Source: a virus
Length of the DNA stretch: 64,000 nt
Reading direction: 5' to 3' (one strand)
Virus record (IMG/VR): IMGVR_UViG_3300020582_000008
Span: 1 to 64,000 of that record
Shown: in pieces, positions 1 through 64,000 of the stretch
How the letters are laid out: every line of letters begins with the position of its first letter
Numbering within the stretch: position 1 is the first letter of the stretch
Made by a program: the position numbers and the translations under genes
Notes under the pieces: model-generated
Seen by the model: the letters and a program-made list of their open reading frames with translations, nothing else
Database searches by the model: none
Told to the model about the DNA's origin: nothing

Positions 1-1
1 G

Positions 2-181
2 CCTGAAACCCAGATGGACGCCCTGAAATGCCTCATGGAGGGCGTCGAATTTCACTGCCATCAACCCGACCGCGCCGGCCATCTGTGCAGCGGTTGGGCT
101 ATGATGATGCTGGCAAAGGATAATCCCGACTTTCGGAAGGTCGATTGGCCGTTTTCCGATGAGTTGGAACCCGCAAAATGA
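2..181 (+). CDS. C-terminal part of a Cys/His small protein (DUF6283-like), 5' truncated by window edge
   Basis: An open frame enters from the left edge and stops at 179-181. The visible 59 residues include a FHCHQ...CSGW pattern, which resembles the C-terminal half of the small cysteine-rich DUF6283-type proteins common in phages and actinobacteria, where paired Cys/His residues probably bind metal. Only the tail is visible, so the assignment is tentative. No catalytic role is known for this family. Confidence 0.45.
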   Translation, partial: PETQMDALKCLMEGVEFHCHQPDRAGHLCSGWAMMMLAKDNPDFRKVDWPFSDELEPAK

Positions 182-230
182 CCCCGGTTTTCAATGTTTC
201 ACGTGGAACGCTTCTCGAAAATGGGCTATA

Positions 231-506
231 ATGATGCCGTATCCAATTGAAATACCTAGCAATTGGAACGCCAAAGCGCGTCCCCGTGGCCCCGATTTGG
301 CCGTTGGCGACCTTGTGATGCACAAAAACGAGGCATCCGCCGACCGAATCGCGGAAGTGACGGGCTTTGGCCCGGCCCCCGATAAATGGGTCTGCGTGCG
401 GACTTGGAAGGGCAAATACCGCACCTGGGCGCGGCAAAACCTGATTCGTTTGGACAGTGAATCGGTGACCGAGTCCGGTCTATCCGCTGGGAACAAATCC
501 TCGTGA
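231..506 (+). CDS. hypothetical protein, small beta-rich
   Basis: About 91 residues from ATG 231; an upstream in-frame ATG at 159 would overlap the previous gene and lacks a ribosome site. The middle (GDLVMHKN..., KWVCVRTWKGKYRTW) looks like a short SH3/Tudor-like barrel of the kind that follows 'VGDLV' in many small phage proteins, but I cannot name a family. Its last codons (DSESVTESGLS) lie inside a dispersed motif (468-479), so the C-terminus is probably junction-derived. It overlaps the next gene by 4 bases (GTGA). Confidence 0.55.
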   Translation: MMPYPIEIPSNWNAKARPRGPDLAVGDLVMHKNEASADRIAEVTGFGPAPDKWVCVRTWKGKYRTWARQNLIRLDSESVTESGLSAGNKSS

Positions 507-748
507 CCCAGCATCTTCAAACCTTCTCGCCTGTCTCCTTGCTGGTCCGTAAGCGCGCCAATGCCTTGCGCAGAGTGGAGACCGTAGAAAAAGCCTTGGA
601 GAGATTGGTGGCAACGAGGGAATATCCGAACGTGTTTCGAAGGCATAAGATGCTGTTACAGTCTGTTGCAAATCTGACGCTGGCGATTGAGGCGGTTAGG
701 GCGGTGGAAGGCAAGGAAGTGAAGGTGCTGGGTAGACTGGCTACCTAG
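503..748 (+). CDS. hypothetical helical protein
   Basis: 81 residues from a GTG start that overlaps the upstream stop, so translation is probably coupled. The sequence is mostly charged and predicted helical (RKRANALRRVETVEKALERL). The last residues GRLAT and the stop codon are supplied by the type-1 repeat that begins at 731. Function unknown. Confidence 0.5.
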   Translation: MTQHLQTFSPVSLLVRKRANALRRVETVEKALERLVATREYPNVFRRHKMLLQSVANLTLAIEAVRAVEGKEVKVLGRLAT

Positions 749-797
749 TCGCTCGATTGTTCTGTGAGATTCATACGGCCATAGAGGGTCGAGAAAA
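731..797. repeat. type-1 dispersed repeat, copy A (left end of cassette 1)
   Basis: Begins GGTAGACTGGCTACC, continues with TTGTTCTG and GGCCATAGAGG and ends in a GAGAAAA ribosome-binding stretch just before ATG 798. The copy at 1147-1207 is its inverted partner. Other copies lie at 4744, 5857, 29064, 59461 and 59797. Confidence 0.85.
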
Positions 798-1181
798 ATG
801 GGCTGGGCTGTTGGGGAAGGTAAGGACGGCCGCGACATTGGCTATGGAGTGCCGGCGCTGTGCGATCATCCCGATTGCAACGAGCGCATTGATCGCGGCC
901 TGTCGTTTGTCTGCGGAATGATAAACACAGATGGAGAGGATCGCGGTTGCGGGTTGCACTTCTGCGAGAACCATCTTCGCTGTTCCGACCGATTCGGCCA
1001 ACTGTGCTTTCGATGCTGGCCGCGAAAAAAGACACCCTTTGTTCGGAAACCAGATTTGCCAGAATGGAATATGCACAAACTCACAGATGAGACATGGCAA
1101 CAATGGCGGGACGAGCACCCGTTCGGCGTGGCGCGCCTGCAGCAAGACTCTATGGCGGTAAAGCCCGCTCAGAACGGTTGA
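798..1181 (+). CDS. Cys/His-rich putative zinc-binding phage protein (cassette 1)
   Basis: 127 residues. Conserved-looking Cys/His pairs occur in order: CDHPDC at about 22-27, a lone C at 39, CGLHFCENH at about 51-59 and CFRCW near 70. This suggests a treble-clef or double zinc-ribbon protein. Proteins beginning 'GYGVPAxCDHPxC' are common in phages, with unknown function. The start is fixed by the ribosome site carried in the flanking repeat. The C-terminus DSMAVKPAQNG and the stop are encoded by the inverted repeat copy, and very similar tails occur on the proteins ending at 5904 and 59497. Confidence 0.75.
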   Translation: MGWAVGEGKDGRDIGYGVPALCDHPDCNERIDRGLSFVCGMINTDGEDRGCGLHFCENHLRCSDRFGQLCFRCWPRKKTPFVRKPDLPEWNMHKLTDETWQQWRDEHPFGVARLQQDSMAVKPAQNG

Positions 1182-1207
1182 GAGACAAGGTAGCCAAGCT
1201 AACCAAA
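1147..1207. repeat. type-1 dispersed repeat, copy A' (inverted, right end of cassette 1)
   Basis: Reverse complement of the type-1 repeat: CTCTATGGCGGTAAAGC...GGTAGCCAAGCTAACC. It supplies the SMAVKPAQNG tail and stop of the upstream gene. It is more diverged from copy A than the 4744/5857 pair are from each other. Confidence 0.8.
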
Positions 1208-1221
1208 TCAGAGAGGGCACA

Positions 1222-1419
1222 ATGAATCAGGAAGAAAGAATCGAGATTGCGGCAGAGGCCATGTGGCGGCATCGCGCATCAAATACCAACGAAACTGATT
1301 GGGGACGAATGACGTGGGATTCGTTCAACACCATCAAGCCGGATATCGCGGCAATTTATCGGGAGAATGCCATGGTCGCCGTCCGCGCTCTCGATGAGGC
1401 AACGTTGGCGGTCGTGTGA
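1222..1419 (+). CDS. hypothetical protein, 65 aa
   Basis: Short acidic protein (MNQEERIEIAAEAMW...) with GAGAGGGC just upstream as a ribosome site. It has a predicted helix-rich N-terminus and no recognisable domain. Its last codon and stop overlap the start of the type-2 repeat at 1414. Confidence 0.5.
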   Translation: MNQEERIEIAAEAMWRHRASNTNETDWGRMTWDSFNTIKPDIAAIYRENAMVAVRALDEATLAVV

Positions 1420-1457
1420 ATTTCCGTGCCGTCGCCACAACCCGTGATCAGGAATGA
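1414..1457. repeat. type-2 dispersed repeat, copy 1
   Basis: 44-nt segment beginning GTGTGAATTTCCGTG and ending CCCGTGATC..GAATGA. Matching copies lie at 45439-45483 and 63026-63070. Here it joins the stop of one gene to the start codon of the next. Confidence 0.75.
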
Positions 1458-1684
1458 GTCAGCTACCTAACAAAGAGATTCAGCAAATAGAAGAGGAACA
1501 AATAACCTCGATCGTCACCAAGGCAATACGAGACTTCAATTCACTATCGCCTTATCAAAGGCGACACGCGAGACAGATAACAAGGCGATGGCTTGTTTGC
1601 GGTGGGGCGAATGCGGTAAAACCTGCGGGTGATGAAGAAGGTTTTGAAGCATCATACGATAATCTCGACTTTCAAGGGGGATGA
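1454..1684 (+). CDS. hypothetical protein, 76 aa
   Basis: Starts at the ATG inside the type-2 repeat. The N-terminal two thirds are helical and charged (NKEIQQIEEEQ, YQRRHARQITRRW); the tail is acidic. No family recognised. It overlaps the open frame upstream of the next gene, whose real start is probably later (1689). Confidence 0.45.
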   Translation: MSQLPNKEIQQIEEEQITSIVTKAIRDFNSLSPYQRRHARQITRRWLVCGGANAVKPAGDEEGFEASYDNLDFQGG

Positions 1685-1688
1685 AAAA

Positions 1689-2165
1689 GTGGCGAATTCA
1701 TTGGCATATCTTGCTACGCCCTATTCGAAATGGAAGCTCGGCCCCGAAGCCGCTTTCATCGAAGCATCCAAACTCGCCGCGCGATTGCTAGTCTCAGGGG
1801 TCAAAGTCTATAGCCCAATCGCCCACACTCATCCGCTCGCATATTACGGGGGTTTGGACCTTCTCGACCTAAGTATTTGGTTGCCATTTGACGAAGCCAT
1901 GATGGAACGCTGCGATGTCTTGATCGTCGCTCACATGGACGGATGGCAGGAAAGCAAAGGCATCGCGCATGAGATTGAATTTTTTAAACGCGCGGAAAAA
2001 CCGATCTTCGATCTCGATCCCGAAACTTTGGTGATGACCAAGAGAACCAAATCCGGTCATTTCGACAAGCGAATGCACCTGACACTTAATGACATGAAAG
2101 GATTTTCAGGACCGCCGCGAACTGAAATGCCGCCGTTGGCGATGCCCGATCCGAAGGGTCAATGA
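1689..2165 (+). CDS. DUF1937 family protein (nucleoside deoxyribosyltransferase-like fold)
   Basis: The protein opens LAYLATPYSKW and contains SPIAHTHPLAYYG, DVLIVAHMDGWQESKGIAHEI and a final FDLD segment. This is the typical order of the DUF1937 family, which shares the Rossmann-like fold of nucleoside 2-deoxyribosyltransferases and may act on free nucleotides. I chose GTG 1689 because AAGGGGG lies 8 nt upstream; the open frame extends to 1629 without a ribosome site. About 158 residues. Confidence 0.75.
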   Translation: MANSLAYLATPYSKWKLGPEAAFIEASKLAARLLVSGVKVYSPIAHTHPLAYYGGLDLLDLSIWLPFDEAMMERCDVLIVAHMDGWQESKGIAHEIEFFKRAEKPIFDLDPETLVMTKRTKSGHFDKRMHLTLNDMKGFSGPPRTEMPPLAMPDPKGQ

Positions 2166-2166
2166 C

Positions 2167-2478
2167 ATGCCGCGAGAATTCGACACCGCCGATATGTTTG
2201 CGCCCCGTGAACGCGGACGATTCGGAGAGAATGAGGAACAGCATCGGCCAGGTCGCGGGCCGCGTGTCACTGGCGCCTCGGACTTAATCGACCTGACCGT
2301 CTATTTGATGATGGACAAGCCCGATAAGAAAGCGATTGCGATTCGCGACCCAGCCAAGGGCGCCACAGCGCCGTGGGTTTGGGTGCCGCGGTCAATGGTC
2401 GAGTACGTCAATGCCGAGCCGGGGCTGATTCTGTTGAAGCTGCCACAATGGCTGGCGAAGGATAAGGGCCTGATATGA
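2167..2478 (+). CDS. hypothetical protein, 103 aa
   Basis: Begins one base after the preceding stop. The C-terminal 65 residues (ASDLIDLTVYLMMDKPDKKAIAIRDP...WVWVPRSMVEY) look like a compact alpha/beta domain seen in rhizobial phage proteins upstream of DUF2303 genes. No function known. It is part of a tightly packed early operon. Confidence 0.6.
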   Translation: MPREFDTADMFAPRERGRFGENEEQHRPGRGPRVTGASDLIDLTVYLMMDKPDKKAIAIRDPAKGATAPWVWVPRSMVEYVNAEPGLILLKLPQWLAKDKGLI

Positions 2479-2503
2479 CAAAGTTTAACAAAGGAGAATG
2501 GGA

Positions 2504-2602
2504 ATGCGTTTGATAACCGATATTCTCCGGGATATCCGCAAGGGGCGCCCGGTAGAGGAAGCGACAATGGCTCTAGCCGTACATCGCAGGAAATTCACAT
2601 GA
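2504..2602 (+). CDS. small protein, 32 aa
   Basis: ATG 2504 is preceded by AAAGGAG at a good distance. The peptide MRLITDILRDIRKG... is amphipathic, and its stop overlaps the next start (ATGA), so it is probably translated and coupled to the DUF2303 gene. Function unknown. Confidence 0.5.
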   Translation: MRLITDILRDIRKGRPVEEATMALAVHRRKFT

Positions 2603-3408
2603 CGACAGAAACCGAAAGCATTGCGGCGCTTGCCCGAAAGACTGCCGCGCCTACGACGATCAAGACTGACGACGGCCGCGAATATTTGATTTTTGCGGAA
2701 GGTTCGACTGTCCGCGAAATCTCCGATGAATATTCGCTGAAAGTCACCACGCCGCGGTACATCAACCAATCTGTTACACTGCAAACGCAAGACTCCCTGA
2801 CCAATTACGTCAAGGCATTCAAGAACGAAAATACGCTGCTGTTCGCCGACATCGGCACTAACTCCATCGTGGGCATCATCGATTATCACGCGCCGGCCAA
2901 GGCCGATCATGTGGCCCACAAAGCCACCCTCACTCTGCCCTTTTCCGAAGAATGGCGTTTGTGGAGCGAAGTATCCAGCAAACTCAAACCTCAACTAGAA
3001 TTTGCCCGGTTTTTGGAAGAGAATGCGGCGGACGTGCGGGCACCATCGGCCGGCGATCTGCTTGATGCCTGCCGCGATCTGCAAGTCCATCGCAAGGTGA
3101 ATTTCGTCAAGGCCGTTCGCACTGCAAGCGATAACGAGAATTTCGAGTATACTGAGGAAACAAACGCTACAAACAAAAAGAGCGGTCTCGAAATTCCTAC
3201 CAAGTTCGTTCTGGGTCTGCCGGTCTATTTCGGCGAGGAAGATACCGAAGTGTCCGCGTTCCTGCGCTGGCGGCTCGATGATGGTTCTTTGACGCTCGGC
3301 ATTCAACTGCATCGGGTTGAACATGTGCGCCAGGCGGTGTTCAAGCAAATCGTTACCGCTGTGGCGGAAGCAACTAGCTGTCCGGTGGTCTTTGGCAAAG
3401 CCGTGTGA
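2599..3408 (+). CDS. DUF2303 family protein (YfdQ-like)
   Basis: 269 residues. The layout matches DUF2303: a short N-terminal helix, a strand-rich segment around 'YVKAFKNENTLLFAD', the marker 'IIDYHAPAKADHVAHKATLTLPFSEEW', a helical LLDACRDLQVHRK stretch and a C-terminal beta domain. DUF2303/YfdQ genes are common in temperate phages near recombination or early genes; the activity is not established. It overlaps neighbours at both ends (ATGA and GTGATG), which implies one operon. Confidence 0.85.
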   Translation: MTTETESIAALARKTAAPTTIKTDDGREYLIFAEGSTVREISDEYSLKVTTPRYINQSVTLQTQDSLTNYVKAFKNENTLLFADIGTNSIVGIIDYHAPAKADHVAHKATLTLPFSEEWRLWSEVSSKLKPQLEFARFLEENAADVRAPSAGDLLDACRDLQVHRKVNFVKAVRTASDNENFEYTEETNATNKKSGLEIPTKFVLGLPVYFGEEDTEVSAFLRWRLDDGSLTLGIQLHRVEHVRQAVFKQIVTAVAEATSCPVVFGKAV

Positions 3409-4742
3409 TGCCGTCAGCTTCAAATACAAAGGGGGGCGGCGGGACTGCCCTCCTAAAATACGATGCCGCGCGGCAAGCCGTGGCAGAGTGTAAGACGTTC
3501 GATGAAGTGCGGGATTGGGAGGATAAGGCTGCGGCCGTGCGGGAATACTCTCGGCGAATCGGCGACCGCACGATGGAACTGGATGCCATCGAAATCCGGG
3601 AGCATGCGCGTCTGCGGCGTGGCGAAATGCTCCTTGAATTGGAGGCTACCGGGCAACTAGGCCCTGGCAAAAAGAAAACGGTCCCCGGCGAAGGACCAAT
3701 TGCGGTGACATTGGAATCATTGAAGATTTCTAAAAACGAATCAGCCCACGACCAGAAAATAGCGGAACTTGGACTAGCTAAATTTGAGGAACGAATCGCC
3801 CGTTGCCGAGCCTATGCGGAGGCGCATCCCGAAAAACACGCTTTCGACGTTCTGCGCCCGCCAGATACGCCGATTAACGGCGCCCGTTCCATTATGGGAT
3901 CGCGGCAGGAACCCGACGATTCACTTGACTTTTTCCCTACGCCGCCGTGGGCAACGCGGGCCTTGATGGAAGTCGTCTTGGGCGGTCCGTTTAACTCGAT
4001 CTGGGAACCAGCCTGCGGCTACGGTCATATGTCGGAAGTGCTGCGGGAATACAGCGACGACGTGTTGGCGACCGATATCTTCGATTATGGAGGCTACCCG
4101 AAAGCCGTAGCCGACTTCCTGAAATGGGAAGGTCCGGGCGCCGACTGGATTATCACCAATCCGCCGTTCGGCGATGAAACCGAGAAATTCACGTTGCGGG
4201 CAATAGAGTTAGCGCGAATCGGCGTCGCCATGTTCGTCCGCCTCCAATGGCTCGAATCAGTCGGGCGTTACGAAACGATCTTCAAAGACCACCCTCCAAC
4301 CTGCATCGCATTCTTCGCCGAGCGCGTTCCCTTGTGCAAAGGCGAATGGAAGCCCGATGGCACGACGGCTACGGCATATATTTGGCTGGTCTGGATTAAA
4401 GGTCAGGAACCGCGTCCGCCGTTCTGGATACCGCCGGGACAACGCGAGCGATTGACAAAACCCGATGATGCCGAACGATTCACAGTCCATCCGGTGATTC
4501 GGAAAGAGGACTATAAACCGCACGACTCAGGAACGAATCACCAACCGAATGGCACTGACGCTCACCTCGCCGTAGCGGCAGTGTCCGAACCCGCGTCCGC
4601 CCAACCCTCAGCCCCTCAGCCTGTGGTGGACGCGGGTTCACCTTTGTTTCCTGAAATAATCCTTCCGGGGAAAGCTCCGACATGGGAGCATATCGCGGGC
4701 TTTATCGATCAAACAAATCCACATGCGAGAGTGGTATCTTAG
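3408..4742 (+). CDS. N6-adenine methyltransferase-like protein with ParB-associated N-terminal helices
   Basis: About 444 residues. Residues ~17-75 (YDAARQAVAECKTFDEV...REHARLRRGEML) match the helical region found in many phage ParB/methyltransferase proteins. The middle carries a SAM-binding motif EPACGYGHMSEVL and a catalytic ITNPPFGD motif, the N-P-P-F signature of amino-methyltransferases acting on adenine N6. The C-terminal ~100 residues are proline-rich and probably flexible. I see no cognate restriction gene, so it is probably a solitary methylase that protects phage DNA or modulates expression. Start is ATG 3408; GTG 3405 is possible. Confidence 0.8.
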   Translation: MPSASNTKGGGGTALLKYDAARQAVAECKTFDEVRDWEDKAAAVREYSRRIGDRTMELDAIEIREHARLRRGEMLLELEATGQLGPGKKKTVPGEGPIAVTLESLKISKNESAHDQKIAELGLAKFEERIARCRAYAEAHPEKHAFDVLRPPDTPINGARSIMGSRQEPDDSLDFFPTPPWATRALMEVVLGGPFNSIWEPACGYGHMSEVLREYSDDVLATDIFDYGGYPKAVADFLKWEGPGADWIITNPPFGDETEKFTLRAIELARIGVAMFVRLQWLESVGRYETIFKDHPPTCIAFFAERVPLCKGEWKPDGTTATAYIWLVWIKGQEPRPPFWIPPGQRERLTKPDDAERFTVHPVIRKEDYKPHDSGTNHQPNGTDAHLAVAAVSEPASAQPSAPQPVVDAGSPLFPEIILPGKAPTWEHIAGFIDQTNPHARVVS

Positions 4743-4743
4743 T

Positions 4744-4817
4744 TGTTTGTTTGGTTAGACTGGCTACCTTGGCGTGCGATTGTTCTGAGAGATTCATACG
4801 ACCATAGTGGGTGGAGA
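4744..4817. repeat. type-1 dispersed repeat, copy B (left end of cassette 2)
   Basis: TGTTTGTTTGGTTAGACTGG then GCTACCTTGG...TTGTTCTGAGAG...CCATAGTGG, ending in GGTGGAGAAAGC directly before GTG 4822. The inverted partner is 5857-5919. The first bases are shared with copy D at 59461. Confidence 0.88.
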
Positions 4818-4821
4818 AAGC

Positions 4822-5904
4822 GTGGCGGCAAATAGCAAGATCGAATGGACTGAGGCGACATGGAATCCGATTGTCGGTTGCTCCATAGTCTCGCCCGGCT
4901 GCACGAATTGTTACGCTATGAAGATGGCGGCGCGACTTGAGGCGATGTTCGCCGGCACCAGCGGTGCGACGCATTATCGCGGCACCACCAAAAAAGTGAA
5001 CGGCAATGCCGTGTGGACAGGCCAGCTCGCGCTGGCGCCGGAAACCATCCTCACCGAGCCGCTGCGGCGCAAGAAGCCGACGACGTATTTCGTCAATTCC
5101 ATGGGCGATCTGTTTCATGAAGCCGTTGCCAAGGGCGATATCGATCGCGTATTCGCCGTCATGGCGCTGTGCCCGCAGCATACGTTCCAGGTGCTGACCA
5201 AGCGCGCGGCGCGGATGCGGGATTATATGACCAGCGTCACGTTCGGTCGGATCGACGCGGCGTGTCTTTCCCTTAAAACCGATAAACCGGCCGTTGCTGC
5301 GCATACGCTTTTCAAGAACGTCTGGCTCGGCGTCTCCTGCGAGCGCCAACAGGAAGCCGACGAGCGCATTCCGCTGTTGTTGCAGACGCCGGCGGCGATC
5401 CGGTTCATTTCGGCAGAGCCTTTGTTGGGACCGATCAACCTCACGCGGATAAACACTCCCGGTAACGGTCTCGGCTGGTTTGACGCGTTTGCGAGTCCAG
5501 ATCATTGCCTCGATTGGGTGATCGTTGGTGGCGAATCCGGTCGAAGCGCACGGCCGATGCACCCGCAATGGGCGCGAGATATTTGCGACCAATGCGAAGC
5601 GGCCGGCGTTCCGTTCTTTTTCAAACAATGGGGCGAGTGGGCGCCAGGTCTTTGGTCAGGCGCGGGTGATCCTGCACATTTCAATCCATTCGATACATCC
5701 ATCGATATTCCCGATCTCAGTCGTCATGATGCATGGGCAAATCGCGTGCATTGGTTTGATCCCGATAGCGCACCCGATGGCCTCGGCGCTTTGAAGCTTG
5801 GAAAAAAGATTGCCGGGCGGCGGCTTGGGGGTGTTGAGCACAACGGATTTCCACAAGCCTCTATGGCCGTAAAGCCCAAGCAGGACAATCGACAGCCAAG
5901 GTAG
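4822..5904 (+). CDS. phage Gp37/Gp68 family protein (DUF5131), radical-SAM-like (cassette 2)
   Basis: About 360 residues. It opens SKIEWTEATWNPIVGC and has the Cys cluster C-x6-C-x2-C (CSIVSPGCTNC), then YFVNSMGDLFHE, FQVLTKRA, NVWLGVSCERQ, RFISAEPLLGP, WVIVGGESG and FFFKQWGEW. These are all hallmarks of DUF5131, a family related to radical-SAM enzymes whose substrate is not established. GTG 4822 is preferred because GGTGGAG in the repeat is well spaced. The last ~15 residues (ASMAVKPKQ...) come from the flanking repeat and are not part of the family core. Confidence 0.88.
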   Translation: MAANSKIEWTEATWNPIVGCSIVSPGCTNCYAMKMAARLEAMFAGTSGATHYRGTTKKVNGNAVWTGQLALAPETILTEPLRRKKPTTYFVNSMGDLFHEAVAKGDIDRVFAVMALCPQHTFQVLTKRAARMRDYMTSVTFGRIDAACLSLKTDKPAVAAHTLFKNVWLGVSCERQQEADERIPLLLQTPAAIRFISAEPLLGPINLTRINTPGNGLGWFDAFASPDHCLDWVIVGGESGRSARPMHPQWARDICDQCEAAGVPFFFKQWGEWAPGLWSGAGDPAHFNPFDTSIDIPDLSRHDAWANRVHWFDPDSAPDGLGALKLGKKIAGRRLGGVEHNGFPQASMAVKPKQDNRQPR

Positions 5905-5919
5905 CCAGTCTAACCAAAA
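5857..5919. repeat. type-1 dispersed repeat, copy B' (inverted, right end of cassette 2)
   Basis: GCCTCTATGGCCGTAAAGC...CCAAGGTAGCCAGTCTAACC. It is the reverse complement of the type-1 unit, encodes the final ASMAVKPKQ... tail and stop of the DUF5131 gene, and ends just before the next gene. Confidence 0.88.
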
Positions 5920-5929
5920 GGTACTTCAC

Positions 5930-6697
5930 ATGACTCACTACCCGTTATTTGATCCTGACCAACCAATAGACTCATCGTTGGGTTTCTTTGATCGCAAAGA
6001 ATGTATTTGGATGAATCTCAAATTTGCAAAAGCCATGCTTGCAGCAAGAGAACGCGGCGAAGAACACTTCACCATCGGCCCGAAGATCGACCACACGCCC
6101 TTGGTGGGCGCATATTTCGACAGACAACTGCGCCACTCCCCGATGGGTGGGCGTTCAGACCGTACAATTGTTGGCGATGATAAGCCGTTCGATCCTACCC
6201 CATGGCTCGAATTTAAGGATGTAATTTTGTGGGGCAGTAATCACTATGGACGGCGCCTGCCAATAGGTTCGACGCTCGTTTGGCTAAAGCGGCATATGAC
6301 CAATTATGGGTATTTCCTGTCAGACGCGGAGATTGCATGGCAACGCGGTGGCGTTGGAGTCTATGTACTTTGCGCTCCCGACAGCGCGGGGCGGCGGCAA
6401 AAGGAATTTACAGGCTCTCCATTCGGCGGTGAGACTGCACACCCATTTCAAAAACCCGTCGCTTTAATGCAATGGTGTGTGGAACGGATGCCTGCAGCCA
6501 AGATTATTGCGGACCCGTTCATGGGATCGGGCACGACCGGAATCGCTGCTTTGAAGCTGGGCCGCAACTTCATTGGCGTCGAAATAGATGAGGTATATTT
6601 TGACATTGCGTGCAGGCGTATCGAGGAAGCCGCGCGACAACCGGACATACTTGTCGAATCGCCCAAGCCCGCAAAGCAGGAAGCATTTGAGCTATGA
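5930..6697 (+). CDS. DNA methyltransferase-like protein without a recognisable DPPY motif
   Basis: 255 residues. The C-terminal half has the SAM-binding loop DPFMGSGTTGIAALKLGR, followed by FIGVEIDEVYF, and HPFQKPVALMQW before it, as in beta-class (N4-cytosine/N6-adenine) phage methylases. The central GDDKPFDPTPWLEFKDVILWG also matches. Where relatives carry the catalytic DPPY there is IDHTPLVGAYFD, and no frame of the DNA restores it. It may be inactive, or it may use a changed catalytic segment. It overlaps the next gene by ATGA. Confidence 0.75.
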   Translation: MTHYPLFDPDQPIDSSLGFFDRKECIWMNLKFAKAMLAARERGEEHFTIGPKIDHTPLVGAYFDRQLRHSPMGGRSDRTIVGDDKPFDPTPWLEFKDVILWGSNHYGRRLPIGSTLVWLKRHMTNYGYFLSDAEIAWQRGGVGVYVLCAPDSAGRRQKEFTGSPFGGETAHPFQKPVALMQWCVERMPAAKIIADPFMGSGTTGIAALKLGRNFIGVEIDEVYFDIACRRIEEAARQPDILVESPKPAKQEAFEL

Positions 6698-7458
6698 GCA
6701 CCACGCGGCAGCTAGGTTACATCGCTGTATCGCGTAGCATCTTCGACCATCCGCTATTTAAGAATCGTCCCGATTGGCATGTGGCATGGGAAAAACTTAC
6801 GGCGGCCGCCGCCTGGAAGGCGCAAGCCCATGCGGGACGCTGGGGCTCGGCTCATGTCGAGCGCGGGCAACTGGCCAATACGGTGCGCGGCATTGGGTCG
6901 CTGCTGGGCTGGCCATCATCGACCGTTGTTTATTTTTTGCGGCGCCTGTGTGGTGCCAAAATGATTGGCCTACAGGTGATTCGCACGAGAATTAATACAA
7001 ATGACACCATTAAAAACTCTCAGAGGATCACAATCATAACTATTTGCAATTACGACGAAACTCAGATGAGGCCGCGCCTGAAACACTCAGGAGTCGCACA
7101 AGGAATCGCACAAGGAGTCGCACAAGAAATGCCGAATCTGCCCGGAATTATTGCGGAAGTTGACGCTAACCAGACCAATACACCAATATTAAAGAGTAAA
7201 GAGGCCACACAAATTCGGCGGGAATATCTGCCGAATCACGGCGCGCGGAGCAAATGCAAAAAATACGTCTGGTGGGAGTACGGATCGTGGGAATGGACGC
7301 AATTCTCTGGGGACTACCGCGAGGTACGGGGCAGTGATATATTCCCTGAGACCCGAAGGATTCGAGACAGCGAAATGACAGGACGCGGCAATTGGTTTGT
7401 TTATCTTGGCGAAGCCGCAAGGCCCAAAAGGGCTGTCCGGCGAAGAAAAACCGCATGA
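6694..7458 (+). CDS. DnaD/replisome-organiser-like winged-helix protein
   Basis: 254 residues. The first ~105 residues (GYIAVSRSIFDHPLFK..., RGQLANTVRGIGSLLGWPSSTVVYFLRRL...IGLQV) have the pattern of phage replication proteins with an N-terminal winged helix. The middle holds a low-complexity GVAQGIAQGVAQ stretch, and the C-terminal part is basic and aromatic (KKYVWWEYGSWEW). By position in the early cluster it probably binds DNA for replication initiation; no helicase loader is visible next to it. Confidence 0.6.
   Translation: MSTTRQLGYIAVSRSIFDHPLFKNRPDWHVAWEKLTAAAAWKAQAHAGRWGSAHVERGQLANTVRGIGSLLGWPSSTVVYFLRRLCGAKMIGLQVIRTRINTNDTIKNSQRITIITICNYDETQMRPRLKHSGVAQGIAQGVAQEMPNLPGIIAEVDANQTNTPILKSKEATQIRREYLPNHGARSKCKKYVWWEYGSWEWTQFSGDYREVRGSDIFPETRRIRDSEMTGRGNWFVYLGEAARPKRAVRRRKTA
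7090..7125. repeat. three tandem 12-bp repeats inside a coding region
   Basis: GGAGTCGCACAA, GGAATCGCACAA, GGAGTCGCACAA. They encode GVAQGIAQGVAQ in the linker of the DnaD-like protein. The in-frame 12-bp unit could vary in copy number by slippage. Confidence 0.85.
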
Positions 7459-7637
7459 AATACGCCTCAGCCCAACCCTACACAGAAGCGGAACGCGAGC
7501 GCGACGATCAAGCGCGTCATCGGCATTTGGAAACTATCCACAACCGCCGCAAAGCCACGCCAAGCGGCCAAAACTACAATGTTCCCGGCGATAAAGCGTC
7601 GAAGGCGAAGGATTTGAGGGTATTGGGGGAGCGGTAG
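7455..7637 (+). CDS. hypothetical protein, 60 aa, highly charged
   Basis: ATG 7455 overlaps the preceding stop (ATGA). The protein is hydrophilic and rich in E, R, H and K (EAERERDDQARHRHLETIHNRRK). It is probably disordered or helical and lacks a known domain. Confidence 0.45.
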   Translation: MKYASAQPYTEAERERDDQARHRHLETIHNRRKATPSGQNYNVPGDKASKAKDLRVLGER

Positions 7638-7736
7638 CGGCTTGACTCTCGTCGATTGAATCGCAAGGATGGGAGCGCGTTGGCAGTTCTATTCCCGGAC
7701 AGCCAAACGTGGTTGTGGTGATAAGCCCCCAGCTTG

Positions 7737-7772
7737 CAGGACGGTCGTTTGGGAGACTGAGCGACCGTCCTG
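7737..7772. promoter_or_regulatory. perfect 11-bp inverted repeat upstream of the packaging genes
   Basis: CAGGACGGTCG and CGACCGTCCTG are separated by 14 bases in the 151-bp gap between 7637 and 7789. It is stable as a hairpin but has no T-run after it, so it is a weak candidate for a terminator. It could instead be a protein-binding site, for example for packaging or regulation. The rest of the gap (7638-7736) holds nothing else I can identify. Confidence 0.5.
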
Positions 7773-7788
7773 ATTCCCCAAAGGCCCA

Positions 7789-8193
7789 ATGAGTGCCGAC
7801 TTAACCAAACGAATCATGGTCCGCGTCACGGACGAGCAACTCGCCTGGATCGGCGAAATGGCGGCCGATGAAGGCATGGATAACGCGACATTCGTGCGCG
7901 TGGTGCTCGATAGATTGAGTAAGGGCAGGGCGCCGTTGATCGGGATGATGCAACAAGCGACTCAAGCACTCAGCCTGCCAGTAGGCTTTGACCACCGGGC
8001 AGGAGCCACAAACTATACCGGAAGCCTGGATGGCGCTGTGCCTCAGACCCACGACATCCTCGCCCAACGCGCCGCCGAGGCCGAAGCCAACCTGCCGCCG
8101 CCCTCAGACCCCGAATCAGACCATCCCGAAGAATCTGCCGCCATCCCCTTGCGCCGTGTAGGCCGAGAACGATATAATCCGGGGCGACAATGA
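7789..8193 (+). CDS. ribbon-helix-helix-like small protein
   Basis: 134 residues. The N-terminus TKRIMVRVTDEQLAWIGEMAADEGMDNATFVRVVLDRL has the strand-helix-helix pattern of RHH DNA-binding proteins. The remaining ~85 residues are proline/acidic-rich and probably disordered. Its position next to the terminase genes and the 7737 inverted repeat suggests a local regulator or packaging accessory, but this is inference. Confidence 0.55.
   Translation: MSADLTKRIMVRVTDEQLAWIGEMAADEGMDNATFVRVVLDRLSKGRAPLIGMMQQATQALSLPVGFDHRAGATNYTGSLDGAVPQTHDILAQRAAEAEANLPPPSDPESDHPEESAAIPLRRVGRERYNPGRQ
8149..8178 (+). promoter_or_regulatory. sigma70-type promoter reading into terminase genes
   Basis: TTGCGC at 8149-8154 and TATAAT at 8173-8178 with an 18-base spacer, inside the 3' end of the preceding gene and about 45 bases before the small terminase start. 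The -10 box is perfect; the -35 box matches 4 of 6. Confidence 0.5.
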
Positions 8194-8223
8194 GGCATAT
8201 CGGACTCGAAACGAATCAGCGTC

Positions 8224-8847
8224 ATGGGTGCACTGCACAATCCAGCGCATGAAATCTTCGCCCGCGAGGTTGTTGAAGCTCTCCTGAGTTCCGACCCGAA
8301 TGTGCGCCGTAATGCCCGAAAAGTAGGCTACGAGCGTGCCGGTTATCCCGGCAACAAGCACAATGCACGCCGGCTGGCAAATTCTCCGGTCGTCAAAAAG
8401 CGAATCAAGCATCTGTTCGAGGAAGCAATTGCGTTCCGCGACGTGCGCTTGGCAACGGTCGTCATGCGGATCGATCGCGTCGGCAAGGCCAATATCCGGG
8501 ACTTTTACGGCGACGATGGCAAGCTGAAAGATATTTGTGCGCTGCCCCTCGAATTGAGCGAAGCCGTCCGAAGTGTGATTCGCAATGCGGAAGGTGAGGT
8601 TTTGGCCTACGAATTCTGGGACAAAAACCAGGCCAATTTCACCCTCTTGAAAAACCTTGGCGGATTGCCCGATACTGACCCTGACAAGCCGCAGCCCGCG
8701 GGTAACACGACGTACAACTTCTTCGCAGGTCTCAGTGTCGAAGATCAATGCGCTCTTGCCGATGCTCTCGACGCTCTCTCCGGAGGGCCGGAAACTATTG
8801 AGCACGAGGCTGCGCGAGAACCTAGCGAAGCAGGCGCCGTTCCGTAA
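8224..8847 (+). CDS. terS: terminase small subunit
   Basis: 207 residues. The N-terminal part (EIFAREVVEALLSSDPNVRRNARKVGYERAGYPGNKHNARRL...VVKKRI) is a helix-turn-helix domain followed by helices (LFEEAIAFRDVRLATVVMRIDRVGKANIRDFY) as in Terminase_2-type small subunits that recognise packaging sites. The tail is acidic. It lies directly upstream of and overlaps the large subunit's ATPase gene, the usual order. Confidence 0.8.
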   Translation: MGALHNPAHEIFAREVVEALLSSDPNVRRNARKVGYERAGYPGNKHNARRLANSPVVKKRIKHLFEEAIAFRDVRLATVVMRIDRVGKANIRDFYGDDGKLKDICALPLELSEAVRSVIRNAEGEVLAYEFWDKNQANFTLLKNLGGLPDTDPDKPQPAGNTTYNFFAGLSVEDQCALADALDALSGGPETIEHEAAREPSEAGAVP

Positions 8848-9562
8848 GCTGTATTCGCTCTATCCCGATGAAGGAATGTTGCGACGTGAACTCTATCCTC
8901 GGCATATGGCTTTTTTCGCTGCTGGGGGATTTCATGATCCGATTGAAACGTGGTGCCCAGAAGGCTGCGATGGTTCTCCGCATCGTGAGCGACTGGCACT
9001 GTGTGCAAACCGCGTCGGAAAAACCTTGGGCATGGGCGGTTATGAACTCGCGTTGCATTTGACCGGTCGCTATCCGGATTGGTGGCCAGGTTATCGTTTC
9101 GACCGCCCGATTGAAGCGTGGGCCGCCGGCAAGACAAACGAAACGACGCGCGATATTATCCAGCGCGAAACTTTATTTGGCCCGATCAAATGGTTCGGGC
9201 GCAAGAAAGGTGTTTCAGGCACGGGGCTGATTCCCGCAGAGGATGTTGATCAAGAGACGATCACTTGGAAACGCGGCATCGCCGACTTTATCGATACTAT
9301 CCAAATCAAGTCGCAGTTTGGCGGCTGGTCATCGCTCGGAATCAAATCGTATGAACAGGGCCGCGGGGCGTTTGAAGGGACGGCCAAGGATTTCATCTGG
9401 GACGATGAAGAACCTCCATTGCCGATCTACACCGAACAATCGATCCGATTGATGACCAAAGCCGGCCTGTCGGTTTTGACCTTTACCCCTTTGGAAGGCA
9501 TGTCGGATGTGGTACAAGCGTTCTTGCCTGGCGGGAGATTGCCAGGGGAATCGGAGTTTTAG
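8762..9562 (+). CDS. terL: terminase large subunit, ATPase half only
   Basis: About 266 residues. After YPRHMAFFAAG comes a Walker A-like CANRVGKT, then the Walker B FIWDDEEPP and the coupling motif LTFTPLEGMSDVV; these drive ATP-dependent DNA translocation into the prohead. The frame stops at TAG 9560, just after the linker GRLPGESEF, where relatives run on into the nuclease domain. That domain is encoded separately at 9777-10586. Start is uncertain: ATG 8762, or TTG 8798 which has GGAGGG ten bases upstream; the frame is open from 8657. Confidence 0.85.
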   Translation: MLSTLSPEGRKLLSTRLRENLAKQAPFRKLYSLYPDEGMLRRELYPRHMAFFAAGGFHDPIETWCPEGCDGSPHRERLALCANRVGKTLGMGGYELALHLTGRYPDWWPGYRFDRPIEAWAAGKTNETTRDIIQRETLFGPIKWFGRKKGVSGTGLIPAEDVDQETITWKRGIADFIDTIQIKSQFGGWSSLGIKSYEQGRGAFEGTAKDFIWDDEEPPLPIYTEQSIRLMTKAGLSVLTFTPLEGMSDVVQAFLPGGRLPGESEF

Positions 9563-9564
9563 AT

Positions 9565-9780
9565 ATGGCTGCGACAGCAAAGCCTATTACATTTGAGGAA
9601 TGGGGACGTAGCCAATTGCAGCCTGCCGCTTTGGCGTGCAGATGTGATGAGCAAGCGGATATTCTCAAGGAATATCTTACTGGCGAATTTAAGGATTTTA
9701 TCGACATCAAGGAGCGCGCTGGGTTGGTCGAGTTACAAGCACGGCTGCGCTTGCGGGCGGTTGAACTGCGTGCAGTATGA
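9565..9780 (+). CDS. 71-aa protein between the two terminase halves
   Basis: Starts two bases after the ATPase stop, and its stop overlaps the nuclease start (ATGA), so all three genes are coupled. Sequence: FEEWGRSQLQPAALACR then a helical segment (ADILKEYLTGEFKDFIDIKERAGLVELQARLRLRAVEL). No known family. It is not an in-frame linker, since it is in a different frame from both flanking domains. It could bridge the two terminase polypeptides. Confidence 0.6.
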   Translation: MAATAKPITFEEWGRSQLQPAALACRCDEQADILKEYLTGEFKDFIDIKERAGLVELQARLRLRAVELRAV

Positions 9781-10586
9781 CCGACGCCCCAAGCCTCTCT
9801 GCCGGCCCAGCCGAAGAAGTCATAGCGAAGCGATCACGCTTTGTCGTGATGGCCGGCTGGAATGACGTTCCGCATCTTACCCCCGAAATGATTGCGGAAG
9901 AAAAATCCCGCATCCCACCCCACGAATTCGAAGCACGCTCACTCGGCAAACCATCCCTCGGCCAAGGCGCGGTCTACCCTGTTCCTGAATCCGAAATCCT
10001 TTGCGATCCGTTCATCGTCCCCGATTGGATGCCGCAGTGCTATGCGCTCGACGTGGGCTGGAAACGAACCGCCGCGCTGTGGGGAGCCTGGGACCGCGAC
10101 AACGACGTGGTGTATCTGTACGGCGAACACTATCGCGGGCAGGCCGAACCTCCAATTCATGCCGCTGCGATCCGCGCTCGGGGCTTATGGATTCCCGGAG
10201 TCATCGATCCCGCCGCGCAAGGCCGAGGCCAGAAAGACGGTGCACAACTGCTCACCATCTACCAGAATGATCTTGGCCTTAATCTCACCCAAGCCGATAA
10301 TGCGCTCGAAGCTGGGATCGTCGCGGTGTGGCAGAGACTCACAACGGGGCGGCTCAAAGTGTTTCGGACGCTGGTTAATTGGATCAAGGAATATAGGTTT
10401 TATCAGCGCGACGAACACGGGCGAATCAAAGACGGACAAGCCGATCACTTGATGGACGACACGCGCTATCTTATCATGTCCGGGTTAAGCGTTGCGTGCG
10501 TGCGGCCGGCCGATCAGTGGACTACGGGTAAATCACAAGTCGCATGGCAAGCGGAATATGACCCCCTCGCCTACCAAACCCGATGA
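9777..10586 (+). CDS. terminase large subunit, nuclease half
   Basis: 269 residues. The first ~20 residues are a novel leader; then SRFVVMAGWNDVPHLTPE...RIPPHEFEARSLGKPSLGQGAVYPV joins the normal terminase sequence. The RNase H-like nuclease residues are visible: YALDVGWKRTAALWG (first catalytic Asp), GVIDPAAQGRG and GQADHLMDDTRYL (third acidic cluster). It cuts concatemeric DNA at packaging. It would have to associate with the separately made ATPase. Confidence 0.85.
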   Translation: MTDAPSLSAGPAEEVIAKRSRFVVMAGWNDVPHLTPEMIAEEKSRIPPHEFEARSLGKPSLGQGAVYPVPESEILCDPFIVPDWMPQCYALDVGWKRTAALWGAWDRDNDVVYLYGEHYRGQAEPPIHAAAIRARGLWIPGVIDPAAQGRGQKDGAQLLTIYQNDLGLNLTQADNALEAGIVAVWQRLTTGRLKVFRTLVNWIKEYRFYQRDEHGRIKDGQADHLMDDTRYLIMSGLSVACVRPADQWTTGKSQVAWQAEYDPLAYQTR

Positions 10587-10767
10587 AGAACAGGAACGGC
10601 GCGAGCGCGTGATTGCGTATATCATGCGGCGCGATCACGTGAGTCGCGAGACAGCAATCGAGGCGTTCAAGCGACTGCGCGGGCATGAATTGTGGATGCT
10701 CGAACAGGCATTGAAACCGAAACAGCCGATGTTCACGGCTGAGTATGATCCGCTTGGGAGAAATTGA
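10558..10767 (+). CDS. hypothetical protein, 69 aa
   Basis: Starts inside the end of the nuclease gene. The core ERRERVIAYIMRRDHVSRETAIEAFKRLRG is helical, and the tail repeats the TAEYDPL-type ending also seen at the end of the nuclease gene (QAEYDPLAY against TAEYDPLGR). It overlaps the next start. Function unknown. Confidence 0.55.
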   Translation: MTPSPTKPDEEQERRERVIAYIMRRDHVSRETAIEAFKRLRGHELWMLEQALKPKQPMFTAEYDPLGRN

Positions 10768-10982
10768 TGGGCTCGCTGCTTTCCCCTCCACAGATGACTC
10801 CACCCCCACCGCCGCCAATCCCGCCTGCGGCTATCCCGCCGACCATGGCCAACCCCGCCGTGCAACAGGCCGGCAAGAATCAGATTGGTAAGGCCGCGGC
10901 ACTTGCGGATTCGACGGTCAAGACCAGCGCGGAGGGCGATCTTGTGAAGCCCATGACGACATCCTCGCAATTGCTGGGCTGA
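10767..10982 (+). CDS. small proline-rich protein between terminase and portal
   Basis: 71 residues from ATG 10767, with GGGAG upstream. The N-terminus is a proline run (PPQMTPPPPPPIPPAA), followed by a helical tail. Similar short Pro-rich proteins sit between terminase and portal in many podoviruses; they may be minor head components. Confidence 0.6.
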   Translation: MGSLLSPPQMTPPPPPPIPPAAIPPTMANPAVQQAGKNQIGKAAALADSTVKTSAEGDLVKPMTTSSQLLG

Positions 10983-10983
10983 C

Positions 10984-12828
10984 ATGGCCCTGACCGCAGA
11001 ACGCGCCGAAGTCTATTACGAGAATGCAAGCGCGTCGTTACTTGCTCTCACTCCCGCGATCATCGACGGCAAGACTTGGCAATCGAATCAGGATTGGGAG
11101 GACTTTCGGAATTATCTGGAACAAGTCCTCTTGGGAATGCGCAATTGGCGCACGCCGTGGTGGATGCATTGGGGCGAGATAGCCGCTCAGATGCTTCCGC
11201 GAAGATATTATTGGGTCATCACTCCCAACAACATGACCCGCGGTCTGCCGATCAATCAGAACGTGGTGGACTCGACAACCACGCAAGCAATCGGTGTTTG
11301 CGCCGCCGGCATGATGGACGGGTTATCTTCTCCTACGAAAATCTGGTTCAAGTTTGAAGCACCCGAAGGCATGGAGTTGGACACGGCGGGCAAACGCTGG
11401 CTTAATGACTTTCAAAAGGACACATACGACGTAATTTCTGGATCGAACTATTATGATCGAAAGCACCAATATTACGAGGATCAGATAACATTTGGTACCG
11501 CGCCGATGTTGATTTACGAGAACAGAGAGCGGATCATCAATTGCGAAGTGCCGTGCGCGGGGGAGTATTTCGGGGCGTGCGGGTCGGATAATTCCATCGA
11601 GACATTCGACCGCGAATTTGTTCTAACCTGCGGGCAAATCGTGCAGCGGTTCGGACCTAAAGCCGTAGCTGGAACCAACGTCGCGGAGCTTTGGAATACC
11701 AAAGGAGCAAACCTCGAAACCGAATTCATCGTCGCACATTCCATCGAGCCGAACTTTCCGGCGAATCAGTACGGTCAGAAGCCGAGGCTTGGGGTTGTTC
11801 CGGGTGGTTATGCATATCGCGAAACCTACTGGTTGCGCGGTCTCAACACGCCGCAGCCTCTCTCGGTGCGAGGCTATCGCGAAAAGCCGTTCATGTATGC
11901 GCCTTGGACTCAGCGCTCGAACGATGCCTATGGGCGCGGGCTTGGTATGGATGCGCTGCCGGATTGCAGTCAGTTGAATCAGATGACGCGGCGAGAAGCC
12001 GAGGCCATCGACAAGGGCGTGCGGCCTCCGATGCTTGCCGACGCGACGTTGAAGAACGAGCCGGCTTCGACGCTTCCCGGTAAAGTCACATACGTTCCGA
12101 ACCTCGCACAGAACGCCGGCATGAAAGCCGCATACACGGTCGATCCGCGTTTTGTGGAATTCATCGAGCAGAAGATCGTGACGTTGCAGAAGCGAATCGA
12201 GCGATGGTTCGCCAACGATGTGTTCGAAATGATCTCGCAGATGGAGGGAGTTCAACCCCGCAACGAACTGGAATTGCAGGAGCGCCGCGGTGAGAAACTG
12301 TTGCGCCTTGGTCCGGTGATCGAGCGCAATCTTCGCGAGGATGCCGTTGGCTTGAGGCGCATCGTGTCGATCATGAATCGTCGTGGATTGATTCCGCCCA
12401 AGCCCCAATCGCTCGCGGGCGTGCCGGTCCAACTGAAATTCGTGTCCAAGCTGGCGCTCATTCAACAGGCCGCTAAGACCGCCGGCATGGAGCGCACTAT
12501 CGTCATGGGCGGTCGCATGGAAGCCGTCCGCCCTGGCACGCTCGACGAAATCAACTTCCCGAAATACCTGCGGGATTATGGCGAAGCGGTCGAGTTTCCT
12601 CCCGAGGATTGGAACACCGACGCGGAAAAGAAGGCTTTGCAAACCGCGAGGGCACAGCAGCAACAGCAGGTCGCCCAGATGCACACGGCTGAAAAAGTCA
12701 CGCCGGCTCTTGCATCAGCGGCACAAAACCTGTCACAAACCGATACTGGCGGCGGTATGAATGCGCTGCAAATGCTGTTGGGTGGCGGCGGTACGGGTGC
12801 CCCACCCGCAGTGGAAGGCGGACAATGA
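10984..12828 (+). CDS. portal protein (T7-type head-tail connector)
   Basis: 614 residues, the usual size for a T7-like portal. Characteristic pieces: TRGLPINQNVVDSTTTQAIGVCAAGMMDGLSSPTKIWFKF near 75-115, YYEDQITFGTAPMLIYE and the C-terminal Gln-rich tail ARAQQQQQVAQ. The dodecameric ring sits at one capsid vertex and anchors the motor and tail. It is followed by an overlapping gene (ATGA). Confidence 0.92.
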   Translation: MALTAERAEVYYENASASLLALTPAIIDGKTWQSNQDWEDFRNYLEQVLLGMRNWRTPWWMHWGEIAAQMLPRRYYWVITPNNMTRGLPINQNVVDSTTTQAIGVCAAGMMDGLSSPTKIWFKFEAPEGMELDTAGKRWLNDFQKDTYDVISGSNYYDRKHQYYEDQITFGTAPMLIYENRERIINCEVPCAGEYFGACGSDNSIETFDREFVLTCGQIVQRFGPKAVAGTNVAELWNTKGANLETEFIVAHSIEPNFPANQYGQKPRLGVVPGGYAYRETYWLRGLNTPQPLSVRGYREKPFMYAPWTQRSNDAYGRGLGMDALPDCSQLNQMTRREAEAIDKGVRPPMLADATLKNEPASTLPGKVTYVPNLAQNAGMKAAYTVDPRFVEFIEQKIVTLQKRIERWFANDVFEMISQMEGVQPRNELELQERRGEKLLRLGPVIERNLREDAVGLRRIVSIMNRRGLIPPKPQSLAGVPVQLKFVSKLALIQQAAKTAGMERTIVMGGRMEAVRPGTLDEINFPKYLRDYGEAVEFPPEDWNTDAEKKALQTARAQQQQQVAQMHTAEKVTPALASAAQNLSQTDTGGGMNALQMLLGGGGTGAPPAVEGGQ

Positions 12829-13073
12829 AACAGCAAAATCTCGAAGAGGCTGCGCGGCTTGCTATCTCGATGAAGAAAAGAAATATTCTGTTGGAGCAAT
12901 GCCAAGACACAGGCTCCAATTTGACTATCTCAGGAAGAACCGCCGTCACAATCACCGCGGACGACAAAATGATGCAGCCTCTAAAGGAACTTTTAGCTCA
13001 CAGGCTTCGACAGGATATTCAAGAAATCAACGAGAAACTACGCTTACTCGGCGTGACGGAGCAAGCCGCGTGA
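12825..13073 (+). CDS. hypothetical coiled-coil protein, 82 aa
   Basis: Overlaps the portal stop. The core (TISGRTAVTITADDKMMQPLKELLAHRLRQDIQEINEKLRLLGV) is one beta hairpin plus a long amphipathic helix. This type of small protein often follows portals in BPP-1-like phages. Function unknown. Confidence 0.6.
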   Translation: MKQQNLEEAARLAISMKKRNILLEQCQDTGSNLTISGRTAVTITADDKMMQPLKELLAHRLRQDIQEINEKLRLLGVTEQAA

Positions 13074-13279
13074 ACACGACAAGTCCAATCACGGCGCTGT
13101 TGCTTGATCGCACGGTTGCGATGCTGATGACCTGTCCGAAAGAGGATAGGCGTCCACACAAGCATTTCGTCGTTATCAGCGGGAAGATGATCGGGACCGG
13201 CAACCCGAATCTTGAGAAGGTGATGCTCACTCAGGTTGAGTTTTTGGAAATGTTTGGGCCGCAGAGTGCAGTGCAATGA
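13070..13279 (+). CDS. hypothetical protein, 69 aa
   Basis: GTG 13070 overlaps the previous stop and the frame ends on the next start. The sequence ITALLLDRTVAMLMTCPKEDRRPHKHFVVISGKMIG... is alpha/beta-like. It is one of a chain of four coupled small genes behind the portal. No family recognised. Confidence 0.5.
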   Translation: MNTTSPITALLLDRTVAMLMTCPKEDRRPHKHFVVISGKMIGTGNPNLEKVMLTQVEFLEMFGPQSAVQ

Positions 13280-13518
13280 GCGACGATTTGAAGCAACAAC
13301 CCGCAACGCCGGCAGCCGGCTCTGTCACGTACCTGGGCCGCAGCGAACGCGAGCGCGCGGCAGAAATCCGCGATGGTATCAAACAACTCATGTTCGAAGT
13401 CGGGCGCTGGATGGATCAAGCGAACGCGCAAGGTATGCGCGTCGAGTTTCAGATGGTTATCGATGGGTTTGGCAAGAACGTCATCGGCCGATTGGATGTC
13501 ACGAAGTCGCTTCTATGA
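13276..13518 (+). CDS. hypothetical protein, 80 aa
   Basis: ATGA overlap at both ends. YLGRSERERAAEIRDGIKQLMFEVGRWMDQANAQGMRVEFQMV is a long helix followed by short strands. Unknown function, probably head-associated by position. Confidence 0.5.
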   Translation: MSDDLKQQPATPAAGSVTYLGRSERERAAEIRDGIKQLMFEVGRWMDQANAQGMRVEFQMVIDGFGKNVIGRLDVTKSLL

Positions 13519-14060
13519 CCGAAGAAGTCAAAACCTACGAACCCGACGATCCGCAGAACCCGAACAATCTGGTTGTTCGTGGGCGCGACGGCGATCCGGT
13601 TCCTCATCCGAATGGCACAGCCATGATCGAGAAGGAATCGTATGAACGCGTAGTGGAAGGCTTGAAGATGGCGAGCGACGCTTGCGTGCATCTTGCCAAG
13701 CGCGAGCCGCTAACCGCCTCCGTGTGGAACGAGATAGCACAGATGCTCGACAAGATACGCCGCGACGCTGTGGCTTTAGGTGGCGTCGATCTGGTCATGA
13801 AGCAACAGGAAACCGAAGCCGTGAGGGGTGAACCTCTGTCCTGGCGCGCGGCGCGGCAAAAGTTTCTCGACGGCATCAAACAAACAACCGGCGGAATGCG
13901 CCAACTCGCGACGTGCTTTCGCGGCGACTATATGTGGTCGATGATGGCGCAACGGCTTGAGCGGCAGGAAAAGACGTTCCGGGGATTGTTGCTCGGGCGC
14001 GTGGTGGAAAGTAGGAAGGGGACGCCGCTGATTCTGCCGCCTGGATTTGCGAGGTCGTGA
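13515..14060 (+). CDS. hypothetical helical protein, 181 aa
   Basis: ATG 13515 overlaps the previous stop. The N-terminus is acidic and extended (EEVKTYEPDDPQNPNNL); the rest is helical with many charged residues (LTASVWNEIAQMLDKIRRDAVALGG, WSMMAQRLERQEKTFRGLL). No domain named. The position suggests a minor structural or assembly role. Confidence 0.5.
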   Translation: MTEEVKTYEPDDPQNPNNLVVRGRDGDPVPHPNGTAMIEKESYERVVEGLKMASDACVHLAKREPLTASVWNEIAQMLDKIRRDAVALGGVDLVMKQQETEAVRGEPLSWRAARQKFLDGIKQTTGGMRQLATCFRGDYMWSMMAQRLERQEKTFRGLLLGRVVESRKGTPLILPPGFARS

Positions 14061-14167
14061 TGCGAATGATCGAAGAGGACGGCAAAGGACGTTTCTGGAT
14101 AATCAAAGTAGCCGGCAAGAATTACGTTGCCTGGATAGCGCCGACGCCTCTGTGGTTTTGGATATAA
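14060..14167 (+). CDS. very small protein, 35 aa
   Basis: ATG 14060 overlaps the previous stop (TGATG). The peptide is aromatic at both ends of its core (GRFWIIKVAGKNYVAWIAPTP...WFWI) and could form a beta hairpin. The overlap argues that it is translated. Confidence 0.4.
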   Translation: MRMIEEDGKGRFWIIKVAGKNYVAWIAPTPLWFWI

Positions 14168-14185
14168 AAACAACAGGAGACTCCT

Positions 14186-14377
14186 ATGCCTATCGGTCTT
14201 TTGTTCTGGATGCTGATGATCCTGTGGCTGATCTTCGGCGGTGTTTGGTGGCGCAACGGCGCCGGCTGGGCATACGGCTGGGGCGGCAACATGCTGTTGC
14301 TGTTCGTGCTCCTGTTCCTGCTCGGCTGGCACGACTTTGGGTTTATCCTGCAAGGTGGAGGCGGTCCCTTTCGATGA
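14186..14377 (+). CDS. small integral membrane protein, 63 aa
   Basis: CAGGAG lies 8 bases before ATG. There are two hydrophobic segments: LLFWMLMILWLIFGGVWW and MLLLFVLLFLLGW, joined by a Trp/Gly-rich turn. Proteins starting MPIGLxFWxLMxLWLIFG recur in rhizobial phages near head genes. Its role is unknown; it could be an inner-membrane assembly or lysis-timing protein. Confidence 0.65.
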   Translation: MPIGLLFWMLMILWLIFGGVWWRNGAGWAYGWGGNMLLLFVLLFLLGWHDFGFILQGGGGPFR

Positions 14378-14443
14378 GCTGGCAGTGAGCCGGGTTCCGT
14401 CGATTCCGCCCGATCTGAGAGAAACGCCGTCAATCTGCCGGGG

Positions 14444-14872
14444 ATGCTGATGCAGCCGAAGAAAGCCATGACTGATCTGCCGTACGGGGTGAATATCTCC
14501 GCGTTCGTACAGGACGGCAAAAGCCACATCCGCAAGGATGTGGATGACAAATTCCGCAGGATGTTGACCGAGGCCGCGGCGCGGCAGGCAAATTTCGCCG
14601 CTCGGTTCCACATCAGCAATGCGCTGCACAACGGCCCGTCGCGCGGTGGTGCTGCCGAATCGATCAAATTCTTCGGCTCCGAACTCGACGTAAAACTCCA
14701 CCTGACCGCAGAAATCGTCGATGCCCTTGAAGTCTCCGCGCCTGGATTCAAAAAGTGGATGGAACTGACGGGTTTTGGCAACGACAAGACGATGATCCGG
14801 GGTTTTGTCGAGTGGGCTGAATTTCGGAACGGGCGCGGGAAGGTTATGACAAACTTAGCGGACATCAACTGA
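14444..14872 (+). CDS. hypothetical protein, about 140 aa
   Basis: Start could be ATG 14444, 14450 or 14468 (MTDLPYGV). The middle AESIKFFGSELDVKLHLTAEIVDALEVSAPGFKKWMELTGFGND suggests a folded alpha/beta domain. It sits between the small membrane protein and the Bbp19-like gene. No family recognised. Confidence 0.5.
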   Translation: MLMQPKKAMTDLPYGVNISAFVQDGKSHIRKDVDDKFRRMLTEAAARQANFAARFHISNALHNGPSRGGAAESIKFFGSELDVKLHLTAEIVDALEVSAPGFKKWMELTGFGNDKTMIRGFVEWAEFRNGRGKVMTNLADIN

Positions 14873-14873
14873 C

Positions 14874-15263
14874 GTGGCCGAACGCCAAGGCATCTACGAC
14901 TCAACCGACCCTGCCGCCATCGACGCCGCAGCAAGCGCCGCCGCGCGCCGCGACCACGACGACGACGAAACAATCCGGGTATGGATGAACCACCCCAAGG
15001 GGCGCGATCTTCTGTACCGCCATGTCTACGAAACTTGTCACCTAGGCCGGACCTTTGTTGCGGTCGATGAAAACGGCCATTCCGACACGCACCGGACCTA
15101 TCTGGACCTCGGCGAAAGAAATATCGGTGCATGGTGGGACGAAAGGCTTCGCAGGCACGCAGAACTCTATATGCTGATGCTCAAGGAACAGGAAATCGAC
15201 CGGCAAGCGCGCAACGCGCAGCTTCTAAAGCAGAACGACAAACAAGACAGCGGAAATGGCTGA
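14874..15263 (+). CDS. Bbp19-like phage protein
   Basis: 129 residues. The central NHPKGRDLLYRHVYETCHLGRTF...YLDLGERNIGAWWDERLRRH follows the pattern of the Bbp19-like domain (xPEGRRxL...GRRNVG) found just upstream of the scaffold and capsid genes in BPP-1-like podoviruses. The tail is Gln/Lys-rich. Function unknown, probably in head assembly. It overlaps the next gene. Confidence 0.65.
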   Translation: MAERQGIYDSTDPAAIDAAASAAARRDHDDDETIRVWMNHPKGRDLLYRHVYETCHLGRTFVAVDENGHSDTHRTYLDLGERNIGAWWDERLRRHAELYMLMLKEQEIDRQARNAQLLKQNDKQDSGNG

Positions 15264-16176
15264 TAAAGACGCAAAACCCGAGCCTGTTGCCGCCGTTCCT
15301 GCGGAGACGAAAGTTACCGATTCGGTCGCGCTCCCCGCGTCGCCTTTGGCAACTGCCGATTCGGCCAATCACGAAGGCGCAGCACCCGCTGCGGAAGTCA
15401 AACCTGAGACAAAGCCGAACGGCCACGATGTAACTGCCGAAGCGAAGCCGGCCGCTGAGACGAAGCCCGAGACCAAACCAGATTCAGCGTCGGAGACCAA
15501 GCCCGATGCAACAAAGCCCGCCACGGAAAGTGGCGAGACCAAGCCGCCCGCAGAAGTGAAGGCTGAGACCAAGCCCGAAGGTGAGGTCAAGCCTGAGACG
15601 AAGCCGGCGGATACCAAGGAAGCCCCGGAAGCAACGCCGCAGGCCCCTCCTGTTTACGAAGCGTTGAAACTCCCCGACACGGTGAAGTTGGACAAGGATC
15701 GCGTCGCGAAATTCGACGAGATTATCGGCAAAACCGAACTGTCCACCAAAGGCGATCACGCCGCAATGACTGCTATGCGGCAGGATTTAGCCAATCTCTA
15801 TGTCGAGGAAGTCAATCGCATCGGACAACAGGTCGCAAAGCACCAGCATGACGTGTGGAATAGACTTGTCGAGCAGCGGGTCAACGAACTCAAATCGGAC
15901 CCACAGCTAGGCGGCAACCGCATCGAAACAACGCTGGGTAACGCTAAGTACGCTCTGGAAACCATGGTGGGATTGTCGAAAGACGAAGCCACCACTTTGA
16001 TCGCCGTCATGGACGCAGGTGGGGTTTCTCACCATCGTTTGATGATCAAGGCGCTCAATGGAATCTACGAGCTTTTGCGCGAGCCTGAACCCGTTCCCGG
16101 AACCCTGCCTCTCAACGCAACGACCTCGAAGGAACCCGGCCAGCGTGGCTGGTACGATTCGGTCGCCAAGACGTAG
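15256..16176 (+). CDS. capsid scaffolding protein
   Basis: 306 residues. Residues ~45-130 are a low-complexity stretch built from repeats of ETKP/AETKPE, acidic and probably disordered. From ~135 the sequence becomes helical (LPDTVKLDKDRVAKFDEIIGKTELSTKGDHAAMTAMRQDL...), typical of phage scaffolds. The position directly before the capsid gene supports this. Scaffolds are transiently inside the prohead and leave before DNA packaging. Confidence 0.75.
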   Translation: MADKDAKPEPVAAVPAETKVTDSVALPASPLATADSANHEGAAPAAEVKPETKPNGHDVTAEAKPAAETKPETKPDSASETKPDATKPATESGETKPPAEVKAETKPEGEVKPETKPADTKEAPEATPQAPPVYEALKLPDTVKLDKDRVAKFDEIIGKTELSTKGDHAAMTAMRQDLANLYVEEVNRIGQQVAKHQHDVWNRLVEQRVNELKSDPQLGGNRIETTLGNAKYALETMVGLSKDEATTLIAVMDAGGVSHHRLMIKALNGIYELLREPEPVPGTLPLNATTSKEPGQRGWYDSVAKT

Positions 16177-16206
16177 AGAAGGCCAAGTTTGAAAGGCTTC
16201 TAGCCC

Positions 16207-17241
16207 ATGGCTTCCTTGACCCTGGCCGATGTCGGCCGTCGCATGGACCCTGGCGGCAAAATCGCCGACATGGCCGAACTGATGTCTCAATGCAACGAGA
16301 TCGACGAGGATGCCCCGCTCGTAAAAGGCAATCTCACAACCGGCCACGTTGCCACGCTCCGAACCGCTCTGCCGAAGGGCACTCTTCGACGCTTCAATCA
16401 AGGCGTCGGCTACACCAAATCCTCGGCTGCGCAGATCACGTTCGGCATGGCGATGCTGGACGCCTATTCGCAGATCGACAAAAGACTCGCCGATCTTGGT
16501 GGAAACACCAACGCCAACCGCGAGAAAGAGGACGTGGCCCACATGGAGGGCATGTCCCAGCAGTGGACTGGCTTCCTCGTTTATGGAAATGCTTGGACCA
16601 CTCCCGAACAGTTCTCCGGTTTTTCAACCTACTTCTCCGCAATCGCCAATACACCGAACGGCGTCAATGTGTTCGACGCTGGGGGAACTGGTTCCTCAAA
16701 TACCTCGATCTGGCTCATCGGCTGGGGCGACCAGACGGTTTACGAGATTTACCCGGATGGTACGAAAGCCGGGCTGATCTTCGAGAACAAAGGTGATGTT
16801 GTCCCGGCGTTCACATCGAACGGCACGGCCCGGTACGAAGCCTATACGTCCTACTTCTCGCGTAACGGCGGTCTCGCTATCGAGGACTGGCGCTATGTGA
16901 TTCGCATGGCGAACTTCGATACCACGACCGCAGGGCTTGCTGGTCCTACTCCCCCGGACATCTTTGCGATCATGTCGAAGTCGGTTGTTCGTCTGCCGAC
17001 GGCAGGGCGGATGGTTTCCGGCATCGTCAAGACCGACGCACCGGATCGCGTCGCTCCTTCGATCCGCCTGAAATTCTACTGCGACCGTACCGCGCGGGAG
17101 TACATGGACATCCAGGCGATCCGGGATAAGAACGTGCTGCTTCGGCCCGAGGATTACGCCGGCCGTCCGATTGTGAATTTCCGCAATATCGCAATCGGTG
17201 TGGTCGATCAGATTCTCGATACCGAAAGCCGCGTGGTCTAA
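16207..17241 (+). CDS. major capsid protein (Bbp17-like, BPP-1 type)
   Basis: 344 residues. The N-terminal arm MASLTLADVGRRMDPGGKIA is the usual start of this capsid family, followed by DAPLVKGN...HVATLRTALPKGTLRRFNQGV and the C-terminal P-domain-like part with PPDIFAIMSKSVVRLP and MDIQAIRDKNVLLR. This is the HK97-fold shell subunit. Its downstream neighbour is the cement protein, as in BPP-1. Parts of this gene appear again in altered form at 22460 (N-terminal arm) and 29667 (C-terminal domain). Confidence 0.88.
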   Translation: MASLTLADVGRRMDPGGKIADMAELMSQCNEIDEDAPLVKGNLTTGHVATLRTALPKGTLRRFNQGVGYTKSSAAQITFGMAMLDAYSQIDKRLADLGGNTNANREKEDVAHMEGMSQQWTGFLVYGNAWTTPEQFSGFSTYFSAIANTPNGVNVFDAGGTGSSNTSIWLIGWGDQTVYEIYPDGTKAGLIFENKGDVVPAFTSNGTARYEAYTSYFSRNGGLAIEDWRYVIRMANFDTTTAGLAGPTPPDIFAIMSKSVVRLPTAGRMVSGIVKTDAPDRVAPSIRLKFYCDRTAREYMDIQAIRDKNVLLRPEDYAGRPIVNFRNIAIGVVDQILDTESRVV

Positions 17242-17272
17242 GCGCAACCTCAATAGGAAAGGAGAGCACCCG

Positions 17273-17833
17273 ATGGGTATGCTCGATCTGGCACTACAGT
17301 TCTCCAATGCGCAGGCCATCACGGCTACCGCACAATCGACCAACTTCTACGACCAGTTGACCGGGCAAAGCCTGACGACGACTTATACGCCGTCGCCTTC
17401 GGCTATCTTCTCGGTCAACGAAACCTACTTCGGCGAGGACTTGGGCATCGGCAAGGGCGAAGGCACGCCGCGTGTCGTGGTCAATGTCGGGACTGTTTTC
17501 GCAACTCTCACGTCGTTGCAGATTCAGTTCCAAGGCGCCCCGGAAAACGCGACCTCGCACGCCTCGGGTAATCGGTCGGATTTGACGTTCGTCACCTATA
17601 TCCAAACCGACACCATCGCCGCGGCTCTGCTCACGGCAAATACCCGAATCGCCGCTTTCGATTGGCCGATGCGCAAGACCGGCCAGGCGCTGCCGCGTTT
17701 CGTGCAGTTGAACTATGTGGTCGCCGGATCGAACGCAACGACTGGCACGATTACGTCGGATGTGACGCTGGGCGACGACGACGCACAAACGACGCTCGCG
17801 TTCTACGGCAGTAATTATAAGGTTGCGTCCTAA
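17273..17833 (+). CDS. Bbp16 family capsid cement protein
   Basis: 186 residues from ATG 17273 with AAAGGAGAG upstream. Beta-rich sequence (VVVNVGTVFATLTSLQIQFQGAPE..., PRFVQLNYVVAGSNATTGTITSDVTLG) with the typical family end. Bbp16 trimers clamp capsid subunits from the outside in BPP-1. The gene order capsid-cement supports the call. Confidence 0.85.
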   Translation: MGMLDLALQFSNAQAITATAQSTNFYDQLTGQSLTTTYTPSPSAIFSVNETYFGEDLGIGKGEGTPRVVVNVGTVFATLTSLQIQFQGAPENATSHASGNRSDLTFVTYIQTDTIAAALLTANTRIAAFDWPMRKTGQALPRFVQLNYVVAGSNATTGTITSDVTLGDDDAQTTLAFYGSNYKVAS

Positions 17834-17902
17834 CGGCACCATCCTCCCGTGTGCCGTAACGCGCCGTGCCCACAAAGCTGCAGAGGCCAAAGGGCACGGC
17901 GC
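17834..17902 (+). terminator. two hairpins after the capsid-cement pair, probable terminator
   Basis: CGGCAC...GTGCCG (17834-17856), then a perfect 11-bp stem GCGCCGTGCCC/GGGCACGGCGC (17861-17902), followed by CAAGTTTCGATTTTT. The GC-rich stem with a T-rich tail seven bases later fits a Rho-independent terminator or attenuator separating the abundant capsid mRNA from the downstream genes. Its presence also argues that the next gene starts at 17938, not in the stem. Confidence 0.6.
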
Positions 17903-17937
17903 AACCAAGTTTCGATTTTTCAAGATTGGAGTTAGCG

Positions 17938-18543
17938 ATGACCGAACAACTTCCCGAAGCCTTTGTGTCCGATGACGGGCGTAGAGTGACCGCGCCGACT
18001 TACGAGGCACTGGTGCAGGTTCAATTGATTCTCGCTTCCGCTGAGACAGGGCAAGCCGGACCTACATTACTCGAAGTCGGTGAAATCTTCACCAGCGAAG
18101 CAATCCCCTCTCATGCGTGGCTTCCACTGAATCGCGCAGCCGGTGAGCGTTTCGAGAACTGGGTGAATTCGCTTCCGTTGGACGGCAAGAATATCCCGCA
18201 GGAGCTTATCACCGAGGCCGCGTTCCAGTTGCGCCCGCGCGAGGGCGACCCTGAATTCCCGATGGATCAATGGTGGCCGCATGTGCTTCGATTGGCCGCG
18301 AAGATGGCCGATGAAAAGCGCGGTAAGGTCGCCAAGGTACAACCCGGTTTTCGGCCGATGGCTCCCAACACCCCGCCGATGCCGTTTGCTTCGACCGGAC
18401 CTATCGCGCCCGATCCGGGCCGGGCTCCTGCGATGCACCAGCCGCAGGCGCAATCGACTATGGACGCTCGCGCGCAACGCCAGAATCGCCGACCACCGAT
18501 GCCAAATACTGCCCCGGCGGCGCCGGCACAGACCACCACGTAA
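17938..18543 (+). CDS. hypothetical virion-region protein, 201 aa
   Basis: ATG 17938 has GGAG 7 bases upstream. An N-terminal alpha/beta part (EAFVSDDGRRVTAPTYEALVQVQLILASAE...) is followed by FPMDQWWPHVLRLAAKMADEKRG and a 70-residue Pro/Ala/Gln tail, likely disordered. No family recognised; it is located among structural genes. Confidence 0.55.
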   Translation: MTEQLPEAFVSDDGRRVTAPTYEALVQVQLILASAETGQAGPTLLEVGEIFTSEAIPSHAWLPLNRAAGERFENWVNSLPLDGKNIPQELITEAAFQLRPREGDPEFPMDQWWPHVLRLAAKMADEKRGKVAKVQPGFRPMAPNTPPMPFASTGPIAPDPGRAPAMHQPQAQSTMDARAQRQNRRPPMPNTAPAAPAQTTT

Positions 18544-18585
18544 TCGCATTCAGACAGGAGCGCCGCAGCAAACGGCGATAGCACG

Positions 18586-19899
18586 ATGAAATTCCTTTCT
18601 CGCTTCCGTGTTGCGGCGCTCTGCGCTTTGGGTTGTGTGTTCCTGGCGATGGTTGGGACTATCGGGCCGGTACAGCGCGCCGTCAGTCAAGGGATGGCGC
18701 AGATCATAAATCTCGCGGGCACTGAGCAAATATCGCTCGGTTATCCTTGCACGGTCTCGTGTTTTGTCACCAGCGCAACACTGGCAAATTACTCACAGGC
18801 GACGCCCGGTGGTAATGCCGAGAATGCTTTGGTCGGTGGGGACGCCACCACAAATTTGTTCCAACGCGGTTCGTCCGTTGTGCTCGCGACCCCCGCGGCT
18901 GTTGCTTACACGGCGGATCGCTGGGTGGCATGGGGTGGCACGAATACGCCAGTGACGGTGGCGAGCGCGACCGATGCGCCCCAGAATTACGGCAAGAGTT
19001 TCAAGGTCACGAAAGCATCCGGTGCGGGCGTTGTCCAAGTCTGTGTTGGACAGGAGATTACGACCCAGAATAGCTATCGCTTTCAAGGATTGGCGACTGA
19101 ATTTGACTTTCACGCGAAAGCGCTTGCGGGGTTTTCGGCGGCTTCCAAGAATCTTGCGGTTTATGTAATCACGGGAACGGGAACCGATGAAGGAACTGCC
19201 AACGGCGCATTCAGCATCAACGCGGGCGGCGGTTCTTCGACTCCGTGGACAGGTCCGGTCGTGGCCGGGGGCACCACGGGCTATCTGATTCCGATCACTA
19301 CGACGTGGGCCAGATATGGCGTCGTCGTGCCGATTCCGGCGACCTCAACCGAAATCATGGTGGCGATCTGCTATACGCCGGTAGGAACCGGAGGTTCTAC
19401 GGACGGCTTTGAATTTACCGGAGCGCAAGTTGTTCCGAATGCGAGCCTTACGTCGGTTGCCGGGACTGCCGGCGCGATCTTGGGAGTCAACGATACGCGC
19501 GCCAAGGCTTTCTTACGCCGGGCAGCGAGCGAAGAGAGGCTGTTGCAGTTAACGTACTATTATCAGTTGAACGATCCGGCGGCGACGGCTTCGGTCGGGA
19601 CGTGCCAGGTTATTACGGCGAATTCCGCTGCCGTGTGCCTCGTGCCGTTGCCGGTTACGATGCGCGCCGCGCCGACGATCACTGCTCCCGGCTCGAATAC
19701 GGCCTTTGCGATCACGGCGGCGAACGGTGCTGCGAACGTCTGTACGGCGCTTGCAGTGACAACGAGTTCGACCGTTCCACAGCCGGGCGGGATGATTTCG
19801 GTGACATGCACGCCGACATCGAACATTGCGATTACCGTTCCATCGCAATTGATCGGCGATGCGCAGGCGTTCAATATCAATGCGTCGGCGGAATTGTGA
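18586..19899 (+). CDS. virion decoration or fibre-like protein with signal peptide
   Basis: 437 residues. The N-terminus (RFRVAALCALGCVFLAMVG...) is a basic segment plus hydrophobic stretch, like a Sec signal or membrane anchor. The body is Gly/Thr/Ala-rich beta sequence similar to carbohydrate-binding jelly rolls, and near residue 310 it has FLRRAASEERLLQLTYYYQLND, the marker of phage tail-fibre-tip domains (RRxxxELxLCQRYYE type). It is probably a surface-exposed receptor-binding or decoration protein. The signal peptide is unexpected for a virion protein. Confidence 0.6.
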   Translation: MKFLSRFRVAALCALGCVFLAMVGTIGPVQRAVSQGMAQIINLAGTEQISLGYPCTVSCFVTSATLANYSQATPGGNAENALVGGDATTNLFQRGSSVVLATPAAVAYTADRWVAWGGTNTPVTVASATDAPQNYGKSFKVTKASGAGVVQVCVGQEITTQNSYRFQGLATEFDFHAKALAGFSAASKNLAVYVITGTGTDEGTANGAFSINAGGGSSTPWTGPVVAGGTTGYLIPITTTWARYGVVVPIPATSTEIMVAICYTPVGTGGSTDGFEFTGAQVVPNASLTSVAGTAGAILGVNDTRAKAFLRRAASEERLLQLTYYYQLNDPAATASVGTCQVITANSAAVCLVPLPVTMRAAPTITAPGSNTAFAITAANGAANVCTALAVTTSSTVPQPGGMISVTCTPTSNIAITVPSQLIGDAQAFNINASAEL

Positions 19900-19931
19900 G
19901 CGTTAAGCGAAAGCATTGGAGCGATAGCGCC

Positions 19932-20822
19932 ATGCGCAGGATTTTGTTTGCTGGGCTCGGGCTCTTGCTTAGCGTTTTGCCTGTTGTTGCGCAAAACACT
20001 ACGGGGCTTGTCGTAACGACCTGCGGCACTGTCCCCACGGCATTTAAAGCCACAAATCCAGGGCCATTCACCGTTGATGTAAATGGTAACCTGTGTACGG
20101 GCGCAACGTTCACACCAAGCGGCACGCAGAACGTCAATCTCACACAAATTCTTGGCGCCGCACCGAGCCTGACAAATCCCCTATGGGTCTTTCCCGCGAC
20201 CGGTGCGACGTTTCCGGTAAGCGGGACATTTTGGCCTTACACGCTGGGCCAGCAACTTGCGGCTGCTTCTGTGCCTGTGGTGCTGACCGCGGCGCAGCTT
20301 TCCACCTTGACACCGCCGCCTGCGATCACCGGCTTTGCACTTGATACCTCAGTCGCCACGACCAACACTGATCTGGGACCTCCCGGCGCGACGGCGTGCG
20401 CGACCGATACCGGATCGTGCTCGCTCAACGCGCTGCTGCAACGCATTGCGCAGCGGATTTCCACCGCGCTCGGTGGCACTACCGTCAGCGGGACCGTGAC
20501 CGCCAACGGTGCGGCGAATGTTACCGCGACGGATTGCTCCGGTACAATTACGTCGGGCGGTGGCGCTCAAAATGCCTTCACGGCGCAGACGACGTTGCAT
20601 GGCTTTACCATCGCCAACATCGATACGACTGAGCCGCTGTGGATTTCATTCACGACAACGGCTGCGGCGTCCGGCGCGGGCAGCTATCCGCTGCCCGCCG
20701 CGACCGCGACGACCTTTGCCGGATTTGGCTCGTTCACGGCGCCACCGGGCTTCGGCCTCAATCACGCGCTGTCAGTGATCGCGGCGACGACCAGCCATAA
20801 GTTTACGTGCACGTGGTGGTAG
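19932..20822 (+). CDS. signal-peptide-bearing beta-rich surface protein
   Basis: 296 residues from ATG 19932 (GTG 19896 is also open). The leader RRILFAGLGLLLSVLPVVAQ is a classic Sec signal with an AQ cleavage site. The mature part is Thr/Ala/Gly-rich, with FPVSGTFWPYTLGQQ and GTTVSGTVTANG repeats as in phage baseplate or fibre proteins, and ends in a compact domain (TTLHGFTIANIDTTEPLWISF). It is the second of four consecutive genes with such leaders. Confidence 0.6.
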   Translation: MRRILFAGLGLLLSVLPVVAQNTTGLVVTTCGTVPTAFKATNPGPFTVDVNGNLCTGATFTPSGTQNVNLTQILGAAPSLTNPLWVFPATGATFPVSGTFWPYTLGQQLAAASVPVVLTAAQLSTLTPPPAITGFALDTSVATTNTDLGPPGATACATDTGSCSLNALLQRIAQRISTALGGTTVSGTVTANGAANVTATDCSGTITSGGGAQNAFTAQTTLHGFTIANIDTTEPLWISFTTTAAASGAGSYPLPAATATTFAGFGSFTAPPGFGLNHALSVIAATTSHKFTCTWW

Positions 20823-20824
20823 CC

Positions 20825-21340
20825 ATGGGCCGCTTCAAAAGAACGCTCGCCGCACTTCTGCTGTCATCGTCGCTTGTTTCGCCGAGTCAAGCGCAGTTCG
20901 GCAGCGGTGGTACGATCTCGCCATGCAACGGCGATCTCAATACGTCGTGTCAGGTCACGAATCTTCATACCGGCGTCAATCGAATTCTCTGCTCGATCCG
21001 CGCCGCGAATTTCAACATCACGACAGATCAATCATGTGCGATCCCGGCCTCAGTTACGGCCTGGGTGCCGACCTCGATCATTGTGACGAATTGTTCCGGC
21101 ACGTTCACTCTAGCGGCTGGCGGCGTCTATCCCGCGACGAGCAAAGCCGGAACGGCGCTGGTCGCTGCGGCGCAGGCTTATACGGCGCTAACCGGCGCGA
21201 CTGTCGTTTTAGGACTGACGCTCGCGGCCAACATCGCGACGACGCGACAAACCGTTAACTCGGTTTACCTCTCGCTTACGACCGGAACGGGCAGTGCGGC
21301 GACGTGCGATTTCTATGTCGTCGGGAACGATCTCACATGA
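20825..21340 (+). CDS. small secreted-type virion-region protein
   Basis: 171 residues with Sec leader RTLAALLLSSSLVSPSQAQF. Six Cys residues in the mature part (for example SPCNGDLNTSCQV, RILCSI, QSCAIP) suggest disulfides formed outside the cytoplasm. It ends overlapping the next start (ATGA). Function unknown. Confidence 0.55.
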   Translation: MGRFKRTLAALLLSSSLVSPSQAQFGSGGTISPCNGDLNTSCQVTNLHTGVNRILCSIRAANFNITTDQSCAIPASVTAWVPTSIIVTNCSGTFTLAAGGVYPATSKAGTALVAAAQAYTALTGATVVLGLTLAANIATTRQTVNSVYLSLTTGTGSAATCDFYVVGNDLT

Positions 21341-22269
21341 TGTGGCGTGTCGCTCTTGCGGTTTGGCTGACGGCGGCACTCTCGCTGTTCGCGTTCAACG
21401 CGCCGCGGGCGCAGTTCAACGGCTGTCAGGCTGGATTTTGTAGTCCGCCATCCTCTGCGGCAGCCGCATATGTTGGCCCCGGCGACATCACGTCAGGCGC
21501 CATCGCATTCTATTCCTGTAGTCGAGCTTACAACGCAGCCTATGCAAGCGGCCTTAATGCCGCTTGCGACGTAGTCGATACCGCTACAGGTCTTGTCACG
21601 GGAACGATGCACTTTCTCTCTACCGGCTTTGTAAACGTCAACGAACTGACCGGCGTTGGGCAAGCCTGCCACGCCGCGTGCAGCGTCACGAAGATGTACG
21701 ACCAGACCGGCACCGGCAATCATGTGGTACAGGCGACGCTCGCCAATATGCCGGCGCTGACGTTCAATGCACAGAATGGATTGCCGTGCGCGGCGGGTGG
21801 AGCGAATAGTCCGCGCTTAGTCACAGCCGGAAATATAACGCAAGCCGCACCATTTACGATGACAGCAGTAACCGAGCGCGGTAGCGGATTTACGACTCTT
21901 CAAAATATACAAAACAATGGAAATCTTAACATCCTTCGGTTTCCGGCGGTGGCAAATCAGGTAAGCGCTGTGTCTGGGACAGCCAGTACATTAACTGCAA
22001 CTGATAGTGCTTTTCATGCGTTGCTGGCGGTGGTTAGCGCGACAGCCCCTTTATTTGCTGCCGATAGCAGCGCAAACACAAGCACAGCAACGTTTGGAAC
22101 CTCTGCAATGGCCTCTACCGAAGCTATTGTCGGAAGGTCTGGCGGTCAGGGGCCAATACTTGCTGGTGGTTTCGTCTGCGAAGCCGGTATCTGGCCCGCC
22201 GATCTCAACTCATCCTATCAAGCCATGCTCGCCAATATGCGCAGCGCGACCAATGGGTGGAATTTCTAG
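21337..22269 (+). CDS. arabinofuranosidase-B-like/LamG-like virion protein with signal peptide
   Basis: 310 residues. After the leader (RVALAVWLTAALSLFAFNAPRAQ) the sequence AFYSCSRAYNAAYASGLNAACDVVD...VTKMYDQTGTGNHVVQATLANMPALTFN follows the pattern of the catalytic-domain-like jelly roll of alpha-L-arabinofuranosidase B, seen in phage sugar-binding proteins. The C-terminal half is LamG/concanavalin-like. It probably binds or trims host surface glycans. I cannot tell whether it is catalytic. Confidence 0.6.
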   Translation: MMWRVALAVWLTAALSLFAFNAPRAQFNGCQAGFCSPPSSAAAAYVGPGDITSGAIAFYSCSRAYNAAYASGLNAACDVVDTATGLVTGTMHFLSTGFVNVNELTGVGQACHAACSVTKMYDQTGTGNHVVQATLANMPALTFNAQNGLPCAAGGANSPRLVTAGNITQAAPFTMTAVTERGSGFTTLQNIQNNGNLNILRFPAVANQVSAVSGTASTLTATDSAFHALLAVVSATAPLFAADSSANTSTATFGTSAMASTEAIVGRSGGQGPILAGGFVCEAGIWPADLNSSYQAMLANMRSATNGWNF

Positions 22270-22271
22270 CA

Positions 22272-22460
22272 ATGCCATGGAAATCCGGCAAAGCCTTCGC
22301 CTCGAAGCACAACAAGAAACTGAAAGGTGAAGCCGCAACCACGGCGAAGAATCAAGCCGAGGCGATGATTAAAAAAGGGATTCCCGAGGGAGAAGCCATC
22401 GCGACAGCGAATAAAACGGGGAATCGAATTGAAGCCCGACAAAAACGCTGGTATGGATAA
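22272..22460 (+). CDS. small basic phage protein ending RWYG
   Basis: 62 residues. WKSGKAFASKHNKKLKGEAATTAKNQAEAMIKKG...EGEAIATANKTGNR matches a frequent small phage protein family of unknown role. The last residues RWYG recur in the next two genes. Confidence 0.65.
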   Translation: MPWKSGKAFASKHNKKLKGEAATTAKNQAEAMIKKGIPEGEAIATANKTGNRIEARQKRWYG

Positions 22461-22726
22461 TGGCCTCGTTAACGCTCGCCGACATGGCAAGACGGATGGT
22501 GCCGGGAGCTAAGGCCGTGGCGAAGAAACACTGGATCAAGGGCGCGATCAAACATCCCGGCAGAGAGACGCGCCGCGCCAAGGAACATGGCGTCTCTACC
22601 CACGAGCAGATGGAAAGCGACAGCCACAGCAAGAACAAGTCGCTCGCCGCCGCCGGCCGCCTCGGGCTGGCGTTATCGGCGAAAAGCAAGAAACCCCGCG
22701 GCGAACGCTGGTATGGAAAGGACTGA
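22460..22726 (+). CDS. small basic protein with capsid-like N-terminal arm
   Basis: 88 residues. It opens MASLTLADMARRMVPGAKA, which closely resembles the first 19 residues of the major capsid protein. It then continues with KHWIKGAIKHPGRETRRAK, a motif found in short phage proteins, and ends RGERWYGKD. The start overlaps the previous stop by one base. It could bind the same partner as the capsid arm. Function unknown. Confidence 0.6.
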   Translation: MASLTLADMARRMVPGAKAVAKKHWIKGAIKHPGRETRRAKEHGVSTHEQMESDSHSKNKSLAAAGRLGLALSAKSKKPRGERWYGKD

Positions 22727-22728
22727 AA

Positions 22729-23016
22729 ATGGCCGAACGCAAATGGTACGGCAAAGAGGGCGGCGGCGGGGAAGGGACTCACGAACGCCATTCCCGCGAG
22801 CGCAAGGAAATGCACACGCGGCATTCCAAGATGCGCGATGCGCTCCACAAGCAGCACGAGGACGAGATTGGCCAGATGGCCGAACGGCAGTCTCAGGAGG
22901 CGGCGACCGAGAATCAAGGAGCGCAGGCGCCGGCTGCCGCAGCGGCTCCCGCAGCAGCGGCGCCAGCGGGTCAGGGAGCCGCTGCGGCAGCAACCGGCGC
23001 AGGGGCGCCAGCATGA
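22729..23016 (+). CDS. small charged protein with Ala/Pro-rich tail
   Basis: 95 residues. It starts ERKWYGKEGGGG, echoing the WYG ends of the two genes before it. The middle is His/Arg/Glu-rich (RHSRERKEMHTRHSKMRDALHKQHEDE), and the last 35 residues are almost only Ala, Pro, Gly and Gln. Probably disordered. No family recognised. Confidence 0.5.
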   Translation: MAERKWYGKEGGGGEGTHERHSRERKEMHTRHSKMRDALHKQHEDEIGQMAERQSQEAATENQGAQAPAAAAAPAAAAPAGQGAAAAATGAGAPA

Positions 23017-23102
23017 AATCCAGCCTGATTTCAGTTCCTCCCTGTTCGGCCGGCGGCCCGCAGGATACACACGCGCCCGATGCCGGCGCTGAAATCAGGT
23101 GA
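23013..23102 (+). CDS. 29-aa coupled small ORF whose ends pair with each other
   Basis: ATG 23013 overlaps the previous stop (ATGA) and the frame ends at TGA 23102. The codons near both ends form a perfect 11-bp inverted repeat (23024-23034 and 23089-23099). No homology recognised. It may be a leader peptide or simply part of an RNA structure. Confidence 0.3.
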   Translation: MKSSLISVPPCSAGGPQDTHAPDAGAEIR

Positions 23103-23114
23103 GGGGCAACCCTC
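23024..23114 (+). promoter_or_regulatory. inverted repeat and GNRA hairpin upstream of the staple gene
   Basis: CCTGATTTCAG pairs with CTGAAATCAGG across a 54-base loop, and is followed directly by GAGGG-GCAA-CCCTC, a hairpin with a GNRA tetraloop. No U-run follows. The RNA could separate or stabilise the transcript ahead of the staple gene. Confidence 0.5.
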
Positions 23115-23172
23115 GGTCATGACGAACGCTTAATCGGGCGAAGCCGCCACTTATTCGGAAAGGAAGATCGCG

Positions 23173-23568
23173 ATGGCAAGGTTTTCGGCGATGATCGACA
23201 TGGCGAAGGACATCAGCGAAGTCAAAAAGGAAACGGCGCAGATGACCGCGCCGATGCCTGCGGATGCCAAGCCATCGGTCCCGGTCTATCCCTATGGCCT
23301 CTGTATCAGCCTCGAAGATGAGCAGCTTGAAAAGCTCGGCCTCGACGGCGAACTTCCTTCGGTCGGCGACATGCTCCACATCGCGGGCATGGCCAAGGTC
23401 ACATCGGCTTCCGAGAACGAGCGCGAAATGAGCGACGGCAGCAAACAGAAATGCCGCCGGATCGAATTGCAATTCACACATCTGGCAACCGAAAATGAGG
23501 ACGAAGAAGGCGAACAGGAAGCGCGCCGCTCCCGCTTCTATGGATCGACCGACACCAAGGCCGCGTGA
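23173..23568 (+). CDS. capsid staple-like protein
   Basis: 131 residues; GGAAAGGAAG lies upstream of ATG. The core VYPYGLCISLEDEQLEKLGLDGELPSVGDMLHIAGMAKVTSASENER...RRIELQFTHL has the order seen in phage capsid staple proteins, which bind across capsomers. The C-terminus is acidic then basic. Position in the head module supports the call. Confidence 0.7.
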   Translation: MARFSAMIDMAKDISEVKKETAQMTAPMPADAKPSVPVYPYGLCISLEDEQLEKLGLDGELPSVGDMLHIAGMAKVTSASENEREMSDGSKQKCRRIELQFTHLATENEDEEGEQEARRSRFYGSTDTKAA

Positions 23569-23625
23569 ACCAAAGGTACGACCGCGCGTTAACCTAAATC
23601 CCAATCCGATTCCAGGAGGAATCAA

Positions 23626-24255
23626 ATGCCGCAGAGAATCCGCCTACTCACTTCCGCACAGATCAACGGGCACGTTTACGGTCCCGGCGAAGTCGTCACG
23701 CTGCCCGACGGCGTTCGTGGTCCTCATCGTTCCGTGTCCGTTGCGGGTGTACTCCAAGACGAACCGATGTTCGTTCCGGTCGATGAAGGATTGGAGAAAG
23801 AGCGCGAGGACATGCGCTTGCGGCATCTGGCCGAAGTGGAAGCCCTCGATCATACCGCCGAGCGTCGCGAACTGGCGATCAAACACGCCAAGGAATCATC
23901 CGATCTTCGTCGCAAGCAATTGGCGAGTGAGACCGAGGCGCGGCACAAGGTCGAAGCTGAGACGTTGCAGCGCCGGCAGGAGGCCGAAGTCGTCGCCTTC
24001 GACAAACGCGCCGAAGTTCTGGCGACCGTCAATCCGCCGTCCGAGACCAACAAGGACGATCTTGCGGCGCGGCACAAGGCGGAAGCCGAGGCACTGAAAG
24101 TCAAGCAGGAGAGTGAGCAGAAGGCGATTGAAGCCGCAAACGCGGAGCCTGTCGAGGATGAGCCGGTAGAGGCGCAGCCGGAAGATGATGCCGCGCCTCT
24201 GATGCCGCCGCCGGATTATCCGCCGCCGCCAAGTCAACCGAGCAATCCGGCGTAA
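23626..24255 (+). CDS. coiled-coil structural-region protein
   Basis: 209 residues with a strong AGGAGG ribosome site. The first 50 residues (RIRLLTSAQINGHVYGPGEVVTLPDG) resemble a small beta domain found in head-tail adaptor regions. A 90-residue highly charged coiled coil follows (EKEREDMRLRHLAEVEALDHTAERREL...), then a Pro-rich end (PPPDYPPPPSQPS). Function unknown. Confidence 0.55.
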   Translation: MPQRIRLLTSAQINGHVYGPGEVVTLPDGVRGPHRSVSVAGVLQDEPMFVPVDEGLEKEREDMRLRHLAEVEALDHTAERRELAIKHAKESSDLRRKQLASETEARHKVEAETLQRRQEAEVVAFDKRAEVLATVNPPSETNKDDLAARHKAEAEALKVKQESEQKAIEAANAEPVEDEPVEAQPEDDAAPLMPPPDYPPPPSQPSNPA

Positions 24256-24291
24256 TGCTCTTGGCGATGACGATGCGGCGGGAGGCGGCGG

Positions 24292-25083
24292 ATGGACGAC
24301 GTAACGATTGCGAATATCGCCTTGGACAACATAGGCGCTCGCATGTCCATTACGTCGTTGCAGCCACCACTTCCGCCGCCGAACGCAATAGTTGTTGCGC
24401 GCCAATATCAGATTCGGATTGACGCGCTTCATCGTAGCGCGCATTGGAATTTTGCCCGTTTCCAAAAAAAAGGAATTATCCTAAAAGCTGCGCAAGGCAC
24501 ACCTGAAAATCCCAACGGCACAACGCTGCCGATTCCTCCGTATCCCTGGCAGTATGCCTACGCTTACCCCCCAGATTGTTTGCTTGCGCGTTATCTTCTC
24601 TGCAATCAACCCCTGACCGGAAGCGGCAACCCTTTTCCTGCGGGAGTCCAAACAACGCCGCTGTGGCCGTTCGGAAATCCCGGTTATAAGTTTGTGGTAG
24701 CAAACGACACGGATGCGGCCGGCAACCAAATAAAAGTCATCCTGACCGATTTGGAATTTGCGGATATTGTTTATACCGGCCGCGTGACAAATCCTGATCT
24801 TTGGGATGCTCATTTTCAGAATGGCGCTATTGCAACTCTTGGCGCATGGCTGGTCAATCCGCTCGCTCGCAATGCGATAGTCCTCAAAGAGCAAATCGAG
24901 ATTGCAACGTCGGTCGTGCAGTCAGCGCGAATCTCGGATGGCAACGAGGGAATTACTTCCATTGATCACACGCCAGATTGGATGGCGGTCAGAGGAATAA
25001 CCGGCTACGGTCTTGCTTGGGATTCGGCGATGACTTACTATGGCTGGTCGAGTTTGGGATTTCCTGGCGGCGGGTTTGTTTGA
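24292..25083 (+). CDS. tail tubular protein A-like (tail adaptor)
   Basis: 263 residues; GGGAGG upstream of the ATG. It opens VTIANIALDNIGAR and contains RQYQIRIDALHRSAHWNFARFQKK, PPYPWQYAYAYPPDCLLARYL and a C-terminal helix-rich part, the standard pattern of podovirus tail tubular protein A/gp11-type adaptors that join portal to nozzle. It precedes the nozzle gene without a gap. Confidence 0.85.
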   Translation: MDDVTIANIALDNIGARMSITSLQPPLPPPNAIVVARQYQIRIDALHRSAHWNFARFQKKGIILKAAQGTPENPNGTTLPIPPYPWQYAYAYPPDCLLARYLLCNQPLTGSGNPFPAGVQTTPLWPFGNPGYKFVVANDTDAAGNQIKVILTDLEFADIVYTGRVTNPDLWDAHFQNGAIATLGAWLVNPLARNAIVLKEQIEIATSVVQSARISDGNEGITSIDHTPDWMAVRGITGYGLAWDSAMTYYGWSSLGFPGGGFV

Positions 25084-28000
25084 ATGACAACGCCGATCAT
25101 GCATTCGTCGTTTTCAAGCGGCGAAGTGTCGCCGTCATTATATGGTCGTGTAGATTTAGCCGGGTGGCACAAAGCCTGTTCGGTCGCGCGGAATTTCTTT
25201 GTTTCTTATAAAGGTGGATTGCTGAGCCGCGGTGGTCTCGCCTACGTCGGCATCTGTAAACAATCTGCATCCGCCAATTCCGTTCCGCCGCGAAATATCC
25301 CGTTCACATTCAATATTTTTCAATCGTACATTCTGGAATTTGGCGAACAATATATGCGCGTGGTCGCCAATGGCGGCTATGTCACGGAGACGGCTTTTGC
25401 GGTCACAGGAGCGACCCAGGCCAATCCTTGTATGCTGAATATTCCCGGCAATAATTATGTCGTTGGCGACTGGATTTTTCTTATCAATCTCGGCGGCATG
25501 ATTCAGTTGGATGCGCGCACAGTGATCGTGCGGAATGTCGCAGGTAGCGCCGTCACGATCCAAGACGTGTTCGGCGTGCCAATCAATTCTCTGGCCTATG
25601 GGGCTTACACGACCGGCGGAACGGCAGCGCGAATCTATACGCTAACAACGCCGTATCACGCTGTCGATTTATCTTATCTGAAATTCATTCAAAGCGCCGA
25701 TACGATGTCGCTGACTTGCGTCAACCAGGCGACGCAAGCCGAATATCCGCCCCAGGAATTGAGCCGTTTAGCAGCTAATAATTGGACGATTGGACCGCCG
25801 TCCTTTGCTGCTTCGATTGCTGCGCCGGGCAGTTGCGCAGTCGCTGGAACGACCTATGCGACCGGGCCGGGGCCGGCAGCTTACGGTTATGTGGTTACCT
25901 CAATCGACAGCCAGACAGGCGATGAAAGTCAACCGTCCCCTGTCGGCGTGACGACCGGCGTTGTCGATATAGCGGGGCAGTTCGGGACTAATACGGTGAC
26001 TTGGGCGGCGGTGCCAGGCGCTTCAAGTTACAATGTCTATAGGGCCGCTCCGGATTATACGAATGTCGGTAATTTCTCGGGACAGTTGTTTGGTTATGTC
26101 GGGTCGTCGCGGTCAAATTCGTGGCAGGATACCAATGTCATCGCGGACTTTGCGACCACGCCTCCGCTACACACGAATCCGTTTGCCGCCGGACAGATTC
26201 TCGATATTCCGATGACGAACATCGGCGCAAATTATACCGCGGCGACCGCGAGTCTCACGATCAATAGTGCCACGGGTTCGGGATTTGTGGGTACTCCCAT
26301 CATCGGTGGGGCTATCACTGGCCAGAGGATTACATTTGCGGCTAATCCGTTTCTGAATGGTGCGAGAGTCAGTCAGCAAGTCGGTGCTGCTACTGCCCAA
26401 GGTCTTGTTGTGGCCGTGAGTGCTACGACAATTGACGTACAATTGCTTGGCAGTCAGCAATTCCAGGGCGGGGGTGGGGGATTTGGTTCTTCTCCCGTGG
26501 TGGATACTTCGGCGAACAGTGCGGTCCCAACCAACACGCAACTGATAACGCTCACGGGAAGCGGCGGTTGGATCGGGACCTTCATCGAGAATCCAGGCAA
26601 GGGTTATTTGCCGACAGATACTCCAATCTTTGCCGATAGTGGAAGCGGAGCGGGTGCGACAGGACAGTTAACAGTCGGGCCGGAATCGGGCACATTCCCC
26701 GGTGTTGCAGCATATTTCCAACAGCGCCGCGTCTATGCGGATTCGATTGTTGCTCCCGATACCTACGAAATGTCCCAGCCCGGTTCGTATCTCAATTTCG
26801 ATTCGGCCGATCCTCCAATCGATTCGGATTCGATCACGGGGACACCTTGGGGAGAACAGATCGACGGCATTCAGTGGATGCGGCCGATGCCGGGAGGTCT
26901 CGTTACTTTTACGGGCGGAACGACGTGGCAGGTGTCTGGAACGGCCGGTGCGGGGTCTCCGATCACTCCATCACAACAGAATGCGCAAGCGCAGGAAGGT
27001 ATCGGGTCCTCTCCCACAATTGCTCCGATCCGAATCCGAAATAATTTGCTCTACGTCGATTCTCTGAATGGTTTTGTGAACGAGATAAATTACAATTTTT
27101 ATTTCAACATCTACACGGGGCAGGATATTACGCTGCTGTCGAGTCAACTTTTTCAGAACAATAATCTTGTGCAATGGGCGCTGTCTTTCAGTCCATATCG
27201 TTTGATCTGGGCCGTTCGTAACGATGGCAAGATGCTCTCTCTAACCTACATCGCCGAACAGGAAATGCGCGGCTGGGCGCGGCACGATACGTTGGGTTTG
27301 TTTGCTTCCGTCGCGGTTGCTTCCGAACCTCCGGTCAATGCGGCTTATTTTATCGTCAAGCGATATGTGACGGGAAAAGGCCAGTGGGTTTACATGCAGG
27401 AGCGTATGGACAATCGGCTGTGGCAGAATGTCGAGCAGTCGTATTGTCTTGATAGTGCGCTGTCTCTTGCGCAGCCCGCGCCGAACGCAAACCTTGTGGC
27501 CTCTGCGGCGCGGGGCACAGGTGGTGTGAAGCTTGGGGCGGTCATTCTTGGGGGTAGTGGATATTCAGCGGGGCCTGCCGGACAGATTGTAGATGATGCC
27601 GGGACCGGAACGGGTGCGGTCGTTACCGGTTTTACTGTTGTCGCGGGCGCGATCACGAATCTAGCGATCACCCCCGGCGTTAATTATCAGTTGCCGCGAA
27701 TCATCATCACGGACGCCACGGGCGCTGGAGCGGATATTTCTTTGGTGGTCGATAATACTGTCACCTTCACGGCGGATGGTGCCGTATTCTCGTCGGCCAA
27801 TAACGGCTCCGTGCTGCGCGTGGGCGGGGGCATCGGAACGAACGTCGCTTATCAGTCTCCGACCCAAATAACCGCACAGGTGGCGCCGCAGGCGGCGATT
27901 GCGGCCACGCTGGCAAACGATCCGCTCAATATGCCGGTTCCGGCTGCGGCAGGGACTTGGACTCTGACGGCTCCAGTGACGGCCATCCTTGGTCTTGAAC

Positions 28001-28530
28001 ATTTGGAAGGGATGACGGTCAATGCGCTGTGTGACGGGACGCCGGTCGTGGGGCTTGTGGTGGTGAATGGCTCTGTGATGCTGCCGAATCCTGCAAGCCA
28101 AGTGCTCATCGGCCTGCTTTTCATTGCGCAGGCGCAGTCGATGCACGCCGACATGCCGGGCGAGTTGATCCAAGGCAAACGCAAGAGGATTCAGGGCGTG
28201 ACGGTCAGACTGGCAAATACCCGTGGCATCAAGCTCGGGCAGGATCAGCCGATTGCAGCCCAACAGCCGAATCAGATCGAGATTCCGTGGGATCAAGCGC
28301 CGAATCTTATGACGGCACTTACGGAGCCGAATGCTCTGGCGGGCGCAGGAAACGCCGTGCCGTTGTTCTCAGGCGATAAATACGTGGTGATCGCAGGCGA
28401 TTACTCGACAACCAATGGTCAAGCCTCTCCGGGCATGGTAGCGGTGGAGCAAGATTTGCCTCTGCCGGCTGAAATCCTTGCCTTCATCCCCGAATTGGAA
28501 GTCGGCGACACAGGCGACCAACATGCTTAG
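25084..28530 (+). CDS. tail tubular protein B-like (tail nozzle)
   Basis: 1148 residues. The opening FSSGEVSPSLYGRVDLAGWHKACSVARNFFVSYKGGLLSRGGL is diagnostic of the BPP-1/T7-type nozzle. It carries inserted beta modules: a fibronectin-like stretch (VTWAAVPGASSYNVYRA, about residues 300-330) and several Gly-rich repeats (GGSGYSAGP-like). The C-terminal part (GKRKRIQGVTVRLANTRGIKLGQ) returns to the conserved core. It forms the lower tail tube. Confidence 0.88.
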   Translation: MTTPIMHSSFSSGEVSPSLYGRVDLAGWHKACSVARNFFVSYKGGLLSRGGLAYVGICKQSASANSVPPRNIPFTFNIFQSYILEFGEQYMRVVANGGYVTETAFAVTGATQANPCMLNIPGNNYVVGDWIFLINLGGMIQLDARTVIVRNVAGSAVTIQDVFGVPINSLAYGAYTTGGTAARIYTLTTPYHAVDLSYLKFIQSADTMSLTCVNQATQAEYPPQELSRLAANNWTIGPPSFAASIAAPGSCAVAGTTYATGPGPAAYGYVVTSIDSQTGDESQPSPVGVTTGVVDIAGQFGTNTVTWAAVPGASSYNVYRAAPDYTNVGNFSGQLFGYVGSSRSNSWQDTNVIADFATTPPLHTNPFAAGQILDIPMTNIGANYTAATASLTINSATGSGFVGTPIIGGAITGQRITFAANPFLNGARVSQQVGAATAQGLVVAVSATTIDVQLLGSQQFQGGGGGFGSSPVVDTSANSAVPTNTQLITLTGSGGWIGTFIENPGKGYLPTDTPIFADSGSGAGATGQLTVGPESGTFPGVAAYFQQRRVYADSIVAPDTYEMSQPGSYLNFDSADPPIDSDSITGTPWGEQIDGIQWMRPMPGGLVTFTGGTTWQVSGTAGAGSPITPSQQNAQAQEGIGSSPTIAPIRIRNNLLYVDSLNGFVNEINYNFYFNIYTGQDITLLSSQLFQNNNLVQWALSFSPYRLIWAVRNDGKMLSLTYIAEQEMRGWARHDTLGLFASVAVASEPPVNAAYFIVKRYVTGKGQWVYMQERMDNRLWQNVEQSYCLDSALSLAQPAPNANLVASAARGTGGVKLGAVILGGSGYSAGPAGQIVDDAGTGTGAVVTGFTVVAGAITNLAITPGVNYQLPRIIITDATGAGADISLVVDNTVTFTADGAVFSSANNGSVLRVGGGIGTNVAYQSPTQITAQVAPQAAIAATLANDPLNMPVPAAAGTWTLTAPVTAILGLEHLEGMTVNALCDGTPVVGLVVVNGSVMLPNPASQVLIGLLFIAQAQSMHADMPGELIQGKRKRIQGVTVRLANTRGIKLGQDQPIAAQQPNQIEIPWDQAPNLMTALTEPNALAGAGNAVPLFSGDKYVVIAGDYSTTNGQASPGMVAVEQDLPLPAEILAFIPELEVGDTGDQHA

Positions 28531-29059
28531 CATGAACGGCCACGGTCTCGCGAAAGTACCGCTCGACTTAGAGCCTATGCTGCGTGGCTACTCTATCGAG
28601 CCAACCGAAGTCGGCCACATCTACAAACTGGCCGATTCTCTCCGCGACCAAGATCGAACGGAGATTCTAAATCTCGGATTTGGCGTCAAGAAAGCCCTGT
28701 GGAGAGCCTATCGTAACTCGATCATGTGCAAGACGGCGTTGGTGGCTGACAAGGTTGCGGCGATTTGGGGGTTGGGAATAGGTTTGCGTGCGGGTGTGAG
28801 TCCTTTGTCCGATCTTGGTGTGCCGTGGTTGCATACGTCGGCTGCTATTGAATCTGTTCCTTTCTCATTTGTGCGAGTAGCGAAAGCAGAGTTGGCAGCT
28901 ATGTTGAAGTTAAGGCCACGACTTGAATCGTTTGTGGCTGCTGACTATGCGCAGGCGATCAAGTTTCTTCGGATTTTGGGCTTTGCTGTGGAAAAACCGG
29001 AAGCGGTTGGGTTGAATGGTGCGCTGTATTGTAGGTTTCATATGGGCTTTGACGCTTAA
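28523..29059 (+). CDS. T7 gp13-like/DUF2833 acetyltransferase-fold protein
   Basis: About 178 residues; ATG 28523 overlaps the nozzle stop. Core: GVKKALWRAYRNSIMCKTALVADKVAAIWGLGIG..., PWLHTSAAI and ADYAQAIKFLRILGFAVEKPEAVG. The pattern is a GNAT-like fold typical of DUF2833 phage proteins placed between the nozzle and the internal virion proteins. Required for infection in T7; the biochemical activity is not known. Confidence 0.7.
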   Translation: MLSMNGHGLAKVPLDLEPMLRGYSIEPTEVGHIYKLADSLRDQDRTEILNLGFGVKKALWRAYRNSIMCKTALVADKVAAIWGLGIGLRAGVSPLSDLGVPWLHTSAAIESVPFSFVRVAKAELAAMLKLRPRLESFVAADYAQAIKFLRILGFAVEKPEAVGLNGALYCRFHMGFDA

Positions 29060-29063
29060 GCAA

Positions 29064-29129
29064 TTGGTTAGACTGGCTACCTTGGCGTGCGATTATTCTG
29101 TGAGAGTCTTACGGCCATAGAGGATTGAG
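29064..29129. repeat. type-1 dispersed repeat, copy C (solo)
   Basis: TTGGTTAGACTGGCTACC...TTATTCTGTGAGAG...ACGGCCATAGAGG, nearly identical to copy B but without an inverted partner downstream. It separates the gp13-like gene from the next virion gene. Read on the minus strand it would encode the same SMAV... tail. Confidence 0.88.
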
Positions 29130-29139
29130 AAAAAAGATC

Positions 29140-29664
29140 ATGGGTGCGGCACTTCTTCCGGTTATGTTGGTCGCGGGCGTCGCGGGCGCCGGATTGTCTG
29201 CGGCCGGCACTTACGGATCGATGGAGGCGGCTTCCAAGAATGCGGCCTACCAAGCGCAAGTCGCGGCCAATAATGCAACCATCGCTATGAAAAACGCTGC
29301 GATGGACACGCAGTCGGGGGAGATCGCGGCGTCGAATCAGGGACTCAAGACACGCGCGGCGGTCGGCAAGACCTTGGCGCAGCAAGGGGCGTCCGGGGTT
29401 GACGTGAATACCGGCTCCGCTCCCAAAGTACGCGCGGCAGAAAGCGAACTCGGCGCGCTTGACGCGATGACGATTCGCTCCAACGCGGCCAAGAAGGCAT
29501 ATTCCGACACGGTTGCGGCGACGAGCGACACGGCGGAATCCCAATTGCTCACGTCGGAGTCGGATCAGGCCGCGACTGCGGCGCCAATCTCCGCACTCGG
29601 AAATTTCCTGGGCTCGGCATCGAGCGTTGGCGGCAACTTCGGTAAAGCAATGGCGACGGGTTGA
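29140..29664 (+). CDS. internal virion protein B-like
   Basis: About 174 residues from ATG 29140 (TTG 29125 is also possible). An N-terminal hydrophobic helix (ALLPVMLVAGVAGAGLSAAG) is followed by a long Ala/Gln/Asn helix ending NQGLKTRAAVGKTLAQQGASGVDVNTGSA, the conserved core of gp14-type internal proteins that enter the host envelope during DNA ejection. The expected C-terminal extension is short. Confidence 0.7.
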   Translation: MGAALLPVMLVAGVAGAGLSAAGTYGSMEAASKNAAYQAQVAANNATIAMKNAAMDTQSGEIAASNQGLKTRAAVGKTLAQQGASGVDVNTGSAPKVRAAESELGALDAMTIRSNAAKKAYSDTVAATSDTAESQLLTSESDQAATAAPISALGNFLGSASSVGGNFGKAMATG

Positions 29665-29666
29665 CC

Positions 29667-30110
29667 ATGAACCTAAATAGGCGCAGTTTTTTCATCGGCG
29701 CGGCGGCAGGTTTGCTTGCTTCATCTGTCGTGTCAGCATCAAGCCTAATGTCGCTACGCCCCGGCTTTTCCGGACATTGGTTGCGACAACAAATCTTTTT
29801 GAAAGAGAAAGATGGGGATGTATGGCGCACCATAGACCGGATTGATTGTTCTGGTCTTGAAGGCGCTGAGCCGCCAGATGTTTTTGCGATGATGGCGAGA
29901 AGCGTTATTAAATTGCCGCCGCAAAAATTGAGAATTGCCCCGGAACGCTGGGGGCTTGATGTTGTGAAAATGATTAAATTTGAAACCACGCTAGAGGTTA
30001 GACAACATATGGAAATGCAGGCAATTCGCAGCCGAAATGTTCTAGTGAGAACTATTGGGGATAATACACCTGTCCCTTGTGCGTTCCGCGGTATAGCAAT
30101 CGAATCGTGA
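29667..30110 (+). CDS. Tat-signal protein with a capsid C-terminal-like domain
   Basis: 147 residues. The N-terminus NRRSFFIGAAAGLLASSVVSA is a twin-arginine export signal. From about residue 55 it aligns with the end of the major capsid protein: PPDVFAMMARSVIKLP against PPDIFAIMSKSVVRLP, QAIRSRNVLVR against QAIRDKNVLLR and FRGIAI against FRNIAI. Short Tat-signal proteins are common in rhizobial phages; the capsid-like domain here looks like a duplication fused to one. Function unknown. Confidence 0.65.
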   Translation: MNLNRRSFFIGAAAGLLASSVVSASSLMSLRPGFSGHWLRQQIFLKEKDGDVWRTIDRIDCSGLEGAEPPDVFAMMARSVIKLPPQKLRIAPERWGLDVVKMIKFETTLEVRQHMEMQAIRSRNVLVRTIGDNTPVPCAFRGIAIES

Positions 30111-30113
30111 GTC

Positions 30114-32330
30114 ATGGCCGGTCAAATTCTCAATGTAGACTTTCCTGAAATAAATCCCTCGGGCGCTCCGTCCGACGATTATGAGCGCATTCCGTCATCG
30201 CCCAATATGTTCGGCGCGTATGGCGCGGAAGCCCTGAAACAGACCGGCGAAGGATTGGTCAAGGCGGCGGACACTGGTCTAGCCTATGTCACTCAGCAGA
30301 ACGAATACAACAACCAGATTCACGCCAGCGAATTGCATTCGTGGTTTTCCGATCAAGCTGGCGATCTTGTATCGAAGCATTCCGAGTTGCAGGGGCGGGC
30401 GGCACTCGATGCTCTCCCGGACCTGAAAAAGAAGATAGGCGATCTACAAACGCAAGCTGAATCGCAGGCCGGAAATCTCCCTACAAAGGCTCTCGTCGCC
30501 GGTAACACGCGGCGCACGATGGATTGGCTGGTCGGGGCGGCTACACATCACGCCGATGCGCAGCATACCGCGTGGGCAACAAAGACGGCGGCGGATAACG
30601 TTACTGCGGCTTCGAACATTGGCGGTCTCGCGATCCAAACGGGTGATTTCAATAAACTCGATGAGCAGATGGATACCATCGGGAAGGAAGCCCACAATTA
30701 TTTCGATCCAATGGGCTACGATCCGCAGACATTGGATGTGGAAGTCTCGAAGTATCGCGGAAGTGCGGTTAAGAATTGGGTCGAAACCGCAGCAACAAAT
30801 CAGAACGATCCGGACGCACTCACTCACGCGGTCGCTATTTATCATCGCTATAGCGATGAGATTGATCCTGCCAGTCGTCTGATAATTTCCAAAGAATTGA
30901 ATACGAAAGTTTTCAATCGCACAGTCGATAGACTCTCGAATTATTATATCAGCGGTTCGGTCGCGGGCCTCAATCCAAGTTTTGTTGCCGGGCTAAAACA
31001 ATCCGAGGGTTACAAAGACAAGCCGTATTGGGATGTGAATCATTGGAGTGTGGGATATGGCACGCCAGCATCGGGGCCGGATGAAAAAGCCGACAGGTTC
31101 ACTCTCGAAGGACGATTTGAAGATAAGGTGACGGAAGCTGCTGCTACAGTGGATTCGGTAAATCCTCACCTTGATCCTGGCACACGCGCCGCGCTTACGT
31201 CACTGACTTTCAATACAGGAACGAAATGGACAACGTCCGGTCTAGGCGATGCGATCCGCGGCGGCGATTTGATGAAGGCGCAGGAGCTATTCAAGCAATA
31301 TAATCAGGTCAATGGAAAATTCGATCAGTCGATTGCAGATAGGCGCAATCGCGAAGCCGAGTGGTTTGGCCGGCAGGATGCGCAGGGTGTTCCAAAACCC
31401 GATGTGGCGTCGTTGATTCAGCGCGTGCGAACCGATCCATCTTTTGAGAATCGCCCTGAGCTACAAAAGGCCGTCGAACAAAATATCCTCTCAAAGACCG
31501 CCATGCAGGAGCGCGCCGACGCTCTACAGGCCAAGCAACAAAAAGAAACATCCGATGCAACCGAATGGGAAGTGTTCAAGAATATCCACTCCGACAAACC
31601 ATCGGTGACGATGGATATGATCGATAAGTTGCCGCTCACGGTCGAAGCCAAGAAGAGGATGACGGATCAATTGGAGAAGGCGACGGGGACGGAGAAGACT
31701 GAGCGCACCTATGGCGCTGGTTTCTACGATATGTACCGCCGCATTCATCTGCCCGAAGGCGATCCTAATCGCGTGACGGATGGTTCGCAGCTTTACGGCC
31801 ATGTTGGGCCGCAAGGCGATTTGACCGTTGCCGGCGTCGATAAATTGAATACGGAAATCCAGGCGCGCAAATCCCCGGAAGGCGTCGCCGAATCAGAAAT
31901 GAAAGCGCAGTTTTTGAAGAATGCGCGAGCGCAGATCACGGGGACTGACGAAGGGCTCCACATCAAAGACCCAAAGGGCGACGAAATTTATTTGAAGTTT
32001 CTGGCGCAAGTGCTGCCGCAGTATGACGCACAGCGCAAGGCTGGCAAGACGGCGCCGGAACTATTCAATCCTACAAGCAAGGACTATCTCGGTAATGCAA
32101 TCGCGGGTTTTAGGCGACCGCCGGACCAATGGTATGCCGACATCATTACCGATCAAGCATCGCCCGAGACTTTCGACGTGAGCAAAGTCAAATCGCTTGA
32201 GGATTTGGTTGCTGCTTATCGTGCCGGAAATGTCGATAAGGCGACCGCCGATGCGACCGCTATTGCGAAGGGCTGGGCGACACGCAAGCCGCCCGCGCCT
32301 GCGATGCCAACCGTGCCGATGAGCCAGTGA
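30114..32330 (+). CDS. internal virion protein with GH24-type lysozyme domain
   Basis: 738 residues. Residues ~280-430 hold a lysozyme: E298 (QSEGYKDKPYW), D307 and T317 (WSVGYGTP), and DPGTRAALTSLTFNTG...IADRRNREAEWF match GH24 muramidases. The flanking regions are helical and Gln/Lys/Asp-rich, as in ejection proteins. It probably opens peptidoglycan during DNA entry. The stop overlaps the next start. Confidence 0.82.
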   Translation: MAGQILNVDFPEINPSGAPSDDYERIPSSPNMFGAYGAEALKQTGEGLVKAADTGLAYVTQQNEYNNQIHASELHSWFSDQAGDLVSKHSELQGRAALDALPDLKKKIGDLQTQAESQAGNLPTKALVAGNTRRTMDWLVGAATHHADAQHTAWATKTAADNVTAASNIGGLAIQTGDFNKLDEQMDTIGKEAHNYFDPMGYDPQTLDVEVSKYRGSAVKNWVETAATNQNDPDALTHAVAIYHRYSDEIDPASRLIISKELNTKVFNRTVDRLSNYYISGSVAGLNPSFVAGLKQSEGYKDKPYWDVNHWSVGYGTPASGPDEKADRFTLEGRFEDKVTEAAATVDSVNPHLDPGTRAALTSLTFNTGTKWTTSGLGDAIRGGDLMKAQELFKQYNQVNGKFDQSIADRRNREAEWFGRQDAQGVPKPDVASLIQRVRTDPSFENRPELQKAVEQNILSKTAMQERADALQAKQQKETSDATEWEVFKNIHSDKPSVTMDMIDKLPLTVEAKKRMTDQLEKATGTEKTERTYGAGFYDMYRRIHLPEGDPNRVTDGSQLYGHVGPQGDLTVAGVDKLNTEIQARKSPEGVAESEMKAQFLKNARAQITGTDEGLHIKDPKGDEIYLKFLAQVLPQYDAQRKAGKTAPELFNPTSKDYLGNAIAGFRRPPDQWYADIITDQASPETFDVSKVKSLEDLVAAYRAGNVDKATADATAIAKGWATRKPPAPAMPTVPMSQ

Positions 32331-35300
32331 TGCAGGATGTTCAACCACAACAGCCTGCCGCCGCGCCTGCCCCGCAGGACGTGGACGCGCTGTTCCCGGA
32401 GAAGGGTGGGGCGCAGGATGTTGATTCGCTGTTCCCGGCTTCGGTCGAGGCGGACAGGAAGGCAAAGAATTATGGGGTTTCTCACTCGCCCGTGCAGGAT
32501 TTAATCTTCGGCGACAAGACGGTAAATCCGGTTGCGCGGATATTGGATTCGTTCGGGCAGGGATTCGAGCAAGGGTGGGGCACTGATCGGTTGGGATTGT
32601 CCGATGAAAGTACCGATTATCTGAAAAAGATTGGCATCTTCAACGATTATCAAAAGGGCCAATCGAGCCTCGTTAAGACCGCGAACGAAGTCCTGTTGCG
32701 GCCGGCGGCGGTCGCGCTCGATGCTGTAATCAGGCGCGGCCTGCCAGGAATGTTTCGCGGCGGTCAGGCCGTTGTCCAACAATTAGGTGAGGAAGTTGGG
32801 GCACCAAATATTGCCCGCGAAATTGCCGCTTTGCCGGAAGCCTTCCCTACCGGGTTGCATGGGCCGGTCAGTGGAGTGCCGATACCTGGCCTTGGTCTTA
32901 GCGAAGCCTATCGTAATTCGCCGGGATTGATTGAGACGGCGCGGCAGATGCGCGTGATAGGTGCCGGCGAGCGCGGTTGGGCCGGTACGGCGCCAGTCGA
33001 AGCGCCAAAGGGCGAACCGGTCAAGATTGAGACCGCGCCGCAGCCGGTAGCGGGAAAATCGGAACAACCGTCACCAATGACGCCGCCGCCTGCCGCAGTC
33101 ACGCCGAGTCCTGAGGATATTGCGCCCGACATCCACACGGCAGCGCGCCAAGCCGCGCCCGATGTCTTTGCGCGCTACGACACGTTGAAGCAGCAACAGG
33201 ACGGTTTGCAAAAATGGCTTACCGAACGCGAGGCGCAAGGGCAGCCCGAACCTGGTGTGAAGGCTTATCTCGACGGCGTGAACAAGGAACTCGACGAACT
33301 CTCGCCACAGGTCAAGGCGGCGTATCAGCAAGCGGCGGAAACTACGAACGCCGCAACAGTGCCGCCGCCTGTGTCGCAATCGTGGGGGATGTTTCCGCCG
33401 CCGGAAGTGACCGGAGCGCCAGCGAAGATCGACGCAACGCATACCGTTCTCTCGGGCGCAAATTCGACCGCAGACGGAACGGTTGTCGTCGATCATAACA
33501 TTCCAGAATTCTCGCCGACACTCAAAGATAAAGACGGCAATCCGGCGAATCTGCACAAGTATCTCGTCGTGCATGAGACCGCGGAATCTGAGGCGATGGC
33601 GAAGTGGAAAGCGGAGTTTATCGCAAGGGAAGGCCGAGTACCGACGCAGGAGGAAACGACCAAATACTACAACGACGTGGCTCATCCGAAGATTGCGACG
33701 CCAGCGGAACGCGCCGCGGTCGAAGCCGATGGCGTGTCATGGCCGGGCTATACACATGAAATGGACGGATACCTTGATCGGATCGAGCATGAGCCGAATA
33801 CGAATCCGCCGCCCGGACAGATGCACATCGACCCGGAGGCTGCGATTGGGCATCACAAATCGGAGAACAAGCCGACCGTTGCACCCGAACAGGTCATCAA
33901 GCCAATCGAGGCGCAGCGCGATTTCATCGTCAACGATGTCAAGCACCAGTTGATCGCGGCGGGGCGGTCAGAGGCAGAAGCGCAGGCGGCGGGGCAGCTT
34001 GTCGCCGCGCGGTACGAGGCAAGAGCCGTAAGGCTTGGTGGGGCGCGCGGCAGCGCGGAGGAACTTTACAAGGCCGAGGGTGCCCAGATTCGCGGGCCGG
34101 GTGGACCGGCAGAGCCGCCGACCGTAGCACCTGCTCCGACCGCCGCGCCGGTTCCGTTGGCGGAACGTGCCCCCGCTGAGCAATGGAACGCCTTTGTCGC
34201 CGCGCGGGCCGAACGAACATCGCGGGCTGTCATAGAGACCGGCTATAACGCACTAACAACCAAACTCGGTGCACCGATCCATTTGCGACGCTCACAGGAA
34301 TGGACACCCGGCAATGTCGTGGATGTGGGATTTGTCAAAGACCTGCTCATCACGTCGAAAAACTCCGATGGCACATTCACGCTGATTGCCAAGCCGGACG
34401 CCAACGGAATCAGCAAGAGTTATAATGCCGAGGCTCACAAGGGGCTGGTCGGCGACAAGCCGGTGAGTTTCAAAGAGGCCACGGCGCCTCTACTTGAAGC
34501 AACAAAACCGGCAGAGGAAATCCCCGAGTCCGAAATTACCACAATCCACGTCGCTCCTAAAGCCGCACGCGGCCCGCGCGCTGTGCCGCAAGAACACTGG
34601 TCGCTCCTGCAATTCATCGCCGACCGCGGCGGAATAAAAGCCGACGACAAAAACATCGGCGACGTGCGAACGATCTTCGGCAAAGATCAGAAGTGGATTC
34701 CCGGATTTGGCCCACTGATTCGCAAAGACGGCATGGAGTTAGACCGCGCCCGCGAGGCGGCGGTTGAAGCGGGGTATATCCAGGATCACGGACAAAGCGG
34801 CGTGAGTACAGGCGAGGCCACGTCCAACATCGACACGCTGTTGCAGGCGATGGACCGCGAGGAACGTGGCACCAAAGTTTACCGCCAAGGTGTTGAGCCA
34901 CAGGAAGCCCGCGAGCGCGTGCCCGATGCCGCCGAACTGGAACAACACAGAGCGGAACAAGCGGAACTCGATTCCCGCATAGCCGATTATCTGCAAGAAG
35001 TCGGTATCAAGCGGAACGAAATAGAACCATCCATCGCCGCCAGAATGCGCGAACTGATGGACAGACAAAGACTGGAACCCGACATCGCCCACGAACGGGC
35101 CGTGATGGAGGCAGACGATCATGCCGTCGAAACCGAAAATGCTCCCGAACGCGCCGAGTATATCCCCGGATGGGATGTACCTGATGACACCAGAACAGCA
35201 CAGGGCGCGGGCGAAGCAACTCCTAAAGGCGAAGAAGCCGCACCTGGCGCTGGCCCACGAACAGATCGCGACGGCGATAGAGAAGCGTATGCGGATAAAA

Positions 35301-38300
35301 CAAACGTAACTAAAGCCGCTCTCGAAATTGCCGAACCACCCACTCAATCAAAACCGTTTGTATTCGATAATCCAGAACTTGAGGCTCGGTATCATGCCTG
35401 GAAGGCCGCGAGAGAGACTGAGAAAGATGAGGCTTGGAAGGAATTCTACCAGCGGAAAAATCTCATAGAAGAACGCGAGGCCGAAGGACAGCAGCAGGTT
35501 CCCGGTGCCGAGAGAATCGGCGATGCCGAACGAGTGCAGCGCGCGGCTGACCAGCCGTTGAAGCCCAAAGCCGAACAGAAGCCTATGGATGAAGGGTTGT
35601 TTGGTGACGAAAAAGACCAGCAAGAACTATTCCAACAAGCGCGCGGCGGCATCGTCCTAAACCCCAACGCTGTCCCCGGCCACGACTACATCGGCATGGA
35701 GAACGTCAGACCTCTAATGAGATTGACCGCAGAGGCCAACGCCTCGACATTCTTTCACGAATCCGGCCACCAATATCTAGCGGAACTCGTCCGGGATGCT
35801 GCCCACGAAGCCGCACCCGCAGACCTCAAGGCGGACGCGCAGACCGTCATGGATTGGCTCGGACTGAAAGGGCCACAGGACTTAGCCCTAGGCTCCGATG
35901 CCTCACGAGCGGCCAAAATCAAGGCAACCAAGGCCCATGAGAAATTCGCCAGGGGATTCGAGCAATATCTGAGGGAAGGCATCGCCCCCTCTCAACAGCT
36001 TGCCGGGGTGTTTGCCAAGTTCAAGCAGTGGATGCTCAATATCTACCAGACGATCAAAGGCTTAGGCGCCCCGATCAGTGACAATATTCGGGGCGTTTTC
36101 GACCGGATGTTGGCCGAACAGCCTCAAAGGACGGTGATTGCACCTGAGATTGCCAAAAGGCCGGATTTGCAGGATATTCATGAGTCGGACGCTGTTCTGA
36201 CCGAGCCGCATGAAGCGGAGCGGGCGGGAGACCGCGTTCAAGCCGAAGATGCTAGAGCCAGAGCAGAACTGCCCAAGGACATAGCGGATGAGCATCGAGG
36301 AAGTGCAGAGAAAATTGGAACTAGCCCAAGCGAACCAATCCCATTGGGAGAAAATCGCGGCGGACCCGACACTATCGGTCCAGGCGGCGCTGGCAGCGCG
36401 GAACTCGGCACGGAGCCACAAGGCGGCAGTCACATTGTACCGCAAGGCGCTGGGCTACGAACACGAGAAGGCGGCGCCGGCACAATAGAGCCGCTTCCTA
36501 TCGGCCCTCATGTTCCGCTGGATGCTTTGCCAGCAGAGAAGATGGATAAGGTCGGAAATATCCGGCTGGAAAATCTCAATACGCCGGCCGATGTCAATAA
36601 TGCCATCCGAGATTTGTATAACTCCAATCGCGAGCAATTAGACACAGCCACTCGCGGCGTTGTCTCAGATCAAACAGTCATGGACTTGGCCGATGCTATG
36701 GGCGCCGATCCGCGCGTCGTTGCCAATAACATGGAGCGCCTTCGCCAAATGTCGGTAGAGGACGGCGTTCCTCTCGCCGCGCGCATTTGGTTGATGCGCG
36801 ATATGTTTACAAAGCTCAGTGCCGAAGTTGCAAACTTGGCGCAGGGCGACGACGTAGCCGCCTTTGCGTCGGCTCGGCAAAGATTTTTGATGGCCTTCGA
36901 AACGTTGTCCGGTGTCACGGCGGAAATGGGCCGCGGAATGCGTGCGTTCCGCAACATGAAAACCCAGATGGCGAGTGCCATCGAAATGGCCAACATCTTA
37001 AGAGACGATCCAAAAACTCTGTTTCAGCTTAAGCAGCAAATGGCGTTGGCGCGGGCTGCTGAGACGCCTGCGCAAAGCGCGGCTGAGATACAGCGATCAA
37101 ATAGAACGCCGTGGCAGAGGATTCGGGCTGGGGTGATTTCCTACGTCATCAATAATCTGATTTCTGGTCCGATCACGCACGTCATGTACTCGGTCGGCAA
37201 CGATGTTCTGCAACTCTTTAAGGCGTTGCCGGAAACCGCCGCCGCGAGCTTGGCTGGCCGCGTGTTGGTTGCGACAGGAAAGATCAGTGAAGAAGATCGT
37301 ATCCGCATGGGAGAGGCTGGGCCGCGGCTTTACGGCATGGTCTACGGCGCTCGGGATGGTTTGTCGGCGTCCTATAGCGCGCTCAAAACAGGCGTGTCGG
37401 TGATGAAGGGCGATCCTTCCGGTATTGATCTATTCTCGAATGAGATTGCCTATCGGCCGCAGGAAATTCCCGGCACGGTTGGGTATGTCCTGGAAACGCC
37501 GTCGCGGTCGGTTGCGGCGATTCATACGATGCATTACGGCATGAACTACGAATCTGAGATTGCGGCGCTGGGATACCGCGATGCGATAAAACAAGGATTC
37601 GATCTCGGAACCGACGAATTCAACAGCCACGTCGCCGACTTTCGTATGAATCCGCCGCGCGACGCGATGGACATTGCCCATCAAAATGCCTTGGAAATGG
37701 TGCTCATGCGCAGACCTCCTTACGGTGGTCTGCAAAACTGGATTCAGAATCTAACAAACAAGTATGTGCTTGCTAAACTGGTTGCGCCGTTTGTCCAGAT
37801 AGGAGGCAACATTCTTCGCGGCGGCTTCATCGAGCGCACGCCGCTTGGCCTCATGGATCAGACGGTAAGGGATAATCTGCTCGGCCGAAACGGAGCATTC
37901 AAACAGCAAGAGCAATATGGACGGATGATGGTCGGAAGCACTCTGGCCGTCTCAACCATCGGACTCGCGGCGCAAGGCATCCTCACGGGCGGCGGTCCTT
38001 CCGATCCCAAACAGCGCGAAGTCATGGAAATGACGGGTTGGAAGCCCTACAGCATCAAAGTTGAAGGCGAATATATCCCATACCGCAAATATCTTTCGGT
38101 CTATGGGCCGTTAGTTGCCGGCGCGGCGGATATGTACGAAGTCGGGCACGCCATGAGTGAGAAAGGATTGGCGCAAGGCGCCGCTGCTCTCTCGTTCGGA
38201 TTTGCGGAAGTGGTTGCCGATGAAACATGGATGCGCGGGATTACATCGTTGATCGATGCCGCGCGGCATTGGGACCGCGACGGCGCCAAGTACATTCGCA

Positions 38301-38830
38301 ATCTGTCAACCGAATTTATCCCGTTCTCAATCGGAATGCGCCAGATCGCTTCGTTGGCCGATCCAACGTGGCGCAGCGTACGCTCGGAAATGGATGCGTT
38401 GCGCGCTCACATCCCCGGCCTAAGTCAAAGTCTCTTTCCTGTCCGCGACCTGTGGGGCCAGCCGATGCGCGGCGGCTCCATGATGTCATGGTCCCCCGCC
38501 GTAAACGATCCAGCAACAATCGCGCTACAAAAAGCCGAATACTACCCGGCGCGACCGGAGCGAAAGATTCGCGGCGTCGAATTGACCGATCAACAATACG
38601 ACGATTTCACGCGAATCGCCGGACGCGACGCCAAGATGCGAATTAATGCGATGATCTCAAATCCGGGCTTCGATCTTATCCCCAAGCAAATCCGCCAGGA
38701 ACAGTTGAAAAACGCTATGGAGGGTGGGCGAGATATGGCGCGAACGGTGATCTTGATGCAGTATCCCGAAATTATGAAACAGGCGCTCGCCACCAAGCAA
38801 CTGCCCTTCCAAAGCACGGTTGCCCACTGA
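32330..38830 (+). CDS. giant internal virion/polyvalent protein with HESGH metallopeptidase-like motif
   Basis: 2166 residues. The N-terminus is Pro/Gln-rich (DVDALFPEKG...DVDSLFPAS repeat). Mid-protein, ANASTFFHESGHQYLAELV around H1143-H1147 is a zincin HExxH motif as in polyvalent phage proteins with protease-like domains. The region 1300-1480 is acidic and low-complexity. The last ~600 residues have hydrophobic helices (VISYVINNLISGPITHVMY, MMVGSTLAVSTIGLAAQG) and conserved KYVLAKLVAPFVQIGGN and EVADETWMRG-like parts typical of large DNA-ejection proteins. It is probably injected with the DNA. Confidence 0.75.
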   Translation: MQDVQPQQPAAAPAPQDVDALFPEKGGAQDVDSLFPASVEADRKAKNYGVSHSPVQDLIFGDKTVNPVARILDSFGQGFEQGWGTDRLGLSDESTDYLKKIGIFNDYQKGQSSLVKTANEVLLRPAAVALDAVIRRGLPGMFRGGQAVVQQLGEEVGAPNIAREIAALPEAFPTGLHGPVSGVPIPGLGLSEAYRNSPGLIETARQMRVIGAGERGWAGTAPVEAPKGEPVKIETAPQPVAGKSEQPSPMTPPPAAVTPSPEDIAPDIHTAARQAAPDVFARYDTLKQQQDGLQKWLTEREAQGQPEPGVKAYLDGVNKELDELSPQVKAAYQQAAETTNAATVPPPVSQSWGMFPPPEVTGAPAKIDATHTVLSGANSTADGTVVVDHNIPEFSPTLKDKDGNPANLHKYLVVHETAESEAMAKWKAEFIAREGRVPTQEETTKYYNDVAHPKIATPAERAAVEADGVSWPGYTHEMDGYLDRIEHEPNTNPPPGQMHIDPEAAIGHHKSENKPTVAPEQVIKPIEAQRDFIVNDVKHQLIAAGRSEAEAQAAGQLVAARYEARAVRLGGARGSAEELYKAEGAQIRGPGGPAEPPTVAPAPTAAPVPLAERAPAEQWNAFVAARAERTSRAVIETGYNALTTKLGAPIHLRRSQEWTPGNVVDVGFVKDLLITSKNSDGTFTLIAKPDANGISKSYNAEAHKGLVGDKPVSFKEATAPLLEATKPAEEIPESEITTIHVAPKAARGPRAVPQEHWSLLQFIADRGGIKADDKNIGDVRTIFGKDQKWIPGFGPLIRKDGMELDRAREAAVEAGYIQDHGQSGVSTGEATSNIDTLLQAMDREERGTKVYRQGVEPQEARERVPDAAELEQHRAEQAELDSRIADYLQEVGIKRNEIEPSIAARMRELMDRQRLEPDIAHERAVMEADDHAVETENAPERAEYIPGWDVPDDTRTAQGAGEATPKGEEAAPGAGPRTDRDGDREAYADKTNVTKAALEIAEPPTQSKPFVFDNPELEARYHAWKAARETEKDEAWKEFYQRKNLIEEREAEGQQQVPGAERIGDAERVQRAADQPLKPKAEQKPMDEGLFGDEKDQQELFQQARGGIVLNPNAVPGHDYIGMENVRPLMRLTAEANASTFFHESGHQYLAELVRDAAHEAAPADLKADAQTVMDWLGLKGPQDLALGSDASRAAKIKATKAHEKFARGFEQYLREGIAPSQQLAGVFAKFKQWMLNIYQTIKGLGAPISDNIRGVFDRMLAEQPQRTVIAPEIAKRPDLQDIHESDAVLTEPHEAERAGDRVQAEDARARAELPKDIADEHRGSAEKIGTSPSEPIPLGENRGGPDTIGPGGAGSAELGTEPQGGSHIVPQGAGLRTREGGAGTIEPLPIGPHVPLDALPAEKMDKVGNIRLENLNTPADVNNAIRDLYNSNREQLDTATRGVVSDQTVMDLADAMGADPRVVANNMERLRQMSVEDGVPLAARIWLMRDMFTKLSAEVANLAQGDDVAAFASARQRFLMAFETLSGVTAEMGRGMRAFRNMKTQMASAIEMANILRDDPKTLFQLKQQMALARAAETPAQSAAEIQRSNRTPWQRIRAGVISYVINNLISGPITHVMYSVGNDVLQLFKALPETAAASLAGRVLVATGKISEEDRIRMGEAGPRLYGMVYGARDGLSASYSALKTGVSVMKGDPSGIDLFSNEIAYRPQEIPGTVGYVLETPSRSVAAIHTMHYGMNYESEIAALGYRDAIKQGFDLGTDEFNSHVADFRMNPPRDAMDIAHQNALEMVLMRRPPYGGLQNWIQNLTNKYVLAKLVAPFVQIGGNILRGGFIERTPLGLMDQTVRDNLLGRNGAFKQQEQYGRMMVGSTLAVSTIGLAAQGILTGGGPSDPKQREVMEMTGWKPYSIKVEGEYIPYRKYLSVYGPLVAGAADMYEVGHAMSEKGLAQGAAALSFGFAEVVADETWMRGITSLIDAARHWDRDGAKYIRNLSTEFIPFSIGMRQIASLADPTWRSVRSEMDALRAHIPGLSQSLFPVRDLWGQPMRGGSMMSWSPAVNDPATIALQKAEYYPARPERKIRGVELTDQQYDDFTRIAGRDAKMRINAMISNPGFDLIPKQIRQEQLKNAMEGGRDMARTVILMQYPEIMKQALATKQLPFQSTVAH

Positions 38831-38991
38831 TGGCTGAAATCCGCCCGCCAATCACGCCGAGGAATGCACCAGCGAAGGCGCGGCCGAGAGTGCGCCCGCT
38901 GCGGAAGGTGAAGGCGCCGTTTCTGCCGACTGAGAAACATCCGCATGGTTGGCTTGCTCATCATCGGATGAAGGCTGAGACCACCAAATGA
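38830..38991 (+). CDS. small basic protein, 53 aa
   Basis: ATG 38830 overlaps the previous stop, and its own stop overlaps the next start (ATGA). The peptide is Pro/Arg/Lys-rich (APAKARPRVRPLRKVKAPF) and ends HGWLAHHRMKAETTK. Coupling on both sides argues that it is translated. Confidence 0.5.
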   Translation: MAEIRPPITPRNAPAKARPRVRPLRKVKAPFLPTEKHPHGWLAHHRMKAETTK

Positions 38992-40979
38992 AAAAAGCCG
39001 CACGCCTCCTACTCGCATTCCTCGGCCTTCTCATTTTAGGTGAGGTCGTCGATCTGGCCTGGCTCGGCTACGTGCGTGCAACGGTCACGAGCGCGCAATC
39101 GTCCGTGGTCATCGGCGGCAACGGCTCGATCACGAATTTCACGTTCCCGTTTATAGGCGTCGCCTCCAACGATATTACGGTGATCTATACCGATGCGTCG
39201 GGCAATCAAACGACGCTCACGCCGAACACGCAGTACACGCTTACGCTTATTGCTCCGCTCCCAGGAGCAATCTGGGGTCTCGGCGGCTCGGTCACGTACC
39301 CTCTCATTGGTTCTCCCATTGCCTCGGGGACGACGATCACCATCGCGCGGACGCTGCCCTATCTGCAAACCATAAGCTCGAATCAGGGGCAGGCGTTCCC
39401 GACTGCGGTTGAGGCGGCGCTTGATCTTCTGGCGATGCAGATTCAACAGGTAGATGCACTGTTTGGGCGCGGCATTGTGATTCCCGTGGTCGATAGTTGC
39501 GGGACTCTTGCGCCGCTTCCGGCCGCAGCGCAGCGCGCGAACCAAGCATTGGGCTTCGATGCCACCGGCTGCATTCCGGTGGCGATTTCGACGCTGCCGG
39601 CCGGTACGGTGTCGTCTGCAATGCAGCCGGTGGTCAATGCACCGACGCTTGCGGCAGCGCGAACAGACTTGGGACTCGGCAGCGCGGCGACCGAAAATAT
39701 TGGCTCCTATGGTCTAGCCGACGACGGCGGCGGAAATCTGAGACAAACTTTTACAACCGTTTCAGATTCGGGCTCACAAAGCGTCACGTCGGCATTCCAA
39801 CTCAACCAAAGAATCTGCGCGGGGCCGATCACCTATACGCTACCACGAGCAAATACGCTGTGGAACGGTTTCGGATTTTGGATTTATGCGGTCTCCGGTA
39901 TCTGCACGATCACGCCGAATGCAAGCGATAACTTTCCAGGTGTTGCTTCCGGGACATCGATTACGATTGCCGCAGGCTCGTGGATTTGGATAACCACCAA
40001 CGCAGCCTCGACCGGAACGTGGTGGTTGGATGCTCATGGGTCGTCGAACGGAACGTTGGCTGCGACTGCGAGCGGTAATGCACTGACGATCACCTATTCG
40101 GGCGGCCCGGTGCGCTTCCGCGATAACACGTTGGCCAACGGTGATTCGCTGTGGGCTGTTCCGCAAGGTGCCTTGGGCATCACCATTCCGCAGGGCGCGA
40201 CCCTCGGCACGTCAAGCAGCAACGTGCCATTTCGTATCTGGATTTTTGCAGCCTACAATGGTGGAACGCCGATCTTGGGAGTTGCTACCTGTTCGTCCTC
40301 AACCCAACTTTATCCGTGCAAGGCTTGGACGACGCAGCGCAAGACCGGAGTTGGAATTACGGCTGGGTCAACCGCTCTTGGCACTCTCTACACATCGGCT
40401 GCGGATTCAAACGACAGTATCATCATCTTGGGTTACGCCGACTATGCGTCAGGGCTTGGGACGGCAGGCACTTACGCTTCCGCGCCCACGACATTGCAGC
40501 CGTTCATAGCCGGCGTTCCAGGGCCGGGTGAAATCGTGCAACGTATTGAGCCGGCGCCGATCACTACGACGACATCCTGTCAAACGACAAATACACAAAG
40601 TACCATCACGGCCGCGATCACGCCAACAAGTTCGCCGAATCTCGTCCGCGCTACTGCAAACATCGCGGGTACGTCGGGCGCAGCACAAACAGGTAATGCG
40701 AGATTTTCGCGCGGCACCGTTCCTACGTTGATCGGAATGACCGGCGTTACGGGAGGCGGCGGCATTGCTTCGGGTGGTCTCAATAGCACTGTCCCGGTCA
40801 GAGTCTTGGACGCTCCCGGAACAGCGTCGAGTATAAGTTATTACATCTACTGCACAAGCAACGTGAACGGTGGCTATGTGGCCGGCACATCGCTGGGCAG
40901 TGATATAGTGCTTGAGGAAATCATGGGGTGGCTTGAACCCGCGAACGACAACACCATTCCTCTAACGAAAGTTGGGTGA
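38988..40979 (+). CDS. tail fibre protein with T7-like N-terminal domain
   Basis: 663 residues. After a hydrophobic N-terminal segment (LLLAFLGLLILGEVV), residues ~45-165 carry the podovirus fibre-attachment domain: FTFPFIGVASNDITVIYTD, TPNTQYTLTLI, TITIARTLPYLQ and AVEAALDLLAMQIQQ. The rest is a Gly/Thr/Ser-rich shaft and beta domains. It binds the tail and probably contacts the cell surface. The leader is odd for a tail protein. Confidence 0.78.
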   Translation: MKKAARLLLAFLGLLILGEVVDLAWLGYVRATVTSAQSSVVIGGNGSITNFTFPFIGVASNDITVIYTDASGNQTTLTPNTQYTLTLIAPLPGAIWGLGGSVTYPLIGSPIASGTTITIARTLPYLQTISSNQGQAFPTAVEAALDLLAMQIQQVDALFGRGIVIPVVDSCGTLAPLPAAAQRANQALGFDATGCIPVAISTLPAGTVSSAMQPVVNAPTLAAARTDLGLGSAATENIGSYGLADDGGGNLRQTFTTVSDSGSQSVTSAFQLNQRICAGPITYTLPRANTLWNGFGFWIYAVSGICTITPNASDNFPGVASGTSITIAAGSWIWITTNAASTGTWWLDAHGSSNGTLAATASGNALTITYSGGPVRFRDNTLANGDSLWAVPQGALGITIPQGATLGTSSSNVPFRIWIFAAYNGGTPILGVATCSSSTQLYPCKAWTTQRKTGVGITAGSTALGTLYTSAADSNDSIIILGYADYASGLGTAGTYASAPTTLQPFIAGVPGPGEIVQRIEPAPITTTTSCQTTNTQSTITAAITPTSSPNLVRATANIAGTSGAAQTGNARFSRGTVPTLIGMTGVTGGGGIASGGLNSTVPVRVLDAPGTASSISYYIYCTSNVNGGYVAGTSLGSDIVLEEIMGWLEPANDNTIPLTKVG

Positions 40980-40981
40980 CG

Positions 40982-41302
40982 ATGCCCGAACCGCAGATTC
41001 AACAAAATCAGATCATCCCGATTCCAAGTCCAGTCTTTACGTCGGTTGCTCTGACGACGGCAAATAATCCGAATGTCATCGGAACAAACGCAAACCGCCG
41101 CGGCATTACGTTTGGAAACCCATCGGCAACGCAGACGATCTATCTGGCACCAGCCGGAAGTGCGATTACCACCAATCAAGGTCTCCCGCTGTTTCCCGGC
41201 GCCACGCTGCCGATCATGGCACAAGGAAATTTTCAGATCAATTGTGGTTGGCAGGCGATCGCTAGCGGCAACTGCAATCTCACTATTCTGGAATTCGTGT
41301 GA
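40982..41302 (+). CDS. small fibre-associated beta protein
   Basis: 106 residues between fibre and tailspike. NPNVIGTNANRRGITFGNPSATQTIYLAPAG...LPLFPGATLPIM looks like a compact beta-sandwich common near fibre genes of Bradyrhizobium-like prophages, perhaps a fibre tip or chaperone. No signal peptide. Confidence 0.5.
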   Translation: MPEPQIQQNQIIPIPSPVFTSVALTTANNPNVIGTNANRRGITFGNPSATQTIYLAPAGSAITTNQGLPLFPGATLPIMAQGNFQINCGWQAIASGNCNLTILEFV

Positions 41303-43542
41303 TGAAGAAGATTTTGCTGGCACTGGCGTTTTTGTTTGCTGCGGCAGTTCCTGCGGCGGCGCAAGGGTGCGGACCACAGAATCCGAATTGCATTGTGCCG
41401 ACTGCTCCCGCTGGTACAAACAATAATCAAGCCGCGTCCACACAATTCGTGCAGCAAGCTATTGGCGGCCCCGGCGCCAATCCTGTCAGCGGCCCGGCAA
41501 CATCGACCCTTGGCGATGTACCGGCGTATGGCAATGCCACGGGGTCACAAATCACGGACCCTGCCACAATTTCAAGCAATCAAAATTTCTACTTTGGTTC
41601 TGGTCGCCCTTGGGTCGATGTGCGCGCATGTGGTGCGGTCGGCGACAATAGCACCGACGACACCGCTGCAATCAATACATGCTACAATAAGTTGGTCGCC
41701 TTCGGGGGCGGTGACCTGTTTTTTCCTCCGACATCGAACGGCGTCTATTGCACTTTCACCGGCCTGAATTTTATTTCCGGCAATATCAGACTGCGCGCGG
41801 CTGGTGGTGGCTCGTCGATTGCCGATGCCGGGGTCAGTACATGCGGTCACGATGTTACGGCATTGAAGATAAGTGGCAGCTACACCGTCATCGAAAATCT
41901 CACCATTGTTGGCGGTGGCTATGGTACCACGCATCCGGCGCTTGATTTTGCTCCTGGCTGCAATCAGTGCAAGATAACCGGCGGCTCCGTTGCCGGCGGG
42001 ACCAATCCAATTTTGCAGGAAGCTGCCGATGTCGTTATCACGAACGTCAGCGTAAGCCCTGGCTATGGTTCCGCGTCAGTCAAAGTTGTTAGTGGTGCCA
42101 CCTATCTGATTAGAGACAGCATCGATCTATCTGCGCCAGTCTATACGCTGACCAATGCGAATTTCAGTGGCGGTGCCGCTGGCTGGGCATCGACCCATGC
42201 CTATTCCGGTTCGGTAACTGTCTCTACGCAGGGTTTCTACATTCAGCTTGTGACGGCTAGCTGTACCAGCGGCGGCAGCGCACCGACTCTTAAATCATAC
42301 GGCGTTGCAATAACGGATGGCACTTGCACTTGGCAGTTGATGTCTCCGGGAACCTATTACGCAGTACAGGCAGATACCGGAGCAAGCGCGCTCTATATGC
42401 TGGACGGCGATAGCAGCGGGCCGATGGTTGCTGGATTGGCCATAACAAATACGGGCGCCGGCACCGCGCCTGGCGGTATTGTCGTTGAAGGTTGGGACTT
42501 CGGCGCAAATCTCCAAGCTGGAATTTACGCCCATGACGGCAACACGCTCAGCGTTTCAAAATCGACGATCAATGGCTGCGTATTCGGCGGTTGCCCAGGT
42601 ATTTATACGCTGGGGTCTTGGACTGGCGTAGTCAATGCCAATAATAATCTGCTGGCCGGCAATCAAACCGGCGTCAGTCTGAATGTTGGTGGCGGCGACA
42701 GCATCGTCGGAAACACGATTGTCTCAAACGTCACGGGGGTTTTGGTTGCGAACAACTACGCCAATTTCAACATCAACAGCAATAACTTTTACAACGCGGC
42801 TTATGGTTCCAATTCGGGGAACGATGTTACTATCGGAACCGGAGCAACGCATTGCAACGTCGTCGGCAATAGCAGCAACGGCGGTACTTTCAGTACCGGA
42901 GCATGCGTTGCCTCTCTCAACGATGGCGCTGGCATTTCTGTAGCCGGTGGCGGAACTGGCCGGGCTACTCTGACTGTTCACAGTTTTGTCATTGGCGAAG
43001 GAACGAGTCCGGTAAATGCAGTGGGGCCGTGCAATTCAAATGTGCCAATCACTGGCGTAAGTTCTAGCGCCGATCCGCAATGTGGCGGCACTATTGGCTA
43101 TGCCAACGGCGGCACCAACGCTACGTCACTCGCGGGTGCGCAGGCAAATTTGTTGATTGGGACATTAATGAGCGTCCCGGTTACTGTGAATTTTGCGGTG
43201 GCTGGCGATTATGCGATTGCAGTTCCACTTCCTACTGGATTTACACAATTAAGAGCTGACAATATTGTAATATCGCAGTGTAATGTATCGCTTTCTGGCG
43301 CCACATTCGGTCTATTCACGGCAATTGGAGGCGGCGGCGCGGCGATCATCACGGCAGGCGCTACTTCGAATGTAACAAACAATACCGCTAACACAAATAA
43401 TAATATGCAATTCGGCGCCGGCTCTATCAACAACATCGGTAGCGAGGCATACACGCCGATTGGCGGAAATATCCAATTTCGTGTTGGTTCAACGGCTGCA
43501 GGAACGTGTTCTGTGGCATTTCAATACAAACCTGTGCCATAA
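41302..43542 (+). CDS. tailspike with pectate-lyase-like beta-helix and signal peptide
   Basis: About 746 residues. Leader KKILLALAFLFAAAVPAAAQ is a Sec signal. RPWVDVRACGAVGDNSTDDTAAINTCYNKL...GGGDLFFPP is the entry of the pectate-lyase_3 superfamily right-handed beta-helix, and many Asn/Gly-rich turns follow (NNNLLAGNQTGVSL, GNTIVSNVTGVLV). The C-terminal 120 residues form a separate beta domain. It probably depolymerises host capsule or EPS. Confidence 0.8.
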   Translation: MKKILLALAFLFAAAVPAAAQGCGPQNPNCIVPTAPAGTNNNQAASTQFVQQAIGGPGANPVSGPATSTLGDVPAYGNATGSQITDPATISSNQNFYFGSGRPWVDVRACGAVGDNSTDDTAAINTCYNKLVAFGGGDLFFPPTSNGVYCTFTGLNFISGNIRLRAAGGGSSIADAGVSTCGHDVTALKISGSYTVIENLTIVGGGYGTTHPALDFAPGCNQCKITGGSVAGGTNPILQEAADVVITNVSVSPGYGSASVKVVSGATYLIRDSIDLSAPVYTLTNANFSGGAAGWASTHAYSGSVTVSTQGFYIQLVTASCTSGGSAPTLKSYGVAITDGTCTWQLMSPGTYYAVQADTGASALYMLDGDSSGPMVAGLAITNTGAGTAPGGIVVEGWDFGANLQAGIYAHDGNTLSVSKSTINGCVFGGCPGIYTLGSWTGVVNANNNLLAGNQTGVSLNVGGGDSIVGNTIVSNVTGVLVANNYANFNINSNNFYNAAYGSNSGNDVTIGTGATHCNVVGNSSNGGTFSTGACVASLNDGAGISVAGGGTGRATLTVHSFVIGEGTSPVNAVGPCNSNVPITGVSSSADPQCGGTIGYANGGTNATSLAGAQANLLIGTLMSVPVTVNFAVAGDYAIAVPLPTGFTQLRADNIVISQCNVSLSGATFGLFTAIGGGGAAIITAGATSNVTNNTANTNNNMQFGAGSINNIGSEAYTPIGGNIQFRVGSTAAGTCSVAFQYKPVP

Positions 43543-43652
43543 GGTTTTATATAACCAAATTTCACAGGCATCAGAATAAATTAACGAAATACGGTTGACG
43601 CAACCTTACATCGGAGTCAGGGTTGCTCACGTCAAAGAATCAGGACCGCGCC
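43543..43652 (+). promoter_or_regulatory. AT-rich gap before the lysis region, possible promoter
   Basis: The gap begins with GGTTTTATATAACC, a short palindrome, then holds TTGACG (43595-43600) with CAGGGT 17 bases later and a GGTTG-ACG-CAACC palindrome around the -35 box. The match is weak; nothing else is visible. Confidence 0.3.
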
Positions 43653-43880
43653 ATGATCCTCTCCGTCGAAGAAATCTGGATGGGCTTCATGGAAGGCGTC
43701 GAAGGCGTTTGCGTGGTGGTGAACAAGGGGACGGCGACCGAAACCATCATGTCGATTCGGATGTGGACGGCGTTCAACGCTGGGTTGGAATTGTCGCGGA
43801 GAGGGGCTATTCTGATTTCCGATAGTTGTTCGACGGTGCCGAAGGCGACGGCTGAGGAAATTCGGAGAATGGATTCGTGA
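43653..43880 (+). CDS. hypothetical protein, 75 aa
   Basis: ATG 43653 with AGGA upstream. Its sequence SVEEIWMGFMEGVEGVCVVVNKG...MSIRMWTAFNAGLELSRRGAILISD is alpha/beta. It overlaps the next gene (GTGA). Function unknown. Confidence 0.5.
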   Translation: MILSVEEIWMGFMEGVEGVCVVVNKGTATETIMSIRMWTAFNAGLELSRRGAILISDSCSTVPKATAEEIRRMDS

Positions 43881-44059
43881 GTAGGAATTTTGGTCACGCG
43901 AGTGCTGCGCGAACTGAAAGACCGGAATCGGTCATCGATTCGACTGAGGAAAAGTTGACGCCGTTTCAGCGGTTTATTCTTGCGGTTGGGATTGCTGCGG
44001 GATTGTTTCTCGGTCTGACGACTGCGCACGGCTATTACATTTGGTTTTTGAAGCCATGA
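43877..44059 (+). CDS. small membrane protein, 60 aa
   Basis: GTG start on the previous stop. A hydrophilic N-terminus is followed by one transmembrane helix (FILAVGIAAGLFLGLTTAHGYYIWF). ACCGGAATCGGTCA in its 5' part is a copy of the type-3 motif. It overlaps the endolysin start, so it could act in lysis. Confidence 0.5.
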   Translation: MSRNFGHASAARTERPESVIDSTEEKLTPFQRFILAVGIAAGLFLGLTTAHGYYIWFLKP

Positions 44060-44646
44060 CCAATATCCCCGCGCTCAAAGCCTCCAATGCCGCGCGATGG
44101 AAGGCGATGCACACGATTGCATCGCTTGGTCCGACGCTTGACGCCGTGGCTCATCGGCTCATTGCTCCAACCGCCAAGGCTCAGTATCAAGCTGTGAGCA
44201 CGGCAACGAAAGTGCCGTGGTTTGTTATTGCTGTTATCCATGAGCGCGAAGCGTCGCAGAGTTGGCTTGCCGGCCTAGCGCAGGGCGATCCTTGGAACAA
44301 AGTTTCCATTCACGTGCCGCGCGGCATCGGGCCGTTTCCGAGTTGGGAAGCTGCGGCCGAATATGCGCTGGAAAAATCCCCGCCGTTCGCCGCGCGCTGG
44401 ACGGATTGGACCATCGGGGGCCTGCTCACGCTCTTGGAGGAATACAATGGGCTGGGCTATGCGGCACATGGCGTGCCGTCGCCTTATGTGTGGGCGAGTA
44501 CAGATCAGTATCGTTCCGGCAAGTACATCGCCGATGGTCACTACGATCCGAACGCTATCGATCATCAACTTGGGTGTGCAGCGCTGCTAAGCCGCATGGC
44601 GATGGAGGATACTTCGATCACTTTCGATACGGGGACAGCAGCATGA
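44056..44646 (+). CDS. endolysin (lysozyme-like muramidase)
   Basis: 196 residues. VPWFVIAVIHEREASQSWLAGLAQGDPWNKVSIHVPRGIGPFPSWEAAAEYAL, then GGLLTLLEEYNGLGYAAHGVPSPYVWASTDQYRSGKYI, match a phage lysozyme-like family common in Rhizobiales phages; the Glu in IHERE is the likely acid catalyst. It cleaves peptidoglycan at the end of infection. There is no signal, so a holin is needed. Confidence 0.78.
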   Translation: MTNIPALKASNAARWKAMHTIASLGPTLDAVAHRLIAPTAKAQYQAVSTATKVPWFVIAVIHEREASQSWLAGLAQGDPWNKVSIHVPRGIGPFPSWEAAAEYALEKSPPFAARWTDWTIGGLLTLLEEYNGLGYAAHGVPSPYVWASTDQYRSGKYIADGHYDPNAIDHQLGCAALLSRMAMEDTSITFDTGTAA

Positions 44647-44909
44647 CACAATATCCTTACGCAGGCGGAAGCTGGAAGTTCACCGGCCCGAGCTACAAGG
44701 CGATGGCGATCCTCGGTGTGGTGGCGGCCTTACTCATCGGCATTGTGATCGGGCTGTGCGAATACGCGAGCACGTCGGCTCACGCGCAATGGCCGTTCCG
44801 CCGGCAGTCGGCTTGGCAGGTGTGGTCACAGCAATGCGCGCTGCGCACTTGGGGTGGCCGATTGCCGGATTACTGCATCAACGCATATCGGGCGGTTACC
44901 GGGCAGTAA
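44643..44909 (+). CDS. membrane-anchored small protein of the lysis cluster
   Basis: 88 residues. One transmembrane segment (AMAILGVVAALLIGIVIGL) follows a short hydrophilic head, and then comes a Trp/Arg-rich domain with two Cys (QQCALRTW...PDYCINAY), presumably periplasmic. It could be a spanin-like or holin-accessory protein. ATGA overlap with the endolysin. Confidence 0.5.
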   Translation: MTQYPYAGGSWKFTGPSYKAMAILGVVAALLIGIVIGLCEYASTSAHAQWPFRRQSAWQVWSQQCALRTWGGRLPDYCINAYRAVTGQ

Positions 44910-44919
44910 GGAGAGAGCG

Positions 44920-45117
44920 ATGGCAACTGCACAAGATTATCAGATCGGACAAACCGCGCTGAAAGTTGTGGTGTCCGCGGCAATTTCTGCAAACGTTCCG
45001 CAGTGGGAGCAATCTGCGATTCCGCAGGCGCTTTTGTTGCAAATCGAAGCGCAGGGTGCGAAGGCGGTTATTGATGCCGTTGATGCCGAGCGCGCAAAAG
45101 TTTCTCAGGACAAATAG
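44920..45117 (+). CDS. hypothetical protein, 65 aa
   Basis: Strong AAGGAGAG ribosome site. Soluble helical peptide (QDYQIGQTALKVVVSAAISANVPQWEQSAIPQALLLQIEAQGAKAVIDAV). No recognised domain; it sits between two membrane proteins of the lysis region. Confidence 0.5.
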   Translation: MATAQDYQIGQTALKVVVSAAISANVPQWEQSAIPQALLLQIEAQGAKAVIDAVDAERAKVSQDK

Positions 45118-45125
45118 GGGATCAA

Positions 45126-45431
45126 ATGAGCGTCCGCGCTGTTATCAGCTTAATGCTTACAGCCGCATTTGTTGGTCTGATTTTCTTTCTCGGATGGCAA
45201 GGCAAGACCGAAACGCAGACGTTCAATCTTCTGGTCGGCGCACTGACCGGAGCGGCGCTCGGGCATGTGCTCGGCTACTATTTCAACACCACCGAAAGCA
45301 GCGGCAAGAAGGACGACACAATCCTGTTGCAAAACAAAATAGCGGCTGGCGAGACACCGCCGCCCGGAAGCGACGCGCCCGCAGCGTCGGTCCTTGTGCA
45401 GGCGCCTGCGGCGACGGCGCAGGGGCCGTAA
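45126..45431 (+). CDS. putative holin
   Basis: 101 residues with two hydrophobic helices (VISLMLTAAFVGLIFFLGW; NLLVGALTGAALGHVLGYYF) and a polar Ala/Pro-rich tail. Size and topology fit a class II-type holin next to the endolysin. No sequence family is named with certainty. Confidence 0.6.
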   Translation: MSVRAVISLMLTAAFVGLIFFLGWQGKTETQTFNLLVGALTGAALGHVLGYYFNTTESSGKKDDTILLQNKIAAGETPPPGSDAPAASVLVQAPAATAQGP

Positions 45432-45438
45432 TGCGCGC

Positions 45439-45483
45439 GTGTGAATTTCCGTGCTGCCCTGAGCAACCCGTGATCTGGAATGA
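45439..45483. repeat. type-2 dispersed repeat, copy 2
   Basis: GTGTGAATTTCCGTG...CAACCCGTGATCTGGAATGA, the 45-nt relative of 1414-1457 and 63026-63070. It lies in the gap before the outer-membrane protein gene. The remainder of the gap up to 45579 shows only weak promoter-like boxes (TTGTCA). Confidence 0.75.
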
Positions 45484-45579
45484 CACAATCCAGACTCAAT
45501 CTAAAACTGTGATGTGCTAATTTTGTCACGGCCTTATCTGCTAAGCGTATGGCGTAACTTCATCAAAGTGGAGACGATC

Positions 45580-46398
45580 ATGCGCAAAGTATTTGGAATC
45601 CTCGGGGCGCTTGCGCTTCTGAGTTCGACGGCGGCGATGGCGGCGGATCAAAATCCGCCTCTCAAGGCGCCACCCTCCAATGAGTTCACAAGCTGGAACA
45701 ATTCAGGATGGTGGTACGGCGTCGGCAGCTACGCTGGCGTTCAACAGGCAAGCGTGAACGGCAATAGCCTGCTTATCCCGTCGCTTGTCAGCTCCAATAT
45801 CGACGCTTCGGGCGGCGGCATCGAAGTTCTTTTCGGCCATATCAGTGGCAACACAAATGTGCTCGGCTTCGGCAACTGGACCCTGTGGGAGTTGAAGGCC
45901 GCGTACCAGAATATCCAAGGCGCCAATCAGGTTGCCGGCGGGAGTTCTGGCTTCACTAGCCGATGGTCTTCAACGCAGGACGTTTGCGTGGGCGCCGATG
46001 TTTTCGCGGCGATCACTTCGGTGGTCGGCAACCTCGGCATCGGTACTTGGCCCACGTGGGCGCCGTCGCTTCCGTCAACGGTGCAGGTGGGTATCCCGAA
46101 ACAGTGCTTGGGTGTCGCGGTTCGCGAGTTTGGTCTTGGCGGCGAGTTCGGCGGTGCCAACGGCACGTCGTTCGGTATTGCGCCGGGGCCGATCACGCAG
46201 TGGATTTATCCGACGCTCGGCACCAACGGCAAGCCGAACGGCGGTGCCATTAAGGCGTGGGCGTCCCTCGATTGGAACGTGAAGGGTTTTACGTTCGATA
46301 ACCTGTTCGGGAAAACAGGTTCGGTGGGCATCACTCCCGGAGTGAGCAAAGGCACCGGCTATTTCGGGGGCATCGATATTCTGTTTGCTGTCAAGTAA
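45580..46398 (+). CDS. outer-membrane barrel-like protein
   Basis: 272 residues from ATG 45580. Signal RKVFGILGALALLSSTAAMA is followed by ADQNPPLKAPP, the typical mature start of rhizobial small OMPs. The rest alternates aromatic and small residues (WWYGVGSYAGVQQ, WTLWELKAAYQNIQG, IKAWASLDWNVKGFTFDNLFG) and ends in FAVK, suggesting a beta-barrel. Two Cys flank the loop (DVCVGAD...PKQCLG). It is probably a cell-surface-modifying moron gene. Other functions are possible. Confidence 0.65.
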   Translation: MRKVFGILGALALLSSTAAMAADQNPPLKAPPSNEFTSWNNSGWWYGVGSYAGVQQASVNGNSLLIPSLVSSNIDASGGGIEVLFGHISGNTNVLGFGNWTLWELKAAYQNIQGANQVAGGSSGFTSRWSSTQDVCVGADVFAAITSVVGNLGIGTWPTWAPSLPSTVQVGIPKQCLGVAVREFGLGGEFGGANGTSFGIAPGPITQWIYPTLGTNGKPNGGAIKAWASLDWNVKGFTFDNLFGKTGSVGITPGVSKGTGYFGGIDILFAVK

Positions 46399-46425
46399 CC
46401 GTGCGTTTGAACTTCCTCCCAGACT

Positions 46426-46454
46426 TATGGGGCGAGCGCCAATGCTCCCCCATA
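46426..46454 (+). terminator. hairpin after the outer-membrane protein gene
   Basis: TATGGGGCGAGC and GCTCCCCCATA pair with one bulge around a GCCAAT loop, 28 bases after the stop. The following ACCTTTGT is only slightly T-rich, so termination is likely but not certain. Confidence 0.45.
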
Positions 46455-46510
46455 CCTTTGTACTGTGTAAGACCTTCACGCCGGTACTTCTGGATAAGCG
46501 GAGCAATCCT

Positions 46511-46541
46511 TTAGTCATGGTACTTTCACCTGTGCTATAAT
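46511..46541 (+). promoter_or_regulatory. extended -10 promoter
   Basis: TGCTATAAT (TATAAT 46536-46541) is a perfect extended -10. The -35 is poor (TTAGTC or AGTCAT). It lies 20 bases before the GTG start at 46561 and after the 46426 hairpin, so it likely starts an independent transcript. Confidence 0.5.
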
Positions 46542-46560
46542 CGAAAGTCGGGGGAATCCC

Positions 46561-46803
46561 GTGGTGGAAGATGACCAGGACCATGTATTCTCCGACGCTT
46601 TCGAAACCGGGGACATGGCAAGGCTTCATAAACTTTGGTGGGAGCGCGGTCAGCGTATAGAAGCAGCCAATAAGCGGGAGAAGAAACGACAGGGCCGATG
46701 GGTGATCTATGCCGCTTACGGAAGTGTACTGACGGCGGCAATCACGGTGATAACATGGTTGTCGAAATGGCTCACGTCACCTTTCCCGAAGGGGCCGCAA
46801 TGA
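46561..46803 (+). CDS. small membrane protein, 80 aa
   Basis: GTG start with GGGGGAA upstream. An acidic head (VEDDQDHVFSDAFETGDMARLHKLWWERGQRIEAANKREKKRQ) precedes a single helix (WVIYAAYGSVLTAAITVITWL). Its end overlaps the next start (ATGA). Function unknown; the topology recalls superinfection-exclusion or antiholin peptides. Confidence 0.5.
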   Translation: MVEDDQDHVFSDAFETGDMARLHKLWWERGQRIEAANKREKKRQGRWVIYAAYGSVLTAAITVITWLSKWLTSPFPKGPQ

Positions 46804-47317
46804 ATGTTTGGGCTGAGGTTAAATCCCGACGATGGCTTCACGTCTGCCTCGCAATTGCCGTTGTGGCTGGCGTCTTTTTTTATTTTCTGATTTGGGACCG
46901 CAATCCGCCGTTCAAATATCTTGGCGGTAACATCGTCCCGGAAGTCGCCAAGGAAGGCTCAATCGTCACCCGCTACCGCCTGACGATATGGTATCGCTCC
47001 GTTGCGATGTCGAGATCACCGGCCACGTTATCGATGTTGCCAACAATCGACTGGACACCGACAATTTCATGGTGCCGACAAGCCCGATGCCGGATTGGGT
47101 TGTCGAGACGAAAGCCGGACACCCGCACCAATTTCACAAGGACATGCTGGTGCAACTGCCTATCGACAAAGCCGGCAACAAGCATTACGGCCAAGTCGGA
47201 TATTTCAGTCTTGATCACGCTTGGTGCAATCTATTCCAGCGCATGTGGCCATTCAACAAATGGCCGATTCAGATTGATGGGCCGATGATGTATTTCAAGG
47301 TCGAGCCAGGGCAGTGA
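46800..47317 (+). pseudogene. membrane-anchored protein broken by a -1 frameshift
   Basis: Frame 1 (ATG 46800) gives VWAEVKSRRWLHVCLAIAVVAGVFFYFLIWDR..., a membrane helix followed by a good extracytoplasmic domain up to TRYRLTIWYR near 46997, after which it turns into nonsense-like Cys/Arg/Trp-rich sequence. A second frame, open from 46988, continues naturally (RCDVEITGHVIDVANNRL...WPIQIDGPMMYFKVEPGQ) and ends at 47317. Together they make one ~172-residue protein, so about one base is missing around 46990-47010. There is no proper slippery site there. Confidence 0.6.
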
Positions 47318-47318
47318 C

Positions 47319-47786
47319 GTGCCTGACACGAACGGAAAAGACTGGCTCAGAACCGGACTAGGATCGATTTCATCCATAGCCGTCATATCGGCGTTCGGCT
47401 ATTCGCTGGCCATCGCGCCCATGCAGGTGCAGATTGCCAAGCTTCAAGATTTCCGGGAGACGGACAGAACAAAAATCTCCGATGCCTACACGCTCATCAA
47501 CACCAATGATCAGTATAAGTTGTTGGTCAAAGAATGGGCCGACGCCCTGCGACGCGACCTTGCTCGCGTTGAGGCCGACCTGAAAGACGTGTCGGCCGAG
47601 CAAAGAAGGCGCACTAGCGGCGTAGCTTCAATTTCATCGATTGAAAAAGAAGTAGACAATCTTCGCCATCGCGTTGACGATCTACAGCACGGCTCATCGC
47701 CAACCCTTGTTGATGAAATTAAAACCCTCCGTACAGAATTGGAAAGCCTGCGGCAGCGCATCATGGTTCCGATCACGAGCAAGTAG
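47319..47786 (+). CDS. membrane-anchored coiled-coil protein
   Basis: 155 residues from GTG 47319. One N-terminal hydrophobic helix (ISSIAVISAFGYSLAIAPM) is followed by ~110 residues of heptad-like coiled coil (EWADALRRDLARVEADLKDVSAEQRRR, IEKEVDNLRHRVDDL, LRTELESLRQRI). It resembles spanin- or exclusion-type proteins in outline only. Confidence 0.55.
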   Translation: MPDTNGKDWLRTGLGSISSIAVISAFGYSLAIAPMQVQIAKLQDFRETDRTKISDAYTLINTNDQYKLLVKEWADALRRDLARVEADLKDVSAEQRRRTSGVASISSIEKEVDNLRHRVDDLQHGSSPTLVDEIKTLRTELESLRQRIMVPITSK

Positions 47787-47959
47787 ATTCCTAAAGTAAG
47801 AGCGCCGTTCCTTCCTAGAAACGACGCCCCTTCGTATCGAAACAGTCTTCTCACAAGTTCGGGATTGCTATGGAGTGATCCTCTACATGCAGAGTCTCCG
47901 CGTGGGTTGTGTGATAGCTGCTTGACTTCACCCGCCAACTCTGAATCTATATGCACAGC

Positions 47960-48015
47960 TTGTCAACAGGTTGTTTCACGATAGGTCCTTCGGGCTGAGG
48001 GACCGGATTCGGTCA
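47960..48015 (+). promoter_or_regulatory. promoter-like boxes and type-3 motif upstream of 48036
   Basis: TTGTCA (47960-47965) and TAGGTC (47982-47987) with a 16-base spacer resemble the promoter at 63606-63634 (TTGACG/TAGGTT). They are followed by the palindromic GACCGGATTCGGTCAAC (48001-48017), which could be an operator. The rest of the 249-base gap from 47787 shows one imperfect hairpin (GCGCCGTT...AACGACGC) after the previous gene. Confidence 0.4.
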
Positions 48016-48035
48016 ACTTTCCATGGGAGGATTAC

Positions 48036-48194
48036 ATGGAGAAAATCGTTACCGAAAACGTCTACCCGCCAATCCCGATACGGCAGTTCGATTGGGCCGC
48101 GCACTACGATGACCCAGAGGGTCCTGTGGGCTGGGGTGCCACAAGAGAGGCGGCAATTGCTGACTTGATCAACAATTACCCGAGGGAATCATGA
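48036..48194 (+). CDS. 52-aa conserved phage protein (PPIPxRxFDW family)
   Basis: GGGAGG lies upstream of ATG 48036. ENVYPPIPIRQFDWAAHYDD...GWGATREAAIADLINNYP is a short conserved protein found in many rhizobial phages, and a second copy is encoded at 60642-60794 on the other strand. Its function is unknown. The stop overlaps the next start. Confidence 0.7.
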   Translation: MEKIVTENVYPPIPIRQFDWAAHYDDPEGPVGWGATREAAIADLINNYPRES

Positions 48195-49054
48195 AACCGC
48201 TTTGCATTTATCATGGTGCATGTGACGACGGATTCGCAGCGGCTTGGTGTGTCCGCAAACGCTTTCGTGATGAGGTCGAATTCTATCCCGGCGTTTATCA
48301 GAAAGAGCCGCCGCCGCATGAGGGACGCGACGTTGTGTTTGTCGATTTCAGCTATAAGCGGCCGGTCCTTGACGCGATGGCGAAGATTGCAAATTCAGTT
48401 TTGATCCTCGATCATCACAAGACGGCGGCCGAAGATTTGGCGGATATTGCGCCAGCGCCGGATTTCATCGACTGGCGTGGCGCGGCGGCAATTGACGGCT
48501 CTGGCAACAATATGTTCGCGCTGTTCGATATGAATCGAAGCGGCGCAGCAATGGCTTGGGATTATTTTATCGGCGGTCCGCGCCCCGACTTTATTGAGTA
48601 TGTGCAAGACCGCGATCTCTGGCGCAAGGCGCTCCCATGCGGCGACGAATTCACGATTGCGCTGCGCTCCTATCCGCAAGATTTTTTGATTTGGGATAAG
48701 TTCGTTGACGCTGGCGCTCAGTCTTTGATCGCCGAAGGCGGTGCAATACAGCGCTACTATCGTTTACGCGTTGAGGAACTGAAAAAGAGTGCATACGCTG
48801 CAACGCTCGACGGACAAAATATCTGGATCGCGAACGCTCCGTATTTCGCCGCGAGCGAAGTTGCCGGCGAACTAACAGAACGCGATGGTGCCTATGGCGC
48901 GTGCTACTTCGAGGCCGAAGGCGGCCGATACCAATATTCGCTACGCTCGCGCGGCGACTTCGATGTAAGCGCCGTGGCGCGGAAATTTGGTGGCGGCGGC
49001 CACAAGGCCGCTGCCGGCTTTTCTGTCGATCAGCCCGCGCATACGAAACGGTGA
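48191..49054 (+). CDS. DHH family phosphoesterase
   Basis: 287 residues. The N-terminal DHH domain shows CIYHGACDDGFAAAWCV, FVDFSYKR and the name motif ILDHHKTA; the C-terminal DHHA1 end is GGGGHKAAAGF. DHH proteins hydrolyse nano-RNA, ssDNA or cyclic dinucleotides. In a phage it might degrade c-di-AMP/c-di-GMP-type or cyclic oligonucleotide signals, or recycle nucleotides; the substrate cannot be read from the sequence. Confidence 0.85.
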   Translation: MKPLCIYHGACDDGFAAAWCVRKRFRDEVEFYPGVYQKEPPPHEGRDVVFVDFSYKRPVLDAMAKIANSVLILDHHKTAAEDLADIAPAPDFIDWRGAAAIDGSGNNMFALFDMNRSGAAMAWDYFIGGPRPDFIEYVQDRDLWRKALPCGDEFTIALRSYPQDFLIWDKFVDAGAQSLIAEGGAIQRYYRLRVEELKKSAYAATLDGQNIWIANAPYFAASEVAGELTERDGAYGACYFEAEGGRYQYSLRSRGDFDVSAVARKFGGGGHKAAAGFSVDQPAHTKR

Positions 49055-49098
49055 CCGATATCCGGTCCCTCAACCGGCACCTAGGAACCGTGACCCAG
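49054..49098. repeat. type-3 motif at gene end, extended copy
   Basis: ACCGATATCCGGT lies over the stop of the DHH gene, followed by TCAACCGG...GGAACCGTGACCCAG. A similar run (GACCGAGTCCGGTC...GGGAAC...CGTGACCCAG) occurs at 467-510, so the similarity extends about 45 bases. Confidence 0.6.
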
Positions 49099-49158
49099 AA
49101 TACCTTGTTTGTTTTCTTTCCTTCACCTACAATTCCAACTCAACAGGAGGGTAACATA

Positions 49159-49560
49159 ATGTCCGAACAAGTCATGTCCGAAGAGGAACAACAGGCTTTC
49201 ATCACCCAGGGCGGCGAGTTCGGCAAGCTTGTGGCAAAACTTACGACAAGGGCAATCGATGCGGAAACGCTATCCGAATCCCTCCAAACAACTGTCCATC
49301 TGCAAGAGGCGCAAATCCTATCTCTCCAGCGCCGACTGACCAACGCCGAAACCCAGCGCGACGACGCCTTGCGCGATGTGGGTTCGATGAATGACGCGAT
49401 GACCAAGATGGGGGCGATCCTTCGCGAGTCGCGCGCACAGCGCGTTGCAACGCCTCCGCAGCGGCAGGATTTGAGCGGGGCGCCGCAGATGCCAGCGCGC
49501 GATCTACGGGTGGTCCGGGAAACCGCGATTGCGAATGCTCAGCGCGAAGTGGCCGGCTAA
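49159..49560 (+). CDS. coiled-coil protein, 133 aa
   Basis: AGGAGGG is well placed before ATG 49159. Charged helices (EEEQQAFITQGGEFGKLVAKLTTRAIDAETLSESLQTTVHLQEAQILSLQRRLTNAE) predict a coiled coil, and the tail is basic. No known family. Confidence 0.55.
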   Translation: MSEQVMSEEEQQAFITQGGEFGKLVAKLTTRAIDAETLSESLQTTVHLQEAQILSLQRRLTNAETQRDDALRDVGSMNDAMTKMGAILRESRAQRVATPPQRQDLSGAPQMPARDLRVVRETAIANAQREVAG

Positions 49561-49576
49561 CTTGTCTACTGTCGGC

Positions 49577-49774
49577 TCATTTAGGCGCGTGCGAAAAATC
49601 AATTTCCACGCCGGATGCTCCGCGCGGATTTATCTCTTTGATCTTCACAGGGCCGTCTTGTCGGTAAACCATGGCGTAGTGCATAGCCTCCGCGTAGGCC
49701 GCATTGCGCTTTGTGCTGATCGCCTTCGCAACCATCATGCCGCCCTGATAGACTTCGAAAACATGATCTCGCAT
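49577..49774 (-). CDS. 65-aa protein on the opposite strand
   Basis: ATG with AGGGAAG upstream on the minus strand. VFEVYQGGMMVAKAISTKRNAAYAEAMHYAMVYRQDGPVKIKEIN looks like a folded alpha/beta peptide found in various phages. It is divergently placed from the gene at 49903, so the 49775-49902 gap is a two-way promoter region. Confidence 0.6.
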   Translation of the reverse strand: MRDHVFEVYQGGMMVAKAISTKRNAAYAEAMHYAMVYRQDGPVKIKEINPRGASGVEIDFSHAPK

Positions 49775-49902
49775 GACTTCCCTGCTAGCTCTTGTTATGT
49801 CGGATTAGCGTATCCGCAAACCATTGAAATTGCTTGTCTTAAAATGTGATTAGACTTATTCGCTGATAAGCGTATTCTATAGCTGCGATTTTGGAGGGAG
49901 CC
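49775..49902. promoter_or_regulatory. divergent intergenic region
   Basis: An AT-rich gap between the minus-strand 65-aa gene and the plus-strand gene at 49903. The palindrome-like TTCGCTGATAAGCG (49860-49873), TTAGAC and TCTATA boxes suggest a plus-strand promoter; a strong ribosome site (GGAGGG) ends it. No clear minus-strand boxes. Confidence 0.35.
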
Positions 49903-50421
49903 ATGCAGTTTATCTACGATGACGGCGGCCGGTCAGCCGCAGGTTTCAAAGGCAATGCCGGCGATTGCGTATGCCGCGCCATCGCGATTGCAACTCAGCA
50001 GCCATACCGTAAGGTGTTTGATGATCTGTCTGGCTTTGGGTGGTTTCCAGGCAATCGGATGAAGCGCGACCCCGATGGACTTTTTCGTTCGCGTCCCGAC
50101 AACGAAAAGGCGCTCACCCGTGAATATCTCGCCACGCTCGGTTGGAAATGGACACCAACCACGCATATCGGTTCCGGCTGTAAAGTGCATCTTGCCGATG
50201 GCGAGCTACCGATGGGGCGATTGATCGTCAGAGTTAGCAAGCATCTTACCACCGTTATCGATGGTGTGATCCGCGACACCTTCAACCCGGAGCGCGAGAA
50301 GTCCTATATATTTGAGCCGGACCACGGCCAAGAACTAAAGCCAAATCAGGGCCGCAATCAAAACGGCGTATGGACAGAGATCGGCGGGCGTTGTGTGTAC
50401 GGCTATTGGAGCGTCGCATGA
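49903..50421 (+). CDS. papain-like cysteine-protease-fold phage protein
   Basis: 172 residues. GNAGDCVCRAIAIATQQPYRKVFDDL carries a catalytic-style Cys (GDC-x2-RAIA), and SKHLTTVIDGVIRDTF supplies the following His and Asp, as in papain-like folds of many phage and bacterial hypothetical proteins. Conserved blocks GWKWTPTTHIGSGCKVHL and ELPMGRLIVRV also match. Activity is unproven. Confidence 0.6.
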   Translation: MQFIYDDGGRSAAGFKGNAGDCVCRAIAIATQQPYRKVFDDLSGFGWFPGNRMKRDPDGLFRSRPDNEKALTREYLATLGWKWTPTTHIGSGCKVHLADGELPMGRLIVRVSKHLTTVIDGVIRDTFNPEREKSYIFEPDHGQELKPNQGRNQNGVWTEIGGRCVYGYWSVA

Positions 50422-50615
50422 CCGCCGACGACGTGCGCGCCATGCTACGCCGCGCCTGCAAGGATGCAGGAAGTCAATCGGCTTGGGCTGACCTGCACAA
50501 TCTGTCGGCCGCTTACGTGAGCGACGTAATCAATGGTCGGCGTGATCCTGGCGATGCCATTTGCTCGGCGCTCGAAATCAAAGCCGAATTGAGTTTCCGT
50601 AAGGTGAAGCCATGA
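50418..50615 (+). CDS. small Cro/XRE-like helix-turn-helix protein
   Basis: 65 residues, overlapping the upstream stop. VRAMLRRACKDAGSQSAWADLHNLSAAYVSDVINGRRDPGDAICSALEI fits a five-helix XRE domain with the recognition helix at LSAAYVSDVINGRRDP. It is probably a transcription regulator next to the integrase. Confidence 0.6.
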   Translation: MTADDVRAMLRRACKDAGSQSAWADLHNLSAAYVSDVINGRRDPGDAICSALEIKAELSFRKVKP

Positions 50616-50818
50616 AACGCGAACGCCGTACCTGGACGATGCCCGATTGGATGGAGCGTTTCCGTACCAAGATCATCAACACAGGCGGCAATGCCGTGGA
50701 AGAAATGATGGTCGATGACTCCGATCCGCAAATTAACTTGCCCCGCGCCGTTCTTGCGGCTTGCGTTAAATCGCAAGTTGGTTTGCTGGAAATTCTTCAT
50801 AAGGATGGTGTGCTGTGA
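50612..50818 (+). CDS. hypothetical protein, 68 aa
   Basis: ATGA overlaps on both sides, between the HTH gene and the integrase. WMERFRTKIINTGGNAVEEMMVDDSDPQINLPRAVLAACVKSQVGLLEILHKDGVL is alpha/beta. Function unknown; it could be an excisionase-like partner, but no HTH is visible. Confidence 0.5.
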   Translation: MKRERRTWTMPDWMERFRTKIINTGGNAVEEMMVDDSDPQINLPRAVLAACVKSQVGLLEILHKDGVL

Positions 50819-51816
50819 ATTTATCCGCTCTCATGTCCGCTTACCGCACCGACCCGGTGTCGAACTTCGCCAAGCTCGAATACTGCACGCGGCGGTACTA
50901 CGTCCGGCTCATGACACAGATCGAGCGCGACCACGGCGACGTGGACGTGGCGACCATCAAAGGCCGCACGATCTACGAATGGCACCAAGCCTGGACAGAC
51001 GGCGGCCGGAAGGTCTCTATGGGCCACGCGCTTGTCGGGATGCTGCGCACGCTCGCCAACTTCGGTTTCTTCGCGCTCGATGACGAAGCCTGCCAGCGGC
51101 TTGGGCTGCTGTTGAGCAAAGGCCGCTTCGCCAATGGCAAGCCGCGGACGGTCCATATCACGCGCGAGCAAGCGACCGCGATTTGCAACGCCGCGCGCCC
51201 GCGCCTTCCGATGGTCGGGCTCGCTCAAGCCCTGCAATTTGAATGCACTTGGCGGCAGAAGGATGTGCTTGGCGAATGGCTGCCGATTGGCGAGCCGGGT
51301 CTGTCGGACGTTTGCTCAATGCACCCGAGAAAAGGCCCGATGAAGTGGCTCAAGGGTTTGCGCTGGGAAGAAATCGACGCAAGCTTTGTCGTCCATCACG
51401 TCACCAGCAAGCGCAAGAAGCTATCCGAGCCGGACTTGACGCTGGCACCGCTGGTCATGGCCGAGCTTGAGCATATGTGGCCCGGTTGCTCTGCCGATCG
51501 ATCATTGCTGCCGGCGAGCGGTCCGGTCATCATCGATGAATATACCGGCTTCCCCTACAAGGCCGATGACTTCCGCGAGGAATGGCGAATCATCGCGACC
51601 GAGTGCGGCGTGCCGTTGAACGTGCAGAACCGCGACGCGCGGGCCGGCGCTATCAGCGAAGCCATCGCCATGGGCGCACAAGCGGCGCACGTTCGCGATG
51701 CCGCGACGCATTCCGATGTTTCACAGACGATGGACTACAGCCGCGCCAGCCGGGAGAACACCCATACCGTGCAGCGGATGCGGATGGAGCAATCAGCAAA
51801 AGACAGAGTGGCCTAA
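50815..51816 (+). CDS. int: tyrosine recombinase (phage integrase), atypical
   Basis: 333 residues from GTG 50815. N-terminal SAM-like helices (KLEYCTRRYYVRLMTQIERDHGDVDVATIKGRTIYEWHQAW) are followed by the catalytic domain: first Arg in FECTWRQKD, Lys in HHVTSKRKK, second Arg block RDARAGAIS (R273, R276) where the usual His is replaced, H299 (DAATHSDVS) and the nucleophile Y308 (MDYSR). Phage-rhizobial integrases of this RDxRAG type are known. It inserts and excises the prophage; attP is not identified. Confidence 0.85.
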   Translation: MNLSALMSAYRTDPVSNFAKLEYCTRRYYVRLMTQIERDHGDVDVATIKGRTIYEWHQAWTDGGRKVSMGHALVGMLRTLANFGFFALDDEACQRLGLLLSKGRFANGKPRTVHITREQATAICNAARPRLPMVGLAQALQFECTWRQKDVLGEWLPIGEPGLSDVCSMHPRKGPMKWLKGLRWEEIDASFVVHHVTSKRKKLSEPDLTLAPLVMAELEHMWPGCSADRSLLPASGPVIIDEYTGFPYKADDFREEWRIIATECGVPLNVQNRDARAGAISEAIAMGAQAAHVRDAATHSDVSQTMDYSRASRENTHTVQRMRMEQSAKDRVA

Positions 51817-51817
51817 C

Positions 51818-52036
51818 ATGGCACGAAAAGAAGAAATTCCAATCATCCACCCGCGCAAGGTTCGGATGGCGTTGGAGGGCTTCAATAACGATGTGATGTA
51901 TTTGCTCACCATCGCGCGAAGCGCCCATAGCTTTATGACGGATGAAACGCTGGATGCTGAGAAAGTACGGCACGCGATCACCCCTCAAATGAAAGAGGGG
52001 ATTGACCGAGTGGCCAAGTGGTACAATGCCGAGTGA
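51818..52036 (+). CDS. hypothetical helical protein, 72 aa
   Basis: ATG 51818 directly follows the integrase stop. HPRKVRMALEGFNNDVMYLLTIARSAHSFMTDETLDAEKVRHAITPQMKEGIDRVAKWY is all-helical. A CCCCTC...GAGGGG hairpin lies within it (51981-51999). No family named. Confidence 0.5.
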   Translation: MARKEEIPIIHPRKVRMALEGFNNDVMYLLTIARSAHSFMTDETLDAEKVRHAITPQMKEGIDRVAKWYNAE

Positions 52037-52070
52037 TGCGGATGGAAAAGAGCAGCGAGAAGGTGGCGTG

Positions 52071-52280
52071 ATGGACCTGACTAGACACGAAAAAGACCAG
52101 CTATGGCAAATCGGCAACGGAGTCTATGGTAACGGACGAAATCCATATTGGTGGGGCGAAAAGACGATGCCCAAACTTGCAGCCAAAGGACTCGTCGAGC
52201 CGCATCCAGGTGATCCAAGAGGATGGCGCATCACGGATGCCGGACGGCAAGAACGCGAACGCCAATTTCCAGGACGCTGA
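52071..52280 (+). CDS. small winged-helix-like protein
   Basis: 69 residues from ATG 52071, with GAAGGTGG upstream. LTRHEKDQLWQIGNGVYGNGRNPYWWGEKTMPKLAAKGLVEPHPGDPRGWRITDAGRQER has the helix-helix-wing order of a MarR-like small DNA-binding protein. Function unknown. Confidence 0.5.
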   Translation: MDLTRHEKDQLWQIGNGVYGNGRNPYWWGEKTMPKLAAKGLVEPHPGDPRGWRITDAGRQERERQFPGR

Positions 52281-52305
52281 TGCGTCGGATGTCGGGAGAA
52301 ACCTA

Positions 52306-52536
52306 ATGACGGTCCCATACCTTTCGATCAACGAGCGCCGAACAGTCTGCCTCGATCACGGCCGAAGCGTGAGGACCGTGGCTGTGAATTGCATGAATTG
52401 CGGTCTTTTCGTCCGCAAGCCCTACAAGCACGAAGCATCAGACGTTGAGATTGCCAATCGTTGCTTTCCTGGCTGGCAGGTCAAAAATGTCCGCGGCGCA
52501 AAACGGACGCTGTGTCCAAAATGCAAAGCCGAATAA
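52306..52536 (+). CDS. putative zinc-ribbon protein, 76 aa
   Basis: ATG 52306 with GGGAGA upstream. Four Cys in pairs-like spacing (TVCLDHG, CMNCGLF, CFPGW, CPKCKAE) suggest a zinc site. Part of the accessory run 51.8-55 kb. Confidence 0.5.
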   Translation: MTVPYLSINERRTVCLDHGRSVRTVAVNCMNCGLFVRKPYKHEASDVEIANRCFPGWQVKNVRGAKRTLCPKCKAE

Positions 52537-52552
52537 CACGGGGTTAACTGCC

Positions 52553-53212
52553 ATGAGCATAGACCGCACTATTGTAGCGGAGTTTCAAAAGGAAGCGTCG
52601 GGGCGCCTGGTCCTGTTTGCGCTCACGGTTTTTGAGAAGGACGAGACCCATTTTTCGCGCACGCTTTACGACGTCGATTGGTCTAAAAGATACGGCTACC
52701 TGTTCGATCAGTCCGGCTTCGGTGGCGGCTCCGAAGTGGAGGTCGCGGGCGTTTACTTTTTGGCCGGGCCAATCGACGTGAAAATAACGGAGAAGCCGAC
52801 GGCGTTGGTTAGCAGCGTTGATCAGCCGCCTTGGCGATCTCCCGCGACGAAGAAAATCCGCGAGCGCAACCGAACGCGCCGCCTGAAGAAGCTACCCAAA
52901 GAATTTCAGCTTGAGGACGGCGCAGACTTGCTGGATTGGCTCAGGTGCAATGGGATAGAGCAGGATGGCGTCTGGTGTTCGGCATGTCGAGATTGGGTGC
53001 CGGGCGAGGAGCTTTGCCGTCATACGTGGTGGTGCGACGACAGCTATTGGTACTCAACGCCAGATGATCGTCCGTGTGCGCATTGCATCAATGGCCGCTG
53101 TCGAAACTTTTTCGAGATAACCCCCTGCGTTAATTCTTTCGACAATGGGTCTCTCTGGTTTTGGGCGGGACAGCCTGAACTTACATGGCACGCTCGCCTC
53201 AACAGTAGATGA
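52553..53212 (+). CDS. hypothetical zinc-finger-containing protein, 219 aa
   Basis: N-terminal alpha/beta part (VAEFQKEASGRLVLFALTVFEKDETHFSRTLYDVDWSKRYGYLFDQSGFG), then basic RRLKKLPKEF and a C-terminal Cys-rich section: CSACRDW, CRHTWWC, CAHCINGRC. This suggests a metal-binding C-terminal domain with more than one site. Unknown role. Confidence 0.5.
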   Translation: MSIDRTIVAEFQKEASGRLVLFALTVFEKDETHFSRTLYDVDWSKRYGYLFDQSGFGGGSEVEVAGVYFLAGPIDVKITEKPTALVSSVDQPPWRSPATKKIRERNRTRRLKKLPKEFQLEDGADLLDWLRCNGIEQDGVWCSACRDWVPGEELCRHTWWCDDSYWYSTPDDRPCAHCINGRCRNFFEITPCVNSFDNGSLWFWAGQPELTWHARLNSR

Positions 53213-53234
53213 GTAACAGGACGGCTGTCGCCAG

Positions 53235-53471
53235 ATGTCCGAACCGAAATACATGCTTGTGGTTGATGCGACGGCAGGACAGGTCGAAAGAGCGATCGGC
53301 GTTCGAGCCATCGACACACCGTTCGGTGCGCTTGCGCCGCAGCCCCGTCCTTTCAATACGCAACGGGAGCTGGTTGAGATCGAGCGCGCCCTAAATCCAA
53401 GCCGCTGCACTTGCGGAAAGTGGTCGGTCATCCATTCGCCGAACTGCCCAATGGCGCTCGTGACAACTTAG
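53235..53471 (+). CDS. hypothetical protein, 78 aa
   Basis: ATG 53235. YMLVVDATAGQVERAIGVRAIDTPFGALAPQPRPFNTQRELVEIERALNPSRCTCGKWSVIHSPNCPMAL ends in a Cys motif (CTCG...NCP). No family. Confidence 0.45.
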   Translation: MSEPKYMLVVDATAGQVERAIGVRAIDTPFGALAPQPRPFNTQRELVEIERALNPSRCTCGKWSVIHSPNCPMALVTT

Positions 53472-53502
53472 GCACACACATCACAGATGTCGGGAGAATG
53501 AA

Positions 53503-53706
53503 ATGACGCGATGGCTTTTGCTTTATTGGATTGTCACCGGAAGCAGCGGCAGCTTTGGTGGTCTGCACAATTCAACCGCTGTGGCCGAGTTCGACAGTGA
53601 AGCCGCCTGCAAGGCGGCCTATGCGGCGATGCGAGCCGTCACCAAAGACCGGGACCAAATGGGCGTCTTTGGTGTCTGTGTATCCCAAGCGGCAGATGCC
53701 CGCTAA
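53503..53706 (+). CDS. hypothetical small protein, 67 aa
   Basis: The N-terminal stretch (RWLLLYWIVTGSSGSFGGLHNSTAVAEFDSEAACKAAYAAMRAV) may insert as a short hydrophobic segment and looks like a periplasmic or membrane peptide with two Cys. Function unknown. Confidence 0.45.
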   Translation: MTRWLLLYWIVTGSSGSFGGLHNSTAVAEFDSEAACKAAYAAMRAVTKDRDQMGVFGVCVSQAADAR

Positions 53707-53712
53707 ACCCCC

Positions 53713-53886
53713 ATGAGCAGCCAGATGGACAAGCCATACAAAACCTTCAAATTCGAGATGGGCGGCATGTATATGTTCTATCGCGGTCGCAATCTCGGTG
53801 AAGCTCTGCAACAGTTCATCAAAGATCGACCGAACTACATCGACATGCTTGAGAGCATCACTGAACAAAATGGCGGTTGTCGATGA
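53713..53886 (+). CDS. 57-aa conserved-looking protein
   Basis: KPYKTFKFEMGGMYMFYRGRNLGEALQQFIKDRPNYIDMLESI resembles a small alpha/beta modulator-type phage protein. Its stop overlaps the next start (ATGA). Too short to name. Confidence 0.45.
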   Translation: MSSQMDKPYKTFKFEMGGMYMFYRGRNLGEALQQFIKDRPNYIDMLESITEQNGGCR

Positions 53887-54092
53887 CAATGTCGGCGAGG
53901 GATTGGTTGCCAATTGAGACTGCACCCGATGAGCAAGATATTCTCATTTGGGATGGCCGCCCTCTCGTGGCAATGAAGCTGGCCGGGATGTGGCATGTTG
54001 CGCGATCTGGTTTCGCGAAAAACCCTACACTTTGGCAACCGATTGAGCCGCCAACTAGCGCCGAGATAGTTGGGAACGACAAATGCCGCTGA
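53883..54092 (+). CDS. DUF551-like small protein
   Basis: 69 residues. It opens ARDWLPIETAPDEQDILIWDG and ends GFAKNPTLWQPIEPP, the pattern of DUF551-type phage proteins (WQPIETAPKDG...PTHWMPLPxPP). Such genes are scattered in accessory regions; the role is unknown. Confidence 0.65.
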   Translation: MTMSARDWLPIETAPDEQDILIWDGRPLVAMKLAGMWHVARSGFAKNPTLWQPIEPPTSAEIVGNDKCR

Positions 54093-54187
54093 GAGATTGG
54101 CTTTGGGTTGCAGGGTATCTGACGCTCATTTGCGGGAGCATCACGCTCGGCTATTGGCTCGCGCTGCATATCCACACATTTGCCTGA
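54083..54187 (+). CDS. 34-aa membrane peptide
   Basis: LRDWLWVAGYLTLICGSITLGYWLALHIHTFA is one hydrophobic helix. It overlaps the previous stop by 10 bases. Probably translated, but unproven. Confidence 0.4.
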   Translation: MPLRDWLWVAGYLTLICGSITLGYWLALHIHTFA

Positions 54188-54204
54188 CAAGCAGGAAGAA
54201 TGAC

Positions 54205-54600
54205 ATGGTTCAAATAAACGGCGATGCCCTTAATATTTTGAATGCTAAGATTGCAGCCGCAGTTGCAATCCAGCGCGAATCCGACGCAAAGGTGATCGCG
54301 GAGAAGGATGCCCAGATCGTTGAGCTAGAAGCCGGCTACGAAATCCAAATGCGCAATCTCGACGCCGCTGAGAAGGTGATCGCAGACCTCCGAACGCGGC
54401 TTGAGGATACCGGCTATCCGCTGGGCGAGATTGAGGGGCTGATGAAGGTGATCGCGGCGTTGAGGGAGGTGCTTCAAATGGGTGTGCAGCTTTGTGAAAG
54501 CGGCGGCCACGGTAGGGGCGACAAGTGCCCGACTTGCCACTTCATGCGCGAGGCACAAAAGGCATTGGGCACATCTGAGCAGACAGCGGGAGACAAATAA
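54205..54600 (+). CDS. coiled-coil protein with C-terminal CPTC motif
   Basis: 131 residues. A long helix (NAKIAAAVAIQRESDAKVIAEKDAQIVELEAGYEIQMRNLDAAEKVIADLRTRLED) ends in GRGDKCPTCHFM, which could bind zinc. The start is ATG 54205 with GGAAGA upstream. Its stop overlaps the next start. Confidence 0.5.
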   Translation: MVQINGDALNILNAKIAAAVAIQRESDAKVIAEKDAQIVELEAGYEIQMRNLDAAEKVIADLRTRLEDTGYPLGEIEGLMKVIAALREVLQMGVQLCESGGHGRGDKCPTCHFMREAQKALGTSEQTAGDK

Positions 54601-54755
54601 TGTGGACATGGCTGGCTGAATCGGTCTGCTCGCCATATGATGTGGCGCGCGGCACCTTTTACTTTGCGATGATGGTCACGCTCATTACCGGCATTTGGTT
54701 TGGGTGGCTTATAACCTACAGCTATTTCAAGCCGTATCTAAAGCCGCACAGTTAA
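54600..54755 (+). CDS. 51-aa membrane peptide
   Basis: ATG overlaps the previous stop. One hydrophobic helix (FYFAMMVTLITGIWFGWLITYSYF) and a short basic tail (KPYLKPHS). Function unknown. Confidence 0.45.
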   Translation: MWTWLAESVCSPYDVARGTFYFAMMVTLITGIWFGWLITYSYFKPYLKPHS

Positions 54756-54770
54756 GCGATTAGCCGCCAG

Positions 54771-55076
54771 ATGAACAAATGGCTCAAAGGAAATGGCTAC
54801 TGGTGCCCGACCTGCCAAGGATCAGGGCGCGGGGAGCCGCGCGATTGGATAGAGTACGAGAGAGGCGGCTACTGCCAGTTCTACGAACTCTGCGCCACCT
54901 GTAAGGGCGAGAAGAGGCTTCCAGCAACGGTCGATCAAATCGTGAGCAAAGCTGTACCGGCTACGTCATCGCCGGCAGATCAATCCTGCTTCCTGTCCAT
55001 CATCAAATACGGTCGGCTTACACCGACTAGAAAACTTGGTACTGGCCCCTTTAGCCCCAAAAGGGACCAGCCCTGA
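54771..55076 (+). CDS. DnaJ-type zinc-finger-like protein, C-terminus replaced by an inserted element
   Basis: CPTCQGSGRG and CATCKGE form a CxxCxGxG pair like DnaJ zinc fingers. Relatives are usually ~55-60 residues. Here the frame reads on through LPATVDQIVSK... into the terminal repeat at 55043, so the last ~12 residues (TGPFSPKRDQP) come from the element. Confidence 0.6.
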   Translation: MNKWLKGNGYWCPTCQGSGRGEPRDWIEYERGGYCQFYELCATCKGEKRLPATVDQIVSKAVPATSSPADQSCFLSIIKYGRLTPTRKLGTGPFSPKRDQP

Positions 55077-55091
55077 TTTGAAAAGGGGCCA
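55043..55091. repeat. left end of a 3.6-kb inserted element, IS21-like terminal repeats
   Basis: TGGCCCCTTT (55043-55052), then AAAAGGGACCA (55059-55069) and AAAAGGGGCCA (55081-55091). The outer end begins TG, as IS21-family ends do, and is preceded by GTAC (55039-55042), also found after the right end. Confidence 0.65.
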
Positions 55092-55104
55092 CGCGCGTCC
55101 GGTG

Positions 55105-55446
55105 CTATTTGAAGAGGGCAGGGATCGATGCCCTAGTAGCCCAAACGTACATTCCAAATCCGATTATTAGGACAGCGATCACCAGCCATTCGATCCAAGG
55201 GGTTCGGCCCGGTGCCTTTTTACGCGCCTTCGTGATCCCCGCTATGGCTGCGCCGCTGCCAGCAAAACTAATGAGCCCAACGGTGTATTCATTGATGGGG
55301 ATCGAGCTGTTGACCATTGCTATTGTGAGGATGATCGCAACAATTCCTGACGCGACCGCAATGGCGTCCTCGGGATCAATTTGGATGCTCGTCCGTCGTC
55401 CCTCGGGTTTCACGTCGGAGATAATTTTGAAATGAAGGTTGCGCAT
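55105..55446 (-). CDS. small membrane protein of the inserted element
   Basis: 113 residues from 55446 (GGAGAGAGG upstream on the minus strand). Three hydrophobic helices (DAIAVASGIVAIILTIAMV, VGLISFAGSGAAIAGI, WLVIAVLIIGFGMYVWAT) with a basic cytoplasmic loop (TKARKKAPGR). Not recognised. Confidence 0.55.
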   Translation of the reverse strand: MRNLHFKIISDVKPEGRRTSIQIDPEDAIAVASGIVAIILTIAMVNSSIPINEYTVGLISFAGSGAAIAGITKARKKAPGRTPWIEWLVIAVLIIGFGMYVWATRASIPALFK

Positions 55447-55498
55447 GGCCTCTCTCCTAAACGCAGAGTAGAGACCCATCAAGCTGCCCGCAAGAGGA

Positions 55499-56410
55499 TC
55501 AATCAAACAGGTCCCCTTGGATTACCCGGAACTGACGACGGCGTTGCGTGGGGGTAGGCATCGGCTTTGTCGGGACCGCCTTAAGCGCCGCGTCGATTAA
55601 CTCGCCAATCGACCACACATGATCGGTGATGCCGAGCGCCATTGCTGGCGTCATCCGCAACGCTTCATGCGTCCGGCACAGATTGTAGAACGCGACGTAG
55701 AGGCCAACGGCCGCAAGGTGGCAATCGATCTTTTTAGAAAACCCGTTGCTCAATCGGGCAAACCGTTTTGAGCCCATGCGCAATGTCAGATTTTGCCGCT
55801 CCACATAGCTTGTCGAAATCTGTTCGGGTTCGCCTGCTTGTGCGATCCGCTCTACGGCTACTACTTGGGCCGGGGAATAGCGTCGCGAGGCTTCGGTTAC
55901 GTTCAGGTGCGTTACGCTGTAGGTCTTTTGAATGACGCCATGCGTGGCCCGCTTGCCGAAAGCATCGCGGATCGAGCTTTTGTAGTAGTGCAGCCCATCG
56001 GTCGAAATCTCAGGCGACCCGATCACGCGACCGCGCAAGTCCTGAATAAAATCATCCGTGGTCGCGCCGTCGCGCTTGCCAGTGCGATAGCCGATGATGG
56101 CACGGGTGGATGAGGCCAGCGCAACGTAAGTGTACTGGTCGCCAAATACGGGCGATTTGCGCGGCTTGCTTTTCTGAGGATTCCGCTTGTGGCCGACGTA
56201 GGCCCATAATTCGTCGCACTCGATCCGGTGGACGTGAAGGCCAACCATCAAGCGGTCGTGCATTTCTGCGCAACCACGGCCGATGGCGAGTGCCAGCCGG
56301 GCGACTGTCTTGCGGTCGGTGTCGGTCAGGCGACTGACGGCGCGCTGGCCGACTCCCTCGCAAAGGGCGGCGATAATTTCAATTTGCTTGTCGTGAGGAA
56401 GGTTGTTCAT
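55499..56410 (-). CDS. IS1-like family transposase (DDE)
   Basis: 303 residues. N-terminal HTH (IIAALCEGVGQRAVSRLTDTDRKTVARLALAIGRGC), then RIECDELWAYVG and TTDGLHYYKS (catalytic Asp positions) and STSYVERQNLTLRMGSKRFARLSNGFSKK, the signature end with catalytic Glu. This family is widespread in alphaproteobacteria, often as single genes without clear ends. All motifs are intact. It lies inside the 3.6-kb element; whether it mobilises it is unknown. Confidence 0.85.
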   Translation of the reverse strand: MNNLPHDKQIEIIAALCEGVGQRAVSRLTDTDRKTVARLALAIGRGCAEMHDRLMVGLHVHRIECDELWAYVGHKRNPQKSKPRKSPVFGDQYTYVALASSTRAIIGYRTGKRDGATTDDFIQDLRGRVIGSPEISTDGLHYYKSSIRDAFGKRATHGVIQKTYSVTHLNVTEASRRYSPAQVVAVERIAQAGEPEQISTSYVERQNLTLRMGSKRFARLSNGFSKKIDCHLAAVGLYVAFYNLCRTHEALRMTPAMALGITDHVWSIGELIDAALKAVPTKPMPTPTQRRRQFRVIQGDLFD

Positions 56411-56575
56411 GGCGGGCCAAATCCGACATTTGGGGATAGTGGGCCGCCGTGTGGAAAATCGACCTGTTTTGCGCTATACTGCGCGAAGCGGTCATTTTCT
56501 TCGGGGCCAAATCCCGGGGTTGATGATCCGGGGCCGTCGCTGCTTCAACAGTGACGGTCCCACTTACTACGATGG

Positions 56576-56647
56576 TGCGGAGAGCCAGGTTCGAACTGAC
56601 GTTTCGGTGATGTAACCACCGCGTCCTTACCGCTAGACGATCCCCGC
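56576..56647 (-). tRNA. tRNA-Val-like, anticodon TAC
   Basis: Reading the minus strand: acceptor GCGGGGA pairs with TCTCCGC, D arm GTC..GAC with TAGCGGTAAG loop, anticodon stem CGGTG/CACCG with loop GTTACAT (anticodon TAC), T arm GTCAG-TTCGAAC-CTGGC, discriminator A then CC. The cloverleaf is complete with G-U pairs only. Position 32 is G, which is unusual. It lies within the inserted element. Confidence 0.75.
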
Positions 56648-56660
56648 GCACAGCGAAAAG

Positions 56661-56700
56661 CGCCCCATCCGCCGGAAAGCGGGTGGGGCGTTCGGTTTTG
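56661..56700. terminator. strong 12-bp hairpin beside the tRNA
   Basis: CGCCCCATCCGC and GCGGGTGGGGCG with CGGAAA loop, followed on plus by TTCGGTTTT and on minus by CTTTTCGC. It could terminate transcripts from either side. It is only 14 bases upstream of the tRNA 5' end on the minus strand. Confidence 0.55.
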
Positions 56701-56734
56701 GTCAGTTCGTTGTGCATGGGGATAATAATACGGA

Positions 56735-56803
56735 TTTTCTTGTCAACGTCAATACGTATGACAAGAAAAAGTTTGACACATAACAGGGGCCGTGCCATAT
56801 ATA
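56735..56803 (+). promoter_or_regulatory. operator-like 11-bp inverted repeat and promoter
   Basis: TTTTCTTGTCA (56735-56745) and TGACAAGAAAA (56759-56769) are a perfect inverted repeat with a 13-base centre (ACGTCAATACGTA). TTGACA follows at 56773-56778, with CATATA 17 bases later or TATATA 19 bases later. It looks like a regulated promoter for the 56838 gene. Confidence 0.6.
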
Positions 56804-56837
56804 ACGCCTGCCGACTTGTAACGGACAGGAGATACCA

Positions 56838-57632
56838 ATGGCGGACAACGACAATACCGGCTCTGCGACGGGGCAGGCCGCCGATGAAAAGAAGCGATTT
56901 CGGTCAGAAATCGAGTTTCCTTATGCCGATCTGCAAAGCGCCGTGGAACTCGCCCAAACCATTCATTCCAAAGCCGGATCGTCCTGCTCTGTGGACGAAT
57001 TGGCGGTTTGGATGGGCCAAACCGCCAGCGGCGGTACATTCCGAACGCGTTTAGGGGCAGCCCGCCTATTCGGCTTGATCGATACCGGCCAGGGGCGAGC
57101 AACCCTGACTCAGGCGGGTCGCGATGCGCTTGACAGTTCCGGGAAGGAAGGGGCCGCGCGCGTGGCGGCCTTCCTCAACGTCGAACTGTTCCGCGTCCTA
57201 TATGATCAGTTCAAAGGCAATCTGTTGCCACCGTCGCCCGCGATTGAACGCCAAATTGAGCAACTGGGTGTCTCGCCAAAGCAGAAAGAGCGGGCGCGGC
57301 AAACCTTCATGAAATCGGCGACCTATGCGGGCTTTATCGACCAAGCCACCGGCCGGTTTGTGAAGCCCGGAATCCCTCAACGGGAAGAAAGTACGACACA
57401 TCACGAAAGGACCGAAAAGGGTAACGGCGGGGGCGGTGACGGCACTGGCGAGCTAGAGCTAGACCCGTTGCTCATCGCGCTTCTGAAAAAAATTCCTAGC
57501 ACGGATAAAGGTTGGCCCGCCGCGCAACGTGTTCGCTGGTTCCGTACTTTCGCGATGAACGTGTCGCAAATCTATGACGGCGATGGCGAGCCGGTTGAAT
57601 TGGACATCGAGCTAGAGAGTACACCCAAGTAA
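56838..57632 (+). CDS. DUF5343-like protein with winged-helix segment
   Basis: 264 residues; AGGAG upstream. RSEIEFPYADLQSAVELAQTIHSKAGSSCSVDELAVWMGQTASGGTFRTRLGAARLFGLIDTGQGRATLTQAGRDAL is a winged-helix-like domain of the DUF5343 type found in bacterial chromosomes. The rest is helical (NVELFRVLYDQFKGNLLP...ARQTFMKSATYAGFID) with a Gly-rich linker and an acidic tail. It may regulate the element. Confidence 0.65.
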   Translation: MADNDNTGSATGQAADEKKRFRSEIEFPYADLQSAVELAQTIHSKAGSSCSVDELAVWMGQTASGGTFRTRLGAARLFGLIDTGQGRATLTQAGRDALDSSGKEGAARVAAFLNVELFRVLYDQFKGNLLPPSPAIERQIEQLGVSPKQKERARQTFMKSATYAGFIDQATGRFVKPGIPQREESTTHHERTEKGNGGGGDGTGELELDPLLIALLKKIPSTDKGWPAAQRVRWFRTFAMNVSQIYDGDGEPVELDIELESTPK

Positions 57633-57656
57633 AAGCGGCTGTTAGTTGGTAGAGCC

Positions 57657-58511
57657 ATGAACCGGATAGATGTACTCAGGGCATTGCACGTTCCAAATTC
57701 CTTTATCGGAGATGATCGTACATCTCGCGATAAAGGGCGCCACGGTGCCATTTACTACCCCCGAAGACTGAGTAGCCAAATTCTCATTGCTGTTGGTCTG
57801 TTGCTTGGAGGGTTCAACGGAGCCGTTGTCGCTCAAAGCGATCCGTTCATTGAAACTATCGACCAAGCGAAAAAGGCCGTCGGCCCCATTGTTTGTTTGA
57901 AAGAAAATCCCCCTGGCACTATCAATATCACGTTGATTGACGGAACTGCCTTCTTTATCGACGAGCGCGGCGTATTTCTCACCGCCTCTCATGTAGTTAA
58001 AGATTTTCTCCCAGGAGGAAATGTCGCTAGCTGCGACGCGGCCGCCATCTACGTCCCCATGGATAAATGGGGAACCAACAACGTCAGATGGTTCAAATTC
58101 ATTCCCGGAAAATGCATTCTGGGCGGCGATGTTGATATTGCCAAATGCAAGACCGTTGATGACATCACGGCTGCGGTCGATATTGTCGCTAAACCCAAGC
58201 ACTTTGTCCTGGACGACGAAACTAAACCCGACGGAACCGCTGTTGCCTTCACCGGCTTTCCGTTGAACGCGATTGTCCCATACACGTCCCGGGCAAATAT
58301 TCTCGCCTACCCGCCGAATAAGCCCGGGAATGACACCGTCCTGCTCGATAAAACCGCGTGGCCCGGCGCAAGCGGGAGTCCGCTCTATGACGTTAATCGC
58401 GAAATTGTGGGATTGATAATTCAGCGAGGCGATGGCGTCGCCGCCGGTCTGGCTGTAGCCGTCAATGCGCGCGCTATAAGCAGGTTTCTCAGCGAGTATC
58501 CCGAAAAATAG
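57657..58511 (+). CDS. trypsin-like serine protease
   Basis: 284 residues. After a hydrophobic stretch (QILIAVGLLLGGFNGAVVAQ, 41-60; signal or anchor) come GTAFFIDERGVFLTASHVVKDF with catalytic H112, D158 or D160 (GDVDIAKCK) and GASGSPLYD with S239. The fold and order match chymotrypsin/DegP-like trypsin domains without a PDZ. The target is unknown. It is the last gene of the element. Confidence 0.72.
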   Translation: MNRIDVLRALHVPNSFIGDDRTSRDKGRHGAIYYPRRLSSQILIAVGLLLGGFNGAVVAQSDPFIETIDQAKKAVGPIVCLKENPPGTINITLIDGTAFFIDERGVFLTASHVVKDFLPGGNVASCDAAAIYVPMDKWGTNNVRWFKFIPGKCILGGDVDIAKCKTVDDITAAVDIVAKPKHFVLDDETKPDGTAVAFTGFPLNAIVPYTSRANILAYPPNKPGNDTVLLDKTAWPGASGSPLYDVNREIVGLIIQRGDGVAAGLAVAVNARAISRFLSEYPEK

Positions 58512-58565
58512 CAGCGTTGCGATTGTCAGGGCGCAAGATCGATACATAGCGGTCCTCCAATCTGG

Positions 58566-58787
58566 TTATACGGTATCACGGTTTTGGGGTGGGTTAACGG
58601 GGGGTAGGGCGCCCCAAAAGGGGCCACCCGCAATTTCAAAAGGGACCAGTCGGGATGGAAAGGGGCCAGTACCCGTTGCCGGCAGATCGGTGCGATGGAT
58701 AAAAACGTCGCCGGTCCCATCGTCGCGGGTGATGAAGCCGTAGCCTTTCGTGTCGTTGAAAAACTTGACCTTGCCTGTGATTGCCAT
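58566..58787 (-). pseudogene. cold-shock-like protein truncated by the inserted element
   Basis: [37 protein letters not shown] is the RNA-binding part of a CspA-type protein (KGYGFI and VFIH are the RNP motifs). After 58672 the frame enters the element ([15 protein letters not shown]...). Rejoining the sequence at GTAC with the minus strand left of 55043 gives a 63-residue reading frame of normal Csp size. Confidence 0.7.
58616..58668. repeat. right end of the inserted element: three terminal repeats
   Basis: AAAAGGGGCCA (58616-58626), AAAAGGGACCA (58638-58648) and AAAGGGGCCA (58659-58668), all in one orientation, then GTAC at 58669-58672. Multiple TGGNCCCTTTT repeats are typical of IS21-family ends. 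Confidence 0.65.
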
Positions 58788-58816
58788 GATTGGCTCCTGT
58801 TTAAGCTACGAAAGTT

Positions 58817-59026
58817 TTAGTCTATTGCAACCGCGCGGTCGTAGTTGTCATCGGTGAGTTTCTTTACCACGAATGCGCCTTTGCCGCCGCATATATCGCA
58901 CCGAGCCGGCGCACAACAAAAGTCTGGATCATCATCACAGCCACATGCGCACGAATCTTCGAAACACCCGGCGATGGTTCCGTAGCCATCGCATTTCCAG
59001 CATTCAACCGACCATTTTGTCGTCAT
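58817..59026 (-). CDS. Cys-rich zinc-binding-like protein, 69 aa
   Basis: ECWKCDGYG, SCACGCDDDPDFCC and RCDICGGKGAF give at least 11 Cys, a DnaJ-like CxxCxGxG at each end. Similar small proteins occur in phages next to HNH genes. It overlaps the next upstream gene's stop (59023). Confidence 0.65.
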   Translation of the reverse strand: MTTKWSVECWKCDGYGTIAGCFEDSCACGCDDDPDFCCAPARCDICGGKGAFVVKKLTDDNYDRAVAID

Positions 59027-59457
59027 GACAACATCCCCGCCCGCGCCACAAACACGATGCTTCTCATCTTAACCAAATCCCCGCGCGCTGCATAGAGTCT
59101 TGTGCATACGTGCGGTGCGGAAATTCCGATGTCGTAGTAGAATTGCAACTCTCCGATTTTGTGTTGCTCGTTATGGTGTTCGAAACATCCGGGGAGAGTC
59201 CATCGATCGGCAGGTTTCTTTTGCATCCCGCCGCGCTTGCCGTGGGCTGCGCTCTGTTGCCGAACGTGCATGGCGAATCCGCAGGGCTCCATCGTGCACT
59301 TGATGCAGGGGAGTTGTCTTATCATGCCCAGATAAACCGGGTCGCGTTCTCCTACCTCTTTCAGTTTTATTTTCTTTGTCGTGTCGAAGGCGCGTTTGAG
59401 TAATTCGCCGGGGTGCGAGTCTTTGGGAGGGATACGTTGGGCTCGGTGGAGTGTCAT
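59023..59457 (-). CDS. HNH-type nuclease, DUF968/Rap-like
   Basis: 144 residues. DPVYLGMIRQLPCIKCTMEPCGFAMHVR has a CxxC metal site, and RWTLPGCFEHHNEQHKIGELQFYYDIG matches the DUF968/Rap-like HNH motif (WxLPxCxxHHxEQH). Such proteins resolve branched DNA or assist recombination. It lies in the early minus-strand operon. Confidence 0.8.
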   Translation of the reverse strand: MTLHRAQRIPPKDSHPGELLKRAFDTTKKIKLKEVGERDPVYLGMIRQLPCIKCTMEPCGFAMHVRQQSAAHGKRGGMQKKPADRWTLPGCFEHHNEQHKIGELQFYYDIGISAPHVCTRLYAARGDLVKMRSIVFVARAGMLS

Positions 59458-59460
59458 GAT

Positions 59461-59526
59461 GTTTGTTTGGTTAGACTGGCTACCTTGGCTGTCGCACTAC
59501 TGAGAGGGTTTTACGGCCATAGAGGT
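59461..59526. repeat. type-1 dispersed repeat, copy D (right side of cassette 3, minus gene)
   Basis: TTTGTTTGGTTAGACTGG then GCTACCTTGG...TTTTACGGCCATAGAGG. It encodes the SMAVKPSQ end and stop of the minus gene at 59497. Partner at 59797. Confidence 0.88.
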
Positions 59527-59787
59527 TTGTTCTGGGGCCACCTTCGCAATCGCCGCCTCTAACCGATTGTGGGAGTCCAAATACCGAGCATACGAAACGG
59601 TCCCGGCGCTTGCGATCATGAACTGCGCAGCCGCAAGCATTTCGGTAAGGTCGCGGGTATTGCGCAGCCCGATTGAAAGGATAGACCGCGCCGCCGCTTC
59701 GCCAAGCGGTCCTTCGTCAGCGTGAGCATCGGCCTGTTCCAGATAATTCAGGTCCGCCTCTAGTCTCGTGATAAGCTCCGCGCTCAT
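59497..59787 (-). CDS. hypothetical helical protein (cassette 3)
   Basis: 96 residues. The body is helical (ELITRLEADLNYLEQADAHADEGPLGEAAARSILSIGLRNTRDLTEMLAAAQFMIASAG) and ends PEQTSMAVKPSQ, the repeat-encoded tail. The 5' side is bounded by the other repeat copy, whose GGATAGAGAAA gives the ribosome site. Its function is unrelated to the other two cassette genes as far as visible. Confidence 0.65.
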   Translation of the reverse strand: MSAELITRLEADLNYLEQADAHADEGPLGEAAARSILSIGLRNTRDLTEMLAAAQFMIASAGTVSYARYLDSHNRLEAAIAKVAPEQTSMAVKPSQ

Positions 59788-59796
59788 TTTCTCTAT

Positions 59797-59856
59797 CCTC
59801 TATGGCCGTAAAATCTAGGCAGAATTATCGAGGGCCAAAGTAGCCAAGCTAAGCAA
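59797..59856. repeat. type-1 dispersed repeat, copy D' (inverted partner, 5' side of cassette 3)
   Basis: CCTCTATGGCCGTAAAATC...CAAAGTAGCCAAGCTAAGC. On the minus strand it precedes the cassette gene, and its outer TTAG gives the stop of the next gene (ERVA-stop at 59849). Confidence 0.85.
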
Positions 59857-60454
59857 CACGTTCCTTCGCGAAGTTCACAGCCGGCTCCGGGCAACGCCCG
59901 AGTTCTTTCAGCTTGCGGAAAAGTTCAAGTGCGGAGCGTGCGTCGCCACCGGCAGAGTGGGCGCCGTGTTGCTCGATCTTGAAATGCGCCATGGCCTCAG
60001 AGAGTTTCGGAAACTTAAAGCCTTTGCCATTGGCTTTTGGAATCTGGCAGATGTCCGTAAGCGCTCGCATGACACAGATATTCGGCGTCCGCTCGAAACG
60101 ATCATCCATGCCAGCGCGGCGCAGTTCTCCGCGCATGATTTTTGTGTCGTACTGACTGTTATGGCAGACGATGATCCGGCCGCGATCAACGGCGTCGGTA
60201 TAGGCTTGTAAGACGTGTGCGACCGGCAATCCTTTCTCCAACAAAAGCTCGTTCGGAAGGTGATTGATCGCGGCGACCTCGGGCGGCATCGTCCAGCCTT
60301 CGGGTTTGACCAACAAATCGACCACGCTTTCCTCTTCCAGATTTTCATCCACAAAGATCATCGCCAAGTGTGCGAGACGCGGTTGGCCTTCGGCGTCGGC
60401 GGGTTTTGAGAAATCGAACAACCCCGATGTTTCTGTGTCCAGGCAAACGTACAT
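59849..60454 (-). CDS. DnaQ-like 3'-5' exonuclease
   Basis: 201 residues. DEDDh order: CLDTETSG (D6, E8), HNSQYDTKIMRGEL (second Asp) and HSAGGDARSAL (His and third Asp). It removes 3' nucleotides, for proofreading, recombination or nucleotide recycling. Stop supplied by the type-1 repeat. Confidence 0.85.
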   Translation of the reverse strand: MYVCLDTETSGLFDFSKPADAEGQPRLAHLAMIFVDENLEEESVVDLLVKPEGWTMPPEVAAINHLPNELLLEKGLPVAHVLQAYTDAVDRGRIIVCHNSQYDTKIMRGELRRAGMDDRFERTPNICVMRALTDICQIPKANGKGFKFPKLSEAMAHFKIEQHGAHSAGGDARSALELFRKLKELGRCPEPAVNFAKERVA

Positions 60455-60468
60455 GACCGTTGCTCCCG

Positions 60469-60639
60469 TTAAACCATTCCCTGTGTCGCCAGATATTCTC
60501 CCAACGCGCGTCGTGCTGCGCCGAGATACGTGGCTTGTTCGTCGGCGCCGAGCGCATTCCAGTCTTGTCCGGCTTTCCGCGCCAGTTCGATGGCGTCTTC
60601 AAGTACGGCTTCCTGAAAAATGGACTGAGCCAAGTTCAT
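60469..60639 (-). CDS. small helical protein, 56 aa
   Basis: NLAQSIFQEAVLEDAIELARKAGQDWNALGADEQATYLGAARRALGEYLA is two helices. It directly follows the next gene's stop on the minus strand. Unknown. Confidence 0.5.
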   Translation of the reverse strand: MNLAQSIFQEAVLEDAIELARKAGQDWNALGADEQATYLGAARRALGEYLATQGMV

Positions 60640-60641
60640 TG

Positions 60642-60794
60642 TCACACCTTCTCAGGTATCGGATGATTGAGTACAAGATCGTCAATCGCCGCTTGCTCAG
60701 TGGGGCCGTAGCCGGCGGCATCTTCGATGCCGTCGTAATAAGCGCACCAATCAAACGCCCGTGACGGGATAGGCGGGAAGATATTTTCCGTCAT
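60642..60794 (-). CDS. 50-aa conserved phage protein, second copy of PPIPxRxFDW family
   Basis: ENIFPPIPSRAFDWCAYYDGIEDAAGYGPTEQAAIDDLVLNHP clearly matches the protein at 48036 (about half the residues identical by eye), so the phage carries two diverged copies in opposite operons. Unknown function. Confidence 0.65.
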   Translation of the reverse strand: MTENIFPPIPSRAFDWCAYYDGIEDAAGYGPTEQAAIDDLVLNHPIPEKV

Positions 60795-60798
60795 GATC

Positions 60799-61317
60799 TT
60801 ACGCATCGTCCTGTCCGAAGGTGGCCGCGTAAACGTTGCGGAGAGATTTTATCAGCGCCGTCATGCCTTCCTCAGTCATTTCGACGCGGCCGGTATCGAT
60901 CCAGTGCCCGGCAATTGCGCAGCAAAACATGCGTTCGCTATCGCGCGGCGCCGTGGGGCGATAGTAGCCGTTCTGCGGAACTTGTGGCGTCGTTTGCATG
61001 GGTGCCGCCGTCGTCAATGTAGCGCCGTTGCGCTGCGGCTCGCGGAATTCGGCGCCGTTGCGCATGGTGTCTGGCCGCTGGGTATAATTCACCTGCTCGG
61101 TTTGCGGCACGATACGCTTGACGCCGATGATATTCTTGAAGCCGTTCGGCGCCTCGGTGTACGCGACCTCATAGGTATTGTCCGCCTGGAATTCCTTGAT
61201 CCGATCCGCCTTGACCGGAAAGGTGGAATTGTCGGCGCCCTTGATGAAGCCGTATTGCTTGCCCTCTTTCGGCGGTCCAACGTAGGTGACTTCGATGGTT
61301 GCGGTTTGTGCGCTCAT
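60799..61317 (-). CDS. OB-fold-like protein, possible ssDNA-binding
   Basis: 172 residues; AAAGGAG upstream. The N-terminal ~65 residues (TIEVTYVGPPKEGKQYGFIKGADNSTFPVKADRIKEF...YTEAPNGFKNIIGVKRIV) look like an OB-fold. A Gln/Pro-rich linker leads to a helical end (VEMTEEGMTALIKSLRNVYAATFG). The location in a recombination operon supports nucleic-acid binding; the family is not named. Confidence 0.5.
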   Translation of the reverse strand: MSAQTATIEVTYVGPPKEGKQYGFIKGADNSTFPVKADRIKEFQADNTYEVAYTEAPNGFKNIIGVKRIVPQTEQVNYTQRPDTMRNGAEFREPQRNGATLTTAAPMQTTPQVPQNGYYRPTAPRDSERMFCCAIAGHWIDTGRVEMTEEGMTALIKSLRNVYAATFGQDDA

Positions 61318-61321
61318 GGTC

Positions 61322-62128
61322 TCACAGGCTCCTTTGATATTCTGATTTGACACCATCTGGCAGTTCGCCAGTAGCTTCGCGGAATCGCTTTGCATCCTTA
61401 ATAATCTGTTTCTTGAGATCATCCGAGCATCCCATGATGGTGATGGCTGCACAGGCGTCCTCCACGGTAAAGACCTCGGTGGTCCTCATGCTCAGGGCTT
61501 TGTTGCCCATAACCGAAGCGATGCGAACCGGGACGTTGCGCTCTGCGGTAGCTGCGGCGCGGTCGGTTTTCTGGAAGGCTTTGAACGCTTGGTCCGCATT
61601 AACAATGGCACCGCCCACGTCAGTCAGTTCGCCTTGCTCGGCGTTGTGGATGGCCTCTTGCTCGCGCGCCTCCGCTTCGCGGGCCTCGCGCTCAGTACGT
61701 TCGGCTTCCTCGCGCAACCGCTGCGCTTCCTTAAGCCGCGCGGCTTCGACGGCGTTGTTGTAGGCACTGAGCCGCGCCTTCACGGTCTCGTAAAGTCTGG
61801 TAAGAGCCCCGCCCGGATTTTTGTCGGTTTTCTCGCGGACAATTTCGTACTCGGCACGAATGGTTTTTAATTGTTCGTTGAGCGGCGCGGTTTTCGTGTC
61901 GCGTTCATCGCGGGCGGAAACTAGAGAGATTCTGGTGCGTTCCACCCACGCGGCTGCTACCTTGGCATCGTCAAAGCTCTCAACAACTGGATTATCCTGC
62001 ACATAGTCTGAAAGTTCGGCGATGGCTTCCTTGGCCAAGTCAAGCGGCCCAGGCGGATTGTTACCGCCCATTGCGAGGCGCGCGTTGGTTTGCTCGGCAA
62101 GGCGTTGGTGGTCGGTTCGGTCAAGCAT
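61322..62128 (-). CDS. coiled-coil early protein
   Basis: 268 residues. It opens MGGNNPPGPLDLAKEAIAELSDYV, has a long coiled coil (SLVSARDERDTKTAPLNEQLKTIRAEYEIVREKTD; LKEAQRLREEAERTEREAREAEAREQEA) and a C-terminal alpha/beta domain (VPVRIASVMGNKALSMRTTEVFTVEDACAAITIMGCS). Frequent in alphaproteobacterial prophages, unknown activity; possibly a recombination accessory. Confidence 0.6.
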   Translation of the reverse strand: MLDRTDHQRLAEQTNARLAMGGNNPPGPLDLAKEAIAELSDYVQDNPVVESFDDAKVAAAWVERTRISLVSARDERDTKTAPLNEQLKTIRAEYEIVREKTDKNPGGALTRLYETVKARLSAYNNAVEAARLKEAQRLREEAERTEREAREAEAREQEAIHNAEQGELTDVGGAIVNADQAFKAFQKTDRAAATAERNVPVRIASVMGNKALSMRTTEVFTVEDACAAITIMGCSDDLKKQIIKDAKRFREATGELPDGVKSEYQRSL

Positions 62129-62570
62129 GGTGTTCCTCGTACTCGTCATCTGCAGCATAGGCTTCGTACTCTTGCTCGGCTTCAACCGCCGCCGCGCAAC
62201 GCTCAAGCTCGAACGTGGCATCTCCCTCGATACCGCCGAAGAACCGACCCTCAAACACGCTGCGGTCGATAGTCTCCGACGTATTCGAAGCCGCTTCCTC
62301 CCCGACGATCTTCAAAACCCGATCCGCAATCCGCGCCCAATGGGTGAGAAAGTCCGCCAGGTCGCGGAATTGATCCGGCGCTGGTGAAACATCAAGCCTC
62401 GGCACGTACAGCCTCGCCAAAGCCTGCACGGCCTCCCGATGCACCGTGGCAATCGCGTTGTGTCTGGCGCCCGATGCCCTACGTAGCGTGGCGATAAGCT
62501 GTTGCGTGGCGTCGGTACGCTGCGGCTCGGTGAAAACCTCGAACTCGCCTCGGATGATATCGTCGCTCAT
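62121..62570 (-). CDS. hypothetical early protein, 149 aa
   Basis: Helical protein (TQQLIATLRRASGARHNAIATVHREAVQALARLYV...RDLADFLTHWARIADRVLKIV) with an acidic end EQEYEAYAADDEYEEHHA. Its stop overlaps the next gene's start. Unknown. Confidence 0.5.
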   Translation of the reverse strand: MSDDIIRGEFEVFTEPQRTDATQQLIATLRRASGARHNAIATVHREAVQALARLYVPRLDVSPAPDQFRDLADFLTHWARIADRVLKIVGEEAASNTSETIDRSVFEGRFFGGIEGDATFELERCAAAVEAEQEYEAYAADDEYEEHHA

Positions 62571-62626
62571 GGTCAGCCCCTATAGGTTGGTTGGAAAGGT
62601 CGATTTGGGTCACGGGTACGCTGTGG

Positions 62627-63007
62627 TTACGGTGCGGTCACCTTTTCATTTTCGGCTGCGGCCCGCGCTTTGATGGCTGCGATGCACAGTGCAATGGCGG
62701 CTGGTTTTTGTCGTCCGTCGAAGCCCGGCAGATTGGATTTTGGCGCGACCTCGGCGTACCAGCCGTCGCTAAAGCGTTCGACGCTTACGTAATAGCCTTC
62801 CGGGACTAACCTCATCGCTGCATCGATAGAACCTGTGTAAAGCGGCGGGGTCCAATGAAACGCTCCCTCGGGGTCTTTGAGGCCAGCGCGATATATATTC
62901 TCCGGCATTTTCGTCCAGCCAATCGACAACGCAATATCAAGATCAATCTGTCTGTCCCATTCAGTCGCTCGGCACAGAGCAACTAGGACTGAATTGTTCT
63001 TTTCCAT
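62627..63007 (-). CDS. hypothetical protein, 126 aa
   Basis: DIALSIGWTKMPENIYRAGLKDPEGAFHWTPPLYTGSIDAAMRLVPEGYYVSVERFSDGWYAEVA looks like the small 'hinge' proteins of many phages (pattern LDxxIAxxLGW...PPYTxSxDAA...LVP). These have no assigned function. ATG 63007 is chosen over 63064. Confidence 0.6.
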   Translation of the reverse strand: MEKNNSVLVALCRATEWDRQIDLDIALSIGWTKMPENIYRAGLKDPEGAFHWTPPLYTGSIDAAMRLVPEGYYVSVERFSDGWYAEVAPKSNLPGFDGRQKPAAIALCIAAIKARAAAENEKVTAP

Positions 63008-63025
63008 TTCACTCTCCCAAACCCC

Positions 63026-63070
63026 GTGTGACTTTCCGTGTCGTCTAGGCCAGTCCGTGATCAAGAATGA
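63026..63070. repeat. type-2 dispersed repeat, copy 3
   Basis: GTGTGACTTTCCGTG...CCAGTCCGTGATCAAGAATGA. It encodes the last residues (LILDHGLA-stop) of the minus gene at 63045 and ends just before the next gene's start. Confidence 0.75.
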
Positions 63071-63299
63071 GGCACACGCCTTCCTGACTGAGCAAATACC
63101 AAACTAAAACCCCGACATTGATCGCCAACAGAACGGCTAGCGCCAATGCTGTGTGTTCGTATTTCCTCTCCAACTCTTCCCGCTTAAGCTCCGCTCCCAA
63201 CAGCCGGGCATGGTTTTGCATCGGGTCGGAGTGCTGCGCTATGGCGAGTGCGTTGATTGCGGGGCGGTTGTCGCGTGGTCGAAGAGAAGAAAGGAACAT
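63045..63299 (-). CDS. small membrane protein, 84 aa
   Basis: A soluble head (LSSLRPRDNRPAINALAIAQHSDPMQNHARLLGAELKREELERKYEH) precedes one helix (TALALAVLLAINVGVLVWYLL). ATG 63299 is chosen. Its tail is from the type-2 repeat. Confidence 0.5.
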   Translation of the reverse strand: MFLSSLRPRDNRPAINALAIAQHSDPMQNHARLLGAELKREELERKYEHTALALAVLLAINVGVLVWYLLSQEGVCLILDHGLA

Positions 63300-63331
63300 G
63301 GCTGTCTCACGGAACTTTGTTAGTTTGCGAT

Positions 63332-63343
63332 ACCGGACTCGGT
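63332..63343. promoter_or_regulatory. type-3 palindromic motif ACCG-N4-CGGT
   Basis: ACCGGACTCGGT within TACCGGACTCGGTCAAC, in the 49-base gap between two minus-strand genes. Other copies: 468-479, 43921-43932, 48002-48013 and 49054-49066 (one base longer). It could be an operator shared by several operons. Confidence 0.5.
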
Positions 63344-63348
63344 CAACG

Positions 63349-63579
63349 TTACTCCAACGATTGTTCGATGTTGGAAACGGCCTCGTCCAGACTATCGACG
63401 GCGCTTTGCAGCGCGTCGGCGGCAGCCTCGGCACGCTGGCCTTTGTCGCCGCTTTGCATATTCTCGGGCATGTTGTCGAAATACTCTTGCTCTTCGGACT
63501 GAGCTTGTTCCAGGATGCCCTTGGCTTCCTCGATCAAAGCCGTGGCCTTTTCGATGTCCTTGCGCCTCGCGTCGTTCAT
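63349..63579 (-). CDS. small coiled-coil early protein, 76 aa
   Basis: DARRKDIEKATALIEEAKGILEQAQSEEQEYFDNMPENMQSGDKGQRAEAAADALQSAVDSLDEAVSNIEQSL is an acidic pair of helices with a short linker, a frequent first gene of phage early operons. It follows the promoter at 63606-63634. Confidence 0.6.
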   Translation of the reverse strand: MNDARRKDIEKATALIEEAKGILEQAQSEEQEYFDNMPENMQSGDKGQRAEAAADALQSAVDSLDEAVSNIEQSLE

Positions 63580-63593
63580 GGCTCAGTCCCCTT

Positions 63594-63634
63594 GTTCGAT
63601 AATTGAACCTAGCAAGGGCAATCTACCCCGTCAA
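63594..63634 (-). promoter_or_regulatory. minus-strand early promoter with overlapping operator
   Basis: On the minus strand TTGACG (63634-63629) and TAGGTT (63611-63606) are 17 bases apart. The near-palindrome GTTCGATAATTGAAC (63594-63608) covers the -10/+1 region and is a likely repressor site. It drives the 58.7-63.6 kb operon. Confidence 0.55.
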
Positions 63635-63682
63635 GGCGAGTAAGCCTCGTTATGTGTGGCAGAGTGTCGCACCTAATCGGAA

Positions 63683-63711
63683 TTGACCGCAAGGTAAAAG
63701 CCCCTCATACT
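63683..63711 (+). promoter_or_regulatory. plus-strand promoter of the repressor/Cro-like gene
   Basis: TTGACC (63683-63688) and CATACT (63706-63711) are 17 bases apart, and ATG 63718 lies 7 bases after the -10, so transcription would start at or within a base or two of the start codon: a leaderless mRNA. No ribosome site precedes the ATG. Confidence 0.5.
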
Positions 63712-63717
63712 CCGACC

Positions 63718-63963
63718 ATGGGAACAATCGCCCAACTCCTTGAATTGGCGCGGCTTTACGGCGCCGCAAAGGGCATAAGCCATTGGCGCGTAAGCCTTTT
63801 CGTCTTTAATGACGGGAAAAAGCTCGCCGCGCTCGAAAGGGGCAAGCGAATCACAACGGAACGGCTCGACGTGGCAATGCAGTGGTTTTCCGACAATTGG
63901 CCCGCTGGCGTGCCTTGGCCGGAAGGAATAGGGCGCCCCGCCGCACAAGAGGCCGCGGAATGA
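63718..63963 (+). CDS. small HTH-like regulator (repressor/Cro-like)
   Basis: 81 residues from ATG 63718 (open from 63652). GTIAQLLELARLYGAAKGISHWRVSLFVFNDGKKLAALERGKRITTERLDVAMQWFSDNWP resembles the small XRE-like regulators of rhizobial prophages, with the turn at SHWRVSLFVFNDGKKL. It is divergent from the early operon, so it is a candidate controller of the lysis-lysogeny choice. It overlaps the next gene. Confidence 0.55.
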   Translation: MGTIAQLLELARLYGAAKGISHWRVSLFVFNDGKKLAALERGKRITTERLDVAMQWFSDNWPAGVPWPEGIGRPAAQEAAE

Positions 63964-64000
63964 AAGTCCGCAACGTCGCCACCCCCGAAGGCCGCGAACT
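63960..64000 (+). CDS. start of a further gene, cut by the window edge
   Basis: ATG 63960 overlaps the previous stop (ATGA). The visible residues VRNVATPEGRE are too few to identify. Confirms that the operon continues to the right. Confidence 0.5.
   Translation, partial: MKVRNVATPEGRE

Follow-up and report, generated by a model that had tools for sequence, protein, structure and literature searches.

Small accessory genes in a family of uncultured, short-tailed phages (podoviruses) probably sit in exchangeable cassettes between the other phage genes, with the cargo swapped allelically at repeated borders. As far as sequence comparison can tell, these borders behave like ports for swapping genes, because what lies between the same borders at a given position varies among relatives, from one gene to another or to no gene at all. 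The window (the whole stretch of DNA that was analysed) covers 64,000 of the 64,286 bp of an IMG/VR phage record. A 163-bp direct repeat lies at the two ends of the record (1-163 and 64124-64286, 99.4% identity), and because the terminal 163 bp are nearly identical the genome is probably complete. Its portal and capsid proteins have 30-40% identity to those of Epsilon15- and BPP-1-like podoviruses of many hosts. Apart from those of the cassettes, genes were called with a simple script; Rfam gave no match within the window. An IS1-family transposase gene (PF03400) lies at 55499-56410 on the minus strand, near a tRNA-Val gene (56573-56647).

The cassettes are defined by a repeat of about 65 bp (type I), present in seven copies in the window: three inward-facing pairs, each enclosing one gene, and one solo. 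Searching with a pattern for the complete unit gave seven matches in the window and none in 100 dinucleotide shuffles. The type I features are:

728..797, plus strand: left border (LE, type I) of cassette 1, its 3' end being the ribosome site
798..1181, plus strand: cargo of cassette 1, 127 aa, with its ATG at 798
about 1148..1207, minus strand: right border (RE, type I) of cassette 1, inverted, encoding the C-terminal tail and stop of the cargo
4749..4821, plus strand: left border (type I) of cassette 2, beginning 6 bp past the stop of the upstream gene
4822..5904, plus strand: cargo of cassette 2, a DUF5131 (PF07505) protein of 360 aa with a GTG start
about 5848..5918, minus strand: right border (type I) of cassette 2, encoding SMAVKPKQDNRQPR and a stop
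29064..29136, plus strand: solo left border (type I), immediately before the gene at 29140
59465..59531, plus strand: right border (type I) of cassette 3
59497..59787, minus strand: cargo of cassette 3, 96 aa
59783..59857, minus strand: left border (type I) of cassette 3

The outer edge of the left border of cassette 1 also encodes the final codons and stop of the upstream gene (503-748). The N-terminal 61 residues of the cassette 1 cargo match phrog_18518 (unknown function), its C-terminal end (...DSMAVKPAQNG*) is encoded by the inverted right copy, and the two arms are imperfect (72% over 58 nt). The cargo of cassette 3 has no PHROGs or Pfam match and no relative in the IMG/VR search. The solo border at 29064 is missing at the corresponding place in the relative G002. 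An earlier note on this DNA had claimed that one copy of the repeat gives the ribosome site of the 798 gene, that an inverted copy encodes the tail and stop of the same gene, and that the architecture recurs at two more loci. All of this is confirmed, with the left repeat at 728-797, the gene ending in SMAVKPAQNG* with its stop at 1181, and the further loci at 4749-5918 and 59465-59857 (the gene of the latter on the minus strand). The solo seventh copy (29064-29136) and three further border-like families (II, III and IV) had been overlooked.

The two type I ends are not alike. Left ends bear ...TTACGGCCATAGAGGGTGGAGAAA ahead of the start codon; right ends have in common an outer TTGGTTAGMYTGGCTACCTTGGC and an inner TTTACGGCCATAGAG, and their middles differ from those of left ends. 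Near-invariant blocks, TGGCTAC and TACGGCCATAG, are present in both ends, though one end is non-coding, and the strong conservation of these blocks suggests that the borders may have a further function. The left border starts a few bases past the stop of the upstream gene or overlaps that stop. At the other side, 14 cassettes have a cargo whose frame continues into the right border as SMAVK, one has a cargo that enters it in another frame, and in the rest the cargo stops earlier. Use of the SMAVK frame by 14 of the 15 border-reading cargos (1148-1181 in the window, for example) exceeds equal use of the three frames, with the caveat that the cargos are not all independent. The proposal that the borders would express and terminate any gene placed between them is therefore partly borne out: the left border does bring the ribosome site, but the right border supplies the stop in about half of the cassettes only.

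The type I repeat appears confined to one phage group. A scan of 2.9 million virus contigs found 16 further IMG/VR phage contigs with it, several of the resulting 17 being partial; these carriers are mostly 70-82% identical to each other where aligned and include three near-identical pairs. A profile finds 68 type I copies in the 17 contigs, arranged as 30 inward pairs and eight solos; in the window it places the minus-strand copies of cassettes 1 and 2 at 1138 and 5845. Once near-duplicates are removed, all type I neighbours less than 1.3 kb apart face inwards (28/28), with no other arrangement. None of the INPHARED phages carries the repeat. The only bacterial match in the genome collection, L038 in a Bryobacterales genome, looks like chance (9 bits with the profile), and L085 and L087, matches to a shorter pattern, were likewise taken as chance.

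Across the carriers, cassettes occupy recurring conserved intergenic sites, and different phages have different cargo at one site. Sites were defined by comparing flanks (BLAST matches and reading by eye):

Site A, 4749 in the window: filled in 9/9 distinct phages showing the site: type I borders in eight, a type II pair in G012
Site B, 59465 in the window: five different type I cargos; G002 and G014 have just a type II border there
Site C, 728 in the window: a type I cassette in each of four phages; G009 has a hybrid, and G002 and G007 have other borders
Site D: type I in G001, G005 (empty), G006, G009, G011 and G015; type II in G002

Site A alone holds three sorts of DUF5131 gene, an HMUDK_hel gene (PF18723) and genes for two other proteins, besides the type II cassette of G012. 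At Site C in G001 and G014 there is nothing between the neighbouring genes, which abut, and Site D in the window and G014 has a type III border alone. The empty type I cassette of G005 consists of the left border, ATGCAAGCC and the right border, with an 11-codon frame; G017 has an empty type II cassette of the same make-up. The view of the repeats as exchangeable borders, put forward in the earlier note, thus finds support in the same sites carrying other cargo, other border families or nothing across the 17 contigs. Further support comes from the spread of the cargo over 22 families, from the two empty cassettes, and from cargo homology to borderless relatives, which begins at the start codon.

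These 22 protein families come from 27 non-redundant type I cargos: five DUF5131 proteins, all at Site A, two members of one 83-aa family at different places, and 20 singletons, which include the HMUDK_hel protein and a helix-turn-helix protein. Many cargos are without known function. The protein with the 5-hmdU DNA kinase helical domain (PF18723) is cargo in G009 (24300-25154, L071) and G010 (10428-11282, L074), and this suggests that DNA hypermodification genes may be among the swapped cargo. In every type I cassette the cargo has the orientation of the upstream gene. It had been proposed that recombination could also invert genes; since the cargo always runs with the upstream gene, and no flipped allele was seen, inversion is unsupported.

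The three further repeat families (II, III and IV) have the same intergenic layout, and two of them are present in the window:

464..510, minus strand: type II border, at the 3' end of a gene whose end is 506
1413..1461, minus strand: type III right border of gene 1222-1419, including the stop codon of that gene
43890..43935, plus strand: type II border
45438..45488, minus strand: type III border at Site D, where relatives have type I or type II cassettes
47973..48017, plus strand: left border (type II) of a module of two genes that ends at 49097
49050..49097, minus strand: type II right border of the two-gene module
63025..63074, minus strand: type III border
63303..63347, plus strand: type II border

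Type II has 64 copies in the 17 contigs and also occurs in several other podovirus contigs; its neighbours less than 1.6 kb apart face inwards in 18/28 cases. Type III borders pair with type IV borders, and the hybrid cassette of G009 joins a type IV left end to a type I right end. A variant of the type II border, TGGGTCACGAGAGG...TTACGGTGCGGTCAACC, is found in the related podovirus contig G023, also as inverted pairs (12602-14480, 27774-28527 and 31267-31788; L211-L212).

The junctions between cargo and border are sharp, at the start codon and at the right border. At Site D, the similarity between G006 and G015 is close across the upstream gene and the left border up to the start codon; the cargo is unrelated, both edges of the right border are common, and the downstream flank matches again. 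At Site A, G002 and G014 have common borders and different cargo, and a borderless gene elsewhere in G014 has 84% DNA identity to the G002 cargo across 740 bp. That match begins at the start codon and stops close to the right border, where the gene lacking borders ends in its own way. Similarly, the cassette 1 cargo has 73-78% DNA identity to two unrelated borderless phages, starting exactly at base 798, and its relatives carry other C-terminal tails. Comparison of the borders themselves adds to this picture. Likeness among left borders follows the site and not the cargo (86.6% at the same site vs 77.4% at different sites; 0/2000 permutations), and right borders have a weaker site effect (81.5% vs 78.0%, p 0.0015). 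The likeness of left borders by site fits replacement of the cargo in place with the left border retained, as judged by these comparisons, and common descent of the sites partly accounts for it.

In such an exchange, a left border of about 65 bp, lying after or overlapping the upstream stop, would bring the ribosome site of the cargo, and an inverted right border of about 65 bp would close the cargo, often giving the stop codon and the SMAVK... tail. The cargo could be swapped when phages co-infect a cell or in lysogeny, by homologous recombination in the conserved flanks and the repeated borders, so that any captured gene would be translated at once and its neighbours left undisturbed. Most left borders would stay with their site; right borders seem to move along with the cargo more often. 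There are multiple points that count against exchange. First, no cargo exchange was seen between near-identical phages, as pairs of 99.9% identity carry identical cassette sets. Second, homologous recombination alone needs no inverted ends. Third, solo borders (29064 and many of type II) indicate another role, perhaps a regulatory one.

The inverted ends could instead be the substrate of a dedicated recombinase or nuclease, of phage or host, that recognises the inward ends, joins them and excises or inserts the cargo as in a transposon or integron. The strictly inward arrangement (28/28), the near-invariant blocks in both ends, one of them non-coding, and the existence of empty cassettes in two border families are what such an enzyme would leave. 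We nevertheless consider it unlikely, because empty and filled alleles of Sites C and E, compared by eye, reveal no target duplication, the cassettes are confined to a few conserved sites and not scattered, and the border families have the same layout with unlike sequences. No recombinase was found in all of the phages. The IS1-like transposase gene is restricted to the window phage and missing in its 16 relatives. A tyrosine recombinase, considered as cassette mover and rejected, is not intact in most of the 11 phages searched: it is intact in only 5/11, the cassette-bearing G001, G002, G006, G007 and G015 retain fragments only, and G011 (a partial contig) has none. Given fragmentary recombinase genes in cassette carriers and no target duplication, we infer that homologous recombination at borders and flanks is the simplest mover.

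The tyrosine recombinase-like loci lie at 50815-51816 in the window, 39331-40916 in G002, 875-1790 in G006, 16152-16806 in G007 and 20975-21884 in G015. Remnants in four phages keep the first ~30 and last ~25 codons with unrelated sequence between, and G001 has the end only; it looks like the core of the gene was replaced and both ends kept.

It is less probable still that the borders are ordinary regulatory elements (for promotion, processing or translation) at gene ends and that the gene differences between phages reflect common phage mosaicism. Solo left borders such as 29064 and the many type II copies in G014 are oriented along transcription, and repeats at translation starts have a precedent in the start-associated sequences of mycobacteriophages (PMC3203893). 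In the borders of cassettes 1 and 2, however, simple scans found no sigma-70-like promoter (by consensus, so that unusual promoters fall outside its scope) and no intrinsic terminator, and regulation alone would not be expected to give paired inverted ends, empty cassettes, sharp junctions and hybrid pairs. A phage-encoded RNA polymerase with hairpin promoters was also considered and rejected, with no RNA polymerase match among the large genes. Finally, that the two ends pair in the mRNA as a long stem closing a loop round the gene, for protection or regulation of the transcript, is highly improbable: the ends are inverted repeats of each other, but arms are 79.6% alike within a cassette vs 81.8% between cassettes (permutation p 0.98), neither type I end has a strong conserved fold, and the hybrid cassette ends are unable to pair along their length.

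Exchange of cargo at repeated borders has partial parallels in several known systems, and a literature search for inverted-repeat gene cassettes in phages gave no match. Mobile insertion cassettes (MICs) and MITEs have terminal inverted repeats and no transposase inside, with a passenger gene between the repeats. Type I cassettes likewise have terminal inverted repeats (28 inward pairs) with imperfect arms, but they lack target duplication (Sites C and E, by eye), sit at fixed sites and have ends that differ in the middle, one bearing a ribosome site. Integron cassettes are single promoterless genes, exchangeable through a shared border sequence, with attC on the 3' side and an integron integrase. 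The single gene as exchangeable unit and the common border sequence are similar here, whereas there is no attC fold, array or integron integrase, and type I borders stand on both sides. Phage morons are single accessory genes between conserved phage genes, defined by their own promoter and terminator. Type I cargo also consists of accessory, variable genes between conserved phage genes; the simple scan of the borders of cassettes 1 and 2 found no promoter or terminator, and the borders recur across unrelated cargo.

PeSLs (promoter early stem-loops) combine a sigma-70-like early promoter with a stem-loop terminator. T4-type phages have them as mobile regulatory cassettes (Arbiol 2010; Comeau 2014, via PMC4503421). 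In PeSLs, as here, short repeated intergenic units adjoin accessory genes and genes are shuffled between related phages at the repeats; type I repeats lie on both sides of variable genes and coincide with points of exchange from one related phage to another. They differ from PeSLs in having no promoter or terminator detected (simple scan, cassettes 1 and 2) and in forming inverted pairs round one gene, with translation start and stop signals and in several families. The start-associated sequences (SAS) of Cluster K mycobacteriophages are repeats at the translation starts of small accessory genes in one phage group, with a conserved 13-bp GGGATAGGAGCCC at the starts; half have 17-bp inverted repeats (extended SAS, or ESAS) with 4-13 bp between the arms, both of which precede a single start (PMC3203893). 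Type I borders are similarly tied to translation starts and specific to one phage group, but their sequences differ, the two arms lie on opposite sides of the gene, and whether a border is present goes with the site, not the gene family. On the sequence comparisons, the system appears comparable in effect to T4-type PeSL cassettes, as a known kind of repeat-mediated shuffling of phage accessory genes; the paired inward borders, translation signals, empty cassettes and several border families are new.

These cassettes bear on the open question of how small accessory genes are gained and exchanged by phages while operons stay intact. With 17 related contigs to compare, ports, cargo, empty state and junctions are directly visible, and the border pattern provides a homology-free finder of phage accessory genes, in which the cargo is whatever two inward borders enclose. 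The swapped cargo includes one predicted DNA-hypermodification gene (PF18723). It is rather doubtful that the phages have a dedicated gene-exchange system in which a putative protein would recognise inward border pairs of several sequence families and load, swap or empty single-gene cassettes at fixed ports between genes; if true, it would be a phage counterpart of the integron, on a different principle.
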